From Bacilli bacterium (GTDB taxonomy: Bacteria; Bacillota_I; Bacilli_A; ML615J-28; CAG-313), in assembly GCA_017501465.1 (NCBI GenBank), contig JAFVWY010000002.1, positions 62,001-126,000 of the forward strand: a stretch of DNA of 64,000 nt, read 5' to 3'. The translations under genes were made by a program, and so were the position numbers. Positions 1 through 64,000 of this stretch are shown here, piece by piece; the stretch's first letter is position 1; every line of letters begins with the position of its first letter. Below the pieces are notes generated by a model. That model saw nothing but the letters and a program-made list of their open reading frames with translations, did no database searches and was not told the origin of the DNA.

Positions 1-2
1 AT

Positions 3-842
3 ATTAATACTGGTTTCACTATGTTGAGTGAACCATTAAATTATGTACCGACAACAGGGGAATCTTACTATATTTATTCAGAGCCAAATTATAATTTAAA
101 TGGTATTAATATAGAAACAAATGTTCCATATAGTGGCGTTAATACTGCGGCTATTGGAGATAACCACTTAGTTTATTATAAAAACACTGGTTTGGCAACA
201 TATCCAACAGATTTTCAATTGACAATGCAATTTTTACTTGATGATAACTTTTTCTATGGAGACAACAATGTTTATCAAGATATGGCTTTAATTGCAAGAT
301 ATGAGGGGAATGATGCCCTTGGATTAGAAGACTTAATGATTTTTGCTAAAGATTATAATTTTTATGCAATAACTCCAAGTGAAAGTAGTGGTTCATTAGT
401 TGGTGGAACAATAACTGGAGTAGAACCAGATGGTTCTGCTATTTATGTAAGCACCGGCTATACAATTGATATTACAAAACAAAAATTTGTATGTTTAACT
501 GAGCAGGAATATATAGCGTATATTATTTCTTATGATTCTTTAACAAATAAATTAACATTAGAAAAAAATATACCTAATGAATATATTCCAGATGTAGGAG
601 ATACATTCTTTTTATATGATACGATAACAGCGTCTTATTATGATGCTCCAAATAATGTTTTTTGTTTACAGGCAACAAATTTCATAAGTCCATATGCAGA
701 TTATGTATGGACAGATTCTAGTAACTGGAATGACGCTTATTATTGGCTTGAAGGCGGAACTCCAATTGGTAGAGCAACTGAGAACTGGTGGAAATTACAA
801 ATTACACCTAGTGGAATGATTATAGCGAGAGGAGGAGTATAA
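3..842 (+). CDS. Tail/baseplate structural protein, 5' end cut by window
   Basis: The frame is already open at base 3, reading INTGFT before the first ATG at 21, and no ribosome site precedes that ATG, so the gene very probably starts outside the window. The visible part (about 279 residues) is rich in Tyr, Asn, Thr and Ser with short beta-type segments, as in phage tail proteins, and it opens a tightly packed run of tail genes. I recognise no family; the structural role is inferred from the neighbours. Confidence 0.6.
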   Translation: MNTGFTMLSEPLNYVPTTGESYYIYSEPNYNLNGINIETNVPYSGVNTAAIGDNHLVYYKNTGLATYPTDFQLTMQFLLDDNFFYGDNNVYQDMALIARYEGNDALGLEDLMIFAKDYNFYAITPSESSGSLVGGTITGVEPDGSAIYVSTGYTIDITKQKFVCLTEQEYIAYIISYDSLTNKLTLEKNIPNEYIPDVGDTFFLYDTITASYYDAPNNVFCLQATNFISPYADYVWTDSSNWNDAYYWLEGGTPIGRATENWWKLQITPSGMIIARGGV

Positions 843-843
843 T

Positions 844-1680
844 ATGGGAGTATTACAAAAAGTCACTTTTTATAGTCACGTTAATTTAGATTTTGCGCAT
901 TTAGAAAAAGAAGAGCTTGGACAAAATTCTAATATTTTTGTTGATGCTTATAAGCCTGTTGCAAACAATTATACTCGTTCTTTGGTTAGTTTTGAAAATG
1001 GCGTAAATTCTCAAAGTGTATCAGATGATGCTTTGGGTTATACCTTTTCAATATATAGATTAGATGAAGATGGAACTACTTTGATTCCTATTTCTTCTAA
1101 AAATAACGATAAACTATCTATTGTAGATTATAATGTTAGAAATCAAAAAAAATATCAATATTACATTTTCAAAGAAGATTCAACATCTATTTCTAAAGCA
1201 TTATTATCCAATGAAATAACAACTTGTTGGTGGGATTATTCTATTAGTGGATTAACATTGGAAGATGTTGCAACAAATACTTATAAAATTAATCCTAATG
1301 ATGTTTGGTTATTTGGGTCAAATGTTGAAAGTGATAGCACATCACAAAATTTTGCAAAGACAACATATCAAAATTTAACTAAATATCCACAAATATCAAC
1401 TGGAAAATCAAATTATGCTAGCGGTTCGTTTTCTGCATTAATAGGAAAAGTCGAAAATAATGATTATAAGGAAGATGTTTTATTATTAGATAAGTGGAAT
1501 GAATTTTGTTCAAATAATCAACTTAAATTGTTCAAAGATAGAAAAGGGCACAAATATATTGTTGATGTGACAACATCCAGCAACAATACTCTTGATGAAA
1601 CAAGGCAGCAAGCTACTGTTGTAACAGTCGGATGGACTCAAATAGATAATGCTGATGAATATATTATTATAGGTGATTAA
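844..1680 (+). CDS. Tail protein, baseplate region
   Basis: 278 residues; the ATG follows GAGGAGT and starts one base after the previous stop, so translation is probably coupled. The N-terminal half looks like a beta-sandwich. The C-terminal half (about residues 150-275, from WLFGSNVESD to the VVTVGWTQI stretch) has the pattern of domains in tail-tip proteins of Gram-positive phages. No catalytic motif. Function is inferred from position between two other tail proteins. Confidence 0.55.
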   Translation: MGVLQKVTFYSHVNLDFAHLEKEELGQNSNIFVDAYKPVANNYTRSLVSFENGVNSQSVSDDALGYTFSIYRLDEDGTTLIPISSKNNDKLSIVDYNVRNQKKYQYYIFKEDSTSISKALLSNEITTCWWDYSISGLTLEDVATNTYKINPNDVWLFGSNVESDSTSQNFAKTTYQNLTKYPQISTGKSNYASGSFSALIGKVENNDYKEDVLLLDKWNEFCSNNQLKLFKDRKGHKYIVDVTTSSNNTLDETRQQATVVTVGWTQIDNADEYIIIGD

Positions 1681-1682
1681 TT

Positions 1683-3026
1683 ATGCATAATAGTATGTAT
1701 CAAATTCAAGCATTAGCGGATATTGCTAATGAATATTTAAAAACAATATATGGGGAATTTCTAATTGTTAATAATTCAAATATGTATAATTTTGATATGA
1801 TACAAACGATTTTGAGAAAAGGAAAATATACTTCAAGATATCGTTTATTTTTATTATATCCAGATGAAAAAATTAATTATGAAATTCCTCAATCCGATAT
1901 TATCAATGATGCTGGCAATTATACTGAAAATTATCAAAACGGGCAAAGAAGAAACGCAAACATTTCATTAGTTAATATTAATGGGCAATATACTCCTAAT
2001 ATTAATTCTATTTGGATTTATGATAAATTTAGATTGGATGTTGGTGTCGAATATAATGATGAAGTATTTTGGTTCCCACGTGGAATTTACATAATGGGAA
2101 ACCCAAGTGTTCAACACAATGATTCCGATAAACAAATATCTTTATCTTTGGTTGATAAATTTGCTTTATTAGAAGGTCATATGGGAACTCTTGAAACAAC
2201 ATATGAAATACCAGAAGGAACAGATATCGAAAGTGCTATAAAGGCAATTTTAACTATAGATTCTGGGAGTGGATATGCATTAGATTTAAAGCCAATTATT
2301 TATGACCATAGCTTTAAAGGTAGAAGAACGCCATATACAATCAGAAAAGATGCAGGTTCTAACTTTGGAGAAATTATATTAGAATTAGCCAGTATCTTGG
2401 GTGCTGAATGTTTTTATAATGATATTGGCAATTTATGTTTTATTCCAATCAATGAAACCGTAGTTGATGAAAACAAACCAATTATTTGGGATTTTAGTGA
2501 TGAACAAAAAGAATTTATATCATCTAATTCAAATTATGATTTTGAAAATGTGATAAATGAAGTTGATGTTGTTGGAGATAATATTAATAATAAAATTGTT
2601 TCAGCTGTTGCTAGAAATGAAGACCCTGAATCTCCAATATGTATACAAAGAATTGGAAGAAGGGTTAAATACTTGAATGATGCGGCGATATATAGCGATG
2701 AATTGGCACAGGATAGAGCCAATTATGAACTAAGATGTTGTAGAATTTTAGGAACAAAAATATCAATATCAACAACATTTAATCCTTTATTATTTGTAGA
2801 CAATATTATTACGATTGAAGATAGTTATTATAAGTATAAAAGAGAAAAATTTTTAATACAATCAATATCTTATTCTCTTGGTAGTAGCAATCAAATGACT
2901 ATTACTTGTTCTGCATTATCCAATCTTAATACTTCAGATGAAGAAACTAAGAGTTATTTGGCTGATAATGCTCATAATTTCATAACAACAGTATATCAAG
3001 ATTTTCTTGTTGTTACTAGAAGATAG
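1683..3026 (+). CDS. Baseplate hub / tail-associated protein
   Basis: 447 residues. The stretch from about residue 60 (YRLFLLYPDEKINYEIPQSD) through NGQYTPNINSIWIYDKFRLD and the WFPRGIYIMG segment resembles hub-type (gp27/Tal-like) domains that carry the central spike in Gram-positive phage tails. It is followed at once by a small OB-fold-like gene, the usual order of hub then spike. No signal peptide or enzymatic motif. The family assignment is by pattern and is moderately sure. Confidence 0.55.
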   Translation: MHNSMYQIQALADIANEYLKTIYGEFLIVNNSNMYNFDMIQTILRKGKYTSRYRLFLLYPDEKINYEIPQSDIINDAGNYTENYQNGQRRNANISLVNINGQYTPNINSIWIYDKFRLDVGVEYNDEVFWFPRGIYIMGNPSVQHNDSDKQISLSLVDKFALLEGHMGTLETTYEIPEGTDIESAIKAILTIDSGSGYALDLKPIIYDHSFKGRRTPYTIRKDAGSNFGEIILELASILGAECFYNDIGNLCFIPINETVVDENKPIIWDFSDEQKEFISSNSNYDFENVINEVDVVGDNINNKIVSAVARNEDPESPICIQRIGRRVKYLNDAAIYSDELAQDRANYELRCCRILGTKISISTTFNPLLFVDNIITIEDSYYKYKREKFLIQSISYSLGSSNQMTITCSALSNLNTSDEETKSYLADNAHNFITTVYQDFLVVTRR

Positions 3027-3037
3027 GAGGAGATTAT

Positions 3038-3322
3038 ATGGATTTTGATTTAAATTATTTAGCACAATATAAAAGTGTTATAGAAGAAATTGTAAGAGCC
3101 GAATTAAAAAAGCAAAAAATACCAACATTTATTTCGGCAATAGTACATAGTGTTAACCAAGATGGCACTGTCAATGTATATCTTCCTCCTAATAAAGATA
3201 ATATAGTTACTAAATTATTAAATAAAAGCGGAGAGATATTAGAGTCTAATGATAGTGTTGAGATAATGGCTAAAGGCGGTAATTTATCAAATGCCTGGGT
3301 AATGGTTAAACACGGAAATTAA
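3038..3322 (+). CDS. Small OB-fold-like baseplate/spike protein
   Basis: 94 residues behind a strong AGGAGG site. A short N-terminal helix (to about residue 33) precedes a region with the alternating pattern of a small beta-barrel: FISAIVHSVNQDGTVNVYLP, then a turn and the end LSNAWVMVKHGN. This resembles the OB domain of baseplate V/gp5-like spike proteins, and its place after the hub gene fits. Homology is inferred, not proven. Confidence 0.45.
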   Translation: MDFDLNYLAQYKSVIEEIVRAELKKQKIPTFISAIVHSVNQDGTVNVYLPPNKDNIVTKLLNKSGEILESNDSVEIMAKGGNLSNAWVMVKHGN

Positions 3323-3345
3323 TAAAATGAAAGGATGTGAAAAGT

Positions 3346-4002
3346 ATGGCTCAACAAACAATAAATAACTTGGAATCTGCTGCTACAGTAAGAAGTAAAC
3401 TTAATAGTAACTTTACAGATTTATATAACAATAAATGTGCTACTTCTCACGCTTCAGTTAATACTACTTATGGTGTTGCCACTGGTTCGGTTTATGGACA
3501 CGTTAAAGTTACGGCCGCAAATGGTTTAACTTTAAATAGTGGTACTATTAGTATGAATGCTGCAAGTACAAGTCAAATTGGTACTGTGCAGTTAAACGAT
3601 ACTTTGACTTCTACGTCTACTACACAAGCATTAACTGCCAAGCAAGGTAAATTACTTAATGATAGTATTTCAAGTTTATCTAGTGGTAAAGCACCAACAA
3701 ATCACGCTTCTTCGGCTACTACTTATGGTGTTGCCACAACATCAGCATATGGTCATATTAAAGTAACTACCGGTAATGGTTTAGCATTATCCAGTGGAAC
3801 ACTATCTATGACTGCTGCGAGTACAAGTGCTGCTGGAGCAGTACAATTAAATAATACATTGACATCTACTTCAACAACTCAAGCCTTAACTGCCGCACAA
3901 GGTAAAGAATTATATGATAATAAAGCACGAGCTTATTATGGTAGTAGCGCGCCAAGTAGTAGTACAGGCAAAAATGGGGATATATATTTCTTAATATCAT
4001 AG
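3346..4002 (+). CDS. Repetitive tail-fibre protein
   Basis: 218 residues. The ATG at 3346 lies 10 bases after AAAGGA; an in-frame GTG nine bases earlier is too close to it. Two imperfect copies of a roughly 70-residue module (SVNTTYGVATGSVYGHVKVT... and SSATTYGVATTSAYGHIKVT...) each end with LTSTSTTQALTA-QGK, the low-complexity pattern of trimeric fibre shafts. The C-terminal GSSAPSSSTGKNGDIYF segment recurs in many phage fibre-associated proteins. Confidence 0.75.
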   Translation: MAQQTINNLESAATVRSKLNSNFTDLYNNKCATSHASVNTTYGVATGSVYGHVKVTAANGLTLNSGTISMNAASTSQIGTVQLNDTLTSTSTTQALTAKQGKLLNDSISSLSSGKAPTNHASSATTYGVATTSAYGHIKVTTGNGLALSSGTLSMTAASTSAAGAVQLNNTLTSTSTTQALTAAQGKELYDNKARAYYGSSAPSSSTGKNGDIYFLIS

Positions 4003-4018
4003 GGAGGTGAAATAAAAA

Positions 4019-4765
4019 ATGGCTAGTATATCAGAATATTCTTTAACAAATACCGGAGCAGAAGTTCAACAAGCAATTACTGATGCATTAACAAATTTAC
4101 CTTATTTAATTAATCAAAAAGTTAGTGTAACAGACGTTTTAACAAAGACAAATACGACTGCCTATACTCCAACATCAGCATATCATCCAGCAACAAAAGC
4201 ATACGCAGATAGTTTAAGACCAGAAATCACTGTTGGTACTACAACTACTGGAGCCGCTGGAACAAATGCAAGTGTTGTTAATAGTGGAACTAACACAAAC
4301 GCTATTTTAGATTTCACTATTCCACAAGGAGTTAGAGGTTATAATGTAGGTTCTGTTTCAAGAACATCAGGAACTGGTGCTCCTGGGACTACGGATACAT
4401 ACACAATGTATTTAAATGACCCTGGTACAACATCAATAGGAACATTTACTGTATATAATGGTACTGATGCTTCTATATCAGTAGGGTTAAACAATATAAC
4501 AGATAGTTCATTAACAATTACAGGAAGTCCACTTACAAGTAGTGGAACAATTAATATAAAACACTCAAATTCAATTACTGCACAAACAACTCAAGCAGTA
4601 TATCCAATTAAAATAGATAGATGCGGACACATTACAAGTTATGGTAATGCTGTGTCTATTGGAGATATGTTTAAAAATGTATATGACGCAAATAATAATA
4701 ATATAGTTGATAGAGCAGAACATTTAGATAATGGCTCAGACCAATTATATTTTGACATTTCATAA
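4019..4765 (+). CDS. Tail-fibre protein
   Basis: 248 residues behind GGGAGGTG. The middle part (TTTTGAAGTNASVVNSGTNT, then AILDFTIPQGVRG) has the phage-fibre signature that usually precedes collagen-like or knob segments. The C-terminal part (IKHSNSITAQTTQAVYPIKID) is a glycine- and threonine-rich beta domain like those of receptor-contacting fibres. It follows another fibre gene and precedes an Fn3-containing one. Confidence 0.65.
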   Translation: MASISEYSLTNTGAEVQQAITDALTNLPYLINQKVSVTDVLTKTNTTAYTPTSAYHPATKAYADSLRPEITVGTTTTGAAGTNASVVNSGTNTNAILDFTIPQGVRGYNVGSVSRTSGTGAPGTTDTYTMYLNDPGTTSIGTFTVYNGTDASISVGLNNITDSSLTITGSPLTSSGTINIKHSNSITAQTTQAVYPIKIDRCGHITSYGNAVSIGDMFKNVYDANNNNIVDRAEHLDNGSDQLYFDIS

Positions 4766-4782
4766 GAAAGGAGAAATAATTA

Positions 4783-5844
4783 ATGGCTTATGTAACAAGC
4801 GCTTCTTATGGTGGTCGTTATCTAAAATTGGAATGTTGGGAAAATGCAACTGACGTAGTTCAAAATTATTCTCAAGTAGGTGCTACATTATCATCAATCG
4901 GTGGTAGCGTTGCTTATTACTCAATATATAACTGGGGAGGAGATGTTAATGGTAATCGACTATGGGGTATATCTACAACATATTGGAATAGTTATGCTTT
5001 CCCAGCAGCTACTGGTAGTGATACTAAATATATAACTGTATATCATAATGCGGATGGCTCAGTTGGTAATGTGGGATTTACCTTATATGGAAAAGTATAT
5101 TATGGTGGAACAGCATCTTTTGATGGGGCATTAGGATTATCACAATTTAATCGTGGAACGACAGTTTATCAATCATTAAATAGTAAAACGCCAACATCAA
5201 TAACAATGAACTGGTCTACAACTAACACCGCTGATTATGTTTGGTATTCTATAAATAATGGTTCTAGTTGGACTGGTGTTTGGAGTGGTTCTGCTTCAAG
5301 TGGAACTTATACAATTAGTGGGTTAAGTCCTAATACATCATATAATATTAAAACTAGAGCAAAACGTAAAGATACACAAAGAGATGGTAATTATAGTGGA
5401 ACAACCGCTATATCAACATATCAATCATATAGTACTGTTACATCTGTAACTACAGGTAATTTAATGCCATTTACGATGACGGCATATTGTACTTCAAGTA
5501 ATGCTGGTAATACAGATTCTTATGAATATTCATTATGCGATTCTAATTTATCAGTGTTGCAGACATATACGACTAATTTAACATATTATAATTTTACTGG
5601 ATTAAATGAAGAAACAACATATTATATTAGATGTAGAGTTAAATCTACCGATTCACAAGTATGGTCAGGATATTCATATAGTTCAGCATTTACAACTCCA
5701 GCAGACCAATCTAAAGGATATATTAAAATAAATGGAACTTGGACATTAGGGAAAGTTTATCATAAAGAAAATGGTGTTTGGGTTAAGGCAAAGAAAACAT
5801 ATTTAAAATATGGAGACTCTTGGCATATTTCAAAGAATCCATAG
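4783..5844 (+). CDS. Tail protein with fibronectin-III-like domains
   Basis: 353 residues. The N-terminal about 130 residues form a Tyr/Gly-rich domain like those of phage minor structural (DUF859-type) proteins. Two Fn3-like modules follow (about residues 140-225 and 226-305), recognisable by TYTISGLSPNTSYNIKTRA and YYNFTGLNEETTYYIRCRVK. A short carbohydrate-binding-like tail ends at GDSWHISKNP. Likely displayed on the virion for adhesion; no enzymatic motif. Confidence 0.65.
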   Translation: MAYVTSASYGGRYLKLECWENATDVVQNYSQVGATLSSIGGSVAYYSIYNWGGDVNGNRLWGISTTYWNSYAFPAATGSDTKYITVYHNADGSVGNVGFTLYGKVYYGGTASFDGALGLSQFNRGTTVYQSLNSKTPTSITMNWSTTNTADYVWYSINNGSSWTGVWSGSASSGTYTISGLSPNTSYNIKTRAKRKDTQRDGNYSGTTAISTYQSYSTVTSVTTGNLMPFTMTAYCTSSNAGNTDSYEYSLCDSNLSVLQTYTTNLTYYNFTGLNEETTYYIRCRVKSTDSQVWSGYSYSSAFTTPADQSKGYIKINGTWTLGKVYHKENGVWVKAKKTYLKYGDSWHISKNP

Positions 5845-5858
5845 AAAGGAGGAATAAA

Positions 5859-6182
5859 ATGATAGATAAATTACGTAGAGATATTTATGTATATCAAGGA
5901 ACAAATTGTGATTTTACTTTTGATATTAATGTATCAGGAGAAAGATATAATTTAGAGCAAGAAGATAAATTAATTTTAACTGTATTAGATTATCGCGATA
6001 ATAATAGTGTTGTTATCACTAAAGAAGTGACTGGCTCTAATTCTATTGCTTTTGTACCAAGTGATTATGAAGACTTAGATATTGGGTATTATACATATAA
6101 TGTTAAATTAACACAAAATGCCACAGGATTTATTTATGAAGTAGTTTCTCCTAGTACTTTTTGGATAAAAGCAGGTGAATAA
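5859..6182 (+). CDS. Baseplate upper protein-like N-terminal domain protein
   Basis: 107 residues. The start at 5859 is set by AAAGGAGG eight bases upstream; an earlier in-frame ATG inside the previous gene has no such site. The layout (LRRDIYVYQGTNCDFTFDIN, then YNLEQEDKLILTVLD, ending FWIKAGE) resembles the N-terminal domain of BppU-type baseplate or fibre-anchoring proteins. It may dock the following DGR-varied protein on the tail. Assignment by pattern only. Confidence 0.45.
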   Translation: MIDKLRRDIYVYQGTNCDFTFDINVSGERYNLEQEDKLILTVLDYRDNNSVVITKEVTGSNSIAFVPSDYEDLDIGYYTYNVKLTQNATGFIYEVVSPSTFWIKAGE

Positions 6183-6184
6183 TT

Positions 6185-6325
6185 ATGGATGAAAGAACAA
6201 TGTGGTATGATATGGGAAAAACTGATAAGGTAAAAAGCCCGATAAATACTGGCGTAACAAATATCAGTGTAGGAATAGAATTTGAAGTGGAAGTAAGTGG
6301 AAATACAATTAATGAGAATGAATAA
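6185..6325 (+). CDS. Small hypothetical virion-region protein
   Basis: 46 residues, ATG two bases after the previous stop, strongly charged N-terminus (MDERTMWYDMGKTDKVK) and a short beta-like C-terminus. It sits between the baseplate-like gene and the DGR target in the same direction and the same tight packing, which is the main reason to accept it. No known family. Confidence 0.45.
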   Translation: MDERTMWYDMGKTDKVKSPINTGVTNISVGIEFEVEVSGNTINENE

Positions 6326-6346
6326 TGAAGAAAGGAGAAAAATTTT

Positions 6347-7957
6347 ATGTCAAAAGTAAAATTTTATAGTGATTCGGCTAAAACTAATCAGGTATATCCT
6401 GAAATTGATTTGGGTGAAAATCTTGAATTAGGTTTAGAGAATTATTTTGCAATTACTGCTGACGATGGAATATATGGTCTTGAATTTGACCTTTGGAACA
6501 CATCACATACTTCAGCAGGAACAAAAACCGGGAAGAATGCTGGTCAAACAATAACACCAGGAACAAATACTGTTTATGAAACAAGTTCATATGGTGCTGC
6601 ATTCGATTCATATGATTGTAATGCTTTTGTTGATAGTGACGGCGTTCAACATATTACATATTTAAAAGGTATGCCTGAATATGGTGATACTGAAGACACA
6701 ATTAAAACTTATACATATAATGGAACAACTTATTTACAAGATGTTTTTGTTATAAAAAGAACTTATTATGAAAAATGGTACAATAATGGTACTAAACAAT
6801 ATTACGAAAGAAGTTATATTCCTAGAGATGGATTTACTCCAGTTGCTCACGCAATTAGAAAAGATGGAACTGTTAGTCCTTGGTTCTTGACTGCTAAATA
6901 TGTAGCAGGATTAGATAGTCAAGGAAGAAGACGTTCATTAAAAGGATTAAAACCAGCAAGAAATAATTCATATAATAATGAGGTAACTAACTATCATAAT
7001 AGAGGAACTTATTATACTGGTGGATTAACAAGTGAATATAAAGATTTCTTAACTACTTTCTGGTTAAAATATGGAACTAGAAATACACAATCAGTTATGG
7101 CTGGATGTACAAGTTATAACTATCAATATGCTTTAGCTGCCGCTGAAAGTGATGTTAAGAGAGTTAAAATCACGACAGCGCAAGCTGCTAATTTAGTTGT
7201 TGGAAGTTCTGTATCTATTGGTAATGCAGGAAGTTCAACAAATCACGATAGAGGACAAGCACATATGCATAATATTGCTGATAGTGTAGTTATTACATCC
7301 ATTGTAGAAGATGAAGAGGATAATACATATTCTTATGTTTATGTTGATGTTGATGATGCTTTCTCAATTACAGAACCAACAACAACTTATATCAGTACAA
7401 TGCATTGGCAATCTGGATTTAGTGATAATGTATTAGGTAGAGATGGATGTCCAGGAAATTTAACTAATGGTAAATTCCCTATGGTATTAGATGGAATTGA
7501 AATGATGGTTGGTGGATATGAAGTTGCTGGAAATGCAATTATGGACATCGTAAGTTCAACAGGACAAAGAGAAGTTTATGTAACTAATGACTCTACTAAA
7601 TTAACAACTACTGTAGCAACTATTAAATCAACTTATAATAAATCAAGTTATTCAATGCAACCAACTACATTAAATGCTTGGAATTATATCACTGCAATGC
7701 AACTTGATTTAGCTAATGGTGTTGCTATACCTACTGAAGCTGGAGCATCACAATCTGGTTCAAGTGTAGGATATGCAGATGGATTATATGTAGATGCTGG
7801 AACAAGTGGACAAAGAGAGTTCCTTCTTCTTGGCTCTCTGGATGCTGGTGCGAATGCTGGTCTTTCTTGCTTGTATGCTGGCATTGGCTTGTCGACTGCG
7901 GGCTGGCTTTGCCTTGCGCGCCTTTCTATAAATGCAACAGGTGGCACTTTAGCGTAA
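6347..7957 (+). CDS. DGR-diversified receptor-binding-type protein
   Basis: 536 residues behind AAAGGAG. The C-terminal part, roughly from residue 360 (MHWQSGFSDNVLGRDGCPGN) to the end, has the layout of a C-type-lectin/formylglycine-synthase-like fold as in the Bordetella phage Mtd target. The variable repeat at 7820-7929 lies near its C-terminus (after GTSGQRE). Compared with the template, 23 of 30 adenines differ and no other base does. It follows fibre and baseplate genes, so it is most likely the host-recognition protein. The far N-terminus is probably the tail-docking part. Confidence 0.85.
   Translation: MSKVKFYSDSAKTNQVYPEIDLGENLELGLENYFAITADDGIYGLEFDLWNTSHTSAGTKTGKNAGQTITPGTNTVYETSSYGAAFDSYDCNAFVDSDGVQHITYLKGMPEYGDTEDTIKTYTYNGTTYLQDVFVIKRTYYEKWYNNGTKQYYERSYIPRDGFTPVAHAIRKDGTVSPWFLTAKYVAGLDSQGRRRSLKGLKPARNNSYNNEVTNYHNRGTYYTGGLTSEYKDFLTTFWLKYGTRNTQSVMAGCTSYNYQYALAAAESDVKRVKITTAQAANLVVGSSVSIGNAGSSTNHDRGQAHMHNIADSVVITSIVEDEEDNTYSYVYVDVDDAFSITEPTTTYISTMHWQSGFSDNVLGRDGCPGNLTNGKFPMVLDGIEMMVGGYEVAGNAIMDIVSSTGQREVYVTNDSTKLTTTVATIKSTYNKSSYSMQPTTLNAWNYITAMQLDLANGVAIPTEAGASQSGSSVGYADGLYVDAGTSGQREFLLLGSLDAGANAGLSCLYAGIGLSTAGWLCLARLSINATGGTLA
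7820..7929 (+). repeat. DGR variable repeat (VR)
   Basis: 110 bases near the 3' end of the target gene, aligned without gaps to the template at 8089-8198. All 23 differences fall at template A positions (A to G, C or T); all 80 non-A positions are identical. Altered codons are mostly AAT/AAC/ACG/TAC in the template, which spreads amino-acid choice without making stops. An A-free GC-rich tract (CTTGCGCGC) near the 3' end is a candidate initiation-of-homing site. Confidence 0.95.
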
Positions 7958-7978
7958 CATAACTCCTATAGGGGTGAA

Positions 7979-8011
7979 TTGGCTGTAAAGCCAAGAGGGG
8001 ATTATCCCCTC
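7979..8011 (+). promoter_or_regulatory. Tandem hairpins downstream of the variable repeat
   Basis: Two adjacent perfect hairpins follow the target gene: TTGGCT-GTAA-AGCCAA (7979-7994, GNRA-type loop) and GAGGGGA-TTA-TCCCCTC (7995-8011). DGRs often need an inverted repeat just 3' of the VR for homing, and a GNRA-like loop is typical of it. No T-run follows, so a transcription terminator is unlikely. Confidence 0.6.
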
Positions 8012-8030
8012 GCAAAATAAATTTGGTGTC

Positions 8031-8053
8031 AAGACCGTGCTGATAAAGGTCTT
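8031..8053 (+). other. Hairpin upstream of the DGR template
   Basis: Stem AAGACC / GGTCTT with an 11-base loop, 35 bases before the template repeat. It may be the 5' boundary structure of the template RNA or a weak terminator (it is followed by TTTCAC). Too little is visible to decide. Confidence 0.35.
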
Positions 8054-8067
8054 TTCACATATATAAG

Positions 8068-8279
8068 GATGTTGAGCCAGCTGGGTCTTTCCTTCTTCTT
8101 GGCAATCTGAATAATGGTACGAATGCTGGTCTTTCTTACTTGAATGCTAACAATGGCTTGTCGAATACGAACTGGAATTACCTTGCGCGCAAATCAAAGC
8201 AACCTAAAAAAATAAATAACTAGCTACATACTTATCTTTTTAAAAAAAATATAAAGTATCTGTCATTTGGCTCAACATC
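8068..8279 (+). ncRNA. DGR template RNA closed by a 12-bp inverted repeat
   Basis: The template lies inside a perfect 12-base inverted repeat: GATGTTGAGCCA at 8068-8079 and TGGCTCAACATC at 8268-8279, extendable by one G-U pair. In RNA this stem would join the two flanks of the template. DGR reverse transcriptases need template flanks, including the spacer toward the RT gene, for priming, so the stem is a plausible part of the functional template RNA. The exact transcript ends are not visible. Confidence 0.65.
8089..8198 (+). repeat. DGR template repeat (TR)
   Basis: 110-base non-coding copy of the VR containing 30 adenines, many in AAY triplets when read in the VR frame. It is the information source: the reverse transcriptase copies it with errors at A, and the cDNA replaces the VR. 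It lies 131 bases after the target gene and 255 bases before the RT start, the usual order. Confidence 0.95.
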
Positions 8280-8280
8280 G

Positions 8281-8453
8281 CACCTAAGAAGGGCATAAAC
8301 GAAAGTTTATCTTTAGTCTTGGTTAGGCTAGAAGTTTAAAGCTGAAAGGAAAGGGTCTAGTAGAACACCTTCCACTAAGAAAGAAAAAATCAATGCAAAC
8401 AATCCACATACGTGTGTCAGAACGACCTTGACGCTTTGAAAGGAATAAGATAT
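8281..8453 (+). ncRNA. Structured spacer between DGR template and RT gene
   Basis: No open frame of note. It contains a perfect hairpin with a GAAA tetraloop (ATAAAC-GAAA-GTTTAT, 8295-8310) and a second imperfect stem (GGAAAGGGT with ACACCTTCC). In known DGRs the TR-RT spacer RNA folds and is required for cDNA priming, so this stretch is probably the 3' part of the template RNA and the RT leader. Confidence 0.45.
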
Positions 8454-9644
8454 ATGAAGACATATTTGAGAAAATTCCAATTTTCATATGCATTTGTTCG
8501 TAGCGCTATTTACGATTGTTTAAGACGTAATCGTTGGAAGAGACAAGACACATCATACTTTTTTGCAGATTATGCAATTGAAGTTATGAAAAAGCATAAT
8601 AAAAAAGTTCCAAATAGAGCAACTGTAGCACATTATTTAAGAAATATTGCATATGAAGATATTACAAAGTTATTTCCTTTAGTTGACTATATTGCATATA
8701 GGATGTATCAAGAAATAAAACACCAAAATATGCATATGAGTCCAATAGAATACCAACAAAGACACGATGGCTCTAGTGGCAAAATACGTGAAATTGGTAT
8801 TGCAAGCATAAAACAACAATGTTATGACTACATAGCCGTTGAATCTTGCCAACATATGTTTTTAGCAAAAGTTGGCTACTATCAATGTGCTAGTTTACAA
8901 AATAAAGGTCAAGTCTTTGGCAAAAGCGCTATAGAGACTTGGATAAGAACTAAACCCTACGAATGCCGTTGGGTTTTTAAATGTGACATTCGTAAATATT
9001 ATCCTAGCGTTAGTCACGATAAAATTAAACAATTATTGGCTAGAGATATTAAGAGCAAAGAAGTATTATATCTTTTATATTCATTAATAGATACTTATAA
9101 ACAAGGATTAAGTATAGGCTCTTATTTATCTCAATTTTTAGCTAATTATTATTTATCTTATTTATATCATTATATAAGTGAACAATTGTATACATATAAA
9201 AGAAATAAAAGAGTTCGCTTAGTTCATCATCAATTATTTTATATGGATGATATTATTCTTTTTGGTTCAAATAAAAAACATATGAATAAGGCTATTAAAC
9301 TAATAAAAACATATCTAAAAGATAATTTAGGGTTAGAGCTTAAAGAAAATGAGCAGTTTTTTGAATTAGATAGCCGAGACATTGATATGATGGGATATAG
9401 AATAAGAACAAATAAAACATCCGTGAGGAAAAGAATATTTAATCGAGCTAATCGTTTATATAGAAGCATTCAAAGAAACGGTTATGAAATGGATTTAATT
9501 ACGGCATATAGAGCCATAAGTTATTATGGTTATTTTATCCACAGCTGGAGTTATAAATATTCTAAACAAATCAAATTAGAAAAAATTATTAAAAAAGCAA
9601 AGGAGGTTATTTCAAATGCGAACAAGAGAAGCAGTATATACTAA
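8454..9644 (+). CDS. DGR reverse transcriptase
   Basis: 396 residues from ATG 8454, preceded by GAAAGGAA; an upstream in-frame GTG at 8412 has no ribosome site. RT motifs in order: CDIRKYYPSVSHDKI (about residue 180), the DGR-type motif IGSYLSQFLANYYL (about 220; group II introns and retrons differ here), catalytic YMDD (about 261-264), then a thumb region. It copies the TR into A-mutagenised cDNA. No Avd gene lies beside it, so the accessory factor is absent, diverged or elsewhere. Confidence 0.93.
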   Translation: MKTYLRKFQFSYAFVRSAIYDCLRRNRWKRQDTSYFFADYAIEVMKKHNKKVPNRATVAHYLRNIAYEDITKLFPLVDYIAYRMYQEIKHQNMHMSPIEYQQRHDGSSGKIREIGIASIKQQCYDYIAVESCQHMFLAKVGYYQCASLQNKGQVFGKSAIETWIRTKPYECRWVFKCDIRKYYPSVSHDKIKQLLARDIKSKEVLYLLYSLIDTYKQGLSIGSYLSQFLANYYLSYLYHYISEQLYTYKRNKRVRLVHHQLFYMDDIILFGSNKKHMNKAIKLIKTYLKDNLGLELKENEQFFELDSRDIDMMGYRIRTNKTSVRKRIFNRANRLYRSIQRNGYEMDLITAYRAISYYGYFIHSWSYKYSKQIKLEKIIKKAKEVISNANKRSSIY

Positions 9645-9924
9645 TGAACAACCAGCATACATTTATATGAAATTGCCAAAAAGTAATTTGGCAGATGTAT
9701 GGATTAATTCATTTGTAGAAACAAGAAAAACCGAAGAAGGCACAGAATATGTATATGACACTAATGAATTTAGAGTATCTCAAAGTCATATTACAGAAGA
9801 AATGGTAAAAGCAAACCCTATGAAATACTTAAACTATTCACCATCAGGAGAAATTACAGTTAATGATAGAATTGATGCTCTTGAAGGGGCTGTATTAGAA
9901 ATTATGGAGGTATTAAATGGTTAA
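9616..9924 (+). CDS. XkdW-like tail/virion-associated protein
   Basis: 102 residues. Its ATG lies inside the 3' end of the RT gene (29-base overlap) behind AAAGGAGG, so the two are translationally linked. Sequence features (YDTNEFRVSQSHITEEMVKA, then IDALEGAVLEIMEVLNG) resemble small proteins coded just before XkdX in Gram-positive phages. Probably a late structural or assembly protein. Confidence 0.5.
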   Translation: MRTREAVYTNEQPAYIYMKLPKSNLADVWINSFVETRKTEEGTEYVYDTNEFRVSQSHITEEMVKANPMKYLNYSPSGEITVNDRIDALEGAVLEIMEVLNG

Positions 9925-10021
9925 GTTTTATTATTTACAAGTTAAAATGGGTAAAATTACTATTGATGATGTGCCAGAAAAATACAGAGATAAAGTTCAA
10001 GAAATGTTAGATAACGATTAA
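9917..10021 (+). CDS. XkdX-family small protein
   Basis: 34 residues, start overlapping the previous stop. KFYYLQVKMGKITIDDVPEK has the XkdX layout of an aromatic N-terminus, a G-K-I/W-T/I turn and a final short helix. XkdX proteins sit between tail and lysis genes in PBSX-like phages, as here. Function of the family is unknown. Confidence 0.55.
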   Translation: MVKFYYLQVKMGKITIDDVPEKYRDKVQEMLDND

Positions 10022-10035
10022 AAGGGGGATTTATT

Positions 10036-10410
10036 ATGCCAGAATTTGTACAAGTTATAGTATCTTTAATTTGCCTAATGCTTGCAAACATACTTATAGG
10101 AACAAAATTGGCAGATTTAAAACAAGAATTTAATAAAGAAAAGTTAGTTAGTGGAATTAGTAAGGCCGTATTTACTTTAATCGGGCTAGCTTTAATTTAT
10201 GCTTCTACAATCGTATTCCCTATGGAAGTTGCAACAATTAATGGAACAATGGTTACAACATTAACTGGAACGACTATTCTATTAAAGGGTGCCAATTTAA
10301 TATATGCAGGCAAAGTATTATTAAAAATTAAAGATATTTTTATGTTAAATATACCTGTTGAGGTATTAAGTAAAGACGAAGAAGAAAATAATGAACCAAA
10401 AGAAGAATAA
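10036..10410 (+). CDS. Holin
   Basis: 124 residues behind AAAGGGGG. Three hydrophobic segments can be seen (about 5-21, 42-62 and 70-95) with a charged C-terminal tail ending EEENNEPKEE, as in phage holins. It lies directly upstream of the endolysin gene, the classical lysis pair, and would permeabilise the membrane to release or activate it. Confidence 0.7.
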   Translation: MPEFVQVIVSLICLMLANILIGTKLADLKQEFNKEKLVSGISKAVFTLIGLALIYASTIVFPMEVATINGTMVTTLTGTTILLKGANLIYAGKVLLKIKDIFMLNIPVEVLSKDEEENNEPKEE

Positions 10411-10496
10411 CTTAGATTAGACATATAATATAAAAGAAACAACAGGGGGGTTTGGCTTTTATATATATCTATTATGTAACAAAGGAGGATTTATAT

Positions 10497-12764
10497 ATGG
10501 AAGAAGAAATCAAACTTAATGAAGAATTATTAAAAGAATATGAAAATCTTGAAAATGAAGAACAAGGCATTCAAACTACTTTTAACGAAGATTCTATTGA
10601 AGATTTAAATGATTCTTCTATTGATGCTCAAATTGAAAATACCAACGAAGAAGAAATCGAAGGTATCGGTGCCGAAGGCTTTTCAATGAGAACAACTAAA
10701 CCTAGTGGTAATTTAAATTATATGACTACTAGCACAGGGGGATGGTCAACTTGTATTAAAGGTAGTCCAAATGACCCTAAAGCAACAGTTTTAGCGAATT
10801 GCGTAGGATATGCAAGTGCGAGATTTAATGAAATTATTAATTTATGTAGAGGAACAAGCGGATGTACTTATAAAACATTAAACTGTAATGCTGAAAACTT
10901 CCCAGAAAGAGCAACTGCTGCCGGATTAAAAATTGGTTCTACACCAAGAGTTGGTGCAATTGGTTGTGCAATGAAAGGTTCAACATTATCTGGTTCAGAT
11001 GGTGCTGGTCACGTATGGATTGTTGAAAAAGTTAATTCATCAAGTTCAACATACACATCAGAATCAGGATATGGTTCTTCAACATTGTTCTGGAATCAAA
11101 CAAGAACTAACTCTAATGGACGTTGGGGATTAGGTTCTAGTTATAAATTTAGATGCTTTATTTATTTACCAGATGATGTTCAAAAATGGGTGGATGGAAG
11201 TTCAAGTGGAATTACACCAAATGTTGATAAAAACATTTATAAAAATCAAATTGAAGTTAAAATTTCTGACCTTAGAGTTAGAACTGGAGCAGGAACAAAT
11301 AAAAGTATTTTAGGTTTTGCATCTAAAGGATATTATAATTTTTATGAAACTGCTGATGCGAGCGGATATAAATGGTATAGAATTGCAGATGGACAATGGA
11401 TTGCATCAAGTGATAATTGGACAACTGTATATCCAGCACAAACACCAACTTACAAATATAAAGAAGGAGATAAAGTAGTTATTAATGGTGCTTTATATGT
11501 TAGTTCAAATGCTGCTAATCCAAGTGGTTCAGTAAGTAATAAAGTAACTAATATTACAAGAATTGCTGTTGGTGCAGCACATCCATATAATACTACAGGA
11601 GACCTTGGTTGGATGAATGAAAGTGATATTAAACCATATGAAGAACCAACTCCTACACCACCAAGCCCAACACCAACGACTGAAAGAAAAGGACTTGACT
11701 TATCTAGTTATCAAGCAGGAATAAGTTTTGATGCAATTAAAAATAGCGAATATAATCAATTTGTTATTTTAAGAGGTGGATTTACTGGTTGGGGAACTGG
11801 AGTATCTTATAACAAAGATTCAAGTTTTGAAACATTCTATTCACAGGCCAAAGCAAAAGGAATACCTGTAGGATGTTATTGGTACAGTTGTGCTGACACT
11901 CGTGAAAAAGGTGTTACTGAAGCAAACTTCTTATATGAAAATTGCTTAAAGGGAAAACAATTTGAATATCCAATTTATATGGATGTTGAAGATTCTCATT
12001 GGCAAGTTGGTAAGAAAGACGGTGTAACTGCTGCAATCAAAGGATTTTGTGAAACTTTAGAAGCAAAAAAATTCTATGTAGGTATTTATGCTTCTGATAT
12101 TTCAGGATTTAAAGAAAAAATGAATATTGACCAATTAACAAACTATGATAAGTGGGTTGCTAGATATGGTTCTAAACCACAATATGTAACTTCTTATGGT
12201 ATGTGGCAAACTTCTTCTGAAGGTAGAATTAGCGGATACGGAGAAAATCTTGATACAGATATTGCTTATAAAGATTATCCAACAATTATCAAAGAAGCTA
12301 AGTTAAATGGTTATGGAGACGAACCTCAACCAACACCTCCAACACCAGAACCACCTACTCCTACACCTCCAACTTATAAATATAATATTGGAGATAAGGT
12401 TGTAATTAATGGTCAATTATATGGTAATGCCGATGGAGGTAATCCTGGTAGAGTTGTATCTAATAAAGTCACAAATATTACTAGAAGAGCCGATGGACAT
12501 CCATATCCATATAATACAACTGGTGATTTAGGTTGGATGGCAGAAAGTTCAATTTCTCCATATACCGCTCCAGTGGGTTTTGCCGTTGGAGACAAAGTTG
12601 TACCAACTAAATTGGTAAGTTATACTGGACAAAAATTAGTTCAATATGATGATTATTATTATATTACTGATTTAAAAGGTAACAGGGCTGTATTGAGTGC
12701 AAAAAGAAATGGCAAATATGTTGTTTGGGCAGCAATGAATACGGCAAATATAAAAAAAGCATAA
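10497..12764 (+). CDS. Multidomain endolysin (CHAP + GH25 lysozyme + binding repeats)
   Basis: 755 residues; ATG 10497 follows AAAGGAGG. An acidic leader (1-60) precedes a CHAP/amidase-type domain (about 65-225; NCVGYASARFN gives the Cys, GAGHVWIVEKV the His), an SH3b-like segment (about 255-300), a first wall-binding repeat (about 320-385), a GH25 muramidase (about 398-605: GLDLSSYQ, MDVEDSHW) and a second repeat (from about 626, YNIGDKVVINGQLYG) with a further SH3-like end. It cleaves both peptide and glycan bonds of peptidoglycan. Pro/Thr-rich linkers separate domains. A small hairpin lies just after the stop (12766-12782). Confidence 0.85.
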   Translation: MEEEIKLNEELLKEYENLENEEQGIQTTFNEDSIEDLNDSSIDAQIENTNEEEIEGIGAEGFSMRTTKPSGNLNYMTTSTGGWSTCIKGSPNDPKATVLANCVGYASARFNEIINLCRGTSGCTYKTLNCNAENFPERATAAGLKIGSTPRVGAIGCAMKGSTLSGSDGAGHVWIVEKVNSSSSTYTSESGYGSSTLFWNQTRTNSNGRWGLGSSYKFRCFIYLPDDVQKWVDGSSSGITPNVDKNIYKNQIEVKISDLRVRTGAGTNKSILGFASKGYYNFYETADASGYKWYRIADGQWIASSDNWTTVYPAQTPTYKYKEGDKVVINGALYVSSNAANPSGSVSNKVTNITRIAVGAAHPYNTTGDLGWMNESDIKPYEEPTPTPPSPTPTTERKGLDLSSYQAGISFDAIKNSEYNQFVILRGGFTGWGTGVSYNKDSSFETFYSQAKAKGIPVGCYWYSCADTREKGVTEANFLYENCLKGKQFEYPIYMDVEDSHWQVGKKDGVTAAIKGFCETLEAKKFYVGIYASDISGFKEKMNIDQLTNYDKWVARYGSKPQYVTSYGMWQTSSEGRISGYGENLDTDIAYKDYPTIIKEAKLNGYGDEPQPTPPTPEPPTPTPPTYKYNIGDKVVINGQLYGNADGGNPGRVVSNKVTNITRRADGHPYPYNTTGDLGWMAESSISPYTAPVGFAVGDKVVPTKLVSYTGQKLVQYDDYYYITDLKGNRAVLSAKRNGKYVVWAAMNTANIKKA

Positions 12765-12808
12765 TGAAGGGTTATCCCCTTCTTATGCAGAAAGAAAGGA
12801 TGATTTAA

Positions 12809-13072
12809 ATGACAAATAAAAAGAACCAAGCAAAAAAGGTTGAAAAAATTGAAGAAGTAAAAGAAACTAAACCAGAGGTTAAAGAAGAAAAACCAAAAAC
12901 TATTAAACTTGGGACTAAAGTAATTGTTAATGGAAGAACATTTGGTAGTCATACTTTAGAAGCACCAATGAAAACATTAAGAAATGTTGAATCAAAGATT
13001 ATTGGTATCAGTGAAGACAGCTATGAAGTTAAAGAAGGCTTTGTTTCTAAAGATTCTGTAACAATTAAATAA
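12809..13072 (+). CDS. Small protein with endolysin-type wall-binding repeat
   Basis: 87 residues: a Lys/Glu-rich N-terminal half (to about 42) and a C-terminal half starting LGTKVIVNGRTFGSHTLEAP that matches the GDKVVINGQLYG repeat of the endolysin next door. It looks like a detached binding domain on a charged tail; it could tune the endolysin or attach to the wall. Role inferred from the shared repeat. Confidence 0.6.
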   Translation: MTNKKNQAKKVEKIEEVKETKPEVKEEKPKTIKLGTKVIVNGRTFGSHTLEAPMKTLRNVESKIIGISEDSYEVKEGFVSKDSVTIK

Positions 13073-13077
13073 AATAG

Positions 13078-13124
13078 AAAGGGGAACAAAAATAAATTAA
13101 TTTTTATCAAAGTTCCTCTTTTTT
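13078..13124 (+). terminator. Rho-independent terminator of the late operon
   Basis: AAAGGGGAAC pairs with GTTCCTCTTT (one G-U) across an AT-rich loop and runs into TTTTTT. It closes the tail-lysis operon and separates it from the promoter at 13137. Confidence 0.7.
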
Positions 13125-13136
13125 ATCAATTTTAAC

Positions 13137-13165
13137 TTGACATATTTTTTATTTTGTGATAGACT
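13137..13165 (+). promoter_or_regulatory. Sigma70-type promoter
   Basis: TTGACA, a 17-base spacer and TAGACT, directly after the late terminator and about 145 bases before the first small gene of the next operon. It has the same architecture as the other promoters in this window. Confidence 0.65.
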
Positions 13166-13311
13166 TAAGGCAAGATAGAGGATGATGGTTGAGGGAAAGG
13201 GGTTTTAAAGGGGAGAAGGAGAAGACAAAATTTAACATTTAGTATAGAGATAATAAGTTTACATTTATTATTTGTATAGTGAATGTCAAGTAAGGAGGTT
13301 TTTATTGTGTG

Positions 13312-13443
13312 ATGTCTAAAGAAATTTATGCATATAGACGATATGTTGCTTGTTATTATGATAAACATTATATGAAAGCAATGTATTACTATTTAAAGTG
13401 GAAATATTATGAGAGATTGAATGAGAGGATGTGGATGAAATGA
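13312..13443 (+). CDS. Small Tyr-rich hypothetical protein
   Basis: 43 residues behind AAGGAGG, first gene after the promoter. Very rich in Tyr, Lys and Arg (about ten Tyr, e.g. AMYYYLKWKYYERL), basic, probably one helix. Its stop overlaps the next start as ATGA. No family recognised; small basic early proteins of this kind often act on host machinery, but nothing here shows that. Confidence 0.5.
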   Translation: MSKEIYAYRRYVACYYDKHYMKAMYYYLKWKYYERLNERMWMK

Positions 13444-13886
13444 GAAATGAAAATAAGATTTTATATACTCAAGATAAAACTAGATTTTTTCTTAATGAAG
13501 AAAACTTTAATTATTTAATAAATGAAATAAAGAAAAAAGATGGTATATTAACTGAATTAGAAGAATGGTTAAAAAAAGAAATATATGATTTCAAACAAGA
13601 TGGATATGATAATAGTGAAATAAGAAAAGATAGCTTATGGTTAACAGGAGTTTATGATGAAGATAGAGTAATTTTAGATAAAATACAAGAATTAAAAGAG
13701 AAATATAAAGAAGAAACAACATCCCCAACCGAAAATATAATAGAAAATATACAATTAGAAATTAAATTCAATAAGGCTGTGGAATTATTAAAATATTTAA
13801 ATGAAAATAAATTTGATAAAGTAGTGGAAATATTGGAATATTTAAATGAAAATGATTTATTTCAGGAGGAGACAAATGAAGATTGA
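13440..13886 (+). CDS. Hypothetical coiled-coil protein
   Basis: 148 residues from ATG 13440, coupled through ATGA to the preceding stop (a GTG nine bases earlier is less likely). Mostly helical and charged; the C-terminal third has two related segments (AVELLKYLNENKFDK, VVEILEYLNENDLF), a small internal duplication. No known domain. Confidence 0.55.
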   Translation: MRNENKILYTQDKTRFFLNEENFNYLINEIKKKDGILTELEEWLKKEIYDFKQDGYDNSEIRKDSLWLTGVYDEDRVILDKIQELKEKYKEETTSPTENIIENIQLEIKFNKAVELLKYLNENKFDKVVEILEYLNENDLFQEETNED

Positions 13887-14088
13887 AGTTAAAATAATGC
13901 CAAAAGAAGAATTTGATGAAGAAGGATTAGGATGGTCTAAACCAGTCGAAATCGACCAGTTTATATTAAATCCGGACGACATTGAATTTGAATGGGATGA
14001 AGGTTCTACGTTACCATACAATGATTTTATATTTTTTGGAAATGAATATTATTATGGAATATTTATAAATGGTGAACACGTAGAATAA
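13876..14088 (+). CDS. Hypothetical acidic protein
   Basis: 70 residues; the start at 13876 is fixed by AGGAGGA, with an 11-base overlap with the previous gene. Acidic, with aromatic pairs (FIFFGNEYYYGIF). It resembles short orphan proteins common in phage early regions. No function can be given. Confidence 0.5.
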   Translation: MKIEVKIMPKEEFDEEGLGWSKPVEIDQFILNPDDIEFEWDEGSTLPYNDFIFFGNEYYYGIFINGEHVE

Positions 14089-14102
14089 ATTATTTTAGGC
14101 AT

Positions 14103-14215
14103 AGAGGGTTCCTTTTATTAACAAATGATAGGTGAATTTGGCTTACCGTAAAGCTCTTACCCTTCGCCAATATTACGTAGGCTGAAGTATTTCCGCCGAC
14201 CCTCTTCGGAGGGGT
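14103..14215 (+). ncRNA. Structured leader with alternative stems
   Basis: Between two genes. AGAGGGT at 14103-14109 can pair perfectly with ACCCTCT at 14199-14205, but that strand also forms a stable local hairpin CCCTC-TTCG-GAGGG (14200-14213, UUCG loop). An inner TTGGC/GCCAA stem also exists. Mutually exclusive folds just upstream of a ribosome site suggest a cis-regulatory RNA for the gene at 14244; no known riboswitch class is recognisable. Confidence 0.4.
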
Positions 14216-14243
14216 TAATTAGAAAATAAGGAGAATTAGATAT

Positions 14244-14600
14244 ATGGATAAATATATTAAATATTTTAAAATTAAAGATAGCTGGGATTTGAATAATCTA
14301 ATTGTACTAGGATTCGAATGTGTTGATTATAGTAAAGGCAAAGTTGGATATCGATGGAAAGGTATTCAATATGAGATAAAAGATTATTATCCTATTGAAG
14401 ATGATGGAACTCAATATATTAATAATTGTGACGCAAATTATAATTCTATAATATCTGTAAGTGAAGAGACAAGAGTTATATGGATTGAGATTTTTAACAA
14501 TGATTGCTCTTATCATAACGAAGGTGATGAGGTTAATTTTATAGCTAATATATTCTATGAATTAACTAAAGCAGATGCTATAGAGAGGTGTGAACAATGA
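14244..14600 (+). CDS. Hypothetical protein
   Basis: 118 residues, ATG after AAGGAG, preceded by the structured leader. Mixed alpha/beta composition with many Tyr, Asn and Asp. No motif recognised. Its end overlaps the start of the next gene by four bases (ATGA). Confidence 0.5.
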   Translation: MDKYIKYFKIKDSWDLNNLIVLGFECVDYSKGKVGYRWKGIQYEIKDYYPIEDDGTQYINNCDANYNSIISVSEETRVIWIEIFNNDCSYHNEGDEVNFIANIFYELTKADAIERCEQ

Positions 14601-15007
14601 AAAAGATTAGAATTATTAATGATGATAAAGAAGTTGTTATATCTAAGGGTGAATATGATAAATTTAAAAACAAATTTGATGAACTTAGCAAAGAAGTTGC
14701 AAATTTAAAAGCGGATAATATTGTTAGAATATATAAATATCAATGTTTCCCAATTACAAAATCACACGATAGCACTAAGGATGAATTATTAAATATAATT
14801 AAAGATATATGCACTTTTGTTGAAACTCATTCGGTGCCATCTGATGCAGAATTTGTAATACATTATAATCCTAATTCTATAAGTTCTTTATTTGCAAATG
14901 GTGACTGGGATAGAATTACTAGAATAAGAACTTTACAATCTTTAAAAAGGTCTATAGATGCTTACAATGAACTTTATAAAGAGAGGGAGATATATGAAGA
15001 AGATTAG
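14597..15007 (+). CDS. Hypothetical protein with coiled-coil N-terminus
   Basis: 136 residues, coupled to the preceding gene by ATGA. Residues about 15-40 (GEYDKFKNKFDELSKEVANL) form a heptad-like helix; the rest is mixed. No known domain. It overlaps the start of the next gene. Confidence 0.5.
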   Translation: MKKIRIINDDKEVVISKGEYDKFKNKFDELSKEVANLKADNIVRIYKYQCFPITKSHDSTKDELLNIIKDICTFVETHSVPSDAEFVIHYNPNSISSLFANGDWDRITRIRTLQSLKRSIDAYNELYKEREIYEED

Positions 15008-15434
15008 AAAGAATACATTTGAAACCAACAGTAGTTCTACAAATTCATTAAGTATAGAAAATAGCAATATTGAGATACCAATGAAGTTAACTATATTAGA
15101 CAACTATTATGGCGGTGGTAGAGATTTTGATTTAGAAACTACTGATGAAAAATTTACTGTTATGGTTAGTCTTTGTGATTCAATGGAAGAATTTTTTAAG
15201 TTGTGTTATAAAATGTATAAATTTGGAGTCGCCATTATTAATTTACCTAATCCTAAAACATTTAAACCACATTGGGATAAAATAAGTTTTATTGTTAGTG
15301 CTGGTGGAGAAATAGATGATTCTTATGATGAATTAAAGAGTTTGTTGGAAGATGAAAATGAAGAAGATTTAAAGGCTTTTATATTCGGCCAAGATTCTTA
15401 TGTTTCTGGGCACAATAATGAATATGATGATTAA
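14994..15434 (+). CDS. Phage protein with NTFETNSSST N-terminal motif
   Basis: 146 residues from ATG 14994 (after GAGGGAG). It opens MKKIRKNTFETNSSSTNSLS, nearly the same as the start of the gene at 63267-63716 (MKIIRRNTFETNSSSTHSIT). I know this N-terminal motif from many uncharacterised phage proteins with varied C-terminal parts; a protein-processing or targeting signal is conceivable but unproven. The C-terminal half is acidic. Confidence 0.6.
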   Translation: MKKIRKNTFETNSSSTNSLSIENSNIEIPMKLTILDNYYGGGRDFDLETTDEKFTVMVSLCDSMEEFFKLCYKMYKFGVAIINLPNPKTFKPHWDKISFIVSAGGEIDDSYDELKSLLEDENEEDLKAFIFGQDSYVSGHNNEYDD

Positions 15435-15894
15435 GCCAGTTGTATTTTTAGATATAGATGGAGTTGTTGAAACTATTTATTGGGAAAAGGCTAGCGATGG
15501 AACGTGGTCTTATAATGTGCATAAATATGGTCACGAAGAATTAAATAATAAACAAGCTATTGGATGGCTTAATGAATTATATAATAAAGTCCCATATGAT
15601 ATAGTGATTAGTAGTTCTTGGAGATACAAAATGAATAAAGACCAATTTCAAGAATTATTAGTGAAATCAGGATTCAATCCTAATATAAAAGTAATAGATA
15701 CAACGCCAATATTATATCAACAAAGAGGATTAGAAATACAAAAATGGTTAGATGACAATAATTTTAAAGGTAAGTTTATAATTATAGATGATGATTGTGA
15801 TATGTGCCATTTAAGACCATTTTTAATTAGATGTGATTGTCAACTTGGATTTACAATTTATGAATATCAAAAAGCATTAGAAATATTAAAGTAA
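15424..15894 (+). CDS. HAD-family phosphatase (RNA-repair-associated type)
   Basis: About 156 residues; the start is one of several Met between 15418 and 15427, none with a clear ribosome site, overlapping the previous gene. Motifs: VVFLDIDGVV (nucleophile Asp), ISSSWR (motif II Ser), RGLEIQKWL and FIIIDDDCDM (acidic motif). This pattern fits the HAD domain found in multi-domain RNA repair proteins. It may remove terminal phosphates from nucleotides or RNA; substrate unknown. Confidence 0.65.
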   Translation: MMIKPVVFLDIDGVVETIYWEKASDGTWSYNVHKYGHEELNNKQAIGWLNELYNKVPYDIVISSSWRYKMNKDQFQELLVKSGFNPNIKVIDTTPILYQQRGLEIQKWLDDNNFKGKFIIIDDDCDMCHLRPFLIRCDCQLGFTIYEYQKALEILK

Positions 15895-15908
15895 GAAAGG
15901 ATTTTAAA

Positions 15909-16499
15909 ATGAGTATAGTAATAGGATTAAAATATAAAGATGGTGTTCTTTTAGCAAGCGACACTCGTGTTGTTTCAAGAGGACATTTAGCAGAAAGAAA
16001 TGTTGATGGCAAGATTTTTAAATCTCAATATAGTAATACTGCTATAGGCTCTGTTGGATATTTAAGAGATTTAGATATTATAAGCTGTACGGAAGAATGG
16101 TTACCTTACAAAGATATTTTAGATAAGAAAAAAGTGGATAAAAAATATATAATTGAAAATATAGTTCCTAAAATTTTTAATACGCTTAGAGATAACCATA
16201 GAGTTAATCAAAAAGATGGTTTTGAATATACTGATTCAGAGTTTATATTCGCCACGCCATCTCATTTATATCGAATTGATGAGGATGGTTCTGTATTGGA
16301 ATTTGATGATTATATTTCTGTAGGGTGTGGAGAAGAATTAGTGCGCGGATATATGACAAAAGTTTTTTATAATGGTTATAAAGATTTGTCATTAGAAGAG
16401 GCAAAATTTATTCTTAGAGAATGTATTAAAGAGGCTTGCAAAGATGATATTGGGATTAATGACGAAAGTGTATTTATTAATTTAGAGAAAGGTGATTAG
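15909..16499 (+). CDS. Ntn-hydrolase, proteasome beta/HslV-like
   Basis: 196 residues. The N-terminus MSIVIGLKYKDGVLLASDTR has the proteasome-type pattern (nucleophile at residue 2 after Met removal, then G-KDG-LLASD-R). GSVGYLRDLD and the later SVGCGEELVRGYM match the glycine-rich strands of the fold. Here Ser2 would be the nucleophile. An unexpected gene in a phage; it may be a peptidase or amidase acting on host or phage proteins. Fold assignment fairly sure, activity unknown. Confidence 0.65.
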   Translation: MSIVIGLKYKDGVLLASDTRVVSRGHLAERNVDGKIFKSQYSNTAIGSVGYLRDLDIISCTEEWLPYKDILDKKKVDKKYIIENIVPKIFNTLRDNHRVNQKDGFEYTDSEFIFATPSHLYRIDEDGSVLEFDDYISVGCGEELVRGYMTKVFYNGYKDLSLEEAKFILRECIKEACKDDIGINDESVFINLEKGD

Positions 16500-16501
16500 A
16501 T

Positions 16502-16678
16502 ATGAATATATATTTTATTATATTAGCTTGTTTAAATGTAATGGGCATAGGCGTTGCTTTAGGTAAACACGGGGAGCCAAGATACAAAGAAAATGAAAAA
16601 TATAATTTTTTTACTACATTGATTGCTTCTATAATTCAAATGGGCTTAGTTTATATGGCAGTAAAGGTTGGATTTTAA
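16502..16678 (+). CDS. Small membrane protein
   Basis: 58 residues with two hydrophobic segments (MNIYFIILACLNVMGIGVAL and the C-terminal FTTLIASIIQMGLVYMAVKV) around a charged loop, so probably a two-helix hairpin in the membrane. ATG two bases after the previous stop. No family recognised. Confidence 0.5.
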   Translation: MNIYFIILACLNVMGIGVALGKHGEPRYKENEKYNFFTTLIASIIQMGLVYMAVKVGF

Positions 16679-16679
16679 T

Positions 16680-17057
16680 ATGGATTTATGGATTAGAAGT
16701 CAAGATAAAATGGCACTAGCAAAATTTGATTTATGTGTTTTAGAACAATATGAAGGTAATTATATGTTTATAGCAGACCATTACAAAAATATGGGAGTAT
16801 ATAAATCAAAAGAGAGAGCATTAGAAGTATTAGATGAGATACAAAAATTATTAAATCCAATTTGTTTATTAAATACAGATTTAGATAAATTAGGATTAAA
16901 GTATCATTTAAGTCTCGATGATATTAATAAATTAATGGAAAATATTACAAAACTTTGGGAAAAATATACTGGTTCAAAATTAATAATCAATGGTTTATCT
17001 AATGATATGAATTTTACTAATATAAATAATGTTATTTATCAAATGCCGGAGGAATAA
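16680..17057 (+). CDS. Hypothetical helical protein
   Basis: 125 residues from ATG 16680, one base after the previous stop. Mostly helical; includes SKERALEVLDEIQKLLNP, a segment often seen in small phage proteins. No catalytic motif. Confidence 0.5.
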   Translation: MDLWIRSQDKMALAKFDLCVLEQYEGNYMFIADHYKNMGVYKSKERALEVLDEIQKLLNPICLLNTDLDKLGLKYHLSLDDINKLMENITKLWEKYTGSKLIINGLSNDMNFTNINNVIYQMPEE

Positions 17058-17058
17058 T

Positions 17059-17352
17059 ATGACGGTTCAAGAATCTATAAATCTAAATGGAAAATGTCCT
17101 TATTGTCGTACAAGAGACTCTGAATTAAAAATATACGGCAAAACAATAAAAACAGAAGATTGGAAAAATACTGCTGGATATCATAAGAAATACATTCCAG
17201 CAATAGATGATTATGCTGTTGATTGGCTTGAAGCTTTTATTTTAAAAGGTGCTAATGATGAAAAGGCTGGTTTAATGATTAATTCTGGCAATGGTTATAG
17301 GTTTGTTGATATAAATTATTGCCCATTTTGTGGGAGAAAATTAAATAAGTAA
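17059..17352 (+). CDS. Small zinc-ribbon protein
   Basis: 97 residues; the start at 17059 follows CCGGAGGA. Two CxxC pairs at the ends (GKCPYCRTRD near residue 13; NYCPFCGRKLN near residue 90) would form one zinc ribbon. Such proteins are frequent in phage early regions. Ligand unknown. Confidence 0.6.
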   Translation: MTVQESINLNGKCPYCRTRDSELKIYGKTIKTEDWKNTAGYHKKYIPAIDDYAVDWLEAFILKGANDEKAGLMINSGNGYRFVDINYCPFCGRKLNK

Positions 17353-17373
17353 GAAAGGATAATTATAGAAAAT

Positions 17374-17745
17374 ATGTTAAGGATAAAAGAATTAATAAAA
17401 AGTTTTATAGAAACACAAAACAAAATTAATGCTAATTTAGAAGGTTTAAGAGAAGATTTAAAGCCAAAGTGGGATAGTATCAAAACAACAGGAGATATGT
17501 TAAACACTTGTATTACAGTAGGTAAGTTAGATAGCTATATAGAAAGTAATATTTATACTAAAGAACAAACATTAGAAACAATAAATAAAGAATATGATTA
17601 TAGAAAAGAATATGAAAAATGTTTAAAAGAAAATGAAGATTTATTAAGAATGATTGAAACATATTGCAAATATGAAAATAAATATGATGTTTTAAAAATA
17701 TTTGAGGCAATAGGCGAAAACTACGATGTAAGAAGAAAACATTAA
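17374..17745 (+). CDS. Hypothetical coiled-coil protein
   Basis: 123 residues, Lys/Glu-rich and almost wholly helical (RKEYEKCLKENEDLLRMIE). No known domain; lies in the run of small early genes. Confidence 0.45.
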   Translation: MLRIKELIKSFIETQNKINANLEGLREDLKPKWDSIKTTGDMLNTCITVGKLDSYIESNIYTKEQTLETINKEYDYRKEYEKCLKENEDLLRMIETYCKYENKYDVLKIFEAIGENYDVRRKH

Positions 17746-17772
17746 AGAAAACAAGTGGAGGAATAAGCAATA

Positions 17773-18036
17773 ATGTTAAAGATAAAAGATGATGTTGATT
17801 TAAAAGAATTGGAGAAATTTGGATTTGAATTTGAAAAAGGTAAATATTTTATAAAAAGTGTTAGAAAGCCTATGCCTAGTGAATATTATATTAAAAAACA
17901 TTTAGCATATTCAATTCCTAGTAAAACTAGAAAAATAAAAATACATAAAAATAATATATGTTGGGAATATGATAATGGATTGGATATTATATATGACTTA
18001 ATAAAAGCCGATTTAGTAGAGAAGGTGAGCGGTTAA
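17773..18036 (+). CDS. Hypothetical small basic protein
   Basis: 87 residues. The N-terminal pattern LKELEKFGFEFEKGKYFIK and the C-terminal YDNGLDIIYDLIKADLVEKV resemble a family of short phage proteins whose role is unknown. One base separates it from the following frameshifted gene. Confidence 0.5.
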   Translation: MLKIKDDVDLKELEKFGFEFEKGKYFIKSVRKPMPSEYYIKKHLAYSIPSKTRKIKIHKNNICWEYDNGLDIIYDLIKADLVEKVSG

Positions 18037-18037
18037 T

Positions 18038-18408
18038 ATGATAATTAAAGAGAACACTTATATCAGAACTAAAAATGGGAAGATAGATAAAGTTATAGAT
18101 GATTATCAATTTAGTGGTGGTTTATGTGGAAATTATATATTGTGTCTAAAAAGTTATTATAATGAAGACGAAATAAAACTTTTTCTGACGATATTTTTGA
18201 TTTATTAGAGGATGGAGATTATGTAAATGGTCTTCAAATACATAGAATTTATATGAGAGATAATTTAGAAGAAAAAATATTTCATTCATATAATTATGAT
18301 GTTGAAGATAAAAGCATTCATACATATGTGTTTACTAAAGATGGTGGATATCCCATCAAATCTGTAGTTACCAAAGAAATGTTTGAGGAGGTAGGATTCG
18401 ATGTTTAG
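18038..18408 (+). pseudogene. Frameshifted small phage protein gene
   Basis: Translation from ATG 18038 (MIIKENTYIRTKNGKIDKVI) meets a stop at 18208, but the -1 frame continues smoothly from about 18178 (FSDDIFDLLEDGDYVNGLQI ... SVVTKEMFEEVGFDV, stop 18408). Together the two parts read as one protein of a common phage type. The break lies at AAAACTTTTTC, so it is a one-base change, a slip or a sequencing error in the T run. The end overlaps the next gene. Confidence 0.6.
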
Positions 18409-19483
18409 AAAACATAAATATATTAACTTTGACCGCAATGCAACAACACCTCCTACAAGGCACGTTCTAGCCATTTTAAGAAAGATTTATCGTGAAGGGT
18501 ATAATAACCCTAGTGCAGCATATTTTGGAGCACAGAAGACGGCTGAGGCTATTGAGAGAGCACGTCAGCAAGTTGCTACGGCTTTAGGTTGTGATTCTAA
18601 TGAAATTATATTTACAAGTGGAGCTTCTGAGAGCAATAGTTTGATACAAGCTAATTTTATATTAGATGTTGACGATAGGTCACATCATTCATTTGCACGA
18701 ATGGATTATAATTATAATGGAAATATAAAAGCCATTCCAATGATAGTGAGCGAAACTGGAGAATGTTTAATTGATGAAGTAAATTCTAATCCAACAAAAC
18801 AATATTTTTTAGATTTAACACAGGCTATTGGTAAAGTTCAAATAAATTTACATAGTATGCCAAATGTAATGTTTGCTAGTGCGAGTGGTCATAAATTTGG
18901 AGGAATACTTGGTTGTGGTATTCTTTATATAAATAAAAATTTTGATAAAAAAGATAAAATAAGACCTTTAATTTATGGTACGCAAGAAAACAATTTAAGA
19001 GGTGGAACTTATAACGTTCCAGCCATTATATGTTTTGGAGAAGCTATCGAGGAAGCGGCTCAAAATATAAATAAAAATCAGGAACAAATAAATAAAATAA
19101 TAGATTACGTTTATAGTTATTTAGAGGATAATTATAAATCATATTATAAAAATAATGATGATGGAACATCGTTTGTGAAAGTTGTATTTAATGAATTAAA
19201 ATTTAGAAAACATTATAATACAATTAATATTACATTTAATAATTTGTTAGCAACAACGGCTGTACAAATTTTTAATAAATATGGTATTTATATTTCAGCA
19301 GGGAGTGCTTGTAGTTCTGGTGAAGAAAAGCCGTCTAATGCTTATTTGGCTAGTGGATATACTTACGATGAAGCAATGAGAACCATCCGAATATCTGTTG
19401 GAATCAATAATACAATAAGAGAAGCAAAGAAATTTGTTAAAATTTTACAAAAAATTATTGACAATTATGATATTTCGTGCTAA
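18401..19483 (+). CDS. Cysteine desulfurase (NifS/IscS-like)
   Basis: 360 residues, PLP enzyme that takes sulfur from cysteine onto an active-site Cys. Visible: FDRNATTPPT, FTSGASESNSL, LDLTQAIGKV, the PLP lysine in ASGHKFGG (about residue 165), RGGTYNVP, and the sulfur-accepting Cys in SAGSACSSGEE (about 304). Near full length with a compact middle. Possible jobs are tRNA thiolation, FeS supply (radical SAM proteins are coded nearby) or DNA sulfur modification together with the PAPS-reductase-like gene at 62287. Confidence 0.85.
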   Translation: MFRKHKYINFDRNATTPPTRHVLAILRKIYREGYNNPSAAYFGAQKTAEAIERARQQVATALGCDSNEIIFTSGASESNSLIQANFILDVDDRSHHSFARMDYNYNGNIKAIPMIVSETGECLIDEVNSNPTKQYFLDLTQAIGKVQINLHSMPNVMFASASGHKFGGILGCGILYINKNFDKKDKIRPLIYGTQENNLRGGTYNVPAIICFGEAIEEAAQNINKNQEQINKIIDYVYSYLEDNYKSYYKNNDDGTSFVKVVFNELKFRKHYNTINITFNNLLATTAVQIFNKYGIYISAGSACSSGEEKPSNAYLASGYTYDEAMRTIRISVGINNTIREAKKFVKILQKIIDNYDISC

Positions 19484-19552
19484 TCTTATTATAGTAGTCT
19501 CGGGCACGCCATATGAGACCACTTAATTTGTAAGGAAGGAGAGAGAAAGTTA

Positions 19553-20521
19553 ATGGGATTTGAAGTTAAAAAGGCGAAAAGAGAAAAGATTTGTGTTAAA
19601 GTTGCTTTAATGGCTCCATCTGGTGGAGGAAAAACTTATGGTGCATTAAGATTAGCAACAGGTATGGCAAATGAAATTGAAAAAGAAACCGGTAAGAAAG
19701 CAAAAATTCTTATGGGGAATACTGAACAAAAAAGAGGATATTATTATGCTAATGAATTTGATTATGATATCGTTGATGTAGAGGCTCCTCATAATCCGGA
19801 AAAATATGTTGAACTTATTAATTTTGCGGTAGAGCAAGGTTATGATATTTTAATTATCGATTCAACATCTCACGAATGGGAAGGAAAAGGTGGATGTTTA
19901 GATTTACAAACACAAGCCGGAGGAACTTATCAAGCTTGGTCTAAAATTACACCAAGACATAATAAATTTATTGAAGCACTTGCAGAAAGCCCAATTCATA
20001 TTATTGCAACAATGAGAGGTAAAGACCAATATGAAGCAACAAAAGATGAAAAAACAGGTAAAATGTCTGTTCAAAAGTTGGGAGTTGGAGCAAAACAAAG
20101 AGATGGCTTTGAATATGAATTTACTTGTACATTCTTAATTGACCAAAAAACAAATACTGCAGAGGTTCAAAAGGATAACACTCATATATTTGAGGGTCAA
20201 GGAGCCACATTATTAACTGAAAAACACGGGGAACAAATTATTAAATGGGCAAATTCGGGAGAAGAACCAGAAAAGAAGCCAGTCCCTAGAAAAGCAGTTT
20301 CTAATAAAGAAGTAGTTGATGATAATTCTGATTTATCTAAAGTAAGAAAAGATATTATTGCTGTTGCTAAAGAACTTGGAGGAAGCAAAAATCCTGATGT
20401 TAAAAAATTATGTGAAGACGAAATTGGAACAATCAATCCAAATAATGTTGATGATTTAGATAAATTAAATAGTTTATTAATAAAACTACAAGATTTAAAA
20501 AATAAAGAAGGAGATAAGTAA
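19553..20521 (+). CDS. AAA_24-type ATPase, Sak4-like recombinase
   Basis: 322 residues. Walker A APSGGGKTYG (about residue 22), Walker B YDILIIDSTSHEWEG (about 100), and the MRGKDQYEATKDEKTGK segment typical of phage nucleotide-binding Sak4/AAA_24 proteins. Residues after about 230 form a separate helical tail. It is followed by an SSB-like gene and the primase-helicase, so a role in annealing or recombination at replication is likely. A GTCTC/GAGAC hairpin sits in the gap before it. Confidence 0.75.
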   Translation: MGFEVKKAKREKICVKVALMAPSGGGKTYGALRLATGMANEIEKETGKKAKILMGNTEQKRGYYYANEFDYDIVDVEAPHNPEKYVELINFAVEQGYDILIIDSTSHEWEGKGGCLDLQTQAGGTYQAWSKITPRHNKFIEALAESPIHIIATMRGKDQYEATKDEKTGKMSVQKLGVGAKQRDGFEYEFTCTFLIDQKTNTAEVQKDNTHIFEGQGATLLTEKHGEQIIKWANSGEEPEKKPVPRKAVSNKEVVDDNSDLSKVRKDIIAVAKELGGSKNPDVKKLCEDEIGTINPNNVDDLDKLNSLLIKLQDLKNKEGDK

Positions 20522-20523
20522 TT

Positions 20524-21000
20524 ATGAGAGCGTTTTCAGATAGTAGATTTAAAATTTGGAATATCGATGATAAAAATAATTTTGCGTTAGTTGATATGTC
20601 TACTAGCCGTAAAATTAACGAGGATATCGCTTCTGATAAAGCAAAGGTGGAACATAATATTGCAAAAAATGGTTATGTTAGTGAATCTTATAAATATGTT
20701 AGATTTGTTGGCAAAGCATATAATCAACTAAAAAAACATATTGAAGTCGGGGATACCATTACTAATGTTCAAATGCAATTAGATAATGAAGGTTTCTGGA
20801 ACGAAAAAACAAATGCAGTTGAGTATCCAAGAAATACTAAAATCACTGTTTTTGAATTTGAATTACCTGGTAGCAGTAATGAAGATGGCAAACCAGCACA
20901 AACACCTCGCAACATTGATAGAGCGCCAAGAGTAGAAGACTCTGAACCAGAAGAATATGATGATGATAATGATTATTCTGATGATGAAAATCCATTTTAA
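20524..21000 (+). CDS. Single-stranded DNA-binding protein-like
   Basis: 158 residues: an N-terminal OB-type domain (about 1-115) and a very acidic tail ending DDNDYSDDENPF, the same design as bacterial SSB tails (DDDIPF) that recruit replication enzymes. Placed between the Sak4-like ATPase and the primase-helicase. Identity inferred from the tail, fold and position. Confidence 0.65.
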   Translation: MRAFSDSRFKIWNIDDKNNFALVDMSTSRKINEDIASDKAKVEHNIAKNGYVSESYKYVRFVGKAYNQLKKHIEVGDTITNVQMQLDNEGFWNEKTNAVEYPRNTKITVFEFELPGSSNEDGKPAQTPRNIDRAPRVEDSEPEEYDDDNDYSDDENPF

Positions 21001-21033
21001 TATTGAGAATGTAGAGAGATAGGAGGGCTAAAG

Positions 21034-22974
21034 ATGCTAATTCCACAAGAAAAAATAGATGAAGCTAAAAGAATCTATGATGGTCAGGCTATGGAAGAAA
21101 TAGTCGAGTATCTAGGAGTAGCCCGTTGGGATGAAAAATCTAAAAAGGGTTTATGTCCTTTTCATAAAGATATAAACCCTTCATTTATATGGAATGATAA
21201 AAATAATAGTTTCCATTGTTTTGGGTGCAATCGCAATTATGGTATTATTGATTTATATCAAGACCAAGGTATGACATATATCGAAGCTGTAAGAAAGTTG
21301 TTTGAAAAAACGAATATTGAATATAATTTTAGTATGAAAGGTGTTCATTCAAAACCAACTTATAAATATCCGCTACACGAAGATAAAGAGCCTGAAAATA
21401 ATACAATATCATATTGGAACAAGCGAAAAATTAGCAAAAAAACATTAGATTATTTAGATATTAAAGAAGATGATAAAGGTAATACGGTATTCCATTATTA
21501 TGATGATAATGATGTATTGTTATCGACTAAATATCGTCCTTCGAGAAAACCGCAAAAAGGTGAACCTAAGTGTTGGTTTCAAAAAAATGCTGATTTTACA
21601 CCAATTTTATTTAATATGAATAGAGTTGACCCGTCTAAACCTTTGGTTATTACCGAAGGAGAACCAGATTGTATGTCTATTATTGAGGCTGGTTATATGA
21701 ATGTTGTTTCAGTTCCAAATGGTTGTAATAATATGAAGTGGATAGAACAATGCTGGGATTGGTTAGAACAATTTCAAAAAATAATTGTATGGGGAGATAA
21801 TGATGAGCCAGGTATTAGAGCGCGAAATGAAATTTGTAATCGTTTAGGTACTTGGAGAACATATTATGTAGAAGTTACCGAGCCAATTGATGATTTTGGA
21901 AATCCATTAGATGGTAAATTACCAAAAGATGCCAATGAAGTTTTATATTTTTTTAACAAAGAAAAAGTTCTTGAATATGTATATCATCCAATAGAACTTC
22001 CAGTTGAAGGCGTTCTTGATTTAGCAAAAGCTGAAGAATTTGACATTCAAAATGCTGAAGGATTATTGACCGGAATAACAGATTTAGATAATCAAATATA
22101 TAAATTAGTATTTGGAACGGTTAATATAATAACTGGTAAGTCAGGCGAGGGTAAATCAGTTTTTGTTAATCAAGTGGCTATTTGTCAAGCATTAGACCAG
22201 GGATATGATGTTTTCGTATTTAGTGGCGAATTACCAGCTCCGGTTTTAAAAAACTGGGTTGAAACTAATATGATAAATAGAGAGCATATAACCCTTAAAG
22301 ATGGAGGGCACGTTCGTTGCTTTGACCAGCAATCAAGATTAAAAATGGAGCAATGGTATTCCGGAAGAGTTATGATTTATGATGATAGTGTTGATACAAC
22401 GGCATCTACATTATTGCATAAAATGGAAGAAATGGCTCGTAAATTTGGAACAAAAGTATTTTTGATTGATAATTTGATGATGGTTGATTTAGAATGTGAT
22501 GAAGAAAGTCGTTTGCAAGCAGAAAAGAATTTTATTAAAGATTTAATTAATTTTGCAAAAAAATATAATGTATTGGTTTTTTTAGTAGCACATCCTAGAA
22601 AAACTGGAGAAGTAAGAGTAACGAAAGAAGATATTTCGGGAAGTTCTAATATTGTTAATTTAGCTCATATGGTATTTAGTGTTCATAGATATTCAGATAG
22701 TGAAAGAGCAGGAGAATTAAATGAACGAGGTAATTACAAAAAAGGTAAAGAACCAATTAAATATGAAACGGTAGTTGAAGTTCTTAAAAATCGTATTACT
22801 GGTTTAGTTCCTAAAGTAGACCTTTATTTTGATTACCCTAGTTATAGATTTTATCGTACTCCAAGAGAGTTATGGTATAGATATAAATGGGATTGGGATA
22901 ATAAAACTCCTGAAAGAACAGACGACCCTAATGAGCATCAAATACCGGGAAGTGAGAGCCCTTTAGATGACTAA
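21034..22974 (+). CDS. DNA primase-helicase (T7 gp4-like)
   Basis: 646 residues. N-terminal zinc module (CPFHKDINPSF ... HCFGC, about 43-70), TOPRIM primase core (VITEGEPDCMSIIEAG about 205; WGDNDEPGIRA about 250), then a RecA-like DnaB-type helicase with Walker A ITGKSGEGKSVF (about 367) and B KVFLIDNLMMVDLE. It unwinds DNA 5'-3' and lays primers. It sits beside SSB and recombinase genes; the 3' end overlaps the next gene. Confidence 0.9.
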   Translation: MLIPQEKIDEAKRIYDGQAMEEIVEYLGVARWDEKSKKGLCPFHKDINPSFIWNDKNNSFHCFGCNRNYGIIDLYQDQGMTYIEAVRKLFEKTNIEYNFSMKGVHSKPTYKYPLHEDKEPENNTISYWNKRKISKKTLDYLDIKEDDKGNTVFHYYDDNDVLLSTKYRPSRKPQKGEPKCWFQKNADFTPILFNMNRVDPSKPLVITEGEPDCMSIIEAGYMNVVSVPNGCNNMKWIEQCWDWLEQFQKIIVWGDNDEPGIRARNEICNRLGTWRTYYVEVTEPIDDFGNPLDGKLPKDANEVLYFFNKEKVLEYVYHPIELPVEGVLDLAKAEEFDIQNAEGLLTGITDLDNQIYKLVFGTVNIITGKSGEGKSVFVNQVAICQALDQGYDVFVFSGELPAPVLKNWVETNMINREHITLKDGGHVRCFDQQSRLKMEQWYSGRVMIYDDSVDTTASTLLHKMEEMARKFGTKVFLIDNLMMVDLECDEESRLQAEKNFIKDLINFAKKYNVLVFLVAHPRKTGEVRVTKEDISGSSNIVNLAHMVFSVHRYSDSERAGELNERGNYKKGKEPIKYETVVEVLKNRITGLVPKVDLYFDYPSYRFYRTPRELWYRYKWDWDNKTPERTDDPNEHQIPGSESPLDD

Positions 22975-23791
22975 ATTTGATATTAATTATGTTAAGCAAG
23001 AACTTAAAAAATTTGAAAGATATACATTTTATGAGGAGCCTCATATATATACTTATTTAGAAGATGATGGGAGCGAATATCAAGTTGGCATATCAGTTAC
23101 AACTTTAATTGGAGAATATGAGCAAGAATTTGATGAAGATAGAATTGCAACATTTAAATCTATAAAAGATGGAATACCAAAAGAAGATTTAATTAATATG
23201 TGGCATTATGACAGAGATTTTGCTTGTAGTAAAGGAACTTATACTCACGCTTATAATGAATTTTTATGGCGTGGAGGTGAATTATATAATTATAATAAAT
23301 CAGAAGTAATCAGGGAATTTGGCTATGATGTGATAGCACCAGTTTGGGATAAATTAAAAAGTCTTTGCGAAAGTTTTTATAATAAATTCAAAGATAAACT
23401 TATTGTTATTGGACTCGAACAAATAGTTGGGAGTAGAGATTATGATATTGCAGGGGCAATTGATTTCCTTGCTTATTCTAAAAAACTTGATGCCATTATT
23501 ATATTAGATTATAAAACCAATAAAGATATTCAATTTGAATCATATAATGATAAGAAAATGTTATATCCATTAGATAATATACCTGATTGTAATTATTATC
23601 ATTATTGTTTACAATTAGCTGTCTATAAATTTATTTTAGAATATGAAACTAATCTAAAATTAAGCGATAAGAAATGGCTAATATGGATGAATGAAAAAAA
23701 CGATGATTATATTCTATATGAATGTCAAAATTTAGATAAAGAAGCTCAAAAAATATTGGAAATAAGGAGAAAACAAATTAATGAAAAATAA
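22967..23791 (+). CDS. PD-(D/E)XK nuclease (Cas4/RecB-like)
   Basis: 274 residues. Characteristic pieces: GISVTTLIGEYEQEFD, KGTYTHAYNEFLW, and the active-site strands IAGAIDFLAY ... IIILDYKTNKD (D then D-K). This is the phage exonuclease type of the RecB family. Overlaps the primase-helicase end by eight bases and the next gene by eleven. Confidence 0.75.
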   Translation: MTKFDINYVKQELKKFERYTFYEEPHIYTYLEDDGSEYQVGISVTTLIGEYEQEFDEDRIATFKSIKDGIPKEDLINMWHYDRDFACSKGTYTHAYNEFLWRGGELYNYNKSEVIREFGYDVIAPVWDKLKSLCESFYNKFKDKLIVIGLEQIVGSRDYDIAGAIDFLAYSKKLDAIIILDYKTNKDIQFESYNDKKMLYPLDNIPDCNYYHYCLQLAVYKFILEYETNLKLSDKKWLIWMNEKNDDYILYECQNLDKEAQKILEIRRKQINEK

Positions 23792-24374
23792 TAAAGAAAA
23801 ATTTATTGCTCTTTGTAAACAGTGGATTAAAAGAGATGGCTTACAAGACCTATTAAATTGGTTAGAAGAAACAGATTTTTATGAAGCACCCGCTAGTACT
23901 AGATTCCATTCTATGTTTGAAGGAGGATTATGTTCTCACTCTATCAATGTTTTTAATAGAATGAAATATGAATGTGAGAATGAAGGTTTATTTGAATATA
24001 AAACCGCAGATGAAACACAAAGGTTAATGGAAAGCATTGCAATAATATCTTTATTCCACGATATTTGTAAAACAAATTTTTATAAATTATCTACAAGGAA
24101 TGTCAAAGACGAATATGGAAATTGGACTAAAGTTCCTTATTATATTATTGAAAATCAAGGTATTTTAGTTGGACACGGATATAAGTCGGCAAGACTTGTC
24201 AATAAATATATAGATATTACCGACGAAGAATATATGGCTATTGTGCATCATATGGGCGTTGAAAGTGACTGGAATATAGCAGAAGTTAGTGAATGCTTCA
24301 GAAAAAATAAATTAGCTTTATTATTACATATTGCTGATACAAAAGCCGCATATATTGATGAGGGTATAGAATAA
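23781..24374 (+). CDS. HD-domain phosphohydrolase
   Basis: 197 residues. Metal-binding residues visible as His in GGLCSHSINV, the HD pair in ISLFHDICKTNFY and Asp in LHIADTKAAY. This phage HD family is found in replication clusters; a nucleotidase or 2',3'-cyclic phosphodiesterase activity is possible. Substrate unknown. Confidence 0.7.
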   Translation: MKNNKEKFIALCKQWIKRDGLQDLLNWLEETDFYEAPASTRFHSMFEGGLCSHSINVFNRMKYECENEGLFEYKTADETQRLMESIAIISLFHDICKTNFYKLSTRNVKDEYGNWTKVPYYIIENQGILVGHGYKSARLVNKYIDITDEEYMAIVHHMGVESDWNIAEVSECFRKNKLALLLHIADTKAAYIDEGIE

Positions 24375-24391
24375 AAGGAGATTAATAAATT

Positions 24392-24598
24392 ATGTTTGAA
24401 AATAATATAGTTCAAAAAAGATTATTAAAAAGAAAAGGATTAATGGATAACCTTGAAAAAGCTAAAGAAGAAAATAGCTCTTGGAAGATTAACCAATTAG
24501 AATCTAAATTATATGAATTTAACAGAAAATATTATCCAACAATATTTTGGAATAGTTCTGAAAAAGGTACATATATTAAACCAAAGGAGGCTAATTAA
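24392..24598 (+). CDS. Small hypothetical basic protein
   Basis: 68 residues, Lys-rich helix followed by a Tyr/Trp-rich end (NRKYYPTIFWNSSEKGTYI). Strong AAAGGAG site. No family recognised. Confidence 0.45.
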   Translation: MFENNIVQKRLLKRKGLMDNLEKAKEENSSWKINQLESKLYEFNRKYYPTIFWNSSEKGTYIKPKEAN

Positions 24599-24600
24599 TT

Positions 24601-25176
24601 ATGAATATAGATGAATTAAAGGGCTATGGCATAGCCGAGCAAATAGCAAGAGTTGTAGAAGAAGGATTTAGCTATAACGAAGAGACTGGAGAGGTTTATT
24701 TCACAACAGAAGATTTAGACGCTTTAAATATGGCATTTGAGGAAAAAATAGATTCATTATCTGGTTTATATGAATTATATACAGATAGGGCGAAATCATT
24801 AAAAGAAAGAAGCAAAGATATTGCTGAAAAAGGTAAAAGATTTGAAAACAAATCTGAAAGTATTAAAAGGTATATAGATTCATTAATGCACATTGCTGGA
24901 AAAACAAAATTAGAAGTTGGAGATAAATCATTAAAATATACAAAAAGTACTGCTAGTGAAATTTATGATGAAGATTCTTTAAGAAAATATATTGAAGAAG
25001 ATAAAGAAAGAATAAAAAGTTTTTATAAAGAATTATCTAAACCTGATATTAAAAAAGATGAACTTAAAAAGGCTATAACAGCTACAAAAAAAATAGATGA
25101 AGATGGAAATATTGCGTATGATTTAAAAATACCGGGATTTAGATTAATAGAAAATGTTAATTTACAAATTAAATAG
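24601..25176 (+). CDS. Siphovirus Gp157-like protein
   Basis: 191 residues. The long central coiled coil (LKERSKDIAEKGKRFENKSE), then HIAGKTKLEVGDKSLKYTKS and the final YDLKIPGFRLIEN-type strand, match the Gp157 family found in replication or recombination modules of Gram-positive siphoviruses. The family has been linked to phage resistance when expressed in hosts. The exact biochemical role is unknown. Confidence 0.75.
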   Translation: MNIDELKGYGIAEQIARVVEEGFSYNEETGEVYFTTEDLDALNMAFEEKIDSLSGLYELYTDRAKSLKERSKDIAEKGKRFENKSESIKRYIDSLMHIAGKTKLEVGDKSLKYTKSTASEIYDEDSLRKYIEEDKERIKSFYKELSKPDIKKDELKKAITATKKIDEDGNIAYDLKIPGFRLIENVNLQIK

Positions 25177-25184
25177 GAGGATAT

Positions 25185-25436
25185 ATGGATAGTGAAATTA
25201 AATTAAATTTATATTTAACTCCAGATGAAACCGATGATGTTGTTGCTGCTTTAAAAATATATGGACAAAGACTAATTAAACTTTCCGATAAAATATTAAT
25301 GACTGGTCAACAACAATATGCTTCAATAAAAGGAATAAACATTCCTCAGGCAGAAGAAAATTCGAAAGAAAATAATCAAAATAATGACGTTGAAGTTTTA
25401 AATATTAATGAAGAAGAAAAAGGAGAAATTAAATAA
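25185..25436 (+). CDS. Hypothetical protein
   Basis: 83 residues, AGGAGG site, between Gp157 and a zinc protein. N-terminal LNLYLTPDETDDVVAALKIY looks like a small alpha/beta unit; the C-terminal third is disordered and acidic. No family recognised. Confidence 0.45.
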   Translation: MDSEIKLNLYLTPDETDDVVAALKIYGQRLIKLSDKILMTGQQQYASIKGINIPQAEENSKENNQNNDVEVLNINEEEKGEIK

Positions 25437-25439
25437 ATT

Positions 25440-25739
25440 ATGTCTGAAAAACAAGATAAAATTATAATTTGTAGAAATTGTGGAAAAGAATTTGTGTTTA
25501 GTGTTGGAGAGCAAAGATTTTTTGAAGAAAAAGGCCTATCAGAGCCAGTTAGATGTAAGGACTGTAAGGCTAAGCGCAAAGAACAATCTTCTATAAAAGA
25601 AGAAAATACAGAAAAGAAACAAAGAGAACATAAAGAAAACAAAAATGATTTTGAAGAAATGTTACGTAAATTCCAAGAAAATACTATTCTTTTTGAAGAA
25701 GAAAGAGTGCGTAGAGAAAATAAAAAGAAAAGAAGATAA
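25440..25739 (+). CDS. Zinc-ribbon protein
   Basis: 99 residues. CRNCGKEFVFSVGEQRFFEE with a later VRCKDCKAKRK gives four cysteines of a treble-clef/zinc-ribbon unit known from small bacterial proteins. The rest is a charged coiled tail. Probably nucleic-acid binding. Last gene before a promoter. Confidence 0.65.
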   Translation: MSEKQDKIIICRNCGKEFVFSVGEQRFFEEKGLSEPVRCKDCKAKRKEQSSIKEENTEKKQREHKENKNDFEEMLRKFQENTILFEEERVRRENKKKRR

Positions 25740-25756
25740 TAAAAGCCAAGAACAAC

Positions 25757-25785
25757 TTGACTTTTTTTCTATTTTATGATAGTAT
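25757..25785 (+). promoter_or_regulatory. Sigma70-type promoter for the polymerase operon
   Basis: TTGACT, 17-base spacer, TAGTAT, just after the zinc-ribbon gene and 31 bases before the polymerase start; same spacing as the promoters at 13137 and 39894. Confidence 0.65.
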
Positions 25786-25815
25786 TTATTTATAAGATAG
25801 GAAAGGGTGAAGGGA

Positions 25816-28800
25816 ATGAAATACTATAATTATCACTGTCATAATATGTATGGCAACCCTATTTCAATGGATGTTATTGTTAGTATGGAAGATTATTGCA
25901 AAAGAGCGATAGAATTAGGTCACGATGCTTTTTTTACTACTTGCCACGGTTTACAAGGAGATATTTTTCAAGCAACAACTTTGGCACACCAATATGGTCT
26001 TAAAATGATTGTTGGCGCGGAATTATATTATGTTAAAGATAGATTGGCAGTAGATGAAGAAGGCAAAAAAGATAGAAGCAATAAACACATTATTATTATT
26101 GCTTTAAATCACGATGGTATTAGAGATTTAAATCGAATTATTACAGAATCATTTGAAACTGGTATGTATTATAGACCACGTATCGATGAAGAACTACTGT
26201 TTTCTTTGAATCCCAACAATGTAATGATAACTACCGCCTGCGTAGCTGGTTTATGGAACGAAGAAGAATTAATTATAAAAATGAAAGATTATTTTAAAAG
26301 TAATTTTTTCTTGGAAGTCCAAGACCATAATGAAGATATTCAAAAAGAAGTCAACCGCAAGGTTTTACAATTATCTCAAAAATATCATATTAGAATTATA
26401 CACGCAAACGATAGTCATTATATTTATCCTGAAGATGCAAAGTATAGAGATTTATTTCTAAAAGCTAAGGGAATTATATATGAGCAAGAAGCAAATTTTA
26501 TTCTTGACTATCCTGATTATGATACTATTGTAAAAAGATATGAAGCACAAGGTATTTTAAATAAAAATCAAATACAAGAAGCATTAGAAAGTACTATGAT
26601 ATTTGAAAATATAAATTGTGATGATTATATAAATGACGAAATTAAATTACCTTCTGTCGCAGAAAATCCCAATGAAGAATTAAAAAAGGTTATTACGGCA
26701 TCTTGGAATGAAGATAAAGAAAGAATACCAAAAGAAAAAAGAAAAGAATATTTGGAAGCAATTAGATATGAGTTCGATATTATTGAAAAGACAAATATGG
26801 CTAATTATTTTTTAATAGATTATAATATAGCAAAAATAGCAAAAGAAAAATATGGAGGAGTTTTAACTAATACCGGGAGAGGCTCCGCACCATCATTTTA
26901 TATAACAAGATTATTGCATTTAACCAACATTGATAGACTAGAATCACCTATTACGCTATTCCCAACGCGATTTATGTCTATTGAAAGAATTTTAGGAGCT
27001 CGTTCATTGCCTGATATAGACCTTAATACAGCAGATGCCGAACCATTTATCCAAGCCAGCAAAGACCTTTTAGGAGAGAATAACTGTGGATGGATGATTA
27101 GTTGGAAACCATTACAAGAATCATCCGGGTTTAGGCTATATTGTAAAGCATTAGATATAGATTATGATACGGTTAATGAAATAGCAAAAGATTTGGATAA
27201 ATATAGGGACGACCCTAAGTGGGCTCCTATTATTGAAGAAAGCAAACGCTTTATTGGCGTTGTCGAGGGAGTATCTGAAAGTCCTTGTAGTATGCTTTTA
27301 TATTCGAAAGATGTTCGTAGTGAAATAGGAATGATAAAAACGCCAAATGGTAAAATATGTTGTATGCTAGATGGATATAATTGCGATAAATATAAATATC
27401 TTAAGAACGATTATTTAACAGTCACTGTATGGGCAATTATTAGAGATGTTTGTAAATTGGCAAATATTCAAATACCTAGTATTAATGAGTTAGATAAGTT
27501 GCTTGATGATAAGACTTTCGATGTTTATAAAAAAGGATTAACTTGTTCTATAAATCAAGCAGATTCTGATTATGCTACTAATTTAGTTATGAAATATAAG
27601 CCAAAATCATTAGCCGAAATGTCATCTTTTGTTGCAATTATTAGACCGGGATGCGCTAGTTTATTGGATGATTTTATTGAGAGAAAATCTTATACGACTG
27701 GGGTTCAAGCTCTTGATAACATACTAGAAGATAGTGAACATAGGCTTATTTATCAGGAATCTATAATGAAATACTTAATTTGGTTAGGTATATCAGAACC
27801 ACAATCTTATGATGTTATAAAGAAAATTGCAAAAAAGAAATTCAAAGAACCGGAATTAAAGGCTTTAAAAGAACAATTATTAGAAGGATGGCAGAAACAA
27901 GTTGGAGAAGAAAAAGGTTTCGAAGAAACTTGGCAAGTTGTAGAAGATGCTGCTAAATATTCTTTTAATGCTTCTCACTCGCTATCTTATGCTTATGATA
28001 GTTTATATGGTGCATACTTAAAATCACATTATCCATTAGAATATTATACGGTAGCATTAAATTATTATAGTAATGACGCAACAAGAACAGGGAAATTAAC
28101 AAGCGAGCTAAAATCATATGGAATAACTTTAGAAAAACCAAAATTTAGATATTCAATAGATGAATATTTTATGGATAAAGAAAATAACAAAATATACAAA
28201 GGAACTGGAGCTATTAAATTTCTCAACAAAGAATGTTCTTTATATTTATATAGTTTAAAAGATAAACGATATGATAGTTTTATAGATTTATTAGAGGAAG
28301 TTACAAATGCGAAAGATGAAAATAATAAAGCATATGTTAATACTAGGCAATTAGATATTTTAATAAAATTACAATATTTTCAAGAATTTGGTAATAATAA
28401 AAAACTTTCTATTATTTATGATTATTTTAAAAATTTATATGGAAGAAAATTAATAGCAAAAGACAAATTACGAGATTTTAATATACCGGATTATGCATTA
28501 AAGTTAGAAGGTATATTAGAGACGGAAAAACAATATAAATTTGATAATATGTGTAATATACTAAAATTAATAGAAAAAAATATACCTAATGAGTCTTTTG
28601 ATATATCCGAGCAGGTATCTTTTGAGATGGATGCTTTGGGTTATATTAGTATGACTTATGATGTCAAAAAAAATATTTGTTTTGTTATTGATGTGGATAC
28701 TAAATATACGCCAAGGTTAACATTATATTGTTTAAATAATGGGAAATCAGTTATATGTAAAGTTAACAAGAATACATTCAAAAATAATCCCATAAATAAA

Positions 28801-28947
28801 AATGATATTATTAAAGCTATTAAGTTTGAAGAAAAATATAAACAAACATTGGTTGATGGTAACTGGAAAAGAAGCGATACAAAAGAATGGTGGCTTGTTG
28901 CTTATAACAAAACAACAATAGAGGGGGAGATAAACAATGAAAATTGA
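25816..28947 (+). CDS. DNA polymerase III alpha (DnaE-type)
   Basis: 1043 residues from ATG 25816 (an in-frame GTG nine bases earlier abuts the ribosome site). PHP domain first (YNYHCHNMYGN; HANDSHY), then the C-family polymerase core with NTGRGSAPSFYI and the catalytic PDIDLNTAD (about residue 398), palm/fingers segment NASHSLSYAYDSLYGAYLKS (about 720-740). Shorter than cellular DnaE, lacking most C-terminal modules. It is the phage replicative polymerase and heads an operon with its own promoter. Confidence 0.88.
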   Translation: MKYYNYHCHNMYGNPISMDVIVSMEDYCKRAIELGHDAFFTTCHGLQGDIFQATTLAHQYGLKMIVGAELYYVKDRLAVDEEGKKDRSNKHIIIIALNHDGIRDLNRIITESFETGMYYRPRIDEELLFSLNPNNVMITTACVAGLWNEEELIIKMKDYFKSNFFLEVQDHNEDIQKEVNRKVLQLSQKYHIRIIHANDSHYIYPEDAKYRDLFLKAKGIIYEQEANFILDYPDYDTIVKRYEAQGILNKNQIQEALESTMIFENINCDDYINDEIKLPSVAENPNEELKKVITASWNEDKERIPKEKRKEYLEAIRYEFDIIEKTNMANYFLIDYNIAKIAKEKYGGVLTNTGRGSAPSFYITRLLHLTNIDRLESPITLFPTRFMSIERILGARSLPDIDLNTADAEPFIQASKDLLGENNCGWMISWKPLQESSGFRLYCKALDIDYDTVNEIAKDLDKYRDDPKWAPIIEESKRFIGVVEGVSESPCSMLLYSKDVRSEIGMIKTPNGKICCMLDGYNCDKYKYLKNDYLTVTVWAIIRDVCKLANIQIPSINELDKLLDDKTFDVYKKGLTCSINQADSDYATNLVMKYKPKSLAEMSSFVAIIRPGCASLLDDFIERKSYTTGVQALDNILEDSEHRLIYQESIMKYLIWLGISEPQSYDVIKKIAKKKFKEPELKALKEQLLEGWQKQVGEEKGFEETWQVVEDAAKYSFNASHSLSYAYDSLYGAYLKSHYPLEYYTVALNYYSNDATRTGKLTSELKSYGITLEKPKFRYSIDEYFMDKENNKIYKGTGAIKFLNKECSLYLYSLKDKRYDSFIDLLEEVTNAKDENNKAYVNTRQLDILIKLQYFQEFGNNKKLSIIYDYFKNLYGRKLIAKDKLRDFNIPDYALKLEGILETEKQYKFDNMCNILKLIEKNIPNESFDISEQVSFEMDALGYISMTYDVKKNICFVIDVDTKYTPRLTLYCLNNGKSVICKVNKNTFKNNPINKNDIIKAIKFEEKYKQTLVDGNWKRSDTKEWWLVAYNKTTIEGEINNEN

Positions 28948-29053
28948 TTTAGGTGAATTTAAGAAAAATATTATAGAATATTTAAAAAAGCAAGAAAGTA
29001 AGGAGAAAAAGAAAAATGGAGGTAAAAGTTCTAAAGATAATAAATCAAAATAA
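28937..29053 (+). CDS. Tiny Lys-rich hypothetical protein
   Basis: 38 residues, start overlapping the polymerase end behind GAGGGGG, end overlapping the RNA ligase start. Single amphipathic helix then a Lys/Ser tail (KKKNGGKSSKDNKSK). It may mainly couple translation to the ligase gene. Confidence 0.4.
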   Translation: MKIDLGEFKKNIIEYLKKQESKEKKKNGGKSSKDNKSK

Positions 29054-30167
29054 TAATTGGAGAGATATTTTATCTGCTGAGCCATATAATTTGATTATTA
29101 AAGAAAAGAATAATTTTGTATTATTAAAATATGACCAATTAAATAGTGATATGTCTAATGAAATTGTCCAAGAATGTAGAGGAATTATTTTAAGAAATAT
29201 TAATAACAAATATGAAATCGCATCAATGAGATTTACCAAATTTTTCAATTATGGGCAGGAACAAGCAGCAAAATTAGAATTTCCCTGTGAGGCTTCACAA
29301 AAAATAGATGGTAGTTTAATAGGCGTTTGGTATGATGAAATGACTGGATGGCACGTGTCTACTTCTGGGAATATTGATGCTGAAGATGCCCCAATAAATA
29401 TAAGTAATATTAATAATTATAGAGAATTATTTAATATTGCCTGGGGAGATTTAGACTTAAACATATTAGATAAAAAAAATACTTATATGTTTGAGCTTGT
29501 AAGTCCATATACAAGAATTATAGTACCATATAATGAAACTAAATTATATTTATTAGCCATTAGAAATAATGAGACATTAAAAGAAATTTCAAGAAGCGAA
29601 TTACCAATTATTGCGAAACAGTTATTTGGCAATAAAATCGAAGTACCAAAATCATTTCTTTGTAATAATATAGAAGAAGTACAAAATGCCGTAAATAAGT
29701 TAACGGAAGATAGTGAACATTATGAAGGATTTGTTTTATGTGACAAATATTTTAATAGGGTTAAAATGAAATCATCAACTTATATGGATTTGTTTTTTAT
29801 CAAAGGAGAGGGAATATTTAGCGACAAAAAAATATTACAATTAATCTTAGACGAGCAAGATGATGATATACTAGGACATTTCCCAGAATATACAGATGAT
29901 TTTAATAGAATTAGACACGGCCTATGTTTATTTATAGCACATCTTAAAAAAGATTTACACGATATAAGTAAATATCAAAACTTAGATAGAAAAGGTTATG
30001 CTCAAAAAGTTCAGGAATATAAATATAAAGATATTTTATTTAAAGCATATGGATGTAATCTTTGGAATAAAGATGAAGATTACTATTATAATTTTCTAAA
30101 AACATATATAGAAACAATCCCAATATCTAAATTGGTTGATTGGGTGGTGGAAGAAACAAATGAGTAA
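29016..30167 (+). CDS. T4 Rnl1-like RNA ligase
   Basis: 383 residues. Nucleotidyltransferase motifs: I SQKIDGSLIGVW with adenylated Lys96, upstream ECRGIIL, IV EGFVL, V RVKMKSSTYM. It joins 5'-phosphate and 3'-OH RNA ends, in T4 to repair cleaved anticodon loops. The following genes (Tdk, nucleotidyltransferase, phosphatase) are tightly linked. It is the best candidate in the window for sealing the permuted tRNA halves at 46246-47019, which is inference. Confidence 0.82.
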   Translation: MEVKVLKIINQNNNWRDILSAEPYNLIIKEKNNFVLLKYDQLNSDMSNEIVQECRGIILRNINNKYEIASMRFTKFFNYGQEQAAKLEFPCEASQKIDGSLIGVWYDEMTGWHVSTSGNIDAEDAPINISNINNYRELFNIAWGDLDLNILDKKNTYMFELVSPYTRIIVPYNETKLYLLAIRNNETLKEISRSELPIIAKQLFGNKIEVPKSFLCNNIEEVQNAVNKLTEDSEHYEGFVLCDKYFNRVKMKSSTYMDLFFIKGEGIFSDKKILQLILDEQDDDILGHFPEYTDDFNRIRHGLCLFIAHLKKDLHDISKYQNLDRKGYAQKVQEYKYKDILFKAYGCNLWNKDEDYYYNFLKTYIETIPISKLVDWVVEETNE

Positions 30168-30744
30168 ATTATATTTTAGATATGGGGCGATGAATAGCGG
30201 AAAATCAACGGCTATTTTACAAGTAGCCCATAATTATGAAGAAAAAGGAATGAAAATCCTACTAATAAAACCATCTATAGACACTAAAGGAGATAGAAAT
30301 ATTGTCAGTAGATTAGGTGTGGAAAAAGAAGTAGATATACTTCTTACGCCTAATGATACTATTTTAAACAGTATGTCGGAACAATTATCAAGCGTTTTTA
30401 AGCCATCTGCTATTATTGTTGATGAAGCACAATTTCTAATGCCGTTACAAGTAGATGAATTATACGAAATAACAAAAATATATGATATTCCTGTACTATG
30501 TTATGGTTTAAGGTGTGATTTCCAGATGAGAGGATTTCCCGGGGCAACTAGATTATTAGAAATTTCTGATGACATTGAAGAATTAAAAACTATATGTAAA
30601 TGTGGCAAAAAAGCAACTCAAAATATTAGGTTAATTAATGGAAACCCGGTTTTTGATGGTAAACAAATTGAAATAGATAATCAAGACAATATTCAATATG
30701 AAAGTGTTTGTGGTGGTTGTTATTTAAAATTAAAAAGAAAATAA
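30160..30744 (+). CDS. tdk: Thymidine kinase
   Basis: 194 residues from ATG 30160, overlapping the ligase stop by eight bases. P-loop GAMNSGKSTAIL, Walker B AIIVDEAQFL, lasso/active-site LCYGLRCDFQMRGFPG, and a structural zinc site with CKCGKK and CGGC. Class II TK that phosphorylates thymidine for phage DNA. Confidence 0.9.
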   Translation: MSKLYFRYGAMNSGKSTAILQVAHNYEEKGMKILLIKPSIDTKGDRNIVSRLGVEKEVDILLTPNDTILNSMSEQLSSVFKPSAIIVDEAQFLMPLQVDELYEITKIYDIPVLCYGLRCDFQMRGFPGATRLLEISDDIEELKTICKCGKKATQNIRLINGNPVFDGKQIEIDNQDNIQYESVCGGCYLKLKRK

Positions 30745-30753
30745 GGAGAAAAT

Positions 30754-31578
30754 ATGGATAAATATATTTATAATAGAGTTGAAAAACATTATCATTATTT
30801 AGAATCATTAGGTTATAATGTTGTAGCCGTATTTGCTCAAGGTTCAATGAATTATGGTTTATATGTAAATGATGACGAATATAAAAGCGATGTAGATACA
30901 AAAGCTATTGTATTACCAACATTAGATGATTTAGTTAATGGGAATAAGATGGTATCCACAAAATATGATTTTGAAGGGGAACAAATTGATGTTAAAGATA
31001 TTAGGGTTATGATGGATATGTGGTGTAAATCTAACCCTGCATATTTAGAAATATTATTCACCCAATATTGTATGTTTAATAATAAATATGAAACATATAT
31101 AAGACAAATTTTAGAGATGGGCGATGACATTGTTAAAATGAATTTCCCTCAATTAGCGAAGTGTATAAGTGGTATGAGTAAAGAAAAGGTTGCTGCTATG
31201 GAACATCCTTATCCTAGTTTAATTGATAAAATCGAAAAATATGGATATGATAGTAAACAATTACATCACATTATAAGATTAAATAGATTAATTATTGAAG
31301 TTTTTCTTAATGGTATACCTTTTGGAGAAGCATTAGATATATCAGAGCAAGAAAGATTTAAAAATTTCTTAATAAACGTTAAGAAAAGCAAATATAGTTT
31401 GGAAATGGCTCGTAGAATGGCTATTGAGTATGATGAAGATACAAAGCAAATTAAAGAACAAGTTATAGAACAGTATAAAGATTTTAAATTTGATTCAAAC
31501 ACTTATAACAAATTAAAAAATATTATACATAAAATGGTTAGATATAATATTGTAGAACAAATTAAGGAGGAAATATAA
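30754..31578 (+). CDS. Pol-beta-family nucleotidyltransferase (RlaP-like)
   Basis: 274 residues. The active site reads AQGSMNYGL ... SDVDTKAIVL (G-S and D-x-D), as in predicted nucleotidyltransferases that occur beside RNA ligases. The C-terminal two thirds are helical (LAKCISGMSKEKV; LHHIIRLNRLIIEV). Coded two genes after the RNA ligase, which supports a role in RNA end modification. Substrate unknown. Confidence 0.7.
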   Translation: MDKYIYNRVEKHYHYLESLGYNVVAVFAQGSMNYGLYVNDDEYKSDVDTKAIVLPTLDDLVNGNKMVSTKYDFEGEQIDVKDIRVMMDMWCKSNPAYLEILFTQYCMFNNKYETYIRQILEMGDDIVKMNFPQLAKCISGMSKEKVAAMEHPYPSLIDKIEKYGYDSKQLHHIIRLNRLIIEVFLNGIPFGEALDISEQERFKNFLINVKKSKYSLEMARRMAIEYDEDTKQIKEQVIEQYKDFKFDSNTYNKLKNIIHKMVRYNIVEQIKEEI

Positions 31579-31580
31579 TT

Positions 31581-32390
31581 ATGAAAAAGAAGATATTCGC
31601 CGTGTCAGATATTCACGGTAATTTTCCTGCTCTAATTGAAGCATTAAAAGATGCTGGATTTGATGAAAATAATGATTCACACCTATTAGTTGTTTTAGGA
31701 GACCATTTTGATAGAGGAGAATATTCTGTATCAGTTTATGAATATTTAAAAAAATTAACCGATAAAGGTAAGGCAATCACCATTATGGGTAATCACGACT
31801 TAATGTTTATAGATTATTTAGAAGGAACCGTTTTAGACCCTTTTAATTATTTCAGAAATGGCGAAAGGGAAACCTTTGCTGATTTTTGGCATCGAACAGC
31901 ACCATTTGAAAGTTGGTGTCTAATTGATGAAAATATTCCAGAGACAGAAATGACTGTTGGCGATTTTGCACGCTGGTTAAATATAGTTAAAAAAGACATT
32001 AATGAAGAATATCCAGAATTATTAAATTGGTTAAAAAATCAACCTTATTATTTAGAAACTAAAAAATATATATTCACTCACGGTGCAATAGATACATTAG
32101 CAGAAGATTGGCACAATCCGCATTGTTTTAGATATGGATATAATGATTGGGAAGCTCTTACTTGGGATGATGGTAAGTTCTTTGGTAGAAATATAAATAA
32201 TACAGAAAAAACTGTTGTTATAGGACACTTTGGAACAGACCATTTACGTAATATGTATGGATTAAAAAAAGATGATAAGGAAGATTTTTCAATATTAGAA
32301 AGAGAAGATAAAAGAGTAATAGCATTGGACTCTACATCTATTCTATCTAATAAAATAAATGTCTTGGTAATAGAAGACGAATTATTATAA
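31581..32390 (+). CDS. Calcineurin-like phosphatase (PPP/ApaH-type)
   Basis: 269 residues. Metallophosphatase motifs: VSDIHGNF, VVLGDHFDRG, IMGNHDLMF and later FTHGAIDT, GHFGTDH. This matches PPP-family Ser/Thr phosphatases and ApaH/PrpE enzymes. It closes the RNA ligase/Tdk/NTase cluster and might act as an end phosphatase, as in T4 Pnkp-type repair; this is inference. Confidence 0.8.
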   Translation: MKKKIFAVSDIHGNFPALIEALKDAGFDENNDSHLLVVLGDHFDRGEYSVSVYEYLKKLTDKGKAITIMGNHDLMFIDYLEGTVLDPFNYFRNGERETFADFWHRTAPFESWCLIDENIPETEMTVGDFARWLNIVKKDINEEYPELLNWLKNQPYYLETKKYIFTHGAIDTLAEDWHNPHCFRYGYNDWEALTWDDGKFFGRNINNTEKTVVIGHFGTDHLRNMYGLKKDDKEDFSILEREDKRVIALDSTSILSNKINVLVIEDELL

Positions 32391-32414
32391 AAATATTAAG
32401 AAAGGGGAATTTAT

Positions 32415-33298
32415 ATGAAAAAAGTTATTAAAAGAGACGGAAGAACGGAATTATTTGATAAAGAAAAGATAGTTAGGGCTGTCGAGCTATCGTTTCAAGA
32501 TATAGAAAATGAAATATCTGAAAAAGCCCATTTAAAAGCAAGAGAAATAGCTAATTTTATTGCAAATATAGAAGATGATTTGACAGTAGAACAAATACAA
32601 GATATTGTTGAAGAAAAATTAATGGCAAGCAATTATAAAAATATTGCAAGAAATTTTATTACTTATAGATATGAAAGAACTAAAATGAGAGAAAGAAACT
32701 CTCAATTTATGAAAGATATTTCGGAAAAACTTGCAGCTTCCAATGTTCAAAATCAAAACGCTAATGTTGACGAATATTCATTTGGTGGAAGAATGGGAGA
32801 GGCTAAAAATTCCCTTATGAAAAAATTTGCTCTTGATTATATTTTATCTGATATGGCAAGAGAAAATCATCTAAATAATGAGATATATATTCACGATTTA
32901 GATGCTTATGCAGTTGGTATGCACAATTGTTTAACAATTCCTTTTGATAAATTATTAGAGAATGGATTTAATACTAGACAAACAGATGTTAGACCAGCTC
33001 GTTCAATTAATACAGCCTTTCAATTAGTAGCCGTATTATTTCAATTACAAAGTTTACAACAATTTGGTGGCGTTAGTGCTTCACATTTAGATTGGACTAT
33101 GGTTCCTTATGTTAGAATATCATTTAGAAAACATTTTAATGAAGGAATGGAATTTATTGAAGAAAGCGATTTAAGATGCGAAGCCGACTTATCCATTGAA
33201 GATGATTTTTATAAACAATTTCCTAGAGTTTATAAATATGCAATGGCTAAAACAGAGAAAGAATTAATGCAAGCCGTTCAAGGTATGTATCATAACCT
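32415..33298 (+). CDS. nrdD: Anaerobic ribonucleoside-triphosphate reductase, exon 1
   Basis: Residues 1 to about 295 of a 733-residue NrdD. An ATP-cone comes first (VIKRDGRTELFDKEKIVRAV), then the barrel start with YIHDLDAYAVGMHNCLTIPF. The coding frame runs on into HNLNY and a stop inside intron 1. Removing 33299-34251 restores HNLNTLQSRSGNQLPF, the invariant family sequence. Reduces NTPs to dNTPs with formate in anaerobes; needs NrdG. Confidence 0.9.
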
Positions 33299-34251
33299 TA
33301 ATTATTAGGGCGACTTAATAGTAATATTAGGAACTTAGTTATCTAAACGGGGAAACTCTCATAGAGACAATCCCGTGCTAAATTTGTATCATTAAAAAGA
33401 AGAAAAGGGGTGGATAATATGTATTCTGTTTATTTGCATAATAATAAAATAAATAACAAAAAATATATAGGTATAACTAAACAAAAACCAAAAAACAGAT
33501 GGGGTTTAAACGGTTATAATTATAATAGTAGTCCTTATTTTTATGCAGCCATACAAAAATATGGTTGGGACAATTTTGAGCATATTATCTTATATAAAAA
33601 TTTAACAAAAGAAGAAGCGTGTGAAAAAGAAATAGAATTAATAAATAAATATAAAACACAAAATAAAAAATATGGATATAATATAATGGAAGGTGGAAGT
33701 GCACCTAGTTTACCAAAAGAAGTAAAAGATAAATTATCAGAAGCTTTAAAAGGTAATCAAAATGGCAAAGGCCATCCTTGCGATATAAATAAAAGAAGAA
33801 AAATAAGTGAGGCACAAAAAGGTAGAAAATTAACAGAAGAACATAAAAGAAAATTATCATTAGCAGCAAGCAAAAGACACGTAATATGTTCTGATGAAAA
33901 GAAAAAACTTTTATCTCAAAACTATCCATATAAAAAGAAAATATATTGTATTGAAACAAATATTATATATGATTCGGTACAAGAATGTGCAAGACAACTT
34001 AATTTACACGCAACAAATGTTACAAAAGTATGTAAAGGTATCCATCGTACAACCGGTGGTTATCATTTACAATATTATAATGATACAATAAATGCCTAAC
34101 GACTATCCACATAAAACGTGGAGTAGGCTCAAGCGAGTCGAAATGGTAACCTCCTCACTAGAGGATGAAGATATAGTCTAATCTTTATGGTGACATAAAG
34201 AAGTTCATAAGAGAACTGCATAAGATTAGCGACCTTATGTGAATATTAATG
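33299..34251 (+). mobile_element. Group I intron 1 in nrdD
   Basis: 953 bases interrupting the codon pair Leu-Asn of HNLN. The upstream exon ends in T and the intron ends in G, as group I splicing requires. Core-like stretches near the 5' side (ACGGGGAAACTCTC ... GACAATCCCGTGC) and 3' side (GAAGATATAGTCT) fit group I P/Q/R/S elements. It carries the GIY-YIG gene. The splice sites are set by restoring the NrdD frame. Confidence 0.85.
33419..34099 (+). CDS. GIY-YIG homing endonuclease (intron 1)
   Basis: 226 residues from ATG 33419 (AAAAGGGG eight bases before; an in-frame GTG at 33410 is less placed). Catalytic module YSVYLHNNKINNKKYIGITK with NRWG, then FEHIILYKN. Linker and two NUMOD3-type DNA-binding repeats (KRRKISEAQKGRKLTEEHKR; LSLAASKRH), then a NUMOD1-like helix-turn-helix (YDSVQECARQLNLHATNVTK). 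It would cut intron-less nrdD to spread the intron. Confidence 0.88.
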   Translation: MYSVYLHNNKINNKKYIGITKQKPKNRWGLNGYNYNSSPYFYAAIQKYGWDNFEHIILYKNLTKEEACEKEIELINKYKTQNKKYGYNIMEGGSAPSLPKEVKDKLSEALKGNQNGKGHPCDINKRRKISEAQKGRKLTEEHKRKLSLAASKRHVICSDEKKKLLSQNYPYKKKIYCIETNIIYDSVQECARQLNLHATNVTKVCKGIHRTTGGYHLQYYNDTINA

Positions 34252-35455
34252 TAATACATTACAATCAAGAAGCGGAAATCAACTACCATTTACGTCAATT
34301 AATTATGGGACTTGTACTTTACCAGAAGGTAGAATGGTTATTAAAGCATTATTAGAAGGTTCTATTGAAGGAGTTGGTAAAGTAAGAAAGACTCCTATAT
34401 TTCCTTGTGGAATCTTTCAATGTATGAAAGGGGTTAATAGAAAACCTGGAGACCCTAATTATGATTTATTCCAATTAGCATTAAAATCAACATCAAAAAG
34501 ATTATATCCTAATTATGTTAATGTAGACTGGTCTACCAATGTTGGATATGATAAAAATGACCCAAAAACATATGTAAGCACAATGGGCTGTAGAACATAT
34601 AATGGGGCTGATATTAATGCTGAAGAAGGAACTAATCCACAAACAAAAGATGGTCGTGGGAATATTTGTCCAGTCACAATTATAATGCCTACGCTTGCAA
34701 TGGAAGCCGACAGAGATGTAGATAAATTTATGAAATTATTAGATAAAAAAATTGGAGAGGCAAAAGATATGCTTATTGAAAGATATAATTATATTTGCTC
34801 ACAATCTCCAGAATCTGCTAAATTTATGTATGAAAATGGCTTAATGTTGGGTTATGATGGTAAAACAGTTGAAAGTGCAATGAAACACGGTACTTTGGCT
34901 CTAGGGCAAATTGGCTTAGCGGAAACACTTCAAATATTAATCGGTAAAGACCATACGACGCCTGAAGGTATGGAGCTTGCTAAAAAAATTGAACAATTAT
35001 TTAAAGATAGATGCGCTGAATTTAAAAAGAAATATAAACTAAATATTGGTGTATATTACACTCCTGCTGAAAACTTATGCTATACTGCTATGAAAAAGTT
35101 TAAAGCTCAATATGGAGAAATAGAAAATGTTTCAGATAGAGACTATTTTACAAATTCAATTCACGTTCCTGTTTGGAAGAAAGTATCGCCTTTTGAAAAA
35201 ATAGATATTGAAAGCCAATTAACTGGTTATAGTAATGCTGGATGTATTACTTATGTAGAATTAGATAGTGGCGTTCAAAATAATCTTGAAGCTTTAGAAG
35301 AATTAGTTAATTATGCTATGGATAAAGATATACCGTATTTTGCTTTAAATGTTCCAAATGATACTTGTTTAGAGTGTGGTTACACAGATGAATTCAATGA
35401 TGAGTGCCCTATGTGTCATAGTAAACATATCCAACAATTAAGAAGAGTAACGGGT
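34252..35455 (+). CDS. nrdD: Anaerobic ribonucleoside-triphosphate reductase, exon 2
   Basis: Residues about 295-696. Contains PFTSINYGTCTLPEGRMV, the thiyl-radical Cys in TMGCRTYNGA (about residue 408), GRGNICPVTI, and the C-terminal zinc site CLECGYTDEF ... CPMCHSKH. It ends exactly after the codon of the glycyl-radical Gly696 in RRVTG; the next bases (TAA) are an intron stop. Confidence 0.9.
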
Positions 35456-36199
35456 TAACCTGTATGATAAGCCCGCAAATTGACGTAAACTTATATTAAT
35501 TATAAGGTTTCCTTAACCAGAACCCTCTTCGGGTTCAGAAGTAAAATAATAATTAAGGAGGTATCGAGAGATGAAAAATAATTCAAACCTCGAGTTTCGT
35601 AAAATAAAATCGCTTAAATATTTATATGAAATAAATGAAAATGGAACTGTTTTTAGAAATGTTAAATCTAAAAAACAAAATAAAATTGTTTTAGATATGC
35701 ACCATTCAAAAATAGGTTATTATAAAACTATGGTTCACCTAAAAGAAGGAACTAAAAGAATAATGATACATAAAGTTGTTGCCGAATGTTGGTTAGGAGA
35801 TTGTCCTGATGGTTACGAAGTAGACCATATAGATAGAAATCCCCATAATAATGATTATAGAAATTTAAGATACGTCACTCATAGTGAACAAATGAAAAAT
35901 AGAGTATTAAGTGACAAAATAATAAATCAAGCAAAACAAAATTGTTTAAATCATTCATTAAATGTTTTAGCAAAATCAGTTAAAATAAAGAGTGATAATG
36001 AAGAATTAACATTTAGGTCTATGACGAAATGTGCAGAATATTTAGCGGAAAAATATAATAAGACAAGTGAATCAATTAGATATAAATTAAAAGCAAGAAG
36101 ACATCATATATTTGATTATGATATATTTTACGAAATGTAGAGACTGGACACGTCAGCCTTACGGGGCAAGGAACAGTCCATAATAATTAAGATATTATG
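35456..36199 (+). mobile_element. Self-splicing-type intron 2 in nrdD
   Basis: 744 bases inserted directly after the glycyl-radical codon. Upstream exon ends ACGGGT and the intron ends in G, so group I chemistry fits; the exon end can pair with CCTGT just inside the intron (P1-like). Hairpin GAACCC-TCTTC-GGGTTC lies upstream of the endonuclease gene. Group assignment is less sure than for intron 1. Confidence 0.75.
35571..36140 (+). CDS. HNH homing endonuclease (intron 2)
   Basis: 189 residues behind AAGGAGG. NUMOD4-like N-terminus (IKSLKYLYEINENGTVFRN), HNH core (EVDHIDRNPHNNDYRNLRYV followed by SEQMKNR), and a C-terminal NUMOD1-like DNA-binding part (FRSMTKCAEYLAEKYNKTSE). Different family from the intron 1 enzyme. 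Confidence 0.88.
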   Translation: MKNNSNLEFRKIKSLKYLYEINENGTVFRNVKSKKQNKIVLDMHHSKIGYYKTMVHLKEGTKRIMIHKVVAECWLGDCPDGYEVDHIDRNPHNNDYRNLRYVTHSEQMKNRVLSDKIINQAKQNCLNHSLNVLAKSVKIKSDNEELTFRSMTKCAEYLAEKYNKTSESIRYKLKARRHHIFDYDIFYEM

Positions 36200-36313
36200 T
36201 ATCTTACAGGAAATTATAAAACCGCATTTAACTATGGTAAACAAAAAGAAGTAGAAGATAGATATAAACATAGTAATAAAATGAAGAATTGGAAGAGTAA
36301 AAATGAGGTATAA
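36200..36313 (+). CDS. nrdD: Anaerobic ribonucleoside-triphosphate reductase, exon 3
   Basis: 37 codons plus stop: YLTGNYKTAFNYGKQKEVED ... NEV. It completes RRVTG/YLTG around the radical glycine. The three exons add to 2202 bases, 733 residues, with Gly696 37 residues from the end, close to the layout of E. coli and T4 enzymes. Overlaps the nrdG start. Confidence 0.88.
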   Translation, partial: YLTGNYKTAFNYGKQKEVEDRYKHSNKMKNWKSKNEV

Positions 36314-36797
36314 TTCAATAGATAAATGTGAGGCTATCAATGGAGAAGGGTTTGGAGTATCCTTATATACACAAGGATGCCCCTACCATTGCCCTGGATG
36401 TTTTAATCCAGAAACTTGGGATTTTGACAAAGGAAAAGAATGGACTCAAAAAGAAGAAGATTTAATTATAGAATTATTAAAACCAGATTATATTAAAAGA
36501 TTAACTATTCTTGGAGGAGAACCTCTCGTAGAACGCAATATAGAGCCTCTTACGGCACTTTTAAGACGAGTTAAATATATTTATCCAAACAAGAAAGTTT
36601 GGCTCTATACGGGCGGTAATTTTGAGTTTGAAAGTGCTAGATGTGATAATTTAATAGAACATACCGATATCGTGATTGATGGGCAATTTAAAAAAGAACT
36701 TAGAGATATAACATTAAAATGGAAAGGCTCATCCAATCAAAGAGTGATAGATGTTCAAAAGAGCTTAAAAGAAGGAGAAACAATATTATATGAATAA
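36303..36797 (+). CDS. nrdG: Anaerobic RNR-activating radical SAM enzyme
   Basis: 164 residues. YTQGCPYHCPGCFNPETWDF holds the CxxxCxxC cluster site; LGGEPL binds SAM. It makes the glycyl radical on NrdD. The start overlaps the end of nrdD exon 3, so only fully spliced (or at least exon 3-containing) mRNA couples the two. Confidence 0.92.
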   Translation: MRYNSIDKCEAINGEGFGVSLYTQGCPYHCPGCFNPETWDFDKGKEWTQKEEDLIIELLKPDYIKRLTILGGEPLVERNIEPLTALLRRVKYIYPNKKVWLYTGGNFEFESARCDNLIEHTDIVIDGQFKKELRDITLKWKGSSNQRVIDVQKSLKEGETILYE

Positions 36798-36957
36798 TTT
36801 AGTTGATATATTAAAAATAGTATTCCCAGCATTAATGGTAACTGGAGCCTTAGGAAGTTTGATTGTAAATATTTTTACAAAAGGAGATTGGCCAGTATCG
36901 TTACAATGGTTTGGTGCAATGCTTTTATATACTGCATTATTGTTTAGAAATAAATAA
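36790..36957 (+). CDS. Small two-helix membrane protein
   Basis: 55 residues overlapping the nrdG end by eight bases. Two hydrophobic stretches (LVDILKIVFPALMVTGALGS; LQWFGAMLLYTALLF) joined by IFTKGDWPVS. No family recognised. Confidence 0.5.
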   Translation: MNNLVDILKIVFPALMVTGALGSLIVNIFTKGDWPVSLQWFGAMLLYTALLFRNK

Positions 36958-37005
36958 TTTAGAAAACAAGGAGACACTTTAATCAATAGTAAAGGAGTCT
37001 TGCTT

Positions 37006-37425
37006 ATGAAAGAAATCACACGCGATATGATTGCGGAATTTAAAATTAATAAATTAGGTTACGATTTTATGGGATATACATTTCGTAATAATAAAGAACT
37101 TAGTTTTCATCACTTAATTGTAGCTCGTAGATATTGCAAAAGAATGGGTTTAGGAGATGGTTATTTAAAATGGAACGGAGCTATTTTAAAACAGTCAACT
37201 TCACACGATTATTTGCATTTGATAGAAAGAATAGATGAAGAAATATTTTGGTTATTAACAAGTGAAATGATACAAGAAAATATAAAAGGTGAATTAAATA
37301 TAGAAAATCTTAAACGAATTAGGGAGTTGCTATTATATTTTGAATATAAACATCAAAAAGATGAAGATGATAAAGGACGCAAGTTAATTAAAAAAGAATA
37401 TATACATAATAGAATAGATTTGTAA
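37006..37425 (+). CDS. Phage HNH-like/uncharacterised protein
   Basis: 139 residues from ATG 37006. The pattern NKELSFHHLIVARRYCKRMG ... LKWNGAILKQSTSHDYLHLI recurs in many phages of Firmicutes; the His residues (HHL, SHDYLHLIE) suggest a degenerate HNH or metal-binding fold. Exact function unknown. Confidence 0.5.
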   Translation: MKEITRDMIAEFKINKLGYDFMGYTFRNNKELSFHHLIVARRYCKRMGLGDGYLKWNGAILKQSTSHDYLHLIERIDEEIFWLLTSEMIQENIKGELNIENLKRIRELLLYFEYKHQKDEDDKGRKLIKKEYIHNRIDL

Positions 37426-37462
37426 AAAAGGATATTTATAATTATTATAGGGAGGTAATTAT

Positions 37463-38410
37463 ATGTATCAAGATGAAAAAATAAAACAAATTTGTGATAA
37501 AATTTATTATATGGCAAAAAAAAAGAAATCTTTTGTTCAAATTTGTAAGGATTTAGAATTAAAAGATTATGAGGTTGCCGGTTTAATTACAATGATGCAT
37601 CAACAAGGGTATAACATTGAATATGTTAACGGAGAGATTATTGTGATGAAAACTCCACCAAAACATAATGATGTTTATGAATTACCATATAATTTGGAGC
37701 ATTTAAAATTACTATTAATTAGTGATACCCATTTGGCAAGCAAATATGACAGATTAGATATTTTAAAATATTTATATGATAAGGCTGAAAAAAATGGAGT
37801 TAAACATATATTGCACTCTGGAGATTTCACAGATGGCCGTTCGAATAGACCAGAGCAAGTATATGAATTAAGAGAACCATCATATGAAGGTCAGGTTGAA
37901 TATTGTGTAGAAAAATATCCTACATTTAGTGGTAAAACTTATGTTATACAAGGAAATCACGATGATTGGTGGTATAAGTCAGCGGGAAGTGAAATAGTAA
38001 AATCTATAGCACAACAAAGAGATGATATTGAATATTTGGGTGCTGATGTTGCCGATATGAAAATAGGTAATCTTAAAATAAGATTATTCCACGGTTCTGG
38101 TGGTTCTGCTTATGCTAAATCATATAAATTACAAAAATATTTAGATTCTATACCTCTTGCCGAAAGACCAGATATTTTACAAACGGGGCATATTCATCAA
38201 AGTTTCTATATGAAACAAGATAATACACATTGTTTCCAAACAAGTTGTTTAGAAGACCAAACACCTTATTGTAGAGGTAAAGGTTTGGCTAATGATAAAT
38301 CTTGTTGGTGGGTTGATGTCGATTTTGATGATAAAGGAAACATCTATAATATATCCCCAGAATTAGAAACTTTTGGCGATAAAAAAATGTCTTTAAGAAG
38401 GAAGAAATAA
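37463..38410 (+). CDS. Metallophosphoesterase
   Basis: 315 residues. An N-terminal helical part (1-75, possibly winged-helix: FVQICKDLELKDYEVAGLIT) precedes a calcineurin-like core: LLISDTHLAS, HSGDFTDG, IQGNHDDWW, FHGSGGSAYA and TGHIHQSFY. Mre11/YfcE-like dimetal site. Probably a nucleic-acid or nucleotide phosphoesterase. Confidence 0.75.
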   Translation: MYQDEKIKQICDKIYYMAKKKKSFVQICKDLELKDYEVAGLITMMHQQGYNIEYVNGEIIVMKTPPKHNDVYELPYNLEHLKLLLISDTHLASKYDRLDILKYLYDKAEKNGVKHILHSGDFTDGRSNRPEQVYELREPSYEGQVEYCVEKYPTFSGKTYVIQGNHDDWWYKSAGSEIVKSIAQQRDDIEYLGADVADMKIGNLKIRLFHGSGGSAYAKSYKLQKYLDSIPLAERPDILQTGHIHQSFYMKQDNTHCFQTSCLEDQTPYCRGKGLANDKSCWWVDVDFDDKGNIYNISPELETFGDKKMSLRRKK

Positions 38411-38414
38411 ATTT

Positions 38415-38663
38415 ATGTATCCTTGGGAGCTTGAAAGATTTATCCGTGAAAGAAATTATTATCTAGGAGGAGACGATTTGATGAAGGCAACTTCAATACA
38501 AGAGAATCCTCAATTAATTGGCATAGAATACAAACCTTTTGACAATAAATATTATATGTGGGATAATGAAGGAAATACATATAGTTTCACGGCAATGCCA
38601 TATAAAGAAGCACAAGAAAAAGGCTTGGTTAAAAAATTAGTAAAAAAGGAGATGAAGAAATGA
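38415..38663 (+). CDS. Hypothetical phage protein
   Basis: 82 residues. N-terminus MYPWELERFIRERNYYLGGD recurs in small proteins of Firmicute phages. A later in-frame ATG at 38481 behind TAGGAGGAG is an alternative start giving 60 residues. No function known. Overlaps dut by four bases. Confidence 0.5.
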   Translation: MYPWELERFIRERNYYLGGDDLMKATSIQENPQLIGIEYKPFDNKYYMWDNEGNTYSFTAMPYKEAQEKGLVKKLVKKEMKK

Positions 38664-39130
38664 GAAAGTTTGAAAAAATTAGTAAAGAGCAATGGACTAA
38701 AGATGAAATAAGCGGTATTGATTATGAAAAACATCAAATCCCTAAAAGAGGGTCTAAAAATAGTGCCGGATATGATTTTTTTAGTCCAATTGACATTATT
38801 ATTCCAGCTCATAATACGGCAAAAATACCAACAGGAATAAAGGTTATTATGGAAGCAGATGAAGTGTTAATGATATATCCAAGAAGTTCTATAGGATTTA
38901 AAACAAATATAAGACTTTCTAATACAACAGGCATTATTGATAGTGATTATTATAATAATCCAGATAATGAAGGTCATATGTGGATTAAATTTTATAATCC
39001 TATGGATATTGATTATAAAATTAATATTGGAGACAAAATAGCTCAGGGAATATTTACTAAATTTCTCATAGTTGATGATGATAAAACCGATAGTGAAAGA
39101 GTCGGTGGTCTTGGTTCAACTGGTAAATAA
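38660..39130 (+). CDS. dut: dUTPase
   Basis: 156 residues. Trimeric dUTPase motifs: 1 SAGYDFFSP, 2 PRSSIG, 3 NTTGIIDSDYYNN, 4 GDKIAQGIF, 5 RVGGLGSTGK. Removes dUTP and supplies dUMP. Somewhat longer inserts near motif 3 (DNEGHMWIKF) as in many phage versions. Confidence 0.92.
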   Translation: MRKFEKISKEQWTKDEISGIDYEKHQIPKRGSKNSAGYDFFSPIDIIIPAHNTAKIPTGIKVIMEADEVLMIYPRSSIGFKTNIRLSNTTGIIDSDYYNNPDNEGHMWIKFYNPMDIDYKINIGDKIAQGIFTKFLIVDDDKTDSERVGGLGSTGK

Positions 39131-39154
39131 TGAAAATAAGGAGGAACAAATAAT

Positions 39155-39514
39155 ATGGAAATTAAAAAAGATTTATTAGAAAAAGAAATCGAACAATGGA
39201 AGGGTTATTATAATAATTACAATGATTTATCATTACAAATAGTTGCCGATGTGTTGGCTTATTATAAACCGGAAGAAAGAGAAGATTTTTTTAAAAAAGT
39301 TAATAATTTTTTAGAAACGTTCTTAGGTGGAGTTAAGAATCCTATTGGTGGAGCAGAAATGGTTGATGCTATTAAAGGCGATATAGAAATGTTCGATAGA
39401 AAAAATGATGAAGCAGCATTTTCATTAAGAACATTGGAATGGATTAAATCTATCGAAAATGTTGAAGAAGCAAAAATAGAAGAAATTGAAGAAAAAGTTG
39501 TTGACAAAGAATAG
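39155..39514 (+). CDS. Hypothetical helical protein
   Basis: 119 residues, acidic and helical, AGGAGG site. No motif beyond a Glu/Lys-rich C-terminal coil (VEEAKIEEIEEKVVDKE). Confidence 0.45.
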   Translation: MEIKKDLLEKEIEQWKGYYNNYNDLSLQIVADVLAYYKPEEREDFFKKVNNFLETFLGGVKNPIGGAEMVDAIKGDIEMFDRKNDEAAFSLRTLEWIKSIENVEEAKIEEIEEKVVDKE

Positions 39515-39550
39515 CGATATAATATATAATTAACCCTAGGAGGAGATTAT

Positions 39551-39859
39551 ATGGAAATTGCTATAGCAATAGTTACTTTAATTCTATTATGTATATTAAC
39601 ATTAAATGCATTATATTTCTTTATTTCAATGATTATATCTGATTGGAAAGCAAATAAGGCAGCTAAAGAATTATCTAATTTATTTAATAAATTGATAGAA
39701 GAAAAGAAGACAAATAAAACGACAAATATAGATTATTCTAAAATGAATATAATTGATTTAAAGAAAATAGCGCAAAAGAAGAAAATTAAAGGCTATTACA
39801 AATTAAGTAAAGATGAATTACTAAAAGTTCTTAGAGAAACAGAAATCTTAGCAAAATAA
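39551..39859 (+). CDS. Membrane-anchored protein with SAP-like domain
   Basis: 102 residues. One N-terminal transmembrane helix (about 3-30, IAIVTLILLCILTLNALYFF), a charged linker and a C-terminal IDLKKIAQKKKIKGYYKLSK plus DELLKVLRE, which has the helix-extended-helix pattern of SAP/Rho-N DNA-binding motifs. It could tether DNA to the membrane. Confidence 0.55.
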   Translation: MEIAIAIVTLILLCILTLNALYFFISMIISDWKANKAAKELSNLFNKLIEEKKTNKTTNIDYSKMNIIDLKKIAQKKKIKGYYKLSKDELLKVLRETEILAK

Positions 39860-39882
39860 GAGAGTATGTTTCTCTTTTTTTT
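39858..39882 (+). terminator. Rho-independent terminator
   Basis: AAGAGA / TCTCTT hairpin running into eight T. Ends the middle operon just before the thg1-like promoter. Confidence 0.7.
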
Positions 39883-39893
39883 ATTTTTTATTC

Positions 39894-39922
39894 TTGACAA
39901 AATATATTTATTTTGGTAATAT
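39894..39922 (+). promoter_or_regulatory. Sigma70-type promoter for the Thg1-like gene
   Basis: TTGACA, 17-base spacer, TAATAT, 24 bases before the start codon with AGAGAGG between. The gene therefore has its own transcript. Confidence 0.75.
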
Positions 39923-39946
39923 AGTATTATAGAGAGGTAGATAAAT

Positions 39947-40759
39947 ATGAATAAAACAAAAGATAACATTGGAAATCGAATGAAAGAATATGAGATGGTT
40001 AGCAGAAATTATTTAACTAGAAGAACGCCAGTAATAATTCGTTTAGATGGTAAAGCATTTCATACATTAACTCGTGGCTTAGATAAGCCATTTGATGAGC
40101 ATTTTGTTAGAATTATGCAAACAACTATGTTAAAATTGTGTGAAAATATTCAAGGATGTGTATTAGGTTATACTCAATCAGATGAGATAACATTAGTTTT
40201 AGTAGATTACCAAAATAGAGATACTTGTGCTTGGTTTGACAATCAAGTTCAGAAAATGGCAAGTATAAGTGCTAGTATGGCTACATTATATTTTAATCAA
40301 GCACTATCAGAGATGTTAAGAGAATTAGAGGATGATATGAGAATGGCAGAATACAGTATAATTCAAGCTAATTTCTATCAAAAAAATGAAGCATTGTATG
40401 ATAAATGGAGCAATAAAGAGTACAAAGGAGTGTTTGATTCAAGAGTATTTAATATTCCACAATATGAAGTTATTAATAATTTAATTTGGCGACAACAAGA
40501 CGCCACCAGAAATAGCATTAATGCTGTTGCCCAAAGCTTATATCCTCACAAAGAACTTCAAGGTATTAATAAGAATGATTTGCAAAATAAAATGTTAACA
40601 GAAAAAGATGTAAATTGGAACAATTACCCAACAACTCTTAAACGCGGGTGTTGTGCAATCAAGGATTCAGAAAGTAAATGGTATATAGATAATGAGATTC
40701 CTATATTTACAGAGAATCGAGATTATATTAATAAATTAATATTTTTAGATGGGGAATAA
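39947..40759 (+). CDS. Thg1-like 3'-5' polymerase (tRNA end repair)
   Basis: 270 residues. Thg1 palm motifs: VIIRLDGKAFHTLTRG (first metal Asp) and GYTQSDEITLVLVD (second acidic pair), and INNLIWRQQDATRNSINAVA in place of the HINNLYN motif of eukaryotic enzymes, as in bacterial Thg1-like proteins. These add nucleotides to tRNA 5' ends in the reverse direction (G-1 of tRNA-His or 5' repair). Own promoter and terminator. It stands beside a phage tRNA island whose tRNA-His has A73. Confidence 0.88.
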   Translation: MNKTKDNIGNRMKEYEMVSRNYLTRRTPVIIRLDGKAFHTLTRGLDKPFDEHFVRIMQTTMLKLCENIQGCVLGYTQSDEITLVLVDYQNRDTCAWFDNQVQKMASISASMATLYFNQALSEMLRELEDDMRMAEYSIIQANFYQKNEALYDKWSNKEYKGVFDSRVFNIPQYEVINNLIWRQQDATRNSINAVAQSLYPHKELQGINKNDLQNKMLTEKDVNWNNYPTTLKRGCCAIKDSESKWYIDNEIPIFTENRDYINKLIFLDGE

Positions 40760-40778
40760 AACCCATCTATTTTTTTTT
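40748..40778 (+). terminator. Terminator of the Thg1-like gene
   Basis: GATGGG / CCCATC hairpin followed by TATTTTTTTTT, overlapping the stop codon. Confidence 0.75.
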
Positions 40779-40780
40779 AT

Positions 40781-40855
40781 AAAAAAAAAGACTATAAGCA
40801 CGACAATCTTATAGTCAGAAACAAATAATTATGAAACGCTCAAATAAAGCGTTCA
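40781..40855 (-). ncRNA. Candidate small RNA
   Basis: A minus-strand promoter at 40862-40889 would start a transcript near 40855. It would contain hairpin AACGCT/AGCGTT (40835-40853) and end at hairpin GACTATAAG/CTTATAGTC (40790-40816) followed by nine T, a good terminator. No open frame. Length about 75 nt. Alternatively the second hairpin only terminates the operon above it. Confidence 0.5.
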
Positions 40856-40861
40856 ATATAA

Positions 40862-40889
40862 ATTATATCATATTTTAAATTTTTGTCAA
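40862..40889 (-). promoter_or_regulatory. Minus-strand promoter inside the convergent region
   Basis: TTGACA, 16-base spacer, TGATATAAT (extended -10). It lies downstream of the last minus-strand gene, so it cannot serve a known gene; it points at the candidate small RNA. Confidence 0.6.
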
Positions 40890-40893
40890 TATA

Positions 40894-41175
40894 TTAATAA
40901 TCTTTTCTATCTTTATCGTAATATTTTGTCTCCCAGGTATTTGGATTATATTCTCCAACAACTTCATCAAATATATTAATTATATGATTACCGTTTCCAT
41001 CTAAATATGTATCACTTTGATGTTTATATAATACATCGTAAGCCATATTAACAAATTCATCTATTAATCTTTTGCATCCCTCTAAAGAATTTCCATATCC
41101 ATCATAATCATAACCTAAATCTATGATGCTTTGTAATGTACGTCTTAAACATTTAATTTCTCTATCATTATTCAT
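40894..41175 (-). CDS. Hypothetical protein
   Basis: 93 residues, last gene of the minus-strand run. Mixed, Asp/Tyr-rich (DLGYDYDGYGNSLEGCKRLI). One base from the next gene upstream. No family recognised. Confidence 0.5.
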   Translation of the reverse strand: MNNDREIKCLRRTLQSIIDLGYDYDGYGNSLEGCKRLIDEFVNMAYDVLYKHQSDTYLDGNGNHIINIFDEVVGEYNPNTWETKYYDKDRKDY

Positions 41176-41176
41176 A

Positions 41177-41533
41177 TTACCATCCTAAATCATAAAAATA
41201 TGTTTTAAATAATGCAAGAGCTCTTTTTTGCCTTTTAAATGCATTATGAGATTCTTCTTCTTTAATCATTGATGCAAACCCTTTTATCATTTCATCTAAA
41301 ATAGATTCCCATTTTTCTTCAGTCAATCTTGCTGGATAGGCACATCTTTTTGTATCTTTAAATGTTCTTAGATAAGTATATATAATCATTGCCAAAACTC
41401 CATCCATACTCCAAGTATGTGAATTTGGGATGCCGGTATCTTCGTCTGGAATATATCTATCATCATCGTGTCTAAAATAAAAATTCTTTTCATCTACGCC
41501 AAGTTCTCTTAAATATCTGTTAAGTTTAATCAT
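41177..41533 (-). CDS. Uncharacterised phage protein
   Basis: 118 residues. DTGIPNSHTWSMDGVLAMII followed by YTYLRTFKDTKR is a pattern I associate with a common family of uncharacterised Firmicute phage proteins. Helical. Overlaps the HAD gene by eight bases. Confidence 0.5.
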   Translation of the reverse strand: MIKLNRYLRELGVDEKNFYFRHDDDRYIPDEDTGIPNSHTWSMDGVLAMIIYTYLRTFKDTKRCAYPARLTEEKWESILDEMIKGFASMIKEEESHNAFKRQKRALALFKTYFYDLGW

Positions 41534-41978
41534 TAATTAATTCCTCCTCATATCTAACTATTAATTGTTGAGGATATAATGCTTTTATCCCTATTTTTTT
41601 ACATTGTTGTAATATTTCTTTTTTATCGTCAATAATAGTACAATCTTCTAATTTCATATTATTAGATATAGAATATTCATTGATATAATCTGCTTTTGTT
41701 TTAATATCATCACTTGCAATTAAATATGGAGAATTAATTAGAAATGATTTTGGAAGATGTTTTCTCATCCAATTTATTTTTTCTTGTTTGCCATCTTCTC
41801 CTCCAACATATCTACTTATGATAATTATATTAGCAATATCTCTATAATAATAATCAACTAAATGAATTATCTCTTTAATAGGTTTTTTATTTAAATACAA
41901 ACCTTTTGTATAGGGAACATCATCACAAGTTTCATTTAAAGCAAGCGTATTATCTAAATCAACAAAAACAGTTTTCAT
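41526..41978 (-). CDS. HAD-family nucleotidase-like protein
   Basis: 150 residues from ATG 41978 (AGAGG before it). Motif I VFVDLDNTLALNE, motif II IIIISRYVGG, motif III Lys in KTKADYINEY, motif IV TIIDDKKEIL. Resembles 5'-(deoxy)nucleotidase-type HAD proteins of phages. Substrate unknown; could also be an RNA-end phosphatase. Confidence 0.65.
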   Translation of the reverse strand: MKTVFVDLDNTLALNETCDDVPYTKGLYLNKKPIKEIIHLVDYYYRDIANIIIISRYVGGEDGKQEKINWMRKHLPKSFLINSPYLIASDDIKTKADYINEYSISNNMKLEDCTIIDDKKEILQQCKKIGIKALYPQQLIVRYEEELIND

Positions 41979-41982
41979 AATT

Positions 41983-42201
41983 TCATACCTCTTTATTTCT
42001 ATATTTACGACCTTTTTTGAAATGTTCTTTTGCATATGCTTCAGCTGCTTCTTTTATTTCTTTACCCTTAGCTGTTAAATATTTAGATGCCATAGGATTT
42101 CTTTTTAACTTTTTGTTAGTTTTACCTTTTTTATCTAAATTAGCTTGAGTAATGATATAATGTCCTTCACCTGAACCAGAACTGCCTTTTCTTTTACCCA
42201 T
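41983..42201 (-). CDS. Small basic protein
   Basis: 72 residues from ATG 42201 (AAGGGG site). Very Lys-rich (KGKTNKKLKRNPMASKYLTA) and probably nucleic-acid binding. It is directly downstream of tRNA-Gln, so it lies at the distal end of the tRNA transcript. Confidence 0.45.
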   Translation of the reverse strand: MGKRKGSSGSGEGHYIITQANLDKKGKTNKKLKRNPMASKYLTAKGKEIKEAAEAYAKEHFKKGRKYRNKEV

Positions 42202-42234
42202 AACCAAAACCCCTTTCTTGATGTATTTTATAAT

Positions 42235-42309
42235 TGGCTGCCAGGACTGGATTCGAACCAGTGCATCCTAGAGTCAAAGTCTAGTGTCTTACCGCTTGAC
42301 TACCTGGCA
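42235..42309 (-). tRNA. tRNA-Gln(TTG)
   Basis: Complete cloverleaf: acceptor TGCCAGG/CCTGGCA, anticodon loop CTTTGAC, T-loop TTCGAAT, encoded GCCA. Reads CAA. Confidence 0.93.
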
Positions 42310-42316
42310 ATAATAA

Positions 42317-42393
42317 TGGTAGAGGTAGTAGGACTCGAACCTACGATTTCTGCCTTATCAGAGCAGCGCTCTAACCGACTGAACTATACCTCT
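42317..42393 (-). tRNA. tRNA-Ile(GAT)
   Basis: Acceptor AGAGGTA/TACCTCT, anticodon loop CTGATAA, encoded ACCA. Reads ATC/ATT. Confidence 0.93.
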
Positions 42394-42557
42394 ATATATA
42401 AATAGGATAACGCTTGTATAGTAAAGGGTCGACCACACATTCTATACACACCCTACGTTTTACTTAACTTATTCTATTAGTCTCGTTAGTGTCATTGAGC
42501 TATCAGCAGTTGCTCCATACGTTTCTGCATCAAAGTTAAAACCTAATATTATCAATT
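42394..42557 (-). other. Non-coding spacer in the tRNA island
   Basis: No gene or intact tRNA seen. Contains CTTAACTT/AAGTTAAG-type self-complementary stretches and GGTCGACC, but no closed structure I would name. Confidence 0.4.
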
Positions 42558-42594
42558 TGGAGCCGGTGGTCGGACTCACGACCCGTCATCCGGC
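42558..42594 (-). ncRNA. tRNA-minihelix-like hairpin with TCCA end
   Basis: GCCGG pairs with CCGGC, an inner stem GGTCG/CGACC follows, and the 3' strand ends TCCA. It has the size and layout of an acceptor-plus-T-arm minihelix, but the loop TGAGTC is not a T-loop. A degenerate tRNA or a processing mimic are both possible. Confidence 0.35.
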
Positions 42595-42599
42595 ATATA

Positions 42600-42673
42600 T
42601 GGAGTGAGTAATGAGAATCGAACTCACATTATCAGCTTGGAAGGCTGAAGTCCTACCATTAAACGATACCCAC
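42600..42673 (-). tRNA. tRNA-Gly(TCC)
   Basis: Acceptor GTGGGTA/TACTCAC, anticodon loop CTTCCAA, T-loop TTCGATT, encoded TCCA. Reads GGA. Confidence 0.93.
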
Positions 42674-42680
42674 ATAATTT

Positions 42681-42756
42681 TGGCGCTCCAGACAGGCTTC
42701 GAACCTGTAACCTTTCGGTTAACAGCCGATTGCTCTACCAAACGAGCTCCTGGAGC
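42681..42756 (-). tRNA. tRNA-Asn(GTT)
   Basis: Acceptor GCTCCAG/CTGGAGC, anticodon loop CTGTTAA, encoded GCCA. Confidence 0.93.
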
Positions 42757-42764
42757 AATATTAA

Positions 42765-43478
42765 TTAGGAACCTTGAGTTCTATTTATTCCTCTTTTAGT
42801 TCCTCGTAAACAATATTTACAAGTGCTAGTAAATTTATAATATGATTCTTCCATCATTTTGTCTATTTTCACTAGAATATCTTTATCATTGATGTCTATA
42901 TATTCATCCTGTGTCATATTTTTAATATCTATTAACCCTAGATTTACAGCTTGAGCAAATCTTCCACAAGCATATATTCTATCTTTCATTAATGTTAAAT
43001 ATCTAAAATCACAAAATTTTATTTTTGGTTCTTTATGGTCTATGAAATCGCCGTGTTCTATCCAATCATCATCGTCTGGTCTAATAACGTGACTTATATT
43101 ATATTTAGTAAATATGTCGCATAATTTCTTTTTTACTGTTTCATTACCATATCCTCCAATTATTATATGGAATTTGTTATTCATTGTTTTACATAATTCT
43201 TCTATATAATTTGGATATATAGTTCCGTTTGTAAATATTGCACATTGGTCTATATCTAAATCTTTAATATAATTACATATTTTAACCAAATCAGGATATA
43301 AAAATGTTTCTCCGCCAATTACAGATATCGTTCTATATTTCTCTAATGATGGTTTAATTTTATTCATATTTGCAATAATTTTATCTGCATCTAAAAACTC
43401 TCCATCTTTATATTTATTAAATAAATAACAACATCCATCACATTTTAAGTTACATTTTGTGGTAAGTATTACATCCAT
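42765..43478 (-). CDS. Radical SAM protein
   Basis: 237 residues from ATG 43478 (TTGGAGG before it); a longer frame upstream runs through tRNA-Ile and is not real. FeS site TTKCNLKCDGCCYLF at the N-terminus, SVIGGETFLYPD for SAM, and further Cys toward the end (FTSTCKYCLRGTK). Unlike NrdG it has no reductase partner next to it. Coded inside the tRNA island, so a tRNA-modifying or peptide-modifying role is possible; substrate unknown. Confidence 0.75.
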   Translation of the reverse strand: MDVILTTKCNLKCDGCCYLFNKYKDGEFLDADKIIANMNKIKPSLEKYRTISVIGGETFLYPDLVKICNYIKDLDIDQCAIFTNGTIYPNYIEELCKTMNNKFHIIIGGYGNETVKKKLCDIFTKYNISHVIRPDDDDWIEHGDFIDHKEPKIKFCDFRYLTLMKDRIYACGRFAQAVNLGLIDIKNMTQDEYIDINDKDILVKIDKMMEESYYKFTSTCKYCLRGTKRGINRTQGS

Positions 43479-43494
43479 AATTAAACCTCCAAAT

Positions 43495-43571
43495 TGGTAG
43501 AGGCGGTAGGATTTGAACCCACGACCAGAGAGATATAAGCTCCCCACTCTAAACCGCTGAGTTACGCCTCT
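43495..43571 (-). tRNA. tRNA-Ile(TAT)
   Basis: Acceptor AGAGGCG/CGCCTCT, anticodon loop CTTATAT, encoded ACCA. A TAT anticodon reads ATA directly; most bacteria use lysidine-modified CAT instead. It fits the ATA-rich genes of this phage. Confidence 0.88.
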
Positions 43572-43572
43572 A

Positions 43573-43650
43573 TGGTGGTTGCTCCAAGAGTCGAACTTGG
43601 TTCTACGGATTTTCAGTCCGTCGCTGAATGACCGCACTAGCTCAGCAACC
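43573..43650 (-). tRNA. tRNA-Phe(GAA)
   Basis: Acceptor GGTTGCT/AGCAACC, anticodon stem-loop ACGGA-CTGAAAA-TCCGT, encoded ACCA. The D arm is unusually large (GCT...AGC around AGTGCGGTCATTC). Confidence 0.88.
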
Positions 43651-43652
43651 AT

Positions 43653-43729
43653 TGGTACCCTGTAAGGGACTCGAACCCTTGAATGTCTGATAGAAAGTCA
43701 GATGTGTTAAGCCGCTTCACCAACAGGGC
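43653..43729 (-). tRNA. tRNA-Glu(TTC)
   Basis: Acceptor GCCCTGT/ACAGGGT with a G-T first pair, anticodon loop CTTTCTA, encoded ACCA. Confidence 0.92.
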
Positions 43730-43740
43730 ATTTATCTTAT

Positions 43741-43817
43741 TGGTAGCGCCAGAGAGATTCGAACTCTCGACTTCACGGGTATGAACCGTGCGTTCTAGCC
43801 AACTAAACTACAGCGCT
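43741..43817 (-). tRNA. tRNA-Met(CAT), elongator-type
   Basis: Acceptor AGCGCTG/TGGCGCT (two G-T pairs), anticodon stem-loop CACGG-TTCATAC-CCGTG, encoded ACCA. A CAT anticodon can also be Ile2 after lysidine modification, but tRNA-Ile(TAT) nearby makes Met likelier. Confidence 0.88.
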
Positions 43818-43823
43818 ATATGT

Positions 43824-43847
43824 AAAAAGGGCGGGTCGTATCCCGCC
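43824..43847 (-). terminator. Terminator upstream of tRNA-Met
   Basis: On the minus strand GGCGGG-ATACGA-CCCGCC followed by CTTTTTA. It would stop or attenuate transcription between tRNA-Leu(TAA) and tRNA-Met. Confidence 0.6.
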
Positions 43848-43929
43848 AGAAAAATAAGCTAAAGCTGACAAGCTATCTTTTTCTCACTATTTATAACTAG
43901 CCAAATACGATATTTGCTTTGAAAGAAAT

Positions 43930-50187: not shown

Positions 50188-50325
50188 GATTAAGGATTAT
50201 TTTGTGTAGTTTTATCTCTTATATTACTGATTATTTTGACCTTTTGCATTCTTTGGTATAATCAAACCTTAATCATAGAGCCCTTCTTCTAATGCAATTT
50301 AACTACGAGGGGCGTTTATAATAAT
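50188..50325 (-). ncRNA. Structured spacer, possible tRNA remnant
   Basis: An 8-bp inverted repeat GATTAAGG/CCTTAATC (50188-50195, 50267-50274) with a following T-rich stretch on the minus strand looks terminator-like. Overlapping it, TTGCATT pairs with AATGCAA, and GCCCCTCGTAGTTAAATTGC resembles a tRNA 5' part with no matching 3' part. A decayed tRNA is possible. Confidence 0.35.
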
Positions 50326-50356
50326 AGGAAGTAAAAAAATGAAAGTATCTTATTAA

Positions 50357-50433
50357 TGGTCGGGGAGACCCGACTTGAACGGGCGACCTCTAGTTCCCAA
50401 AACTAGCGTTCTACCAAACTGAACTACTCCCCG
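50357..50433 (-). tRNA. tRNA-Pro(TGG)
   Basis: Acceptor CGGGGAG/CTCCCCG, anticodon loop TTTGGGA, encoded ACCA. Shares its acceptor stem with permuted unit 6. Confidence 0.93.
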
Positions 50434-50434
50434 A

Positions 50435-50872
50435 TGGTGGAGCTGACGAGAATCGAACTCGTGTCCAAAAATATTCTACTAATCACAAATCTCATTCTGC
50501 CTTACAAGTTTTAATACTCTATCTATATAAGACTTATTCTTATCCATTTATCTTGGCTGAGTATAGCTTCCGTAAATGGCTCTACGCATCACAGTAAATC
50601 ACTTTATATTCCACGGCTAGAGACAGTCAATAAAGCGTCCATCTTTGCATCGTTAATCGACTATACTTTCTCTGATGGCTTCTGATACTCATATAGAAGT
50701 CTCTTTTGCTCTCGACTAAGCGAAAGCCACACTATTTAAAGTGAATAAAGATTTAACTTTATTAGAGAATTGTTTTAAAATGTTTCCATTTATTTTTGGT
50801 TTTGTATTTTACGTTTACCAACGACTTGTATTGTGACTTTTCAATCATTCCTGTCGAAACCAAAGCAGCCCC
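50435..50872 (-). ncRNA. ssrA: tmRNA (phage-encoded)
   Basis: 438 nt. The 5' end GGGGCTGCTTTGGTTTCGAC is the classic tmRNA start; the 3' end has T-arm GAGTTCGATTCTC and CAGCTCCACCA, pairing with GGGGCTG. An open frame beginning around GNILKQFSNK and ending LNSVAFA then TAG is the likely tag, of the long type ending in -AFA known from mycoplasmas. It rescues stalled ribosomes and tags their products. The resume codon is inferred. Confidence 0.92.
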
Positions 50873-50875
50873 ATA

Positions 50876-50949
50876 TGGTGCCGACTGACAGAATCGAACT
50901 GCCAATAGATGCTTACAAGGCAACTGTTATACCTTTTAACTAAGTCGGC
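50876..50949 (-). tRNA. tRNA-Thr(TGT)
   Basis: Acceptor GCCGACT/AGTCGGC, anticodon loop CTTGTAA (one T-T mismatch in the stem), encoded ACCA. Ends three bases before the tmRNA 5' end. Confidence 0.9.
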
Positions 50950-50992
50950 ATTGAAGCGAAACTAATCGCTTAACATCTTTGAAATTGTTTTA

Positions 50993-51292
50993 CTAATGTT
51001 TTTCATCCATAACATTATATTTAGTAATATTTTTATTTAATTTTTCTTTAACTCTTTCATAAGTTTCTGTTGCAGTATTTAATAATCTACGTTCAACTTT
51101 CGCATAGTGTTGTGCAAACTTCCTTTTTGCTCTTAAATATGCCAATTTTTCACCAAAATCTTTATCGAACTTATCTTCTTTTGAGCATTTGCTTTTGCCA
51201 ATAAATTCTCTTCCAAGTGCATCATAAATTTTAAATACTATGACACCAGCATCTTCATTAATAAATGTTTTTGTACTTTTAATTTTAATCAT
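50993..51292 (-). CDS. Uncharacterised phage protein
   Basis: 99 residues. DALGREFIGKSKCSKEDKFD followed by DFGEKLAYLRAKRKF is a pattern I associate with small proteins of Firmicute phages. It is preceded by a leader with alternative stems (51311-51373). Function unknown; basic C-terminus suggests nucleic-acid binding. Confidence 0.55.
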   Translation of the reverse strand: MIKIKSTKTFINEDAGVIVFKIYDALGREFIGKSKCSKEDKFDKDFGEKLAYLRAKRKFAQHYAKVERRLLNTATETYERVKEKLNKNITKYNVMDEKH

Positions 51293-51310
51293 CTAAATCA
51301 CCTTTCTTTC

Positions 51311-51373
51311 ATACCCTTGTTGACTCTTTGAAAGACAACAGGGGTATTTTGTCCTTCAAACAGCCAACAAGGG
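51311..51373 (-). promoter_or_regulatory. Leader RNA with competing stems
   Basis: On the minus strand CAACAAGGGTAT (51311-51322), near the ribosome site of the 99-residue gene, can pair with ATACCCCTGTTG (51336-51347, 11 of 12) or CCCTTGTTG (51365-51373, 9 of 9). These folds exclude one another and compete with local hairpins (ACAGCC/GGCTGT; TTGAAGGAC/GTCTTTCAA). This layout suggests translational control. Confidence 0.45.
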
Positions 51374-51462
51374 CTGTATATATATTTACACGTTGAACTT
51401 CAATATCAATGATATTTACTTTTAACTATTATAGTTAATCTGCCGTATAAACCAAATTTTAA

Positions 51463-51538
51463 TGGCGAGTCGTAGGGGTAACGCTCCCCTCATCTTCTGC
51501 GTGACAGGCAGACGTGTTAACTTCTCCACTAACGACCC
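51463..51538 (-). tRNA. tRNA-Asp(GTC)
   Basis: Acceptor GGGTCGT/ACGACTC, anticodon loop CTGTCAC, encoded GCCA. The T-loop AGCGTTA departs from the usual TTCGANT. Confidence 0.87.
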
Positions 51539-51541
51539 AAC

Positions 51542-51616
51542 TGGCAGGGAACTAGGGACTCGAACCCCAATCAATGGTTTTGGAGACCACTATGCTAGCC
51601 ATTACACCAGTTCCCT
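51542..51616 (-). tRNA. tRNA-Trp(CCA)
   Basis: Acceptor AGGGAAC/GTTCCCT, anticodon loop CTCCAAA, encoded GCCA. The CCA anticodon reads TGG only, consistent with TGA being a stop. Confidence 0.92.
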
Positions 51617-51861
51617 AAGAAAGAGGTATACCTCTATAAAGTAAAGAGGTGATTGAATGAGCAATAAGCGATACTAATATTTTGTCCTACCAAAATATAT
51701 TCTCTAATTCATCTTTTGTGTCCCGATTTGTATGATGAAACTTACTTATTGAAAGAGCGTTTTTTGTTCTATACACCGCTCGAGCCGGCTATTCGTATAG
51801 TAACTTGTTAGGAGTCTTTTGTTTGACCACGCTCTAACGCCTCTCTATTTTTATGATATAC
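51617..51861 (-). ncRNA. Leader of the tRNA transcript with a cloverleaf-sized fold
   Basis: From the promoter at 51868 the RNA first holds AGAGGCGTTAGAG (51832-51844), then an 82-nt piece (51754-51835) closed by a 7-bp stem AGAGCGT/ACGCTCT with inner stems GGTC/GACT and CTATAC/GTATAG. There is no T-loop or CCA. Near tRNA-Trp a palindrome AGAGGTATACCTCT and an ACCTCT/AGAGGT stem follow. Role unknown; perhaps 5' processing of the tRNA precursor. Confidence 0.45.
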
Positions 51862-51867
51862 AAAATC

Positions 51868-51896
51868 ATTATATCATATTTTTATTTATTTGTCAA
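51868..51896 (-). promoter_or_regulatory. Promoter of the tRNA/tmRNA island
   Basis: TTGACA (51891-51896), 17-base spacer, TGATATAAT, overlapping the 3' end of the upstream gene. Consensus-strength; transcribes leftward through tRNA-Trp, -Asp, tmRNA and on. Confidence 0.85.
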
Positions 51897-53139
51897 TAGA
51901 TTTTTTATATTTTGCAGTTTCTTCGTCAATTTTTCTCTTAGTTTCTTCATCTAATAAGCCGTTTTCATACTTTAAAGATATACTTACAGCGCCTAAGCCT
52001 TTTATTAGATGGTCTAATGTTTCTATTGCCGTGTTATTTTTTGCATATTTCACAATATCAATAAAAGTGTCAATACAATTTGTTATATCCTCTTCCTTAT
52101 CAAAGCCAAATTCGTATAAAGTATTTTCAATTTCTTCTTTCAAAGCAATTTGTTCTTTCCCTAAATCATTTAAACATTTTTCACAAGCCCATTTGCCATT
52201 TTGTAGTTCTTTAAATTCTGTTGGTTCACCACAATGTAAACAATAATGTTTCTTTTCTTGGCTAGTAAGCAAATCATCTTCATCTATGTCCATAGCACGA
52301 ATTGATTCTAAACATTCATTTAACATTGTAGCACATTCATCTGCTGAAATTTCTCTATTAGCTTGTGGGTCTCTTTTGCAATGTTTATACCATCTTACTT
52401 TATAATCTTTCCATTTAAAATTATATTTTTGGTCATATTCATCATCCCAACTATATGCCTCAACTTCAAACACATCATTTTTAAATTGTTCTCCTGTATT
52501 ACTAAATGGACTATCAAATTCTTCTTGATTTATATTCCACATTACTCTAGCTAATTCTTCGTCAATTAATGAAAATGCTGCTTGAACATAATCAGGAACA
52601 TCACTATGATATTTTTCTTCATACATATCATATTTATAAGTTTCATAACATTCGTCATTAGATTCTTTTTCTTGTTTTTCATTGTAATTATCATATATAT
52701 CAATAAATATAATATCATCTCTAATATCATTATGTTGATATTTATTGTCAAATTCAGAATTTCCATCTTCCCAAGGAACTGAAACATATAAATGAGTTCC
52801 GTCTTTATAAATCAAATCAAAATGAGTAATATCATTATGTTTAACTCTTTCTTTTAGACTATCGTCTTCATCATCGCCATACATTTCATTCCAAGAACTT
52901 TTTAAATTCATTCCTTTTTTATTTATAATGATGGAAGCGTATTCACAAGATGTGAAATTAGATGTTTCTCCTGGTTTTGTAAATTCACTTAATCCGTTAA
53001 AGTGTAATACGGTTTGAAATTTAATATTATCAACCGTCATACGGTATATACAATCAGCCGGAACTTCATATACTTCACAATTTTCAAAAACAATATCTAC
53101 TCTTTCTATTTCTCTATCTAGGAAATTTAAATTATTCAT
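51886..53139 (-). CDS. Hypothetical protein with C-terminal zinc ribbon
   Basis: 417 residues from ATG 53139 (AAGGAG before it). N-terminal two thirds are acidic alpha/beta without a known domain. YCLHCGEPTEFKELQNGKWA ... CEKCLNDLG (about residue 315-345) is a CxxC...CxxC zinc site, then a helical tail. Overlaps the kinase-HD gene by eight bases. Confidence 0.55.
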   Translation of the reverse strand: MNNLNFLDREIERVDIVFENCEVYEVPADCIYRMTVDNIKFQTVLHFNGLSEFTKPGETSNFTSCEYASIIINKKGMNLKSSWNEMYGDDEDDSLKERVKHNDITHFDLIYKDGTHLYVSVPWEDGNSEFDNKYQHNDIRDDIIFIDIYDNYNEKQEKESNDECYETYKYDMYEEKYHSDVPDYVQAAFSLIDEELARVMWNINQEEFDSPFSNTGEQFKNDVFEVEAYSWDDEYDQKYNFKWKDYKVRWYKHCKRDPQANREISADECATMLNECLESIRAMDIDEDDLLTSQEKKHYCLHCGEPTEFKELQNGKWACEKCLNDLGKEQIALKEEIENTLYEFGFDKEEDITNCIDTFIDIVKYAKNNTAIETLDHLIKGLGAVSISLKYENGLLDEETKRKIDEETAKYKKSIDK

Positions 53140-54091
53140 CTTTATCTCCTTCCCTGTAAGCATCAGCTTCCATTAATATTTCTAATTTTTTGTATAATTT
53201 ATCACCAAGTAATTCCTTAGTTTTATCTAAGTTGCCAATAAATTTATCCATATGATGATATATTAACATTGAAATATCCATTGCATTATCATCTAACTCT
53301 AGCATATAGAAACTTTGATGTGGGTCATTTTTAAACTTCCAATACATTAAATATATATATGCACTAATGGTATGATGATTATAATATGTATATTTTTGCT
53401 TTGTTTCATTCCACTCTCTTGAATATGGTTTGCCTATATCGTGAAATCTACCGGCTATACCCAAACATTCATCTCCATCACTTAACTCAAAAGCTCTTTT
53501 TGATGTTAGTTCAAGATGTTCCAATACGGTTGCATTATGATGTTCATTATGTTGGTCATAATCTTTTCCTATACTCATTATCCAACTAATAACATCTCCA
53601 TACTCTTCATCAACATTATTTGAATAACTAACAAATATTTTATTATATCCCTCATATTTCATTGGAATGCTCATAGTTTTGAATAACTGAAATAATTTAT
53701 CTTCCGGAAGTTTTCTTTCTGGTCTGGTGAAATTACGTTCAATTAAAGTTCCTATTGTAGCAATACATAAAACGGCGTTTATATTTGTGGCATATTTTTT
53801 CATTTCATCAATAAGATTTTTTCTTTTTTTAATGTTTAGATTGGTTGCGTTATATATAACATTTTTACCTTCTTGTAAATATTGTTTGCATCTTCTATGC
53901 ATTTCCTGGAATACTTCATTATTATGAGTTTGGTCTTCCCATCCAAATAATTCTAATCTAATATCATCACTTGATAAAATAACTGTTTCTATAGATGTCA
54001 TTTTTTCATTTTGTTTCTTCATAACTTTTGCTAATGTATCTTTACCAGAACCAGGCAACCCTATCATAATATATAAATTACTTTTCATCAT
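53132..54091 (-). CDS. P-loop polynucleotide kinase-like + HD protein
   Basis: 319 residues. Kinase part: LYIMIGLPGSGKDTLAKVMK (P-loop), LSSDDIRLELFGWEDQTHNN, GKNVIYNATNLNIKKRKNLI, FTRPERKLPED (lid Arg), as in T4 Pnk N-terminal kinases. From about residue 190 an HD domain: IAGRFHDIGKPYS, YNHHTISAYIYL, LIYHHMD. Such fusions can phosphorylate 5'-OH RNA ends and open 2',3'-cyclic phosphates. Natural partner for the RNA ligase at 29016; partnership is inferred. Confidence 0.75.
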   Translation of the reverse strand: MMKSNLYIMIGLPGSGKDTLAKVMKKQNEKMTSIETVILSSDDIRLELFGWEDQTHNNEVFQEMHRRCKQYLQEGKNVIYNATNLNIKKRKNLIDEMKKYATNINAVLCIATIGTLIERNFTRPERKLPEDKLFQLFKTMSIPMKYEGYNKIFVSYSNNVDEEYGDVISWIMSIGKDYDQHNEHHNATVLEHLELTSKRAFELSDGDECLGIAGRFHDIGKPYSREWNETKQKYTYYNHHTISAYIYLMYWKFKNDPHQSFYMLELDDNAMDISMLIYHHMDKFIGNLDKTKELLGDKLYKKLEILMEADAYREGDKDE

Positions 54092-54341
54092 CTACCTCCT
54101 CAAAATAAAAATCATTTTTTGCATCAGTATCTAATTCTTTTTTATAAACAACTGGATATTGACCTCTATATAAATATTTGATTTCTCCTTTGTCATTTAA
54201 AATCATTAAATTTGGAGAAGTTTTTAAAATAGCAAGTGTTTTAGCACATACCATAATTTGTAAAAGCTTATCTGATTGTTGTTGGTTTTTACTTAATTCA
54301 ATATCCAAAATCGACAGATAATCGTTGTCGGTTAATTCCAT
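54078..54341 (-). CDS. Hypothetical protein
   Basis: 87 residues, overlapping both neighbours slightly. Mixed fold with LMILNDKGEIKYLYRGQYPV; acidic end. No family recognised. Confidence 0.45.
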   Translation of the reverse strand: MELTDNDYLSILDIELSKNQQQSDKLLQIMVCAKTLAILKTSPNLMILNDKGEIKYLYRGQYPVVYKKELDTDAKNDFYFEEVDDEK

Positions 54342-54655
54342 TATTCAACACTCATTTCTTTGACTTGTTCGCTTTTTACTCTATCTAATTCAATAAGTGC
54401 CATTATAGAATAATTAGCCAAATCAAGCAATGTATCTTCAATTTTTTCGTCTTTAACTTGTTGTTCGGTTGTAGATTTTTTTGTTAATGTAGCAACCCTA
54501 TTTAATTTATCTTCAATTCTCACAAGGAATGAAACTAAACCATATTCATCAAATGTTTTTGCAACGGAGTTGCCATAATCAGCATTTTTTCTTTTGTATA
54601 AATCAAACATATTTGTTGTAATTTGTTCAAATTTTTGTACTCTATTATAAGCCAT
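54341..54655 (-). CDS. DUF1599/Nmad1-like protein
   Basis: 104 residues from the Met at 54655 (AGGAGG region). NMFDLYKRKNADYGNSVAKT ... LVSFLVRIEDKLNRVATLTK ... EDTLLDLANYSIMALIEL is the DUF1599 (nucleotide-modification-associated, MazG-like all-alpha) pattern. Probably binds or hydrolyses nucleotides. Confidence 0.72.
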   Translation of the reverse strand: MAYNRVQKFEQITTNMFDLYKRKNADYGNSVAKTFDEYGLVSFLVRIEDKLNRVATLTKKSTTEQQVKDEKIEDTLLDLANYSIMALIELDRVKSEQVKEMSVE

Positions 54656-54656
54656 A

Positions 54657-54917
54657 TTATCTAGCCTCCTTAACGGCATTCATCCATATTTCATTTGCTA
54701 TATCCAAAAATTTTTGTCTGTTAGCATTTTCATCATTATCTAACATTACAAGGGAAGCATAATATAATAATGTATATAATAAGAAGAAATATTCTCCTTC
54801 TATAACTTCTTTCTTTATTTGAATATCTGTTAAAATAGGACTATCATTATTTTCTTTTAAATATTTACCTTTTATAATAATTTTAAATTTTTCGTATTCA
54901 TCATCCCAGTCGAACAT
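54657..54917 (-). CDS. Hypothetical protein
   Basis: 86 residues, acidic N-terminus (MFDWDDEYEKFKIIIKGKYL) and a hydrophobic helix (GEYFFLLYTLLYYASLVML). No family recognised. Confidence 0.45.
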   Translation of the reverse strand: MFDWDDEYEKFKIIIKGKYLKENNDSPILTDIQIKKEVIEGEYFFLLYTLLYYASLVMLDNDENANRQKFLDIANEIWMNAVKEAR

Positions 54918-54929
54918 TATCGTTCCTCC

Positions 54930-55235
54930 TTATTTTGATAAAGCATAATTACGATAATCAACTTCTTCAAGTTGACGACCTTTTAACACATTAGAGCTTG
55001 GTTGTAATTCTGGATACATATTTTGTAATTTAGGTCGAGTTCTACGGACTGTTTCAAAATATGGTAATTTATAATGTTTATGATTCATCATAACTTCTTT
55101 AAAACTTAATTCATCAATATTAGGTACAAATTTTTTAAAAACCTCATAAACAAGAGTAAAATCATCTTCTCGAGTTGCTGGGTTTTCTTCTAGCACTCTT
55201 TTTACCATTGGTTCTATAACAGCGCATTTACTCAT
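54930..55235 (-). CDS. Uncharacterised phage protein
   Basis: 101 residues from the Met at 55235 behind GGAGGAG. IEPMVKRVLEENPATREDDF and HYKLPYFETVRRTRPKLQ resemble a family of small proteins of Firmicute phages with a helical, basic core, possibly DNA-binding. Function unknown. Confidence 0.5.
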   Translation of the reverse strand: MSKCAVIEPMVKRVLEENPATREDDFTLVYEVFKKFVPNIDELSFKEVMMNHKHYKLPYFETVRRTRPKLQNMYPELQPSSNVLKGRQLEEVDYRNYALSK

Positions 55236-55494
55236 TTGTTTCTCCTCCTTTATCAATATTTTTATCAGCAATAAACAACTCCCAAATTTCGCTATTCATC
55301 ATACCAAGTCTTTCATTTTCATTTATTAAGTTATTATTTTCATAAACCAAATGATAATTTTCTTGTTTTAAATCATCAATTTTTTGAGTGTTCTGTTTAT
55401 TGCGTTCAATATATAAAACTAAAAAGATGGATTCTATAAAAATAATCACAAATAGTATTAATTTTATTATGAAATCTTTATTTTCTTTTATCAT
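55228..55494 (-). CDS. Membrane protein with coiled coil (spanin-like layout)
   Basis: 88 residues. One N-terminal transmembrane helix (about 9-28, IIKLILFVIIFIESIFLVLY) followed by a long coiled coil (KIDDLKQENYHLVYENNNLI). The layout is that of an anchored coiled-coil protein such as a cell-division or lysis accessory; the family is unknown. Confidence 0.5.
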   Translation of the reverse strand: MIKENKDFIIKLILFVIIFIESIFLVLYIERNKQNTQKIDDLKQENYHLVYENNNLINENERLGMMNSEIWELFIADKNIDKGGETNE

Positions 55495-55687
55495 ATTCTT
55501 TTACCTTCATTCCAAAATATTCCCTACATTGTTCATCTTTTAGTGCTTCTGTAAATGGTATATGGTCACATTGATACATCTTAGTCCATTTATTAACTAA
55601 ATTAAATAAAGCTGCTATTAAAATAAATGAAATTAAAACTGAAATAATTAAAGTAATAATATATTTATATTTCTTTATAAAATTCAT
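55478..55687 (-). CDS. Small membrane protein
   Basis: 69 residues, one transmembrane helix (YIITLIISVLISFILIAALF) and a short Cys-containing outer part (QCDHIPFTEALKDEQCREYF). Overlaps the previous gene by 17 bases. Confidence 0.5.
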   Translation of the reverse strand: MNFIKKYKYIITLIISVLISFILIAALFNLVNKWTKMYQCDHIPFTEALKDEQCREYFGMKVKEYDKRK

Positions 55688-55695
55688 AACATCAC

Positions 55696-56235
55696 CTATT
55701 CAATATCCCATTTATCAACTTCAAGAACTTTATATAAATATGATGATTCCTTTTTTATCATTGATTTTGTAATCGATAATTTTTTACAAGCACTCGCAAT
55801 ACCTTTAAGCGGCAAATCCTTATCTATAAAATGTAACCTAACAACATAAGCTAAAAAGTTATCATAATCATCACATTTTTCTAATGATGTTACCGGTTCT
55901 TTAATAAACAATCTACCAATTACATTATCATAATCTTTTAAATCACTTTTGATATCGTTTACTTCTTTGCGGGCTTCTTTTTCATCTGCCTCTGCTTCGT
56001 TGGCTTTATTTTGATAATATAAATATTGATTGAACCCCTCTCCTTTTTCCTCAAGAATAGCCATATATTTATCTCTATATAAATCTCTTTCATCGGCTAT
56101 ATCTTTAATTGTTTTTTTAGCTTTTTTTAGCTTTTTCTTTGTTTGCTTCTCTTCTAGTTTTTCATTCTTTTTAGGTTCCATTTCAACCTCAAATTCATTA
56201 ACCTTATTGTTAATCCAATCTGTTAATTTACTCAT
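55696..56235 (-). CDS. Coiled-coil hypothetical protein
   Basis: 179 residues from the Met at 56235 behind GAGGAG. Highly charged coiled coil (KKKLKKAKKTIKDIADERDL) then a helical domain (LPLKGIASACKKLSITKSMI) that may bind nucleic acid. First gene after the promoter at 56263. Confidence 0.5.
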   Translation of the reverse strand: MSKLTDWINNKVNEFEVEMEPKKNEKLEEKQTKKKLKKAKKTIKDIADERDLYRDKYMAILEEKGEGFNQYLYYQNKANEAEADEKEARKEVNDIKSDLKDYDNVIGRLFIKEPVTSLEKCDDYDNFLAYVVRLHFIDKDLPLKGIASACKKLSITKSMIKKESSYLYKVLEVDKWDIE

Positions 56236-56262
56236 TTCTTTATCCTCCTCTATCTTAATTAA

Positions 56263-56291
56263 AGGATAACACAATTATTTCTTCTTGTCAA
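56263..56291 (-). promoter_or_regulatory. Minus-strand promoter
   Basis: TTGACA (56286-56291), 17-base spacer, TATCCT, overlapping the 3' end of the upstream gene and about 30 bases before the coiled-coil gene. Confidence 0.65.
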
Positions 56292-56511
56292 GTTTATTTT
56301 TGTATTTTGTCCAAATTTTTAATGTTTCATTATCAATAGATAATTGCCAACGTAATCCATCTTGAAAAATAATATCATAAATTGGTATACCATTTTGTAA
56401 TATAAATTGTGTTGGTAATATATCTAATATATCTCTCATATCTACCAATATAGTATGATTATCTTTAAATAAACCTATATATTTTGCACCTTTATTAATA
56501 ATATCGCCCAT
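56275..56511 (-). CDS. Hypothetical protein
   Basis: 78 residues, beta-rich (TILVDMRDILDILPTQFILQ). One base shared with the next gene. No family recognised. Confidence 0.45.
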   Translation of the reverse strand: MGDIINKGAKYIGLFKDNHTILVDMRDILDILPTQFILQNGIPIYDIIFQDGLRWQLSIDNETLKIWTKYKNKLDKKK

Positions 56512-56786
56512 TAATCGAGATATGGACTGGTAACTACAAATTTATATTTACACATCTCATCATCTTTATTTAATTTATCAAATGTATAATATGATTCATA
56601 CCAGAACCTTTCATCATTATATTTTTTATCGCAATGAGTTAAAGATTTAGTGCAAAATTCTTCAATAATTCTATCTATATCGTTTGGTAAATCTCCGGAA
56701 ACAATAATTTTATATTCTAAAACACTATCTGCATAAGGTCTTGGTTGCCCAGCTCTTACAGTTTCTATTTCAATGTTATATTTCAT
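56511..56786 (-). CDS. Hypothetical protein
   Basis: 91 residues from the Met at 56786 (GGAGGTGA site). Mixed fold, aromatic centre (DERFWYESYYTFDKLN). No family recognised. Confidence 0.45.
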   Translation of the reverse strand: MKYNIEIETVRAGQPRPYADSVLEYKIIVSGDLPNDIDRIIEEFCTKSLTHCDKKYNDERFWYESYYTFDKLNKDDEMCKYKFVVTSPYLD

Positions 56787-56791
56787 TATTA

Positions 56792-57172
56792 TCACCTCCA
56801 AGGAATTTTATGAAATTCATAATCCATATTTTTATTGCATTTAGGACATAATAATGTACTAAAATCTTCCCAGGGATATTTTTTAGAACATCCACATCTT
56901 TCACAATGAGTTTCTGGTTCGTTATATGATTTCATAAATCTTCTTCTATAACCATTCCCTTGTATCATTCCACCGTGTTCGTGTTCAATATCCTCTTCTA
57001 TACAATAAGAAAAATCTACGATGTCTTTCTTTATCATCTTACCAATTATACTTTTACTGCGACTACATACGGCTAAATTTAAACTTCTAATTGCAAGAGG
57101 GGTACTTTGAGTTGATGCTTTTCTAGGAATTGCAAAATCAAAATTTTCTGTTAAATCTATATTCCTCTTCAT
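56792..57172 (-). CDS. Zinc-ribbon hypothetical protein
   Basis: 126 residues. The C-terminal HCERCGCSKKYPWEDFSTLL followed by CPKCNKNMDYE provides a CxxC...CxxC site. The N-terminal half is basic (RSLNLAVCSRSKSIIGKMIK). Overlaps the next gene by four bases. Confidence 0.5.
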   Translation of the reverse strand: MKRNIDLTENFDFAIPRKASTQSTPLAIRSLNLAVCSRSKSIIGKMIKKDIVDFSYCIEEDIEHEHGGMIQGNGYRRRFMKSYNEPETHCERCGCSKKYPWEDFSTLLCPKCNKNMDYEFHKIPWR

Positions 57173-57915
57173 TTTCTTTTAAATACTGATTTAATTTTTT
57201 TGAAAAATGATTTCTTTGGAGCATTATTTACTATCTTCATATCATCATCCAATCTATTTAATTCAGCTCTAATCTCCTCTATATTTTTAGGAGTTCCAAT
57301 TGTCTTTAATTTATCTTTACCAGCTTCCTTTAAGAATTTATCCATTGTTAAATCACAATATTCATCAACCCAATCTCCCAAGAAATAAAATCTATCACTC
57401 ATAACTATTTCTGTTCGATTAAAATTATTTGTTCCAGTATTTTTTTGAAAGCTACCAAATAATATTGGGTCTTTATCTCTTCTTTCTTTTTGAACTTGTT
57501 TCTCTACCTCTCCAGTATAATCAGTAAATACTACATAAAATTGGTCAAAAATATCTTTAGTTTGTGCGATAATATCTACAATCTTATCTGGTATTTCTCT
57601 TGGATAATTTTCTAATTCAATAATTTTTACTACATCTTTAGAAATTTTATCGATATATTCTTCAATATCCTCTCTATATACAAAAGAATTTACACCTAAT
57701 TTTACTGCTTCTCTCTCTTTTTCAACACAATCAACTAAAAATCTTAATTTTTGTATTACTCTTTTTTGTCCAGTAATTTTATATTTTTCTACAAGAGATA
57801 GACATCCGTGATAAAATTCCACCAATTCTTCATCTGTAATATTTTGAACCTTACTTTTTAATCCTTCAAAATATTCAGTCGGTTCTAATTCTTTGACATC
57901 TTTCTTTTTAGCCAT
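57169..57915 (-). CDS. Hypothetical helical protein
   Basis: 248 residues from the Met at 57915 (AAGGTGAT site). Mostly helical; includes RKEREAV-like charged segments and LGDWVDEYCDLTMDKFLKEA near the C-terminus, then a basic end (KKSFFKKIKSVFKRK). No known domain. Confidence 0.45.
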   Translation of the reverse strand: MAKKKDVKELEPTEYFEGLKSKVQNITDEELVEFYHGCLSLVEKYKITGQKRVIQKLRFLVDCVEKEREAVKLGVNSFVYREDIEEYIDKISKDVVKIIELENYPREIPDKIVDIIAQTKDIFDQFYVVFTDYTGEVEKQVQKERRDKDPILFGSFQKNTGTNNFNRTEIVMSDRFYFLGDWVDEYCDLTMDKFLKEAGKDKLKTIGTPKNIEEIRAELNRLDDDMKIVNNAPKKSFFKKIKSVFKRK

Positions 57916-57916
57916 T

Positions 57917-64000: not shown

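Follow-up and report, generated by a model that had tools for sequence, protein, structure and literature searches.

tmRNAs encoded by phages are known from mycobacteriophages and Bacillus phage G (PMC4131195), from Streptomyces BE phages (PMC11237712), and from huge phages (PMC7162821); an earlier note on the DNA studied here called them rare, which holds in a relative sense only. The tag of Bacillus phage G is AKLNITNNELQVA. The most frequent length of a tmRNA tag is 10 amino acids (PMC11915505). The ssrA tag of Mesoplasma florum, AANKNEENTNEVPTFMLNAGQANYAFA, is long, ends in -AFA, and is degraded by mf-Lon (PMC9097571), in a bacterium that lacks ClpXP (PMC8138137). A group I intron form of tmRNA, in which the T loop is interrupted, has also been described (PMC11915505).

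The DNA analyzed here (the window) is a stretch of 64,000 nucleotides, positions 62001-126000 of contig C9, which is part of a 1.56-Mb bin. The contig is 129,311 bp long, and a terminal overlap of about 141 bp shows it to be circular and complete. It encodes a portal, tape measure and tail proteins, endolysin, DNA polymerase, primase-helicase, and integrase, and is a phage genome, so that the tmRNA described below is phage-encoded, as the earlier note had proposed. The presence of the integrase gene suggests that the phage is temperate. The features considered in this work are listed below in window coordinates.

42235..51616, minus strand: tRNA array around the tmRNA gene, 22 tRNAs called by ARAGORN plus a tRNA-Tyr-like gene (23 in total)
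about 50009-50094, minus strand: tRNA-Tyr(GUA)-like gene with CCA
50357..50433, minus strand: tRNA-Pro(UGG), one base downstream of the tmRNA 3' end (ARAGORN)
50435..50872, minus strand: tmRNA gene (ssrA), 438 nt, CCA encoded (ARAGORN; Rfam RF00023, 84.5 bits)
50435..50466, minus strand: 3' part of the tRNA-like domain, with T arm, acceptor strand CAGCTCC, A73, and CCA (sequence, Rfam alignment)
50708..50727, minus strand: H5-type hairpin GCUUUCG-CUUAGU-CGAGAGC, whose loop holds the stop codon (fold, sequence)
50716..50787, minus strand: tag frame with stop, comprising resume codon GGA, tag GNILKQFSNKVKSLFTLNSVAFA, and stop TAG (translation, homologues)
50730..50743, minus strand: hairpin B, CACU-UUAAAU-AGUG (covaries among homologues)
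50744..50763, minus strand: hairpin A, AAUAAAG-UUAAAU-CUUUAUU, coding for NKVKSL(F) (sequence, homologue pairing)
50853..50872, minus strand: 5' part of the tRNA-like domain, acceptor strand GGGGCTG plus the TGGTTTCGAC D-loop region (sequence)
50876..50949, minus strand: tRNA-Thr(UGU), upstream neighbor of the tmRNA gene (ARAGORN)
29016-30167: RNA ligase of the T4 Rnl1 type
39947-40759: Thg1-like tRNA-His guanylyltransferase
41526-42035: PNKP-like phosphatase
53132-54091: AAA_33 kinase-HD protein

The last four genes make up an RNA/tRNA repair kit that accompanies the tRNA array. The tRNA-Tyr-like gene was missed by both ARAGORN and Rfam in the window; ARAGORN calls a tRNA-Tyr at the homologous place in the relatives L075 and L107. 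Neither the window nor the other scanned stretches of the contig yielded a lysine tRNA. Elsewhere in the window, a reverse transcriptase (8412-9644) beside a tail-region gene (6347-7957) may be part of a diversity-generating retroelement, and the anaerobic ribonucleotide reductase NrdD (32415-35458) is divided in two by a GIY-YIG/NUMOD homing endonuclease frame (33410-34099), an arrangement that suggests an intron.

Both ARAGORN and Rfam identify the minus strand of 50435-50872 as a tmRNA. The earlier note had named a tmRNA covariance model as the check to be made, and the RF00023 match extends over the whole model (1-374 of 374) at 84.5 bits, with a gathering score of 47 and an E value of 2.5e-31; the bin's own tmRNA scores higher on the same model (144.6 bits). 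This score, together with about twenty homologues, excludes a chance match. The 5' end (GGGGCTGCTTTGGTTTCGAC), the tRNA-like 3' end with its encoded CCA, and the tag frame are all present within 438 nt, as had been noticed earlier. The acceptor stem forms seven of seven pairs, G3.U70 among them, and is followed by A73 and the encoded CCA; G3.U70, A73, and CCA are kept in 14/14 homologues. A short version of PK1 (CGUU/AACG, GGU/ACC) can be drawn by eye, and the part corresponding to PK2-PK4 aligns poorly with RF00023 (mean accuracy 0.54). The locus is confirmed as an intact, full-length tmRNA gene on a phage genome. It resembles the standard one-piece tmRNA (RF00023) in the full-length match, the tRNA-like domain, G3.U70, the single tag frame, and the H5 hairpin with the stop codon, but differs from it in that the 23-codon tag frame holds two extra hairpins.

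The tag frame is open, with no internal stop, over 23 codons (GNILKQFSNKVKSLFTLNSVAFA*). The long tag ending in LNSVAFA-stop that had been read earlier from the window was correct, and the same frame is found in the homologues. For the window, ARAGORN itself gives a different tag (ESKRDFY...), which we ruled out, since the homologues give the frame of GNILKQFSNKVKSLFTLNSVAFA: the program calls exactly this tag in L075 and L106, which go back to one viral contig, and in L108, and close variants in L115 and L117. An annotation tool can therefore give the wrong tag for genes of this phage tmRNA family. Like the M. florum tag, the phage tag is long and ends in -AFA; the remainder of the two tags is unrelated, and the bin in which the phage was found has Lon and ClpP. 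The known phage tmRNAs (Bxz1/Cali/Catera/Wildcat, phage G, Streptomyces BE phages, and huge phages) are likewise carried by large, tRNA-rich phages, but those of their tags that were compared have no detectable homology to the tag described here.

Homologues were collected by a DnaE search, by two tmRNA patterns, and by one degenerate tag pattern. About twenty related phage tmRNAs were obtained, nearly all on IMG/VR contigs and situated in tRNA arrays, and their long tags conform to [GDAN]N(I/L)xxKxxN[KR]VKS[LV]FxxNxVxFA. One of the tmRNA patterns was confined to the GGTTTCGAC start plus the resume region and did not presuppose the NKVKSLF stretch of the tag; every related match long enough to read carried N[KR]VKS[LV]F. 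A search with the degenerate tag pattern through 84,980 bacterial and archaeal species, each represented by one genome, gave eight matches, two of which were tmRNAs, both of them phage copies, and none was a bacterial chromosomal tmRNA. Relatives among isolated phages, sought by DNA or by tag, amounted to two matches of 35-37 nt at the tRNA-like 3' end. No description of this tmRNA family, or of a structured tag frame, was found in the part of the literature that was searched.

Several observations were made on the relatives. The T loop of the L140 tmRNA (780-1500, minus strand; L138 was also noted) is interrupted by about 0.67 kb, whereas the copy in the window is uninterrupted. The insertion gives a group I intron signal in two pieces (E values of 5e-5 and 2.5e-3, below the gathering score) and contains an antisense frame of 140 amino acids with a weak LAGLIDADG match; the 3' exon, TCTCGTCATCTCCACCA, is located downstream of it. 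Near the tRNA arrays of tmRNA-bearing relatives there are matches to ROOL (L112 and L122) and to OLE (L115, L120, L122, L123, L140, and L146); neither reaches the gathering score anywhere in the window. Two tRNA-rich IMG/VR contigs, L129 and L143 (L172, L173), carry tmRNAs called as permuted by ARAGORN, with tags ANDNIYALVA and ANDNIYALAA.

Codon usage was compared among the 17 distinct 23-codon tags of the family. The terminal alanine is invariant, yet all four of its codons (GCT, GCC, GCG, and GCA) are used, and Val19 and Phe21 are each encoded by several codons; this pattern indicates that the C-terminal end of the tag is under selection as a peptide. The codons of NKVKSL are nearly frozen: AAA of the second lysine and TCT are found in 17/17 tags, AAT, GTT, and TTA in 15/17 each, and AAA of the first lysine in 14/17. 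This stretch coincides with hairpin A, a perfect seven-pair stem in which 98% of cells are paired across 14 distinct homologues. Where AAA is replaced by AAG, in L146, a G.U pair is kept. The two divergent members L138 and L140 have changed residues, and their sequence, AACAGAGUAAAAUCUGUU, no longer allows complete pairing in the original register; a six-pair hairpin forms there in a shifted register instead. No double substitution within one register was seen, so that hairpin A draws its support from its invariance and from the shifted hairpin in these two close relatives. Synonymous encodings would give such stems by chance in 3-7% of cases for NKVKSLF and in about 1% for NRVKSVF.

Hairpin B occupies the 14-16 bases after NKVKSLF. 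Its letters and residues vary together (CACU/AGUG, CGCA/UGCG, CUCU/AGAG, ACUAC/GUAGU), and its support is this covariation, the synonymous-encoding test being weak for most members; it is absent or weak in L118 and L122. With the two hairpins scored jointly in register 1, and with hairpin B scored in register 2, the covariation score was above that of 500/500 shuffles, the sequences being few and related, such that relatedness alone can exceed shuffles without any structure. Hairpin A, hairpin B, and the canonical H5 with the stop codon thus follow one another in the tag frame. We know of no standard tmRNA in which the tag frame ahead of H5 is structured. While the phage tmRNA per se is a further member of an already known type, the conserved, hairpin-rich tag frame of the family is what is new, and it is moderately supported by these data.

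It could be argued that selection on NKVKSLF acts on the peptide alone, which might be a docking site for a host protease, an adaptor, or the membrane, with the hairpins as by-products of AT-rich codon choice. The invariance of V, K, S, and F in the middle of the tag, the conservative nature of the K/R and L/V changes, and the 3-7% chance of a seven-pair stem given the peptide would agree with such a view. We nevertheless regard it as unlikely, because the synonymous sites of NKVKSLF hardly change while the codons of the terminal Ala, Val, and Phe do, because hairpin B covaries although its residues change freely, and because L138 and L140 re-form the hairpin in another register.

The bin's only SmpB, Lon, and ClpP genes are chromosomal and lie on contigs other than C9, and the phage itself has none of the three, implying that the phage tmRNA must use host partners. 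With both Lon and ClpP in the bin and neither in the phage, Lon and ClpXP cannot be told apart here as readers of the tag. The earlier note had called the tag end one of the mycoplasma kind and had taken it as a hint at the host lineage. This hint did not hold up: tags with an -AFA end are also present elsewhere in the bin's class (e.g., GNKQQLAFA), and the bin's own chromosomal tmRNA (C1:163809-164169, L001) encodes the tag GNQNLAFC. A bin with ClpP and Lon does not fit a mycoplasma-type lineage lacking ClpXP, although the bin may not be the host of the phage. The same phage is present in the MAG RGIG6143, a "Clostridia bacterium" from sheep rectum with the tag ANNNFKANLAVAA (99.98% identity over 8 kb, and a further 20 kb reported at 100%), and a relative is present in RGIG2134 from goat colon, with the tag ANNVVKADFSRAQALAA. 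Comparison with the tags of candidate hosts, which had also been proposed, yielded no match: none of the three bins in which the phage or its relative occurs has a tag like that of the phage. Given the -AFA tags in the bin's class and the occurrence of one phage in two bins that are unrelated, the host cannot be read from the tag end. DNA searches aimed at the host (same genus, same order, and the Clostridia side) gave only weak matches in AT-rich sequence, with neither a clear spacer nor a clear prophage among them. As a separate observation, chromosomal tags in the bin's family (L001, L032, L036, L039, L040, and L043) end in cysteine, an unusual degron end, as in GNQNLAFC, ANTNYAFC, ANNTNYAFC, and GNTNYSFAC.

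The lack of a phage SmpB could also be read as a sign that the RNA is a decoy, which would soak up host SmpB and block host trans-translation in the manner of the tmRNA of mycobacteriophage DS6A, a short tmRNA-like RNA that consists of the tRNA-like domain only and inhibits tmRNA (PMC4131195, PMC11915505). We consider this quite improbable, since the family keeps an intact and selected tag frame, a resume site, a stop codon, and a degron-like end, none of which a decoy needs. Although tmRNA genes commonly serve as targets and passengers of mobile elements, it is hardly credible that the phage recently picked up a host tmRNA, host tag included, that plays no special role: the tag resembles none from the three bins where the phage or its relative occurs, the degenerate tag pattern matched no bacterial chromosomal tmRNA (84,980 species, one genome each), and the family is spread over divergent phages.

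The reading that we prefer, with a probability of roughly 0.75, is that the locus encodes a working one-piece tmRNA that uses host SmpB and whose tag frame is kept as a peptide at its end and as an RNA in its middle. Judging from sequence, its likely function is ribosome rescue with phage-specified tagging. The tmRNA would probably be cut out of the transcript of the phage tRNA array, charged with alanine by virtue of G3.U70, and bound by SmpB of the host, the phage having none of its own. It would then enter stalled ribosomes in infected cells, where translation would resume at GGA, add Ala and GNILKQFSNKVKSLFTLNSVAFA, and end at UAG, leaving a rescued ribosome and a protein whose hydrophobic -VAFA end is a putative degron, to be read by an AAA+ protease of the host (Lon or ClpXP). 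The tag frame may thus perform two jobs, its C-terminal end being kept as peptide and its middle as RNA; hairpins A and B ahead of H5 probably compact or protect the long open frame, or pace the ribosome. Rescue most likely continues during infection while mRNAs and tRNAs are cut, a view that fits the RNA-repair kit which the phage also encodes, with its T4-type RNA ligase, its PNKP-like phosphatase, its AAA_33 kinase-HD protein, and Thg1.

More tentatively, a clade of large gut phages may have evolved a trans-translation tag of its own, encoded by a sequence that at the same time acts as a folded RNA module, with hairpins A and B preceding H5. Stalled proteins in infected cells would then receive a phage-specified tag, and their fate, or the rate of rescue, would differ from that provided by the host tmRNA. 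The finding bears on the question of why phages carry tmRNA at all: a single conserved tag that is unlike host tags and is constrained both as peptide and as RNA offers a testable handle on whether the phage re-labels stalled proteins, and on whether a structured tag frame alters ribosome rescue.
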